Assembly: GCA_040757115.1 (NCBI GenBank)
Contig: JBFLYA010000035.1
Span: 1 to 25,428, forward strand
Origin: a bacterium
GTDB taxonomy: Bacteria; UBA9089; CG2-30-40-21; SBAY01
Reading direction: 5' to 3'
DNA length: 25,428 bases
The notes under the pieces were generated by a model, which did not search any database, was not told the DNA's origin, and saw nothing but the letters and a program-made list of their open reading frames with translations. Shown here piece after piece: positions 1 to 25,428 of the stretch; the first letter of the stretch is position 1, and the number at the start of each line of letters is the position of its first letter. The position numbers and the translations under genes are program-made.

Positions 1-3000
1 TCGTATCTATTGCGCTAATTCTAATCTTATGCCTGCCTTCCTGAGCAATCGAAAATGTAGCGTCGTATTTCTTCCATTCCTCATCATCTATTTTGCATAA
101 TACCTCAGCCACACCCGAGGCATTATCACTGGTTATTATTGAAAATCTGGTATGCGGATGAACAAAACACCCGGATTTACGGTCTATCTCAATCTTTATT
201 TCTGGTGGTGTGTTGTCAACAATGACATTAACTACCTTTTCCTTTGATTGATTGCCAATATTATCCGCTACTCGAAATTCAATCTGATGACTACCTTCAA
301 GGGCAATCGAGAATGCGGCATTGTATCTCTTCCATTCATCATTATCTATTCTGAACAACACCTCCATAACTCCAGAGGCATCATCACGGCTGAGTAACGA
401 AAATTTGGTCTGCGAATGAACAAAACAACCAGATTTGCGGTCTATATCCATCTGGACCTCCGGTGGTGTGCTATCAACAATAACATCGATTATCTGTTCC
501 TTTGATGGGTTGCCAACATTATCTATGGCTTGAAATCCAATTCGGTGACCGCCTTCCTGCGAAATCGAAAATGTGCCGGGGTATTTCTTCCATTCCTCAT
601 TATCTATTTTGCATAGAACCTCTGCTACACCAGCGAGCTCATCAATGGCTGTTAATGAAAATCCAGTCTGCGGATGGACGAAACTGCCAAATTTGCGGTC
701 TATATCCATTTTTACCACAGGCGGTGTCTGGTCAACAATGACATTCGTTACCTGTTCCTTTGATTGATTGCCAAGACTATCTATTGCCCGAAATTCAATC
801 TGATGGATACCTTCCTGCGAAATCGAAAATGTGTCTGTGTATCTCTTCCACTCCTTATTATCAAGCCTGTATAATACCTCATCCACACCAGAGGCATTAT
901 CACTGGCGATTAATGAGAATTTGGTCTGCGGATGAACAAAACTGCCTGATTTGCGGTCTATATCCATCTGGACTTCTGGTGCTGTATTGTCAACAATGAC
1001 ATCGATTATCTTTTCCTTTGATTGATTGCCAAGGGTATCCATTGCCTGGAATCCAATCTGATGGTTACCTTCTTGAGAGAGTGAAAATGTGCCACTGTAG
1101 TTTTTCCATGCCTCGTTATCTATTTTGACTATGAACTCAGCTACACCCGAGGCATCGTCACTGGCGATTAATGAAAATTTGGTGTCCGAACGAACAAAAC
1201 AGCCTGATTTGTGGTCTATATCCATCTTTATCCCTGGCGGTGTCCTATCCACAATAACATTGACTATCTTTTCCTTTGATTGGTTGCCAACATTGTCTAT
1301 GGCTTGAAATCTAATCCAGTGACTACCTTCCTGGAAAATGGAAAATGTGCCTGCGTATCTCATCCACGCCTCATTATCAATCTTGACTATGACCTCAGCT
1401 ACACCCGCGGCATCATCAATACCGATTAATGAAAATTGGGTGTCCGAACGAACAAAACTGCCTGATTTGCGGTCTATATCCATCTGGACATCTGGGGGGG
1501 TATTATCAACAATGACATCGATTGTCTTTTCTTTTGATTGATTGCCAACTGTATCTATGGCTCGGAATCCAATCTGATGAATACCCTCCTGAACTATCGA
1601 GAACGCTCCTGTGTATCTCTTCCACTCCTCATTATCAATCTTGCATTGCACCTCAGCCACACCCGCGGCATTATCACTGGCGATTAACGAGAATTTGGTT
1701 TGTGGATGAACAAAACAACCAGATTTGCGGTCTATATCAATTTTTATCTCCGGTGGTGTGTTATCAACGATGACATCAATCACCTTCTCTTTTGATTGAT
1801 TACCAACCGTATCTATGGCTCGGAATCCAATCTGATGACTGCCTTCCTGCAAAATCGAAAATGTGCCCGTGTATCTCTTCCACTCCTCATTATCTATTTT
1901 GCATTGCACCTCAGCCACACCCGCGGCATTATCACTGGCGATTAATGAGAATTTGGTCTGCGGATGAACAAAATTGCCTGATTTGCGGTCTATATCAATT
2001 TTTACCTCTGGTGGCGTGTTATCAACAATAATATCAAGGACATTTTCCTTTGATTGATTGCCAACCGTATCTATAGCCTGGAATCCAATCTGATGACTGC
2101 CTTCTTGCAAAATCGAAAATGCCCCGGTGTATTTCTTCCATTCCTTATCATCTATTTTGTATAACACCTCAGCCACACCTGCGGTACTATCACTGGCGGC
2201 TAATGAAAATATGGTCTGCGGATGAACAAAACTGCCTGATTTGCGGTCTATATCCATCTGGACCTCTGGCGGTGTCCTGTCAACAATGACATCGATTATC
2301 TTTTCTTTTGATTGATTGCCAAGCGTATCTACGGCTCGGAATCCAATCTGATGAATACCCTCCTGAACTATCGAGAACGCTCCCGTGTATCTCTTCCATT
2401 CCTCATTATCAATCTTGCATTGCACCTCAGCCACACCCGCGGCACTATCACTGGCGATTAACGAGAATTTGGTCTGCGGATGAACAAAACAACCAGATTT
2501 GCGGTCTATATCAATTTTTATCTCCGGTGGTGTGTGATCAACGATGACATCAATTACTTTCTCTTTTGATTGATTACCAACCGTATCTACGGCTCGGAAT
2601 CCAATCTGATGGCTGCCTTCCTGCGAAATCGAGAATGCGCCCGTGTATCTCTTCCACTCCTCATTATCAATCTTGCATTGCACCTCAGCCACACCCGCGG
2701 CATTATCACTGGCGATTAGTGAAAATTTGGTCTGCGGATGAACAAAATTGCCTGATTTGCGGTCTATATCAATTTTTATCTCCGGTGGTGTGTGATCAAC
2801 GATGACATCAATTACTTTCTCTTTTGATTGATTACCAACCGTATCTACGGCTCGGAATCCAATCTGATGGCTGCCTTCCTGCGAAATCGAAAATGCGCCC
2901 GTGTATCTTTTCCACTCTTCATTATCAATCTTGCATTGCACCTCAGCCACACCTGCGGCATTATCACTGGCGATTAATGAGAATTTGGTCTGCGGATGAA

Positions 3001-4585
3001 CAAAATTGCCTGATTTGCGGTCTATATCCATCTGGACCTCTGGCGGTGTCCTATCAACAATGACATCAACCATTTTCTCCATTGATTGATTGCCAACCGT
3101 ATCTACAGCGCGGAATCCAATTTGATGGTTACCTTCCTGTGAAATCGAGAATGCGCCCGTGTATCTCTTCCACTCCTCATTATCTATTTTGCATTGCACC
3201 TCCGCCACACCTGCGGCATTATCACTGGCGGCTAATGAAAATATGGTCTGCGGATGAACAAAACTGCCTGATTTGTGGTCTATATCAATCTGGACTTCTG
3301 GCGGTATGTTGTCAACCACGACGATAAACTTATCTATCTCTCCAGAGTTACCAAAGGCATCAACGCCTTTATATTTAATCGTATGAGTTCCTGCTTTGTT
3401 AAATGATATTGGCTGATGATAGGTATAAAAATCGTCGTTGTCTATAGCTGCTATGATGCGGACAATGCTGGTATCGGCGTCTAATGGTTTCAGGGTATAT
3501 TGGCAAGATATGTGGGCATAGAGAATGCTCTCCTTTTTAAATAGGGGGCTATCTGGCACTATTTCCAGCTGTAGTTTTCTAACAATCCTTAATATTCTGG
3601 CATTACTGAATTTGCCTTCAAGCCCGGATTTATCAATACTCCTCACACGCCAGTAGTATTTTCCTACGGGTAAGGTTGTAGAAACAACACTTGTTGATTC
3701 TGTGCCTTGGACTCTATAGACCACATTATTAAATGCCTCGTCTTTCGCTATCTCAAGGTAATATTTTGCCGCCTCAGGAACAGACTTCCATGAAAAGGTT
3801 AGCGTCAGGATACCTGTAATAAAATCATCTACCGGTTTAATTAATTCTGGAGATTTTGGAAGTGGTTTTGGAGGTGATGGTAGTTCTCCTTTGACGGATT
3901 GAATTCCAAAGCCGGCAGGGACATTGACAGCTTTGCCAGTAGATGATGCCAGAACCTCTCCTTGAAATACAGATATGCTGGAGAGGCCATCGGGTGTGTA
4001 TCCTATCTCGAATTCAGTTCCTCTAACCCCGCAAAAGACACCTGGGGTCTCAATCTCAAAATTAGAGCCAGTCGTCTTTGTTCCTTTAAACGACATTTTA
4101 CCGTGAAGGAGTTTTACCTTTGTATTGACTGCTTTAACCTTTTCCGCATAAACGCTGTGTTTAAGTACCAATGATGTCTCTGGTTTTAGTTGCAGGATAC
4201 TTTTATCCTCAAATTCAATTTGAGCCGTTGAATCTGGACCCACAACAACCTCATCATGGGGATAGACATTATCTCCTCTACGGAGATTAACATACTTATT
4301 TGTCCCAATCCTTTTAATTGTAACATCACCAAATACTTCCGTAACTTTCACCTGTGGCACTTCGGGTATTTTAATCATATCTCCGGGGAGAATAAAATGA
4401 GGATTTTTGAGTTTGTTATAATCGGCAATAGCCATCCATAACCACGGAGTCTGCAAATACTTTTCTGAGATATCCCACAATGTATCCCCGTCTTTAGTCT
4501 TGTGAATCAAGAGTTCTTGTGCAGAGACTAATGAGACTAAACTAACCATACAGGTTGTAAAAAGAAACATTCTAAAGATTTTCAT
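1..4585 (-). CDS. Giant exported LysM-FecR protein with OmpL47-like repeats (partial, C-terminus off the left edge)
   Basis: The frame is open from ATG 4585 down to base 1, at least 1528 codons, so the C-terminus lies outside the window. A strong AAGGAGG lies 8 bases before the ATG. Residues 1 to about 22 form a signal peptide (MKIF..., ending VSA before QELL). Residues 23-75 are a LysM domain (DGDTLWDIS, LPGDMIKIP). Residues 78-230 are a FecR domain (LLHGKMSF, TPGVFCGVRGTEFEI). About 238-335 is fibronectin-III-like (YYWRVRSIDKSG). A divergent Ig-like unit follows, then twelve full and one partial 86-residue repeats carrying PPEVQIDID, FVHPQT, KIDNEEWKRYTG and DTVGNQS, typical of OmpL47-type beta domains. 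LysM predicts peptidoglycan contact; the repeats would form a long surface or periplasmic stalk. The domain assignment is solid, but the biological role is inferred. Its leader contains an inserted palindromic element. Confidence 0.9.
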   Translation of the reverse strand, partial: MKIFRMFLFTTCMVSLVSLVSAQELLIHKTKDGDTLWDISEKYLQTPWLWMAIADYNKLKNPHFILPGDMIKIPEVPQVKVTEVFGDVTIKRIGTNKYVNLRRGDNVYPHDEVVVGPDSTAQIEFEDKSILQLKPETSLVLKHSVYAEKVKAVNTKVKLLHGKMSFKGTKTTGSNFEIETPGVFCGVRGTEFEIGYTPDGLSSISVFQGEVLASSTGKAVNVPAGFGIQSVKGELPSPPKPLPKSPELIKPVDDFITGILTLTFSWKSVPEAAKYYLEIAKDEAFNNVVYRVQGTESTSVVSTTLPVGKYYWRVRSIDKSGLEGKFSNARILRIVRKLQLEIVPDSPLFKKESILYAHISCQYTLKPLDADTSIVRIIAAIDNDDFYTYHQPISFNKAGTHTIKYKGVDAFGNSGEIDKFIVVVDNIPPEVQIDIDHKSGSFVHPQTIFSLAASDNAAGVAEVQCKIDNEEWKRYTGAFSISQEGNHQIGFRAVDTVGNQSMEKMVDVIVDRTPPEVQMDIDRKSGNFVHPQTKFSLIASDNAAGVAEVQCKIDNEEWKRYTGAFSISQEGSHQIGFRAVDTVGNQSKEKVIDVIVDHTPPEIKIDIDRKSGNFVHPQTKFSLIASDNAAGVAEVQCKIDNEEWKRYTGAFSISQEGSHQIGFRAVDTVGNQSKEKVIDVIVDHTPPEIKIDIDRKSGCFVHPQTKFSLIASDSAAGVAEVQCKIDNEEWKRYTGAFSIVQEGIHQIGFRAVDTLGNQSKEKIIDVIVDRTPPEVQMDIDRKSGSFVHPQTIFSLAASDSTAGVAEVLYKIDDKEWKKYTGAFSILQEGSHQIGFQAIDTVGNQSKENVLDIIVDNTPPEVKIDIDRKSGNFVHPQTKFSLIASDNAAGVAEVQCKIDNEEWKRYTGTFSILQEGSHQIGFRAIDTVGNQSKEKVIDVIVDNTPPEIKIDIDRKSGCFVHPQTKFSLIASDNAAGVAEVQCKIDNEEWKRYTGAFSIVQEGIHQIGFRAIDTVGNQSKEKTIDVIVDNTPPDVQMDIDRKSGSFVRSDTQFSLIGIDDAAGVAEVIVKIDNEAWMRYAGTFSIFQEGSHWIRFQAIDNVGNQSKEKIVNVIVDRTPPGIKMDIDHKSGCFVRSDTKFSLIASDDASGVAEFIVKIDNEAWKNYSGTFSLSQEGNHQIGFQAMDTLGNQSKEKIIDVIVDNTAPEVQMDIDRKSGSFVHPQTKFSLIASDNASGVDEVLYRLDNKEWKRYTDTFSISQEGIHQIEFRAIDSLGNQSKEQVTNVIVDQTPPVVKMDIDRKFGSFVHPQTGFSLTAIDELAGVAEVLCKIDNEEWKKYPGTFSISQEGGHRIGFQAIDNVGNPSKEQIIDVIVDSTPPEVQMDIDRKSGCFVHSQTKFSLLSRDDASGVMEVLFRIDNDEWKRYNAAFSIALEGSHQIEFRVADNIGNQSKEKVVNVIVDNTPPEIKIEIDRKSGCFVHPHTRFSIITSDNASGVAEVLCKIDDEEWKKYDATFSIAQEGRHKIRISAIDT
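211..3310 (-). repeat. Tandem 258-bp coding repeats (12 full units)
   Basis: The sequence around the VDNTPPE boundary recurs every 258 bp (near 211, 471, 728, 986, 1242, 1500, 1758, 2016, 2273, 2531, 2789, 3047 and 3305). Each unit encodes one 86-residue beta domain of the giant minus-strand protein; a thirteenth unit continues to base 1. All units keep exactly the same length and frame. The units between about 2270 and 3060 are nearly identical at the DNA level, while those toward the left edge differ more, which points to recent duplication or gene conversion in the N-terminal part of the array. Confidence 0.95.
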
Positions 4586-4605
4586 GATTATTACCTCCTT
4601 TTTTG

Positions 4606-4983
4606 GTAACCGTTCACCACAAGATGCCACAGAGACGCAGAGAAAAAATTAAAATCTATTCACCAGAAACAGAAATTTCCGTAAGCGTTCAGGTGGTGTA
4701 AGAAAAGGAGATATGGAAATAAAGGAGATAAGGGGATATATTTAGGAGTTTTTGGTGAAAGGATTAGGGTTAGGAGGCTGGTTTGGTTTAGGGGTTATAA
4801 AAGTTAGTCTTTTTGCATAACCATTTTGCCCAATTATCCAGGGAATTTATAATCTCCACATCTCCCCAATCCCCTTATCTCCCTTCTTACACTTCTAATA
4901 TATAACCTGAACGGTTACAAAAAAAGATATTTTCCTCTCTGTTTCTCTGCGTCTCTGCGGTAAAGGATTACCTGAACGGTTAC
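4606..4983. mobile_element. Composite palindromic element in the leader of the giant gene
   Basis: The left end GTAACCGTTCACC and right end TGAACGGTTAC are inverted, followed inward by CAGAGACGCAGAGAAA on the left and its complement on the right. A second inverted pair is nested inside: GTAAGCGTTCAGG at 4681 and TGAACGGTTAC ending at 4918, with purine-rich GGAGATAAGGGGATA arms. No 8-bp target duplication is visible on either pair. The element begins about 6 bases upstream of the ribosome-binding site of the minus-strand giant gene and lies between that site and its promoter, so it must be transcribed into the leader. Confidence 0.75.
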
Positions 4984-5010
4984 TAAAAATCTCTTTCCGG
5001 AAACATTTTT

Positions 5011-5039
5011 ATCATAGCATATCTTCACTTTTCTGTCAA
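5011..5039 (-). promoter_or_regulatory. Sigma70-type promoter of the giant LysM-FecR gene
   Basis: On the minus strand TTGACA (5039-5034) and TATGAT (5016-5011) are separated by exactly 17 bases. Predicted transcription starts near 5004, giving a leader of about 420 nt, of which about 378 nt is the palindromic element at 4606-4983. It is back-to-back with the promoter at 5064-5092. Confidence 0.7.
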
Positions 5040-5063
5040 TAAGTTTTTTGCTGTATTTTAAAC

Positions 5064-5092
5064 TTGACAGGAATGCGTGTTATAAGTATAAT
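5064..5092 (+). promoter_or_regulatory. Consensus sigma70 promoter of the UPF0182-folE-mobA operon
   Basis: TTGACA at 5064-5069 and TATAAT at 5087-5092 have a 17-base spacer, a perfect consensus. Transcription should start near 5099, giving a leader of about 135 nt that is mostly the inverted repeat at 5099-5212. Only 24 bases separate its -35 box from that of the divergent promoter. Confidence 0.8.
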
Positions 5093-5098
5093 AAATGA

Positions 5099-5212
5099 GT
5101 AATTGGATAATTGGTAACTAATCACCCGAATAGGGCTTCACGAAATTATAAAGTAAGTAATCGGTTAAATGGTAACTGGTAACTAATTACCATTCACCAG
5201 TTACCAATTACC
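5099..5212. repeat. Inverted heptamer-type repeat in the UPF0182 leader
   Basis: TAATTGGATAATTGGTAACTA on the left is answered by CAGTTACCAATTACC on the right, with further GGTAACTGGTAACTAATTACC symmetry inside. The right arm is built from 7-bp RTTACCA-like units, as upstream of rpsO and of the ADH synthase gene. It ends just before AAGGAGG, so a leader transcript could fold into a long hairpin next to the ribosome-binding site. Confidence 0.7.
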
Positions 5213-5234
5213 AAAAAAAGGAGGCAAAGGTAAA

Positions 5235-7946
5235 ATGAATATCAGAAAAATAGTAGTTGGGTTAATAGTTTTGTTGTTTATTTTAAGTTCATTGGGAAGA
5301 CAGGCAGTCAATCTTTACACGGATTGGCTTTGGTTTGGCGGTGTCGGTTTTCAATCTGTATTTGTCCAAATATTGACGACTAAAGTTTTAATTGGGCTAA
5401 TATGTGGAATCTCCTTCTTCTTATTAACCTTTATTAATCCCTTTTTAGCTAAACTATTTTCTCCAAAAAGAAGGTTATTGATTATTGAGCCAGATTTGTT
5501 TGAAATACCCCACAAAGAAGAATTTGCCCCTTTTATAAATAAATTTTTATTAAGTATTATCCTCTTAATGGCTATTTTTGTCGGTTATGGCTCTTCAAAT
5601 AAATGGGAAGAATACCTCCAATTTATGAATCCGACATCTTTCAATTTATGTGACCCACTTTTCTCAAAAGACATTAGTTTTTATGTTTTTAAATTACCGT
5701 TTATCAAGTATGTTTATCAACTGTTATGTTTTAGTCTTGGGTTAGGGATGGTGTTAGTGGTAGGGATTTATCTTTTTGAAGGGGCAATGCGGATAACGAC
5801 AAGAGGATTACGGTTTGTCCCGGCATTTAAGATTCATATCTCGATATTAGCCAGTTTAATCTTTGGATTGATAAGTTGGGGCATAATATTAAGGATGTAT
5901 GAATTACTTTACTCACCCAGAGGGGTAGTTTTTGGAGCAAGTTTTACAGATATTCATGCCTATTTACCTGTCCTAAAGATTCTTTTTGTGCTTGGATTGA
6001 TTACCGGCATATCATTTTTAATGAATATCTTCTTTACTAACTGGAAAATCACTATTGGATTATGTGGACTAATGTTAGTTATCTGGGTATTAGGTGGGAG
6101 GATGTATCCTGAGGTTATTCAACGACTTCAAGTTGCTCCTAATGAAATAAGGATGGAAGAACCTTATATAAAACTAAATATTAAATATACTCGGATGGCG
6201 TATAATCTTAATAAAATAGAGATAAAAGAATTCCCTGCACAAGAAACCTTGACCTTAGCGGATTTGAAAGCAAATGATATGACCATAAAAAATATTAGAC
6301 TCTGGGACCAGGAGCCCCTTTTGAGCACTTATGGACAATTACAAGAAATCCGAACATATTATAAATTTGTTGATGTTGATAATGATAGATATGTGATTAA
6401 TGGTGAATATTCTCAGGTAATGCTTTCTCCACGAGAATTATCTTATGAACATTTACCCAGTAAGATATGGATGAATGAACATCTGACCTACACACATGGT
6501 TATGGTGTCTGTTTGGGACCGGTAAATAAAATCTCTAAAGAAGGATTACCTGAATTTATGATTAAAGATATTCCACCAATTTGCCTGACAGACCTTAAAT
6601 TAGAAAAACCTCAGATTTATTATGGCGAAATACCAAATGAATATTGTTTTGTCAGGACTAATGCAAAAGAATTTGATTATCCTGCCGGGGATAAAAATGT
6701 ATATACAACCTATACAGGAAGGGGAGATATTCCAGTTAGTTCTTTGTTTCGAAAAGTGCTATTAGCCATAAGATTTCAAGAACCAAAGATATTTTTCTCA
6801 ACAGAGATTACTAACCAGAGTAAGATAATGTATTATCGAGGAGTAAAAGAAAGGATACAAAAAATCTGTCCTTTTATTAGTTATGACCGGGACCCATATT
6901 TGGTTATTGCGGATGGAAAATTATACTGGATTTGTGATGGTTATACCGTGACGAATATGTATCCTTATTCAGAACCAATGTATCAAAAGGCTATTGGCAG
7001 GGCAAGTAATTATATTCGTAATTCAGTTAAAGTAGTAATAGATGCTTATGATGGTTTGATGTGGTTTTATATTAGTGATTCAAACGACCCAATTATTCAA
7101 ACTTATGCCAGAATTTTTCCAGACCTTTTTCTATCATTAGATAAAATGCCTCAGGATTTGAAAAACCACATCAGGTATCCAGTAGATATGTTTGCGGTGC
7201 AATCTATGATGTATTGTGCTTATCACATGCAGGATGCACAGGTATTTTATAATAAAGAGGATTTATGGGCTATTCATAAGAAAATGGTGGGAGGTACTAC
7301 TCAGCAAATGGAACCTTATTATACCATTATGAAATTACGAGGAGAAAAAAAAGAGGAGTTTATCTTGATGATTCCTTTTACCCCGGCTCGTAAGGATAAT
7401 ATGATTGCCTGGTTGGCCGCAAGATGCGATGCCCCTAATTATGGTAATTTATTAGTTTATACTTTCCCTAAGGAAAAGTTAATTTACGGTCCATCTCAAA
7501 TTGAGGCAAGAATTAATCAAGATGCGGAAATCTCTCAACAACTATCACTCTGGGACCAGCGAGGGTCTAATGTCAATCGAGGTAGTTTATTGGTTATTCC
7601 AATTGAGAATTCACTTCTTTATATCGAACCACTTTATTTAGTTGCAGAACAAGGAAAAATTCCTGAATTAAAGCGAGTTATTGTTAGCTTTGGTAATAAA
7701 ATTGTTATGGCACAAAACTTAGAACAGGCTCTTCAGGAAATCTTTGGTGGCAAGATAATGCCTGCCCAGATTGAAACAAAAAAAGAAGTAATAGAAGAAA
7801 AACCTTTATCTATTAAGGAATTGGCGAAACAGGCATCAGCACACTTTCAGAATGCAGAAAAACACTTGCAACAGGGTGACTGGGCAGGTTATGGAGAAGA
7901 ATTACGCAAACTAAAAGAGGTGCTTAAGCGTTTAGAACATCAATAG
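5235..7946 (+). CDS. UPF0182 family integral membrane protein
   Basis: This 903-residue protein matches the UPF0182 (COG1615) family in length and layout. The early [14 protein letters not shown] segment, just after the first membrane helix, is a family hallmark. About seven membrane helices can be seen, near residues 6-24, 45-68, 101-121, 160-185, 198-223, 242-265 and 270-290, followed by a soluble part of about 600 residues. The C-terminus is charged and probably helical ([14 protein letters not shown]). AGGAGG lies 10 bases before the ATG, and a consensus promoter lies upstream. It is the first gene of a run with folE (next frame begins within 30 bases) and mobA, but this gives no functional clue. 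The biochemical role of UPF0182 proteins is not established. Confidence 0.9.
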
Positions 7947-7974
7947 AGTGAGAAAAGGAGTAGCGAAATTAGAG

Positions 7975-8517
7975 ATGAAAGAATTAGTCAAACAACTACT
8001 TATATCTTTTGGAGAAAATCCTGATAGAGAAGGATTAAAAAAAACACCAGCCAGGGTAGAGGAATCGTTGAAATTTCTGACATCAGGTTATGAGGTAGAA
8101 GTTGCAGATGTGTTTAAAGATGCTACCTTTGTCGAGAATTATGACGAGATGGTTTTGGTTAAGGATATTGATTTCTATAGTCTATGTGAACATCATCTCC
8201 TTCCTTTTTACGGCAAATGCCATATCGCTTATATTCCGGATAAAAAGATAGTTGGATTAAGTAAATTAGTGAGATTGGTTGAAATATTCAGCCGCAGATT
8301 GCAGGTTCAAGAAAGGCTTACCACGCAAATTGCTCAGGCAATAAAAGAACATTTGACCCCATTGGGCGTAGGTGTAGTCATCGAGGCATATCATTTGTGT
8401 ATGATGATGCGTGGTGTCCAGAAACAAAACTCACAAATAACTACCAGCTCAATGCTGGGGATTTTCCGCCAGAAACAATCTACACGAATGGAATTCTTAT
8501 CGTTGTTAAAGAAATAG
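7975..8517 (+). CDS. folE: GTP cyclohydrolase I
   Basis: Converts GTP to 7,8-dihydroneopterin triphosphate, the first step toward tetrahydrofolate and other pterins; cytoplasmic homo-oligomer. The zinc ligands are visible as Cys71 and His74 in [10 protein letters not shown] and Cys142 in [12 protein letters not shown]. The N-terminal [16 protein letters not shown] and the Q-x-QERLT segment are also family-typical. I chose ATG 7975 (180 residues) because the protein then begins at the usual family start, [13 protein letters not shown] at 7957-7960 is a somewhat distant ribosome site. A GTG at 7948 would add nine residues but has no ribosome site. It follows the UPF0182 gene directly and precedes mobA by 27 bases, so co-transcription is likely. 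Confidence 0.93.
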
Positions 8518-8544
8518 AAGACAGAGCTCATAAGGAAAGAAATA

Positions 8545-9153
8545 ATGACTGGCATTATTTTATGTGGTGGCAAAGGCAGTCGATTAGGCTATAAAAATAA
8601 ACCTTTACTCAAAATAGGTGAAAAGACTCTTATTGAACGAGTTATTTCCAGATTAAAAGAAGTTTGTCTGGAAGAAATTATCTGCGTCAATGAAACTAAT
8701 TTTCCCTCGCCACTGTTCACTAACTACCCTTCAGTAATTACTATTCAAGATATAATTCCTCAAAAAGGACCTTTAGTTGGGCTTTACACCGGACTTTGTG
8801 TGTCTAAGAATTTTTATAATTTTGTGGTTGCGAGCGATATGCCTTTTATTAGTGTTAATTTAATTAAATATATGAAAGAACAGACAGGCGATGCCGATAT
8901 TATTATTCCTAAGACAAAAAATGGCATTGAATCCCTTCATGCCATTTATTCTAAAAACTGTTTAGATGTCCTCAGACAAAAAATAGATAATGAAAAACTT
9001 GCCATTTCGTCTATTTTTAGTGAACTAAAGGTAAAATATATCCTCGAAGAAGAAATCCTTAAATTCTCCATTCCGGAGATTGCCTTTTTTAATATTAATA
9101 CTGAAAAAGACCTATCAAAGGCAGAAAGATTAGCTAATGAATTCGAAAAATAA
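8545..9153 (+). CDS. mobA: Molybdenum cofactor guanylyltransferase (MobA-like)
   Basis: A 202-residue nucleotidyltransferase of the MobA type, which joins GMP to molybdopterin in the cytoplasm. The N-terminal Rossmann-like nucleotide site reads ILCGGKGSRLGYKNKPLL, with the conserved Gly-Gly and Lys. ASDMPFIS carries the metal-binding Asp, and FFNINTEKDL near the C-terminus is characteristic of MobA. AAGGAAAG precedes the ATG. It lies 27 bases after folE in the same direction, so two GTP-related cofactor genes are probably one transcript. No other molybdopterin gene is in the window, so the substrate is inferred from family membership; a related nucleotidyltransferase acting on another acceptor is possible. 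A palindromic element begins two bases after the stop codon. Confidence 0.8.
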   Translation: MTGIILCGGKGSRLGYKNKPLLKIGEKTLIERVISRLKEVCLEEIICVNETNFPSPLFTNYPSVITIQDIIPQKGPLVGLYTGLCVSKNFYNFVVASDMPFISVNLIKYMKEQTGDADIIIPKTKNGIESLHAIYSKNCLDVLRQKIDNEKLAISSIFSELKVKYILEEEILKFSIPEIAFFNINTEKDLSKAERLANEFEK

Positions 9154-9155
9154 GT

Positions 9156-9397
9156 GTAACTATTCACCGCAGAGACGCAGAGACGCAGAGAAAAAAATTA
9201 AAAACTATTTGTCATACGTTTCATTCCATCTCTGATTTTCATCAGAGCAAACTTTTTAGGACTGACATATCATGATTGATTAACAAATTTGGTTTTGATG
9301 TCCTATGTATTAGCATGAGTGCCTCAATAATCTTTTCTGTTATCTGATTTATTTCCATGTCTTCTCTGCGAACTCTTGCGTCTCTGCGGTAAATTAC
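9156..9397. mobile_element. Palindromic element carrying a decayed GxxExxY gene
   Basis: The left end is GTAACTATTCACCGCAGAGACGCAGAG. The right end is, in complement, GTAATTTACCGCAGAGACGC. Between them lies a minus-strand remnant of a GxxExxY gene whose ATG is 39 bases inside the right end. No clean 8-bp target duplication is seen (AAATAAGT on the left, CCCTGCTA on the right), so this copy may be old or rearranged. It fills the convergent gap between mobA and the sugar isomerase gene. Confidence 0.7.
9210..9358 (-). pseudogene. Internally deleted, frameshifted GxxExxY (PDDEXK_3-type) gene remnant
   Basis: From ATG 9358 the minus strand encodes MEINQITEKIIEALMLIHRT, matching the N-terminus of GxxExxY proteins, whose usual text is of the form ITEKIIG...EVHR.LGPG. 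It then passes at once into NLLINHDMSVLKSLL and stops at 9242. LLIN...VLK is the usual C-terminal text of the family. A shifted frame then continues as MKIRDGMKRMTN, again C-terminal-like. The family is normally about 125 residues, so about 80 central residues, including the nuclease-like core, are missing. The N-terminal match and the relation to the enclosing element are clear; the C-terminal match is from memory of the family. Confidence 0.65.
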
Positions 9398-9403
9398 CCC
9401 CTG

Positions 9404-10969
9404 CTACGAATTTTCAGCCAGAAGTTTAGCCGAACGGTCACGGACAAATTTAACCTCTGGATTTGAACCCGGGTCAATATGCTTCATGATAGAATAACAG
9501 AAAGTTGTATCTGCCCATAATTGCCCAAGGATTGCCGAATGACTAAGTGTTGGAGCACCTGGGATACTAATCAATAAGGTTGGCATTAATTCAGCAAAAC
9601 GAGTGTAGTTTGCCCGAGCAAGAATTACCTCTTCATCTCCATACTGAAGTCCAGCATGAGCAGGATTGATAGGGTCAATTTTACGCAAGACCATTGGAGG
9701 AAGATTTTCACTATAAAAATTTGTCCGAAGGAGAAAAAATCCTATTTTCGTCTTATAGTTGGCAAGAATTCCCTCAATATTCATATGTGAATCGCGTGGT
9801 AATCCAAAATAGCGTGAGCAAAGAAAATCATTACCATTTTTGTTGACTCCTTCATTCCAGAACTGAATAAACTCATCTGCTGAAAAAGAAAGAGATTCAT
9901 CATTGCACCCTAAGTAAATATGGTTGGTTTTATTAAGCAATTGGTGAAGGTATAGAAATTTTGCCAGGACCATTGGTAGAGAAAAATGGTTAGAAATATC
10001 AAAATATTGAATAGCAGTTTCAATTTCCTTCCAATATGATAGCGTATTCATTCCCGCGATATGCATTGGGGCAAGTAAAATTGGTGTTTTATTTCGGCCA
10101 AAACGTCCAGACACTTCATCAGGAAGTGAAAGAACCAAATTATTATCTCGTAGTCCAATCTCACGAAGTGGGCCGGAATTCGCAAACACTATACGAGAAG
10201 CATTTCTCGGTGTATACTCATGAATTTTAATGGTTTCTTCAGTTTTTCCGCTACGAGAAAATTCCAGAAATAAAGTATTCTCAACTGATGAATCCTGAGG
10301 AAGAAAACTCAATTGTCTGGGAGAATTTATAATTAGCCAGGTAGTTTTGCGGTTGGGATTGTTATTATTAATATATGAAACCAGATGATTAAATTGTTCA
10401 TTTGCACCAATTCCTGAATTAATGATATAGCGTGGATACCTTGATTTAAAATGCTCTGAAATATAACGCTCAACTTTGGGAGCGTCAAGACTCATATACT
10501 CATTATAGTATTTAAAAACATCTTGCCGATAAAGTTTTACAAGAGGGTCATTTATTGTTTTTTCAGCACTACTTTGAAAGAGTTCAATTACCACTGAATA
10601 GAGATTTTTAGGTATCAATAATGGACTGTTCAATGGCGGTGCAGATTCTATTGAAAATAAATGTGGGAAAGGATTTAATCGTTCCATACCTTCGCAAAGA
10701 ACAATTTCTTTGGTTTCTTCAAATGAAATGCTATCTTTAACATCTTCTAATTTAGACTGGGCAACAATATCACTCAATCCTAACTCGCATAACAAAGACT
10801 CTGTCTCTTCAGAAGTTGTCCGTAATGCTTCTGATAGATTAGAGATTAATATCTTTGGTGATAAAGCCCCTCGAACAGCCTCCCAGAGATTTTCTTCTTC
10901 TAATCCCTTATCCTTAACTTTATAGATTAGTTCTTTTATGAGATTATTTAAATTAGATTCCTTTTTCAT
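9404..10969 (-). CDS. Phosphoglucose-isomerase-like SIS-domain sugar isomerase
   Basis: About 521 residues, near glucose-6-phosphate isomerase size. An SIS-type phosphosugar site is visible in FLEFSRSGKTEETIKIHE. VSGRFGRNKTPILLAPMHIAGM resembles the PGI active-site strand with its conserved GGRFS-like text. The C-terminal HIDPGSNPEVKFVRDRSAKLL has the PGI-like distribution of charged residues. ATG 10969 (MKKESNLNNL) was chosen over 11029 because GGGAG lies at a good distance upstream and it avoids a 53-base overlap with the cupin gene; it begins 8 bases after the cupin stop. The pairing with a phosphomannose-isomerase-type cupin suggests a glucose-6-P / fructose-6-P / mannose-6-P interconversion unit. 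It is clearly divergent from textbook PGI, so the exact sugar is uncertain. Confidence 0.7.
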   Translation of the reverse strand: MKKESNLNNLIKELIYKVKDKGLEEENLWEAVRGALSPKILISNLSEALRTTSEETESLLCELGLSDIVAQSKLEDVKDSISFEETKEIVLCEGMERLNPFPHLFSIESAPPLNSPLLIPKNLYSVVIELFQSSAEKTINDPLVKLYRQDVFKYYNEYMSLDAPKVERYISEHFKSRYPRYIINSGIGANEQFNHLVSYINNNNPNRKTTWLIINSPRQLSFLPQDSSVENTLFLEFSRSGKTEETIKIHEYTPRNASRIVFANSGPLREIGLRDNNLVLSLPDEVSGRFGRNKTPILLAPMHIAGMNTLSYWKEIETAIQYFDISNHFSLPMVLAKFLYLHQLLNKTNHIYLGCNDESLSFSADEFIQFWNEGVNKNGNDFLCSRYFGLPRDSHMNIEGILANYKTKIGFFLLRTNFYSENLPPMVLRKIDPINPAHAGLQYGDEEVILARANYTRFAELMPTLLISIPGAPTLSHSAILGQLWADTTFCYSIMKHIDPGSNPEVKFVRDRSAKLLAENS

Positions 10970-10976
10970 ACAAATT

Positions 10977-11345
10977 TTACTCCCGTCCATAAATATCTTC
11001 ATATCTCTCAATATCATTTTCATCTGCATATCCGAAGGATATCTCTAATACTCTTCCTTTTTTGCCAAGCGATGAAAGGCGGTGTTTCATATTTCTTAAG
11101 ATGACAATCTCATCTCCTGGTTTTGGCTTTATAATTTTATCCTCTAACTCCACCTGTAGTCCATCGTCAATAATGACCCATAGTTCATCTCTTTTTTTAT
11201 GAGATTGTCTACTCAACATTTGATTTGGTTTGACGGTGAGAATTTTAACCGTGCATTCCTCATTATGGGCATATTGTTTAAAATTGCCCCATGGTCTAAT
11301 ATCCTGTATAATTTTTTTTCTAATATCATCTTCTCTTAAACTCAT
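10977..11345 (-). CDS. Mannose-6-phosphate isomerase-type cupin
   Basis: A single-domain, 122-residue cupin resembling the C-terminal domain of type II phosphomannose isomerases. RPWGNFKQYA begins the domain. LSRQSHKKRDELWVIIDDG carries the metal-binding His/Glu set of cupin motif 1. PGDEIVILRNMKHRL is motif 2 with the last His. It probably interconverts mannose-6-phosphate and fructose-6-phosphate, or binds a nucleotide sugar intermediate, in the cytoplasm. GAGG lies just before ATG 11345, and a good promoter lies at 11389-11416. It is followed within 8 bases by the PGI-like gene, so the two are almost certainly co-expressed. Confidence 0.8.
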   Translation of the reverse strand: MSLREDDIRKKIIQDIRPWGNFKQYAHNEECTVKILTVKPNQMLSRQSHKKRDELWVIIDDGLQVELEDKIIKPKPGDEIVILRNMKHRLSSLGKKGRVLEISFGYADENDIERYEDIYGRE

Positions 11346-11388
11346 TTTGTATCCTCACCCTCTCTTTTGAAAAAAACATCGTTGTCAT

Positions 11389-11416
11389 ATTATACCACAA
11401 TTTCAATCTATGTCAA
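11389..11416 (-). promoter_or_regulatory. Promoter of the cupin-PGI-like operon
   Basis: On the minus strand TTGACA (11416-11411) and TATAAT (11394-11389) have a 16-base spacer. Transcription would start near 11382, about 37 bases before the cupin ATG. Confidence 0.75.
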
Positions 11417-11445
11417 TTGAAATTTTATACATACACTAAAATTTG

Positions 11446-11635
11446 GTAACCGTTCAGGCTATATATCAAAAGTGTAAGAAAGGGGATAAGGAGATAAGAG
11501 TGATATGGAGATAAGATAATAGAATATAGATTGAAATTTATAGAAATAGGTAGAAATTGATTGTGGAAAACAACAAATTTCCATAAATTTCTATTAATTT
11601 CAATTTTTGTCGTGCTCTTCGTGGTGAATAGTTAC
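11446..11635. mobile_element. Chimeric palindromic element with two unlike ends
   Basis: The left end is GTAACCGTTCAGGCTATATAT followed by GTGTAAGAAAGGGGATAAGGAG, the same arm as at 4860-4918 in complement. The right end is the other type, GGTGAATAGTTAC preceded by GTGCTCTTCG, as in the element at 16435. The middle is an A/T-rich inverted repeat (GAAATTTATAGAAATAGG against its complement). No target duplication is seen, as expected for a product of recombination between two element types. Confidence 0.6.
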
Positions 11636-11643
11636 CCAGGGGA

Positions 11644-11790
11644 TTATTGTTTGCCTTTACCAGACAACTGATTGAGGTAGATAATATCCTGAAAAACCTG
11701 TCTCAACCTTACCAAATCCGCCTGGATTCTTCTTAGAACTGCTACCTTATTTTGTTCCAGCAACCCCTCTTTTTCCCTCTTTAATCCATA
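11644..11790 (-). pseudogene. Possible C-terminal fragment of an unrecognised helical protein
   Basis: The minus strand is open for 48 codons ending at TAA 11646-11644, with Leu/Glu/Lys/Arg spacing typical of a coiled coil (LLEQNKVAVLRRIQADLVRL, then FQDIIYLNQLSGKGKQ). No ATG or GTG is available, and an in-frame TGA lies immediately upstream. It may be the tail of a lost gene, perhaps truncated when the neighbouring element arrived. I do not recognise the family. The rest of the gap (11800-11960) shows no gene. Confidence 0.3.
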
Positions 11791-11964
11791 TCATATTTTT
11801 ATCATATTGACAATCTTTTTTTTGACTCCAATATTTTGATATATCAGGAGACACAGGAGAGAACTGTCCTTTTTAATGTCCCCTACCATCTTGTCCCCGA
11901 ACTGTATCTTAAAAATAAAAATCATGAAAATTTACTCTTCAGAACTGAAAAATTGATTTATTAC

Positions 11965-11992
11965 TTGACAATTATCTCCTATTTATGATAAT
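11965..11992 (+). promoter_or_regulatory. argH promoter with an almost absent leader
   Basis: TTGACA at 11965-11970 and GATAAT at 11987-11992 have a 16-base spacer. Transcription would start at about 11999, only about 6 bases before the argH ATG at 12005. No ribosome-binding site is present in that interval. Confidence 0.65.
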
Positions 11993-12004
11993 CTTAAAAG
12001 AACA

Positions 12005-13357
12005 ATGAATCCAGTTCGTAGTAGATTTTCTAAAAAACTGAATAAAGAGGTTGAATCTTTTACCTCTTCTATTGATATTGATAAAAAATTCTATAAGTAT
12101 GATATTACTGGCAGTCAAGCTCATGCAAAAATGCTCGGTAAATGCGGTATTATCCCTCAACAAGAAGCAGAAGAGATAATACAGAGATTAGAAGAGATTA
12201 AAACCGAACTTGAAGAAGGAAATTTTCAATTCAGCCCGGAATTAGAAGATATTCATATCCATATTGAAAAAGCCTTAATAGATAAATTGGGTAAAACGGG
12301 TGAAAAACTTCATACTGCCAGGTCTCGAAATGACCAGGTAGCCATAGATACAAGGCTTTATCTCCGAGAAGAAATAAAAGAGATAATCGAACTAATAAGA
12401 ACCTTACAAAAATCTATCATCAATATAGCCCAGGAAAATTTAGAGACGATTATGCCCGGTTATACCCATTTACAGCATGCCGAACCAGTTCTTTTCTCGC
12501 ATCATTTAATGGCTTACTTCTGGATGCTTCAACGGGATGTAGATAGATTACAAGATGGCTATAAGCGGGTAAATGTTATGCCACTCGGGAGTTGTGCTCT
12601 GGCTGGAACATCCTTACCTATAGACCGCCAATGTGTTGCTGAATTACTTGAGTTTCCCCAAATAAGTGAAAATAGCATTGATACGGTTAGCGACCGAGAT
12701 TATATCATTGAATTTTCAGGTAATATTTGTTTGGTGATGATGCATCTATCAAGGTTAAGTGAGGAGTTAATTCTGTGGTCAACACAAGAGTTTGGATTTA
12801 TTGAGTTAGATGAGGCATTTTGCACCGGCAGTAGCATTATGCCACAAAAGAAAAATCCAGATGTTTGTGAATTAATTAGAGGAAAAACAGGTATAATTTA
12901 CGGACATCTTGTTTCATTACTCACGATGATGAAAGGATTACCACTATCTTATAATCGAGATATGCAGGAGGATAAATATCCATTACTTGATACCGTAGAA
13001 ATAGTTAAATTAGCATTATCCATCTTTGGTAAGATGCTCTTAACGATGAAGATAAAGAAAGAAAGGATGTTATCTATCCTGAGTGGTGATTTTTCAACCG
13101 CGACTGAAATGGCTAATTATTTAGTCAAAAAAGGTATTCCTTTCCGTCAGGCACATCAAATAGTAGGTAAGATATGCCAGATGGGGAAACCATTAGAAGT
13201 TTTGACATTGGAAGAGTTACAGCATTTCTCACCCGTATTTTCAGAAGATGTGCTTAAAATATTAAAACCTCAGGAGTCTATAAAACAAAAAATATCTTAT
13301 GGGGGCACGGGAGTAATTCAAGTAAAGGAACAAATTGAATTAGCTAAAAAAGCATGA
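12005..13357 (+). CDS. argH: Argininosuccinate lyase
   Basis: Cleaves argininosuccinate to arginine and fumarate, the last step of arginine synthesis; a cytoplasmic homotetramer of the fumarase/aspartase superfamily. At 450 residues it is near the normal 460. HTARSRNDQVA lies near residue 100. The superfamily signature GSSIMPQKKNPD starts at residue 275, with the catalytic Ser in the mobile loop. YTHLQHAEPVLFSH is also family-typical. One oddity is the N-terminus, MNPVRSRFSKKLNKEVESF, where most homologues have a LWGGRFSK text, so the usual Gly-Gly is missing. The start follows its promoter almost directly, suggesting near-leaderless translation. No other arg gene is adjacent. Confidence 0.95.
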   Translation: MNPVRSRFSKKLNKEVESFTSSIDIDKKFYKYDITGSQAHAKMLGKCGIIPQQEAEEIIQRLEEIKTELEEGNFQFSPELEDIHIHIEKALIDKLGKTGEKLHTARSRNDQVAIDTRLYLREEIKEIIELIRTLQKSIINIAQENLETIMPGYTHLQHAEPVLFSHHLMAYFWMLQRDVDRLQDGYKRVNVMPLGSCALAGTSLPIDRQCVAELLEFPQISENSIDTVSDRDYIIEFSGNICLVMMHLSRLSEELILWSTQEFGFIELDEAFCTGSSIMPQKKNPDVCELIRGKTGIIYGHLVSLLTMMKGLPLSYNRDMQEDKYPLLDTVEIVKLALSIFGKMLLTMKIKKERMLSILSGDFSTATEMANYLVKKGIPFRQAHQIVGKICQMGKPLEVLTLEELQHFSPVFSEDVLKILKPQESIKQKISYGGTGVIQVKEQIELAKKA

Positions 13358-13401
13358 ATTAAGAGAAGGTAGGGAAACGGGGAAAGGAAGAAAGGGAGAA
13401 A

Positions 13402-13463
13402 AGGCTGAAGGCTGAAGGAAACAGCGTTCAAAACTTCAGCCTATACCCTTCAGCCTTCAGCCT
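13402..13463. repeat. Perfect 17-bp inverted repeat of GGCTGAA heptamers after argH
   Basis: AGGCTGAAGGCTGAAGG at 13402-13418 is perfectly inverted at 13447-13463, and each arm is two 7-bp units. It could act as a transcription terminator or RNA-stabilising hairpin behind argH, but no U-run follows. Just beyond, TATTTTCAGGAGAA occurs twice (13463-13476 and 13596-13609), flanking a 119-base stretch that includes the palindrome TGAACCGCTGGTTCA. This may be the direct-repeat scar of another insertion before the ferredoxin gene. Confidence 0.65.
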
Positions 13464-13625
13464 ATTTTCAGGAGAATGCTCATGAACCGCTGGTTCACAA
13501 ATGAGGATGAAAATAGTGGTAGGAGATAGAAGATGGGATGTAAGGAGATAGGCGTGAGGAGTGATGTTTTCTTTACTCTCTACTTTCTACTTCCTTATTT
13601 TCAGGAGAAAGGAGGAAATAAAGAA

Positions 13626-13802
13626 ATGCCTGCTATAGTTGACACAGAAAAATGTGATGGCTGTGGGACATGTGTAGAGGTTTGTCCAACAGAGGCAATC
13701 GCGCTTGAGGATGATGTGGCACAAGTCAATGAGGATGAATGCACAGAATGTGGCACTTGTGTCGAAGAATGCCCAAATGGCGCTATCTCAATGTCTGAAT
13801 AA
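13626..13802 (+). CDS. 2[4Fe-4S] ferredoxin
   Basis: A 58-residue clostridial-type ferredoxin, an electron carrier in the cytoplasm. Two perfect CxxCxxCxxxCP motifs are present ([12 protein letters not shown] from residue 10 and [12 protein letters not shown] about 28 residues later), enough for two [4Fe-4S] clusters. The protein is acidic, as usual. GGAGG lies ten bases before ATG 13626. An in-frame upstream ATG at 13533 would add 31 residues unlike any ferredoxin and is rejected. The gene stands alone between two palindromic regions. Its partner is not indicated by context, although radical SAM enzymes encoded in this window need low-potential electrons. Confidence 0.95.
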
Positions 13803-13812
13803 GAAATAAGAG

Positions 13813-13908
13813 ATAAGGGAACAAGTCTTACCTGGATTTTCGATTGCGGATTTTGGATTTATTTTTCAATCTAAAATCCAAAATCTAAAATTAAACTTGT
13901 TCCCTTAT
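13813..13908. repeat. Inverted repeat after the ferredoxin gene, interrupted by a later insertion
   Basis: ATAAGGGAACAAG at 13813-13825 is perfectly inverted at 13896-13908. Inside, GATTTTGGATTT faces three 7-bp units ATCYAAA. The outer part of the right arm continues only after the element at 13911-14028 is removed, so this palindrome existed before that insertion. It could serve as the ferredoxin terminator or RNA 3' end. Confidence 0.6.
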
Positions 13909-13910
13909 TA

Positions 13911-14028
13911 GTAAGCGTTCAGCGGTCAGCAAGATTAGGAAAATCAAGGCATCAGCAAAGTTATGATTCTACTTGCTTTTTTTCGGAGAAGGTATAACTC
14001 TCTTAAAATCTGATAGCTGAACGCTTAC
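13911..14028. mobile_element. 118-bp MITE-like element with a perfect 8-bp target duplication
   Basis: It has perfect 13-bp terminal inverted repeats, GTAAGCGTTCAGC and GCTGAACGCTTAC. It is flanked on both sides by CCTTATTA (13903-13910 and 14029-14036). It has no coding capacity and sits upstream of the heavy-metal exporter gene. Confidence 0.85.
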
Positions 14029-14052
14029 CCTTATTAACTCTTTTCTCAAGAA

Positions 14053-15096
14053 ATGGAAATTATAATGGAAATAGTAACTCACACACTAAATCATAGCTTG
14101 TTGATAACCGCCTTTGTTTTTGTGATGATGATGCTTGTGGATTATATTGAGGTTTTAACTCAAGGCAAGATGAGTCTCCTTATAAAAGGTGGTTATTGGA
14201 GGAAATATATAATCTCTTCGGCATTAGCCTCAACACCAGGTTGTCTGGGGGCATTTATGAATGTCTCTTTTTATGTTCATGGGTTTTTAAGTTTTGGTGC
14301 ATTGGCAGGTGGAATGATTGCCGCCTCTGGTGACGAAGCATTTGTTATGCTGACTATGTTTCCAAAACAAGCATTATTCCTATTTGTCATTCTTTTTATC
14401 TTAGGCATTATCTCAGGTTGGATAGTAGATAAAATTATACCTATTTTAAAGATTAAATCCTCTCAGATATGCGAACTTTCAGAACTGCACTTAGAAAAAG
14501 AATGTAAAATTCCTGATGTCCGGGGCATAATTGAACACTTTAGAAATATTTCATTTACAAGATTCCTTTTACTCGCCATATTTTTAATGATAATTACTTA
14601 CGGGTTAGGGGGAAAAATGATTGAGGATGAAAATGAACCCTGGTTAAAAATGGTATTTATCTTGTTAGCCATATTATCTACCGCCATTGTCATTAGTGCC
14701 CCAGACCACTACTTAGAAAAGCATATCTGGAATCATCTGGTTAAAAAACATCTCTGGCGAGTATTTTTATGGACATTTTTTACGCTTTTAGCCGTGGATA
14801 TGGGACTTAAATTTTGGGACATTGAGGCTTTTATTAAAACTAATATGTTCTGGGTATTCCTCATTGCGGCTTTAGTTGCCTTAGTTCCAGAATCCGGTCC
14901 TCATCTTATCTTTGTGATGATGTTTGCAAAAGGAATTATCCCTTTTTCCGTCCTTCTAACAAGTTCTATAATTCAGGATGGTCATGGGATGTTACCACTT
15001 CTATCTTATACCATAAAAGATGCCTTATGGATAAAATCGATTAATTTTGTCATTGGTTTATTTTGTGGTTTAATCCTTTATCTGGTAGGTTTTTAA
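14053..15096 (+). CDS. Putative 10TM heavy-metal exporter / manganese transporter (ArsP_2-like)
   Basis: A 347-residue polytopic membrane protein with about ten helices. TPGCLGAFMNVSFYVHGFLS followed by SFGALAGGMIAASGDEAFVM, and a similar second-half segment LVPESGPHLIFVMMFAKGII, give the two-repeat layout of the ArsP_2 (putative 10TM heavy-metal exporter, also annotated as putative manganese transporter) family. Such proteins are thought to move metal ions or oxyanions across the inner membrane; the substrate cannot be told from sequence. The start may be ATG 14053 or 14065; neither has a convincing ribosome site. It is followed four bases later by def and then a radical SAM gene, likely one transcript. 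A MITE-like element lies 24 bases upstream. Confidence 0.72.
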   Translation: MEIIMEIVTHTLNHSLLITAFVFVMMMLVDYIEVLTQGKMSLLIKGGYWRKYIISSALASTPGCLGAFMNVSFYVHGFLSFGALAGGMIAASGDEAFVMLTMFPKQALFLFVILFILGIISGWIVDKIIPILKIKSSQICELSELHLEKECKIPDVRGIIEHFRNISFTRFLLLAIFLMIITYGLGGKMIEDENEPWLKMVFILLAILSTAIVISAPDHYLEKHIWNHLVKKHLWRVFLWTFFTLLAVDMGLKFWDIEAFIKTNMFWVFLIAALVALVPESGPHLIFVMMFAKGIIPFSVLLTSSIIQDGHGMLPLLSYTIKDALWIKSINFVIGLFCGLILYLVGF

Positions 15097-15100
15097 TATT

Positions 15101-15625
15101 ATGGCTATTTTACCAATAAAAGTATATCCTGACCCTATCCTCCGTAAAAAGGCGAAAGAGATAACTAAAATAAGAAAAAGAACATTAAATTTAATCAATA
15201 ATATGATTGAAACAATGTATGCGGCAAAGGGTATTGGTCTGGCGGCTAATCAAGTGGGGGTTTTGCACCGTATTATCATTATGGATACCAGCCAAAATGA
15301 AAAAGATAAAAACCATCATAATCCTGTTGTGCTGATTAATCCGAAAATTTTATCTTGCGAAGGAGAAAATGTCGGGGAAGAAGGATGCCTGAGTTTTCCT
15401 GAAATAAGGGGGGAGATAAGAAGGGCAACGCAAGTAAGAGCGAAGGCTTTGAATGTTAATGGCGAAACCATAGAAATAGAGGCGACAGGATTACCCTCTC
15501 GAGTCCTTCAACACGAAATTGACCATCTCAATGGAATAGTTTTTATCGATCGTATGGAAAAACAAACACGGGAATCCCTTAAAAATCAACTGGAAATGCT
15601 AAAGAAGAGGAAAGTCTCTACATGA
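15101..15625 (+). CDS. def: Peptide deformylase
   Basis: Removes the N-formyl group from nascent proteins. All three family motifs are present: GIGLAANQVG (residues 44-53), EGCLSFP with metal ligand Cys96, and QHEIDHLNG with the HExxH metal ligands and catalytic Glu (138-142). Length 174 residues, normal for the family. The second motif has Phe where Val is more usual (EGCLSVP). The ATG follows the exporter stop by four bases without its own ribosome site, suggesting translational coupling. It overlaps the next gene by four bases (ATGA). Confidence 0.96.
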   Translation: MAILPIKVYPDPILRKKAKEITKIRKRTLNLINNMIETMYAAKGIGLAANQVGVLHRIIIMDTSQNEKDKNHHNPVVLINPKILSCEGENVGEEGCLSFPEIRGEIRRATQVRAKALNVNGETIEIEATGLPSRVLQHEIDHLNGIVFIDRMEKQTRESLKNQLEMLKKRKVST

Positions 15626-16392
15626 AATTTAAATATATCTATGGCCCTGTGGCTTCCTGGAGATTAGGCAGTTCTCTGGGAATAGATTTGCTTTCGCAGA
15701 AGGAGAAAATATGTAATTTTGACTGCTGTTATTGTCAGATTGGAAGGAATTTAAAATACCTTACCCAAAGGAAATTATATGTTCCCACACAAGAGATAAT
15801 TGAAGAAATAAAAAGATTACCTGATTGTCAGATAGATTATATTACTTTTTCTGGTAGAGGTGAATCTACACTCGCCATAAATTTAAGTGAAACAATAACT
15901 GCAATAAAAAAACTCCGAAAAGAACCTATTGCCGTTTTAACTAATTCAACCTTAATCAATAAAGTTGATGTCCGCCAGGAATTAACATTGGCAGATTTCG
16001 TTATTCTCAAATTAGATGCCTTTTCACAGGAAACACTTGAATTAATAAATAACCCCGCCATAGGAATTAAATTTGATGAGATTTATAATGGCATAAGGGC
16101 TTTTAGAGAAGAATATCGAGGGAAATTAGCACTTCAAATTATGTTTATTGATGAGAATAAGAATAGTGCCCGGAGATTATTTCAATTAGCCCGAGAAATC
16201 CAACCAGACCAAGTGCAAATAAATACACCTTTGCGACAATGTAAAGTAAAACCTTTATCACCAGAAGAAATTTTCTTGATAAAAAGATATTTTAAGGGAT
16301 TAAATATCATCTGTGTTTATGATGCAGAAGATAGAGATGTAACACCTATTAGCCAATCTCAAACCTTAAAAAGAAGAGGAACGGTGATGTAG
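15622..16392 (+). CDS. Radical SAM protein (COG0731-like)
   Basis: A 256-residue radical SAM enzyme. The [4Fe-4S]-SAM motif is CNFDCCYC (Cys-x3-Cys-x2-Cys) near residue 31, preceded by YGPVASWRLGSSLGIDLL, the family's usual N-terminus. YITFSGRGESTL fits the SAM-binding strand. It resembles COG0731 Fe-S oxidoreductases related to the Tyw1 group, but lacks extra domains; its substrate is unknown. It starts in the last codons of def (ATGA overlap), so the two are translationally coupled. A palindromic element carrying a GxxExxY remnant follows 42 bases after the stop. Confidence 0.85.
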   Translation: MKFKYIYGPVASWRLGSSLGIDLLSQKEKICNFDCCYCQIGRNLKYLTQRKLYVPTQEIIEEIKRLPDCQIDYITFSGRGESTLAINLSETITAIKKLRKEPIAVLTNSTLINKVDVRQELTLADFVILKLDAFSQETLELINNPAIGIKFDEIYNGIRAFREEYRGKLALQIMFIDENKNSARRLFQLAREIQPDQVQINTPLRQCKVKPLSPEEIFLIKRYFKGLNIICVYDAEDRDVTPISQSQTLKRRGTVM

Positions 16393-16434
16393 AGTAAATT
16401 AAGTCTGTCAAAAGGTTGAAAGATTTAAAAAAAA

Positions 16435-16670
16435 GTAACTATTCACCACGAAGGGTACGGAGAGCACGAAGTGAAATTTGATGAATTATCGAATAGAGTC
16501 ATTGGATGCGCTATAGCGGTGCATCGAACTCTTGGGCCAGGTTTGCTTGACACCGTGAAGAGTGATAATTCACAATTCACAATTGACAATTCACCATTCA
16601 CCATTATTAAGGAAATTTAGGGAAGAAATTGTGAATTGTGAATGGTGAATGGTGAATGGTGAATAGTTAC
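16435..16670. mobile_element. 236-bp palindromic element with a GxxExxY remnant
   Basis: Terminal inverted repeats are GTAACTATTCACCA and TGGTGAATAGTTAC, flanked by eight A residues on each side (16427-16434 and 16671-16678), consistent with an 8-bp target duplication although low-complexity. The left half starts with CACGAAG-type text and holds the N-terminus of a GxxExxY gene. The right half is five 7-bp GTGAATK units (16631-16665), whose complement lies at 16570-16605. Confidence 0.8.
16471..16620 (+). pseudogene. Truncated GxxExxY (PDDEXK_3-type) gene, N-terminal part only
   Basis: From GTG 16471 the frame reads VKFDELSNRVIGCAIAVHRT and then LGPGLLDTVK, matching the N-terminal 30 residues of GxxExxY proteins (ELS..IIG.AIEVH..LGPGLLESVY). 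The match ends exactly where ATTCACAATTCACA-type heptamers begin. The frame then runs through the repeats to TAG 16618-16620. The nuclease-like core is absent, so this is a dead copy. The reading frame starts 36 bases inside the enclosing element. Confidence 0.75.
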
Positions 16671-16694
16671 AAAAAAAATTGGTTAATCACTTAA

Positions 16695-17021
16695 CAACAA
16701 ACTTTTGCACGAAAATATTTATAACTTTCTCAATAAACATATCGCTCCTATGGAGCTAATTTGATGTTGAGACGATAAAGCTATAAACATCTCGCCCTTA
16801 CAGGGCTGAATATATTTTCTAAACTCCGTTAGGAGTGATATATTTGTAGACTATGATAATCCTTAAAGAATTCAGCTCCGTAGGAGCGAAATGTTTAACT
16901 GTGATTTTTGTGACAGAAGAATAAACAATCTTAATCTTTAAGTTCTTTAATTTTAATATCTTAAATATTATTTGTGTTTATTCGTAGATTTATACATTAA
17001 ATTTCCTGCAAAAGTTTGTTG
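16695..17021. repeat. Inverted-repeat region with GCTCC/GGAGC mini-palindromes; right arm forms the -35 box of the RRM gene
   Basis: CAACAAACTTTTGCA (16695-16709) is perfectly inverted at 17007-17021. Between them lie AAACATATCGCTCCTATGGAGCT and its near-complement AGCTCCGTAGGAGCGAAATGTTT, with two weaker units between (CGCCCTTACAGGGCTG and CTCCGTTAGGAGTG). Such GCTCC-type palindromes are dispersed extragenic repeats in many bacteria. No open frame is convincing in 16630-17220. Confidence 0.7.
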
Positions 17022-17047
17022 ACAAATTAAGAAAAGTTTGATATAAT
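17019..17047 (+). promoter_or_regulatory. Consensus sigma70 promoter of the RRM protein gene
   Basis: TTGACA (17019-17024) and TATAAT (17042-17047) with a 17-base spacer. Transcription should start near 17054, giving a leader of about 167 nt. The first bases of the -35 box lie inside the inverted repeat ending at 17021. Confidence 0.85.
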
Positions 17048-17053
17048 TTTAAA

Positions 17054-17220
17054 AAATGGCTGGCAGAAGCTAAAAGGGGGTAGATAATGATTAGTTAAAA
17101 CCGATTCTCTTTCCGGTTTAATAATGTTTTTATTTATGAGATTAGAATTGCTATCTTGCCTTCTATCTCAAAAAGAAACATTATGGATATAGAGAAAAAA
17201 CCTAAAAGGAGGTTATTAGA
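17054..17220 (+). promoter_or_regulatory. Long structured 5' leader of the RRM gene
   Basis: Three pairings are visible: AAACCG/CGGTTT (17098-17103 with 17114-17119), ATAATGTTT/AAACATTAT (17121-17129 with 17176-17184), and inside the latter TGAGAT/ATCTCA (17137-17142 with 17165-17170). A tiny frame MAGRS starts at 17056. AAAAGGAGG follows unpaired, 8 bases before the ATG. The first 14 bases (17054-17067) are perfectly complementary to 17583-17596 downstream of the gene. Long leaders of this kind are common on cold-regulated RNA-binding protein genes; that parallel is inference. Confidence 0.6.
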
Positions 17221-17535
17221 ATGCAAGGTAGTAAACTTTATGTAGGAAATCTTAGTTACTCTGTAACTAAGGAACAGGTGGAAGAGTTATTTTCCGCCCA
17301 GGGGGAAGTTAAGCAAGTGAATATAATTGAAGGTAAAGGGTTTGGGTTCGTTGAAATGGGCAGTCAGACAGAGGCTGAGAAAGCAAAAGAAGCATTAAAC
17401 GGTACCGAGTTTGCAGGACGGACATTAAGAGTTGATGAGGCACGGCCACCCAGGAGTAGAGATAGTCGAGAAAGTCGAGGAGGAGATAGACAAAGAAGAG
17501 GACCAGGAAGCGGAGGAGGTTATCGAAGATACTAA
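17221..17535 (+). CDS. RRM-type RNA-binding protein
   Basis: A 104-residue single-RRM protein like the small Rbp proteins of cyanobacteria and other bacteria. RNP-2 is LYVGNL (residues 6-11) and RNP-1 is KGFGFVEM (39-46), with the aromatic residues that stack on RNA. Residues 80-104 form a Gly/Arg/Ser-rich tail (RGGDRQRRGPGSGGGYRRY). It likely binds single-stranded RNA, perhaps as a chaperone or cold-adaptation factor. AGGAGG lies 7 bases before the ATG. It is monocistronic with its own consensus promoter, and its leader is long and folded, so post-transcriptional control, possibly by itself, is plausible. Confidence 0.93.
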   Translation: MQGSKLYVGNLSYSVTKEQVEELFSAQGEVKQVNIIEGKGFGFVEMGSQTEAEKAKEALNGTEFAGRTLRVDEARPPRSRDSRESRGGDRQRRGPGSGGGYRRY

Positions 17536-17582
17536 TTAGAATTTACCCCTTACCAATCTAATGGTGAATTTTGAAATAGGAA

Positions 17583-17596
17583 TCTGCCAGCCATTT
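17583..17596 (+). promoter_or_regulatory. 3' segment complementary to the 5' end of the RRM mRNA
   Basis: TCTGCCAGCCATTT is the exact complement of 17054-17067, the predicted 5' end of the RRM transcript, about 48 bases after the stop codon. Pairing would circularise the mRNA ends. Confidence 0.5.
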
Positions 17597-17829
17597 CATT
17601 ACAAATTCACAAAGTGTATTTTTATCATCTCCATTTTCCCTTATCTAAAATACTTGCCACGAAGATACTTATAAAGTATAAATTTTAAACCCTACTCATT
17701 TCTCGCTACTGTTATACGGGTTAAAGATGGTATTAAAAGAATAGTAACCGTTCAGGGATATAGCCACAGAGTCACAGAGAACACAGAGGGAATATATAAC
17801 CACGAATGAACACGAATAATAAAAAGATT

Positions 17830-17999
17830 CGACCTGTGCGATTAGATTAATTCATCGCAGAGACGCAAAGGAAAAATAAATGTAAAATGTAAAATAGGAA
17901 ATGAAAAATGGGAAATTTTAGGACTTCGCAAGACTCATTATCTTTCAGTTATACATTTTCATTTTACATTATCCATTTTACATTTAACCGCACAGGTCG
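17830..17999. mobile_element. Nested element B1 (170 bp) with 8-bp target duplication
   Basis: Perfect 11-bp ends CGACCTGTGCG and CGCACAGGTCG are flanked by AAAAGATT (17822-17829 and 18000-18007). The sister element at 21219-21458 has a single AAAAGATT at the same place and no insert. Inside are a CGCAGAGACGCAAAG segment and ATGTAAA-type heptamers in inverted orientation. Confidence 0.9.
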
Positions 18000-18007
18000 A
18001 AAAGATT

Positions 18008-18072
18008 TGTAGTGCGAGACTTTAGCCTCGCTTCTGGCAAGCAGGAAAGCGAACCTAATGGTTCGCACTACA
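18008..18072. repeat. TGTAGTGCGA...TCGCACTACA double-hairpin repeat
   Basis: Two short palindromes (GCGAGACTTTAGCCTCGC and GCGAACCTAATGGTTCGC) lie between inverted ends TGTAGTGCGA and TCGCACTACA. The same unit occurs in the opposite orientation within 21312-21374. It resembles dispersed REP-like repeats. Confidence 0.65.
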
Positions 18073-18211
18073 TTTATCGAATGTCACAGGTTAATTCGTA
18101 TCCATTTGTGGCTAATTTCTCTAATTCTCTGTGAACTCTGTGCCTCTGTGGCTGAACGGTTACAAAGAATAATCCTTCTATAACAAATCGGGGTTCGGAT
18201 TCAGGGGTTCG

Positions 18212-18241
18212 GGGATTCGTTTATTCCCGAATCCCTTTTTT
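18212..18241. terminator. Hairpin followed by a T-run upstream of mqnA
   Basis: GGGATTCG (18212-18219) pairs with CGAATCCC (18228-18235), followed by six T. It has the form of an intrinsic terminator, but the nearest plus-strand gene ends 680 bases upstream. It may protect mqnA from upstream transcription or simply be another dispersed palindrome. An orphan element end, GGTTGAATAGTTAC, follows just before mqnA. Confidence 0.35.
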
Positions 18242-18287
18242 CGTATCCTGGTGCCTTGGTGGTTGAATAGTTACAAAAAGGATTAAA

Positions 18288-19106
18288 ATGAAGATAGGTG
18301 TAATACCTTTTTTAAATGTTAAACCACTGATATACAAATTAGAATTAGATAAATCAGTGGAATTAATTTATGAATATCCATCTAAACTATCTAAGTTATT
18401 AAAAAAAGGGAAGATAGATGCAGGAATAATTCCGACAATTGATTATTTTCGTGGAATTGGTAAATTTGTCATTCCAAATATTTCCATTTCTTCTTATGAG
18501 AAGGTAGAAAGTGTAAAATTATTCTATAAAAATGAAATTTCGGGAATCAAAACAGTAGCGGTAGATGAAAATTCGTCAACATCAGTTGCGTTATTAAGGA
18601 TTATTCTAAGTGAAATATACTCAATTTTTCCAGAATTTAAAGAAGTTAGTAATGATAACTTAATGGATATTTTTAAAAAAAATGAAGCAACTCTTTTAAT
18701 TGGAGACCAGGCATTAATGTTGTCTGATAAAAATATAGACCTGGGAGAACAATGGTATAAATTGACTGAATTACCATTTGTTTATGCTTTTTGGGTCATA
18801 AGAGAGGGGATGGAAGATTATGAGGAAGTAGTTAGACTTCTTACAGAAAGTAAAGAATTTGGGATGAGGAATTTAGAGAAAGTAATTAATATTGAATCAA
18901 AAAGACTTTCACTAAATAAAAGAATTATAAGTAATTATTTAAGACAGGTTATTAGGTATAATCTTATAAGACCAGAAATAAAAGGAATTTTAAAATTTGT
19001 TAATTATGCGATTAAATATAAACTTATAGAAAAGGAGCGCGAGATTGAATTCTGCACTCTTTCAAATTTTAGATATGGCCTTAAACGGCGAGAGGCTAAA
19101 TTTTAA
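18288..19106 (+). CDS. mqnA: Chorismate dehydratase, menaquinone biosynthesis (futalosine route)
   Basis: A 272-residue periplasmic-binding-protein-fold enzyme that dehydrates chorismate to 3-[(1-carboxyvinyl)oxy]benzoate, the entry step of the futalosine pathway to menaquinone; cytoplasmic. The N-terminus IGVIPFLNVKPLIYKL matches the family's Y/FLN-x-KPL text. KKGKIDAGIIPTIDY and the central VAVDENSSTSVALLRIIL are also characteristic. AGGA lies close upstream of the ATG, immediately after an orphan element end. It overlaps mqnC by 62 bases, and the two are in one operon. mqnB, mqnD and mqnE are not in the window. Confidence 0.92.
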   Translation: MKIGVIPFLNVKPLIYKLELDKSVELIYEYPSKLSKLLKKGKIDAGIIPTIDYFRGIGKFVIPNISISSYEKVESVKLFYKNEISGIKTVAVDENSSTSVALLRIILSEIYSIFPEFKEVSNDNLMDIFKKNEATLLIGDQALMLSDKNIDLGEQWYKLTELPFVYAFWVIREGMEDYEEVVRLLTESKEFGMRNLEKVINIESKRLSLNKRIISNYLRQVIRYNLIRPEIKGILKFVNYAIKYKLIEKEREIEFCTLSNFRYGLKRREAKF

Positions 19107-20112
19107 CGAAGGTATGAAGCTTTTTCAAGAAAAGGATATTTTAAAAATTGGTAAAGTAGCAAACGAAATTCGATTTTTGGCTCATCCGGATAACATTGTA
19201 ACTTACATCATAGACCGCAATATAAATTATACCAATGTTTGTGTTTCAAAATGTAAATTTTGTGCCTTTTCCAGAGATATTGAAAGTAAAGATGCCTATT
19301 TTTTAAAATGGGATGAGTTAAAGAATAAGATAGAGGAAACGGTTAAGTTAGGTGGGACTCAGATTCTACTTCAAGGAGGATTGCATCCGGGATTTAAAAT
19401 TGAGTATTATGAGATGATGTTGCGTAAGATTAAAAACACCTTTCCTGAGATACATATTCATGGATTTTCGCCGCCAGAAATTATGTATTTTGCTACAAAA
19501 TCAGGATTTAGTATTAATAATATTATAAATCGGTTAAAAGATGCTGGATTAGATTCAATTCCTGGAGGTGGGGCTGAGATTTTAGTTGATGGAATTCGCC
19601 AGCAAATAAGTCCAAATAAATACAGTTCAACTCAATGGTTAGAAATTATGCAAACTGCCCATAAACTTGGAATGAAAACTACCGCCACAATGATGTTTGG
19701 ACATATTGAATCAATTGAGGATAGAGTTAGTCATTTATTGAAGATACGAGATTTACAGGATGAAACTGATGGATTTACAGCATTTATTCCATGGACATAC
19801 CAACCGCAAAATACTATTTTGGGAGGAAATGGGGTAGGGGGATATGAATATTTAAAAACACTTGCAATATCAAGAGTTATGTTAGATAACTTCAAGAACA
19901 TTCAAAGCTCCTGGGTAACACAAGGACCTAAAATAGGACAAATAGCCTTGACATTTGGAGCAAACGATATGGGTAGCACAATGTTAGAAGAAAATGTCGT
20001 TAGAGCCGCTGGTGCTGAATATCGGTTGACTAATCAGGATATAATTAATTTAATAAAAGATGCTGGATTTATCGCAAGACAACGAGATACTTTTTATAAT
20101 TTAATCGGATAG
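19045..20112 (+). CDS. mqnC: Cyclic dehypoxanthine futalosine synthase (radical SAM)
   Basis: Radical SAM enzyme that cyclises dehypoxanthine futalosine in menaquinone synthesis. The cluster motif is CVSKCKFCAF (Cys-x3-Cys-x2-Cys). GGTQILLQGGLHP, IHIHGFSPPEI, DSIPGGGAEILVDG, FTAFIPWTYQPQNT and GANDMGSTMLEENVV are all MqnC-type, distinguishing it from MqnE. At 355 residues it is of normal length. The start is a TTG at 19045, with AAGGAG seven bases before it; ATG 19075 lacks a ribosome site. This makes a 62-base overlap with mqnA, so translational coupling is likely. The oxygen-sensitive cluster fits an anaerobe. Confidence 0.93.
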   Translation: MNSALFQILDMALNGERLNFNEGMKLFQEKDILKIGKVANEIRFLAHPDNIVTYIIDRNINYTNVCVSKCKFCAFSRDIESKDAYFLKWDELKNKIEETVKLGGTQILLQGGLHPGFKIEYYEMMLRKIKNTFPEIHIHGFSPPEIMYFATKSGFSINNIINRLKDAGLDSIPGGGAEILVDGIRQQISPNKYSSTQWLEIMQTAHKLGMKTTATMMFGHIESIEDRVSHLLKIRDLQDETDGFTAFIPWTYQPQNTILGGNGVGGYEYLKTLAISRVMLDNFKNIQSSWVTQGPKIGQIALTFGANDMGSTMLEENVVRAAGAEYRLTNQDIINLIKDAGFIARQRDTFYNLIG

Positions 20113-20129
20113 TAAAGAGAAGGGAAGAT

Positions 20130-20246
20130 ATGGCGAGGCAGTTAGGAAGATTAGAACTTCTGAACTTAAGAAGTATTGAAGTTGAAAGGAAATGGACACC
20201 GCAGAGATGCAGAGTCGCGGAGAAAAAATTCGACCTGTGCGGTTAA
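20130..20246 (+). pseudogene. Short frame after mqnC, probably a truncated gene
   Basis: ATG 20130 lies 18 bases after mqnC with AAGGGAAG in front. It encodes MARQLGRLELLNLRSIEVER, then enters CACCGCAGAG-type repeat text and ends at a TAA inside element B2. The first 22 codons could be the start of a lost third operon gene cut off by the repeat. I do not recognise it, and it may be fortuitous. Confidence 0.25.
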
Positions 20247-20414
20247 ATGTAAAATGGATAATGTAAAATGAGAAATGTAAAATGAAAATGTATAACTGAA
20301 AGGTAATGAGTCTGGCGAAGGACTAAAATTTCCCATTTTTCATTTCCTATTTTACATTTTACATTTATTTTTCCTTTGCGTCTCTGCGATGAATTAATCT
20401 AATCGCACAGGTGG
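20231..20414. mobile_element. Element B2 (184 bp), second copy of the nested element
   Basis: Nearly identical to the reverse complement of 17830-17999, with ends CGACCTGTGCG and CGCACAGGTGG (one mismatch) and an extra 14-base unit (AGAAATGTAAAATG). The flanks are A/T-rich without a clean duplication. It is embedded in CACCGCAGAGATGCAGAG...CTCTGCGG arms (about 20190-20480), so it again sits inside an older palindromic element. This accounts for almost all of the 430-base gap between mqnC and truB. Confidence 0.85.
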
Positions 20415-20544
20415 AAATTTAGTTTAATCTGTCACCTATTTCTTCTCAGCATCTCTGTGTCTCTGCGGTTAAATATTACCAAATTGAGACTTATGGGTAA
20501 GTTTCAGAAATTTATCTTGACAAACTAATTTAGACTATGATATT

Positions 20545-21222
20545 ATGATAGATGGAATTTTGAATATTAATAAACCTGCGGGGATGACTTCCCACGATGT
20601 CGTTCAATGTATTCGAAGATTGATTAACCAGAAAAAGGTTGGGCATGCAGGAACTTTAGACCCACAGGCAGAAGGGGTTTTAATTCTTCTTTTAGGTAAA
20701 GCAACAAAATTATCCGAAAGCCTGAAAAGTGATTCTAAAGAATATCTTGCAGAAATGAAATTGGGAATTAAAACAACGACTCAAGATGCCTGGGGACAAA
20801 TAATTGAACAAAAATCTAACTTTACTATTCAAAAAAAGGATATTGAAAAGGTACTTTTAGATTTTGAGGGTGAGATAAATCAAATTCCACCTATGTTTTC
20901 TGCAATACATCATGAGGGTAAAAGGTTATATGAATTAGCTCGGCTTGGAAAGGAAGTGGAACGACAACCTCGAAAGGTAAAGATATTTGAAATCAAACTT
21001 TTAAATTTTATACATCAGGATGAATTTAGATTTAAAGTTACTTGTTCTTCCGGAACTTACATTCGGACTTTATGTGCAGATATAGGTGAGGCTTTAGGGG
21101 TAGGGGGACATTTAACCTCATTGAAAAGGATTAAAAGTGGCAATTTCAAAATCGAAGATTCGATTGGCTTAAAAGATTTAATAGAAGGGAAAATTAAGGT
21201 AGAAGAGGTTCTTTTATCGTAA
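20545..21222 (+). CDS. truB: tRNA pseudouridine-55 synthase
   Basis: Makes pseudouridine 55 in the T-loop of tRNAs. The catalytic Asp39 lies in GHAGTLDPQAEGVL. The N-terminal INKPAGMTSHDVV, PPMFSAIHHEGKRLYELAR and CSSGTYIRTLCADIG are family motifs. At 225 residues it lacks the C-terminal PUA-like extension of E. coli TruB (314). The stop codon TAA (21220-21222) is provided by the end of the inserted element A2. Restoring the target site gives an original end of ...EEVLL with TGA, one residue shorter and only 8 bases before ribF. No ribosome-binding site is obvious at ATG 20545. Confidence 0.95.
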   Translation: MIDGILNINKPAGMTSHDVVQCIRRLINQKKVGHAGTLDPQAEGVLILLLGKATKLSESLKSDSKEYLAEMKLGIKTTTQDAWGQIIEQKSNFTIQKKDIEKVLLDFEGEINQIPPMFSAIHHEGKRLYELARLGKEVERQPRKVKIFEIKLLNFIHQDEFRFKVTCSSGTYIRTLCADIGEALGVGGHLTSLKRIKSGNFKIEDSIGLKDLIEGKIKVEEVLLS

Positions 21223-21458
21223 GCGTTCAGCCACAGAGGCACAGAGTTCACAGAGAATTAAGGGAATTAGCCAGAAATGCACACGAATTAACCTCTGACA
21301 TCCCATAAATGTAGTGCGAACCTTTAGGTTCGCCTTTTGGCTTGCCAGAAGTGAGGCTACAGCCTCGCACTACAAATCTTTTTGTATTTGTGTTCATTCG
21401 TGGTTATATATTCCCTCTGTGTTCTCTGTGACTCTGTGGCTATATCTTGAACGGTTAC
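21219..21458. mobile_element. Element A2 (240 bp) inserted between truB and ribF
   Basis: Ends are GTAAGCGTTCAG and TGAACGGTTAC, with flanks CTTTTATC (21211-21218) and CTTTTATG (21459-21466), an 8-bp duplication with one mismatch. It is element A1 in reverse orientation without the nested B element, so it shows the empty B site. It contains the TGTAGTGCGA double-hairpin repeat. No coding capacity is seen. Confidence 0.88.
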
Positions 21459-21474
21459 CTTTTATGAGTCTAAA

Positions 21475-22407
21475 ATGAAAATTTTCTGGAGAATTCCAGC
21501 TCAATTTGAATATGAAAATGTGGGATTAACGATAGGTGTATTTGATGGAGTGCATTTAGGTCATCAAAAAATTATCACAGAACTGATTAATTCTTGTAGA
21601 AAAAAAGGACTTACAAGTCTTATTTTGACTTTTGAGATTCATCCAAGAAAAATATTATCAGCAACTATGCCTGCTCTATTAATTACCCTTGACCAGAGAT
21701 TAAACATTATTTCTCAGCTGGGTATGGATGTGTGCATAATTACTGATTTTGAACAAGAGATAATGAACCTTGAGGCAACGGAATTCATAGAAAAAGTGCT
21801 CATTGATAAATTAAAAATGAAACAAATGTGGATTGGAACGAATTTTTTATTTGGAAGAGGAAGAAAAGGGGATGTCCAGTTATTACAAGAGTTAAGTGCA
21901 AAAAAAGGGTTTAAATTACAGGTAGTTGAGCCAGTTAAATTTGAAGATGAAATTGTTAGTAGCACAAGGATAAGGGAATATCTAAAGCAAGGGGAGGTAG
22001 CAAAGGCAAATTTACTTCTATCCCGACCTTATACGATTGGAGCGGAAGTTATCCATGGCACAAAAAGAGGAAGAATCCTTGGTTACCCTACCGCAAACTT
22101 AAAATGGGATGAAGAAGTTTTATTACCTGAAAAAGGTGTCTATGCGGTCAGGGTAAAAATGGATGATGAAAGATATGAAGGTGTGGCTAATCTGGGCTAT
22201 CGTCCAACATTTGGAGAAGAAAAAGAACTTTATTTTGAAGTCCATATCTTCGATTTTAATCAGGAAATTTATTTTAAAGAATTAAATGTTTCTTTTATAA
22301 CAAGAATACGGGATGAGAAACCGTTTAAAGACCAGGATAGTTTAATTAGACAATTAAACGAGGATGAAAATAAAGCAAAACAAATATTAAAAGCAAGTAA
22401 GTGGTAA
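21475..22407 (+). CDS. ribF: Bifunctional riboflavin kinase / FAD synthetase
   Basis: Converts riboflavin to FMN and FMN to FAD. The N-terminal nucleotidyltransferase domain has GVFDGVHLGHQKII (from residue 21). STRIREYLKQGEV follows near residue 160. The C-terminal flavokinase domain has GTKRGRILGYPTANLKW. At 310 residues it is full length. No ribosome site is visible before ATG 21475. The original arrangement was an 8-base gap after truB, so translation was probably coupled to truB before element A2 intervened. Its own stop codon TAA lies inside the heptamer repeat GGTAACTAATTACC that follows. Confidence 0.95.
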   Translation: MKIFWRIPAQFEYENVGLTIGVFDGVHLGHQKIITELINSCRKKGLTSLILTFEIHPRKILSATMPALLITLDQRLNIISQLGMDVCIITDFEQEIMNLEATEFIEKVLIDKLKMKQMWIGTNFLFGRGRKGDVQLLQELSAKKGFKLQVVEPVKFEDEIVSSTRIREYLKQGEVAKANLLLSRPYTIGAEVIHGTKRGRILGYPTANLKWDEEVLLPEKGVYAVRVKMDDERYEGVANLGYRPTFGEEKELYFEVHIFDFNQEIYFKELNVSFITRIRDEKPFKDQDSLIRQLNEDENKAKQILKASKW

Positions 22408-22430
22408 CTAATTACCATTTACCAATTACC
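22403..22430. repeat. RTTACCA-type heptamer repeat before rpsO
   Basis: GGTAACTAATTACC followed by ATTTACCAATTACC, partly palindromic, ending 8 bases before AAGGAGG of rpsO. It matches the repeats upstream of the UPF0182 and ADH synthase genes. Confidence 0.7.
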
Positions 22431-22450
22431 AAATACAAGGAGGTGCTCAA

Positions 22451-22720
22451 ATGTCGTTAACGACAGAAGGAAAACAAACATTGATTGAAAAATATCGAAT
22501 GCATGAAAAAGATACAGGTTCACCAGAGGTTCAGATAGCGCTATTGACGGATCGAATTAATTATTTGACTGAACATTTTAAGGTGCATGTTAAAGATTAT
22601 CATTCACGAAGAGGATTGCTTAAACTCGTTGGACAAAGGAGAAGATTACTTAATTATCTAACTCAAAAAGATACAAATAGATACCAGGACATTATTCAGA
22701 AGTTAGGATTGAGGAAATAA
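22451..22720 (+). CDS. rpsO: 30S ribosomal protein S15
   Basis: An 89-residue S15, which binds the central domain of 16S rRNA during 30S assembly. [19 protein letters not shown] and [20 protein letters not shown] are diagnostic. AAGGAGG lies eight bases before ATG 22451. It lies between ribF and bioB; truB-ribF-rpsO is a common bacterial order. S15 usually represses its own translation through a leader structure; the heptamer palindrome just upstream might take part, but I see no known S15 operator. Confidence 0.98.
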
Positions 22721-22728
22721 GATAAAGA

Positions 22729-23709
22729 ATGGTTAATCAAGTATTATTAGAAATTTCTAAAAGCCTTTTACAGGGTGAGCCGCTCCATTTTAGTAAAGCA
22801 ATATACTTTTCTAAATTAGATAAAGAAAGTATTTTAGATTTGGTATCTTTAGCGAATAGAGTAAGAAAGGAATATTGTGGGGAAGGGATTGACTTATGTT
22901 CTATTATGAATGCTAAATCAGGGGCGTGTTCAGAGGATTGTCAATTCTGTGGTCAGTCTGGACATTATAAAACTGATACACCTGTTTATTCTCTTAAGAG
23001 TGAGGAAGAAATTTTACAATCAGCTAAGGATGCAGAAATTTCAGGGGCAACAAGATTCTGTATTGTCATTAGCGGAGAAAAACCCGATACCACAGATTTC
23101 AAAAAGATTATTAGTGTTTTAAAGAAAATAAAAGAAGAAACGAACTTAAAATTAGATTGTTCACTGGGAACTTTGACAAAAGATAAGGCTTATGCTTTAA
23201 AAAATGCAGGAGTGAGCAGATATAATCATAATCTTGAGACATCGGAAAATTATTTTAAACAAATCTGCACGACCCATTCTTATAAAGATAGATTATCTAC
23301 TTTAAAAATATTAAAAGAAGTAGGATTAGAGGTTTGTTGTGGAGGAATTATTGGCTTAGGTGAGGATTGGGATGAAAGGATAAAATTTGTCTTTGCCTTA
23401 AAAGAGCTGGATGTAGATTGTATTCCTATTAATATTTTAAATCCGATACCAGGAACACCTTTAGCAAATGTTAAACCGTTATCTCCGCTGGAGATAATAA
23501 AAACAATTGCTATTTTTAGATTGATTTTAAAAGATAAAATCATTAAAATCGCTGGAGGTCGTGAGGTGAATTTAAGGGATTTACAAGCATTATCTTTATT
23601 AGCCGGGGCAAATGGATTAATCATCGGAAATTATTTAACAACGCCAGGAAGAGATGCAAGTTTAGATATGCAGATGATAAAAGATTTGGGATTGAATATA
23701 AGGAAGTAG
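22729..23709 (+). CDS. bioB: Biotin synthase
   Basis: Radical SAM enzyme inserting sulfur into dethiobiotin. The [4Fe-4S] ligands are Cys67, Cys71 and Cys74 in GACSEDCQFCGQS. The [2Fe-2S] ligands are in RFCIVISG, LDCSLG and VCCGGIIGLGE, with the Arg of AGGREV. Its length of 326 residues is normal. The ATG is eight bases after the rpsO stop, in the same operon. No other bio genes lie nearby, so the cell may make or acquire dethiobiotin through genes elsewhere. Confidence 0.96.
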   Translation: MVNQVLLEISKSLLQGEPLHFSKAIYFSKLDKESILDLVSLANRVRKEYCGEGIDLCSIMNAKSGACSEDCQFCGQSGHYKTDTPVYSLKSEEEILQSAKDAEISGATRFCIVISGEKPDTTDFKKIISVLKKIKEETNLKLDCSLGTLTKDKAYALKNAGVSRYNHNLETSENYFKQICTTHSYKDRLSTLKILKEVGLEVCCGGIIGLGEDWDERIKFVFALKELDVDCIPINILNPIPGTPLANVKPLSPLEIIKTIAIFRLILKDKIIKIAGGREVNLRDLQALSLLAGANGLIIGNYLTTPGRDASLDMQMIKDLGLNIRK

Positions 23710-23716
23710 AGAGTAA

Positions 23717-23758
23717 AGACCATAGACTATAGACCATAGACCAAAGACTAAAGACCAA
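23717..23758. repeat. Six tandem AGACYAW heptamers
   Basis: AGACCAT, AGACTAT, AGACCAT, AGACCAA, AGACTAA and AGACCAA follow each other without a gap between bioB and the next small gene. Confidence 0.8.
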
Positions 23759-23772
23759 AAGGATAGGGGAAA

Positions 23773-23964
23773 ATGAACCGAGAGCGAAGAAAAATTATTG
23801 GAAATATCTTTGGGGATGCTGCCAAATATACACTTACCGCCGGTGTGATAAGTAGTATCTTATCGGGAAAATTTGCATTTCTCTCAAGTTTAGTCATGGC
23901 AATATGCTGTGTAATACTTGGCGTGTTAGCGTATTATGTAATCCCAAAAGATATAGAGAGGTGA
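23773..23964 (+). CDS. Small two-helix membrane protein
   Basis: A 63-residue protein, MNRERRKIIGNIFGDAAKYT then two hydrophobic stretches (about residues 19-36, AGVISSILSGKFAFLSSL, and 37-57, VMAICCVILGVLAYYVI), with a charged C-terminus. It is similar in size and layout to small DUF6722-like membrane proteins, which is a tentative likeness only. GGATAGGGG precedes the ATG. It is followed five bases later by another tiny membrane protein gene with its own ribosome site, so the pair is probably functional. Role unknown. Confidence 0.6.
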   Translation: MNRERRKIIGNIFGDAAKYTLTAGVISSILSGKFAFLSSLVMAICCVILGVLAYYVIPKDIER

Positions 23965-23969
23965 ATAAT

Positions 23970-24077
23970 ATGGAGAATATGGAGCAGGTATGGAATCTTC
24001 TTATTCTTCTTGGAATACCAATACTAGCAGGTATTGTTTCCCTGATTATGTTTAAAATTCAAGACAAAAAGAGATAG
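23970..24077 (+). CDS. 35-residue single-helix membrane protein
   Basis: Encodes MENMEQVWNLLILLGIPILA followed by GIVSLIMFKIQDKKR: one membrane helix with a positively charged end, the shape of a small membrane protein or complex subunit. GAGAGGTG lies just before ATG 23970, overlapping the end of the previous gene. Pairing with the upstream 63-residue membrane protein suggests they act together. Not recognised as a family. Confidence 0.5.
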   Translation: MENMEQVWNLLILLGIPILAGIVSLIMFKIQDKKR

Positions 24078-24088
24078 AGGTTAATTTT

Positions 24089-24162
24089 GGCGGGGTGGCA
24101 GAGTGACTATGCAGCCGCTTGCAGGGCGGCGCACGGAGGTTTAAATCCTCCCCCCGCCTCCA
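24089..24162 (+). tRNA. tRNA-Cys (GCA)
   Basis: The sequence folds as a full cloverleaf: acceptor GGCGGGG/CCCCGCC, D stem GCA/TGC, anticodon stem GCCGC/GCGGC with loop TTGCAGG (anticodon GCA), T stem GGAGG/CCTCC, discriminator T and encoded CCA. U73 and GCA are the main cysteine identity elements. Position 19 is A and position 56 is T, in place of the near-universal G19 and C56, so the tertiary pair is changed in a compensatory way. It lies 11 bases after a tiny membrane protein gene and abuts a heptamer array. Confidence 0.95.
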
Positions 24163-24164
24163 GA

Positions 24165-24230
24165 ATTGGTAATTAGTTACCAATTACCAATTACCAGTTA
24201 CCAGTTACCAATTACCAGTTACCAATTTTC
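24165..24230. repeat. Seven tandem RTTACCA heptamers before the ADH synthase gene
   Basis: From 24176 to 24224 the 7-bp unit GTTACCA or ATTACCA occurs seven times in a row, preceded by AATTGGTAATTA in inverted orientation. It begins three bases after the CCA of tRNA-Cys and ends a few bases before AAGGAGG of the next gene. It is open in the frame of that gene, but translation of it is unlikely. Confidence 0.9.
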
Positions 24231-24246
24231 AAGGAGGTTTTCAGTA

Positions 24247-25038
24247 ATGATTGGAAAAAATATCAGATTAGAACGAATAATTAATCGTGACTCTAAACGC
24301 ACTGTCATTATCCCTATGGACCATGGCGTAACGATGGGACCCATACCAGGATTAGAGAATATGCGTGAGGCTGTTGGTAAGATAGTGGAAGGTGGTGCTA
24401 ATGCCGTCATTTTGCATAAAGGTATGGTAAATGCAGGCTACCGTGGTGGAGGCAAAGATATTGGCTTGATTATTCACCTTTCTGCCAGTACGGTTTTAGG
24501 TCCTGATTCAAGTGATAAGGTGCAGGTGTGTAGTGTCAAAGAGGCAATTCAATTAGGTGCTGATGCGGTTTCTGTCCATGTAAATTTAGGTGCGGCTAAC
24601 GAAAGAGAAATGTTGACTATTTTAGGCAGGGTAGGGGAGGAAAGCCAGGAATTTGGTATGCCATTAATTGCGATGATGTATACACGCGGTAAAAAGATTG
24701 AAAATGAATTTGATGTTAAATATGTTAAACATGCCGCCAGAGTTGGAGCTGAATTAGGTGCTGATATGGTTAAAGTTAATTATACTGGAAACCCACAAAC
24801 CTTTGCAGAGGTGGTAGCCGGTTGCCCAGTGCCAGTGGTTATTGCTGGAGGGGAAAAGGTAGAAACAGAGGCTCAATTATTTGAAATGGTTGATGGTACA
24901 ATAAAAGGCGGCTCTGCAGGTGTATCAATCGGCAGGAATGCCTTCCAACATAGAGACCCGGTTAAAATCGTCCAGGCGATTAGTAAAATGGTGCATGAAA
25001 ATTACTCTATTGCTCAAGCAATGAAAATATTAAAATAA
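24247..25038 (+). CDS. 2-amino-3,7-dideoxy-D-threo-hept-6-ulosonate (ADH) synthase, class I aldolase family
   Basis: A 263-residue TIM-barrel aldolase of the DhnA/FbaB type. In archaea and some bacteria this enzyme condenses aspartate semialdehyde with a ketose phosphate to start an alternative route to 3-dehydroquinate. [10 protein letters not shown] carries the active-site Asp25. The Schiff-base Lys is about residue 176 in [27 protein letters not shown] and [15 protein letters not shown] form the phosphate-binding end. ATG 24247 was chosen because AAGGAGG lies ten bases upstream; an upstream ATG (24166) reads through the heptamer array. The partner dehydroquinate synthase II gene is not visible, so a fructose-bisphosphate aldolase role remains possible. 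Confidence 0.85.
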
Positions 25039-25428
25039 TCGTAACTATTCAGCCACAGATAGACACGGATGAAACACGGAAAATCCGGTGGTGTCTTAAT
25101 CTAGCATAAAAGTTAAAATAGTGTATAGGGTTCTGCAAAATAGGATTTGAGGGAGATAACTGAGAGTTAGACCTGAAATTAAATCAAAAATCAAATATCA
25201 AAATGCAAAATTACAAATCAAATTTCAAAGAGGAAGTAGCAGGGTTTCTCAAAGAGTTGGAGGAATATAGTAGATAGTTGATAGTTGAAGGACTATAAAC
25301 TATAAACTATCAACTATAAACTATAAACGAGTTTTGCATTTTACTCTTTGGAGGAAATCCCTTTTGGACACCAAATCTGCATAGATTTCATTATTAGAGT
25401 TATTTTCAGACACCACCAATTTTTTTGT
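25039..25428. repeat. Repeat-rich right end of the window without a gene
   Basis: An element end, GTAACTATTCAGCCACAGA, starts at 25041; its other end is not visible. GGTGGTGTCT near 25088 is inverted near 25407 (AGACACCACC), and AAAATGCAAAA near 25200 is inverted near 25333. Degenerate AAATCAA heptamers lie at about 25181-25230, and five tandem ACTATMA heptamers at 25292-25326, preceded by ATAGTTG units on the opposite strand. I see no convincing open frame. Confidence 0.6.

Follow-up and report, generated by a model that had tools for sequence, protein, structure and literature searches.

The window, a 25,428-nucleotide stretch of a bacterial contig (JBFLYA010000035.1), holds two palindromic elements that each enclose a decayed fragment of a GxxExxY (PDDEXK_3) gene, and it raises the question of what disperses such elements: the nuclease-fold protein that they encode or a transposase of another kind. 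The first-pass annotation favored the former. We consider it highly probable that they are non-autonomous IS66-type transposons (MITEs) carrying a GxxExxY cassette as cargo and moved in trans by an IS66-family transposase, a reading anchored in observations of the element ends, the duplications flanking them, a single empty site, the deletion derivatives, and transposase genes with matching ends. The two elements have the following layout.

16435–16670, plus strand: complete GTAAC...GTTAC element in which a GxxExxY 5' fragment is joined to an inverted heptamer hairpin
16427–16434, plus strand: left copy of the 8-bp target duplication, AAAAAAAA (empty site in G001:C187)
16671–16678, plus strand: right copy of the 8-bp target duplication, AAAAAAAA (same empty site)
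16471–16617, plus strand: GxxExxY 5' fragment from a GTG (MKFDELSNRVIGCAIAVHRTLGPGLLDT...), reading into the heptamers and then a TAG stop
16572–16667, unstranded: inverted heptamer arrays ATTCACA/ATTCACC ... GTGAATG, with arms at 16572–16605 and 16634–16667
9156–9407, minus strand: GTAAC-type element with a GxxExxY remnant (internally deleted, frameshifted; right tip decayed), from comparison with intact elements
9156–9190, plus strand: left inverted arm, tip GTAACTATTCAC and then a CGCAGAG heptamer array
9245–9358, minus strand: 5' part of the GxxExxY gene (MEINQITEKII...), frame lost afterwards
9366–9407, plus strand: right inverted arm, with the decayed tip CTAC at 9404–9407

The element at 16435–16670 has two perfect tips with A8 at either side, and many copies, 93–99% identical, lie across the genome; its empty site is in a genome of the same genus (G001). 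The peptide read from 16471 matches profile positions 1–26 of TIGR04256 (E 1e-4) and of PF13366 (E 4e-4, just under the curated cut-off). The element at 9156, whose left end is GTAACTATTCACCGCAGAG, aligns with both ends of an intact 459-bp element, L001 (1–77 at 87%, E 6e-19; 359–453 at 82%, E 8e-18), and its minus-strand peptide matches the starts of intact GxxExxY proteins at 69% (E 1.5e-6). A profile search with the 38-residue peptide of this remnant alone matched neither PF13366 nor TIGR04256, so its identity was settled by alignment to intact elements. The earlier recognition of GxxExxY remnants in both elements is thereby upheld, although the expected profile match to PDDEXK_3 came only from the 16435 peptide. 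The right end of the 9156 element, previously placed at 9397, moves to approximately 9407 by comparison with G001, where the orthologous site (G001:C235) holds a longer GxxExxY remnant. The right arm supplies the TAG stop of a convergent ORF (9404–11029). Both elements fold far better than their shuffles (z -6.0 for 9156, z -6.8 for 16435), and both adjoin predicted protein genes.

These elements belong to a large family. Genome G000 contains 1065 occurrences of the tip pattern compared with 22 of its reversed control, so the tips are not due to chance, and they pair in inverted orientation. Element statistics were drawn from 392 kb of the genome and individually fetched loci: of 93 complete elements, 32 have exact 8-bp duplications (0.05 expected) and 61 lack them, and other duplication lengths are at or near background. 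In the unselected 392 kb, GxxExxY sequence was detected in 22 of 44 complete elements versus 4 of 440 control fragments. The hairpin elements number hundreds, and about half of the sampled ones are worn-down GxxExxY carriers; as the other half of the complete elements lack GxxExxY sequence, not every element need stem from a cassette. The window contains further members.

4681–4918, unstranded: GTAAGC/GTTAC element of a 237-bp class, whose relatives are weakly GxxExxY-like (E about 7e-4)
11446–11635, unstranded: chimeric GTAAC element, left end GTAACCGTTCAGG and right end of the GTAACTATTCACCACGAAG type
13911–14028, unstranded: GTAAGC...GCTTAC element of 118 bp with the exact 8-bp duplication CCTTATTA; GxxExxY sequence was looked for in it and none found
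17744–18163, unstranded: GTAAC element of 420 bp with the exact 8-bp duplication AAAGAATA and CACAGAG heptamer arms
21219–21458, unstranded: GTAAGC/GTTAC element of 240 bp, its duplication matching at 7 of 8 bases

The genome has 65 PF13366 matches, and intact GxxExxY cassettes of 459–563 bp are bounded by GTAACYRTTCA-type ends, as are the shorter elements, and follow the order surmised from the remnants (end, short leader, gene, end). Deletion derivatives map onto both ends of the intact elements, which bears out the proposal that the non-coding elements arose by internal deletion. A 292-bp element, present at six places with exact duplications at three, joins positions 1–254 and 403–459 of an intact element; a 193-bp copy joins 1–77 and 339–459. 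One orthologous pair (G001:C17 and G000:C5) has the intact cassette in one genome and an internally deleted bare hairpin in the other, and the elements thus display the rise and decay of MITEs with gene cargo. Exact 8-bp duplications border three gene-bearing elements, L011 and L092, whose frames are open, and L015, which has one TGA. The idea that intact genes carry both the ends and the duplications therefore stands for L011 and L092, but fails for L006, L012, L088, L093, and L097, among others, which lack recognized outer ends and for which another process must account. The orthologous empty site of L008 was sought and only family copies were recovered; in the search for L088, the site of the cassette in G000 was not recovered.

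Three observations weigh against the earlier claim that GxxExxY is the mobilizing factor. First, the ends and duplications are hallmarks of the IS66 family: published IS66 ends begin GTAAGCG or GTAACCG, with 8-bp duplications, and passenger-carrying forms (tIS66) are known (PMC11946415, PMC12888890). Second, elements reduced by deletion have spread although they hold no intact gene. Third, cassettes are also found within two other end classes, ACTCGAT (3-bp duplications at 8 of 13, 1.1 expected) and TTCGACCTGTG (probable 4-bp duplications at 6 of 16, 1.1 expected), so GxxExxY looks like the cargo of the GTAAC-ended elements. Matching transposases exist in the lineage. In G000, a decayed IS66-type transposase (PF03050; L081) has the ends GTAACCGTTCAGGTA...TACCTGAACGGTTAC, and those of relatives (L166, L167, L168) have GTAAC-type ends on either side. 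A single near-complete IS66-type transposase was found in G000, and two stop codons interrupt it; the transposase copies examined show no recognizable 8-bp duplication. The mover of the hairpin elements is probably a transposase of this known type. GxxExxY was not retained as the source of the 8-bp duplications, because their length and the ends agree with IS66 and a transposase bearing such ends is present. Unlike IS66 and tIS66, the elements described here contain no transposase, carry a GxxExxY cassette within inverted heptamer arrays, and amount to hundreds of tips with many deletion derivatives.

Each cassette consists of a small gene for a PD-(D/E)XK nuclease fold and, on its two sides, inverted short-repeat arrays made of the heptamer CRCNRAG spaced by 1–3 bases, or of a variant; as the arrays are inverted, either strand can form a hairpin whose loop holds the gene. 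We infer the following course of events. In this lineage, cassettes presumably became enclosed by IS66-type ends (GTAA[CG]YRTTCA). An IS66-family transposase, presumably acting in trans, would then have moved them with 8-bp target duplications, after which internal deletions left the many elements that have lost the gene or retain a fragment of it, both window elements among them.

The intact cassette proteins are members of the GxxExxY/PDDEXK_3 families, with TIGR04256 E-values down to 4e-48 (L001: PF13366 E 1.4e-46, TIGR04256 E 3.8e-48; L011: 8e-36 and 1.5e-37). D64, E74xK76, and Q88 are invariant in alignment A3, and the predicted catalytic residues (D, ExK, and Q) show no variation across 45 proteins, with Y nearly invariant. 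The structure model, built for the L247 protein, has a confident PD-(D/E)XK fold (pLDDT 97), and its VIA-align neighbors are mainly nucleases of that fold, including SSO0001 (Z 9.5) and the Holliday junction resolvase Hjc (Z 7.1); the Z of 9.5 for this predicted structure is evidence of fold only. A search by sequence for a solved structure gave no match, nor did Foldseek with the model at E <= 0.001. No function for this widespread family was found in the literature searched, and no description of palindromic surroundings of GxxExxY genes in searches on the arm sequences and on nuclease plus palindrome. The GxxExxY name is scarce in that literature; one paper names it in passing, next to a reverse transcriptase.

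The hairpin arms extend well beyond this lineage. Inverted CRCNRAG arrays flank the GxxExxY gene in 44 of 77 loci, in many bacterial phyla and methanogenic archaea, versus 0 of 99 control ORFs; a gene's own arms beat the 95th percentile of swapped arms at 47 of 77 and 42 of 59 loci (control ORFs, 0 of 99 and 0 of 35). Of the genomes compared, 21 of 23 with GxxExxY have the arrays, versus 3 of 38 without it (p=4e-11, uncorrected for relatedness). Solo hairpins also occur in other phyla. These data, with the invariant residues and the model's proximity to SSO0001 and Hjc, would suit a GxxExxY protein that itself recognizes the inverted arrays, cuts the hairpin and disperses it, the IS66-type ends being a later local addition. 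We regard such a mobilizer as doubtful: the insertion junctions in this genome are IS66-type ends and not arms, the L097 site in G000 holds a different gene-less hairpin with no clean empty target, and solo elements in G058 continue past their arms with outer sequence of their own. No insertion junction coinciding with an arm end was found.

The link between gene and arrays across phyla nonetheless leaves room for a nuclease role at the hairpin. Judged from sequence, GxxExxY and its inverted-repeat surroundings in bacteria and archaea look like an unrecognized gene-plus-hairpin system. That they form an independent, pan-prokaryotic mobile or selfish system, whose enzyme recognizes its own palindromes and either disperses or maintains them, is a tentative proposal; if true, it would be a nuclease counterpart of RAYT/REP, with the S23/IVP four-helix genes and their 7-mer arrays as a second, parallel branch. 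REP/REPIN–RAYT systems combine dispersed palindromes with a gene linked to them, that of the RAYT transposase, the presumed agent of REP dispersal. The GxxExxY gene is likewise flanked by genome-dispersed palindromes, but its product is a PD-(D/E)XK enzyme by profile and model, not an HUH tyrosine transposase, and its arms are tandem heptamers. The family gains a concrete candidate substrate, as one heptamer family surrounds the genes and the arrays occur almost only in gene-bearing genomes.

It is unlikely that the arms act as RNA, forming a transcript stem with the GxxExxY frame in its loop that is processed by GxxExxY or RNase III like 23S rRNA intervening sequences, with dispersal incidental. 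The layout resembles the Coxiella intervening sequence, whose inverted ends make a 28-bp stem with an S23p ORF (PF05635) in the loop (PMC4990558); inverted short-repeat arrays likewise enclose S23/IVP genes in this genome and in others (22 of 28 above the cross-pair 95th percentile), and hairpins can directly follow a stop codon (L093, L097). The cassettes differ from such intervening sequences in that their ORF is GxxExxY rather than S23p and the heptamer period is 8–10 versus mostly contiguous 7-mers. Against action as RNA, the window elements adjoin predicted protein genes, and gene-less derivatives with 8-bp duplications indicate movement at the DNA level. That gene and arrays co-occur incidentally, because genomes rich in all kinds of repeats tend to have both, is very improbable: S23/IVP genes correlate with arrays too, more weakly (21 of 32 versus 3 of 29), and relatives are not phylogenetically independent, but GxxExxY still predicts arrays among genomes with S23 genes (19 of 21 versus 2 of 11) and outside the phylum (8 of 10 versus 1 of 32), and the arrays flank the gene directly.

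Both elements that the first-pass annotation had read as decayed cassettes of GxxExxY, a small PD-(D/E)XK nuclease-fold gene family (PF13366/PDDEXK_3) often found between two inverted short-repeat arrays (arms), are real:

9156-9407: element aligning with the two ends of an intact GxxExxY element
16435-16670: element with inverted tips GTAACTATTCACC...GGTGAATAGTTAC without mismatch and A8 on either side

The GxxExxY part of the 16435-16670 element consists of the first 28 codons, which match TIGR04256 in a profile search (E 1e-4) and are fused to an inverted heptamer array. The element has many near-identical copies in both the window's own genome (G000) and a same-genus genome (G001), and is absent from the orthologous G001 contig (C187), which reads as uninterrupted sequence with a single A run. 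The homopolymeric target makes this duplication on its own less telling than the genome statistics. A second stretch of ~340 bp just downstream (16690-17019) is missing from the orthologous G001 site and has copies at G000:C337 and G001:C241. The site orthologous to 9156 is also filled by a GTAAC element in G001, one that retains more of the gene; the site was therefore probably occupied before G000 and G001 parted, and its differing contents could be explained by deletion or conversion between copies. The TAG stop (9404-9406) of the minus-strand ORF 9404-11029 comes from the decayed tip of the 9156-9407 element; in G001, where the tip is intact, the same gene apparently stops at the tip's TAA.

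The short elements map to both ends of intact ones, supporting the earlier proposal that they are internal deletions. G000 has 65 PF13366 matches, ~16 near full length; intact or near-intact copies measure 459 to 563 bp between GTAAC tips. The genomes are fragmented assemblies, and counts may be wrong where a copy lies at the end of a contig. Relative to the intact 459-bp element (L001), a 193-bp element corresponds to [1-77]+[339-459] and a 292-bp copy to [1-254]+[403-459]; copies of 292 bp were found at six places among the loci examined, three with exact duplications. In an unselected 392 kb containing 44 complete elements, 22 held GxxExxY sequence (4/440 controls) and 18 had exact 8-bp duplications. 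A single internal deletion of ~400 bp accounts for the difference between an intact G001 cassette (L093) and the bare arm pair at the orthologous G000 site (C5 near 22.4 kb). The intergenic site of a further G001 cassette (L097, C211) is occupied in G000 by an AGTAGAG hairpin (L195, C75:15082-15167) that lacks the gene and is unrelated to the cassette.

Three lines of evidence point to IS66-type transposition, acting in trans, as the putative mover of the GTAAC-tipped elements. First, exact flanking matches peak sharply at 8 bp (32 of 93 distinct complete elements against 0.05 expected), with other lengths near background. Second, IS66 ends begin GTAAGCG and the target duplication is 8 bp; some Pseudomonas members begin GTAACCG and have passenger genes on board (PMC11946415, PMC12888890). 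Third, the ends of the transposase genes match: the IS66-type gene of G000 (PF03050, E 2e-39, two stops) lies within GTAACCGTTCAGGTA...TACCTGAACGGTTAC, and those of relatives have GTAAC-type ends, with open frames in L166 and L167. No 8-bp duplication was recognised around the transposase at the copies examined.

The first-pass suggestion that GxxExxY is itself the mobilising factor is not supported for these elements, whose GTAA-type ends and 8-bp duplications are those of IS66. One cassette kind occurs in three different end classes, which argues for the gene as cargo. Cassettes of the L008 type, like the deletion copies derived from them, have ends ACTCGATRTTCAAG with 3-bp duplications (8/13 against 1.1 expected). 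Those of the L007 type are enclosed by TTCGACCTGTG ends; in this class of few elements, duplications of 4 bp (6/16 against 1.1 expected) are probable. Across 45 aligned proteins, D64, E74xK76 and Q88 are invariant and Y92 nearly so. The AlphaFold2 model (mean pLDDT 97) gave zero Foldseek matches at E <= 0.001; VIA-align ranked SSO0001 top (Z 9.5), with Hjc at Z 7.1. These results support a nuclease fold but no particular substrate.

Inverted arms extend well beyond the window's phylum. When the inverted-repeat strength of each gene's own flanks was compared with the 95th percentile of swapped flanks, 42 of 59 GxxExxY genes from this and other phyla exceeded it (0/35 control ORFs). A second set of 80 loci, 77 of them usable, came from named genomes and was selected for resemblance to a single subfamily (A2). 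It spans Planctomycetota, Acidobacteriota, Pseudomonadota, Bacteroidota, Cyanobacteria, Chloroflexota, Verrucomicrobiota, Spirochaetota and methanogenic archaea, among others; 47 loci passed and 30 failed (0/99 control ORFs). The arm unit is C[AG]CN[AG]AG at period 8-10, mainly CACAGAG, CGCAAAG, CGCAGAG and CACAAAG. It occurs inverted in both arms at 44/77 loci (0/99 control ORFs) and upstream alone at 53/77 (shuffle mean 0.4), a nearly but not fully independent test since the pattern was defined after the first-set loci had been seen. At a few GxxExxY loci (L107, L098, L123) the upstream array is oriented opposite to usual.

The three-unit pattern CRCNRAGNCRCNRAGNCRCNRAG was present in 21/23 genomes with GxxExxY versus 3/38 without (Fisher 3.6e-11, kinship ignored), and outside the window's phylum in 8/10 versus 1/32 (p 3e-6, kinship ignored). 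Gene-less inverted array pairs were seen in four genomes (G058, G042, G034, G019); in G058 they are members of a repeat family that has further sequence outside the arms. Inverted arrays also flank 22 of 28 PF05635 (S23/IVP four-helix) loci (L136-L165) above the swapped-pair 95th percentile, which recalls the 23S IVS (PMC4990558). Unlike those of GxxExxY, they are mostly contiguous 7-mers (e.g., AGTCGTA, CTCGATG, AGAAGAC), and the link of S23/IVP genes to CRCNRAGNCRCNRAGNCRCNRAG arrays is the weaker one.

Intergenic TGGTAAC/TGGTAAT heptamer arrays, partly inverted, lie outside GTAAC-tipped elements at 5167-5214, 22392-22439 and 24164-24232. A large minus-strand ORF (2-4630) is built of 86-residue tandem repeats; the 258-nt unit occurs 13 times within 2-3398, and these copies are 71-80% identical as DNA.
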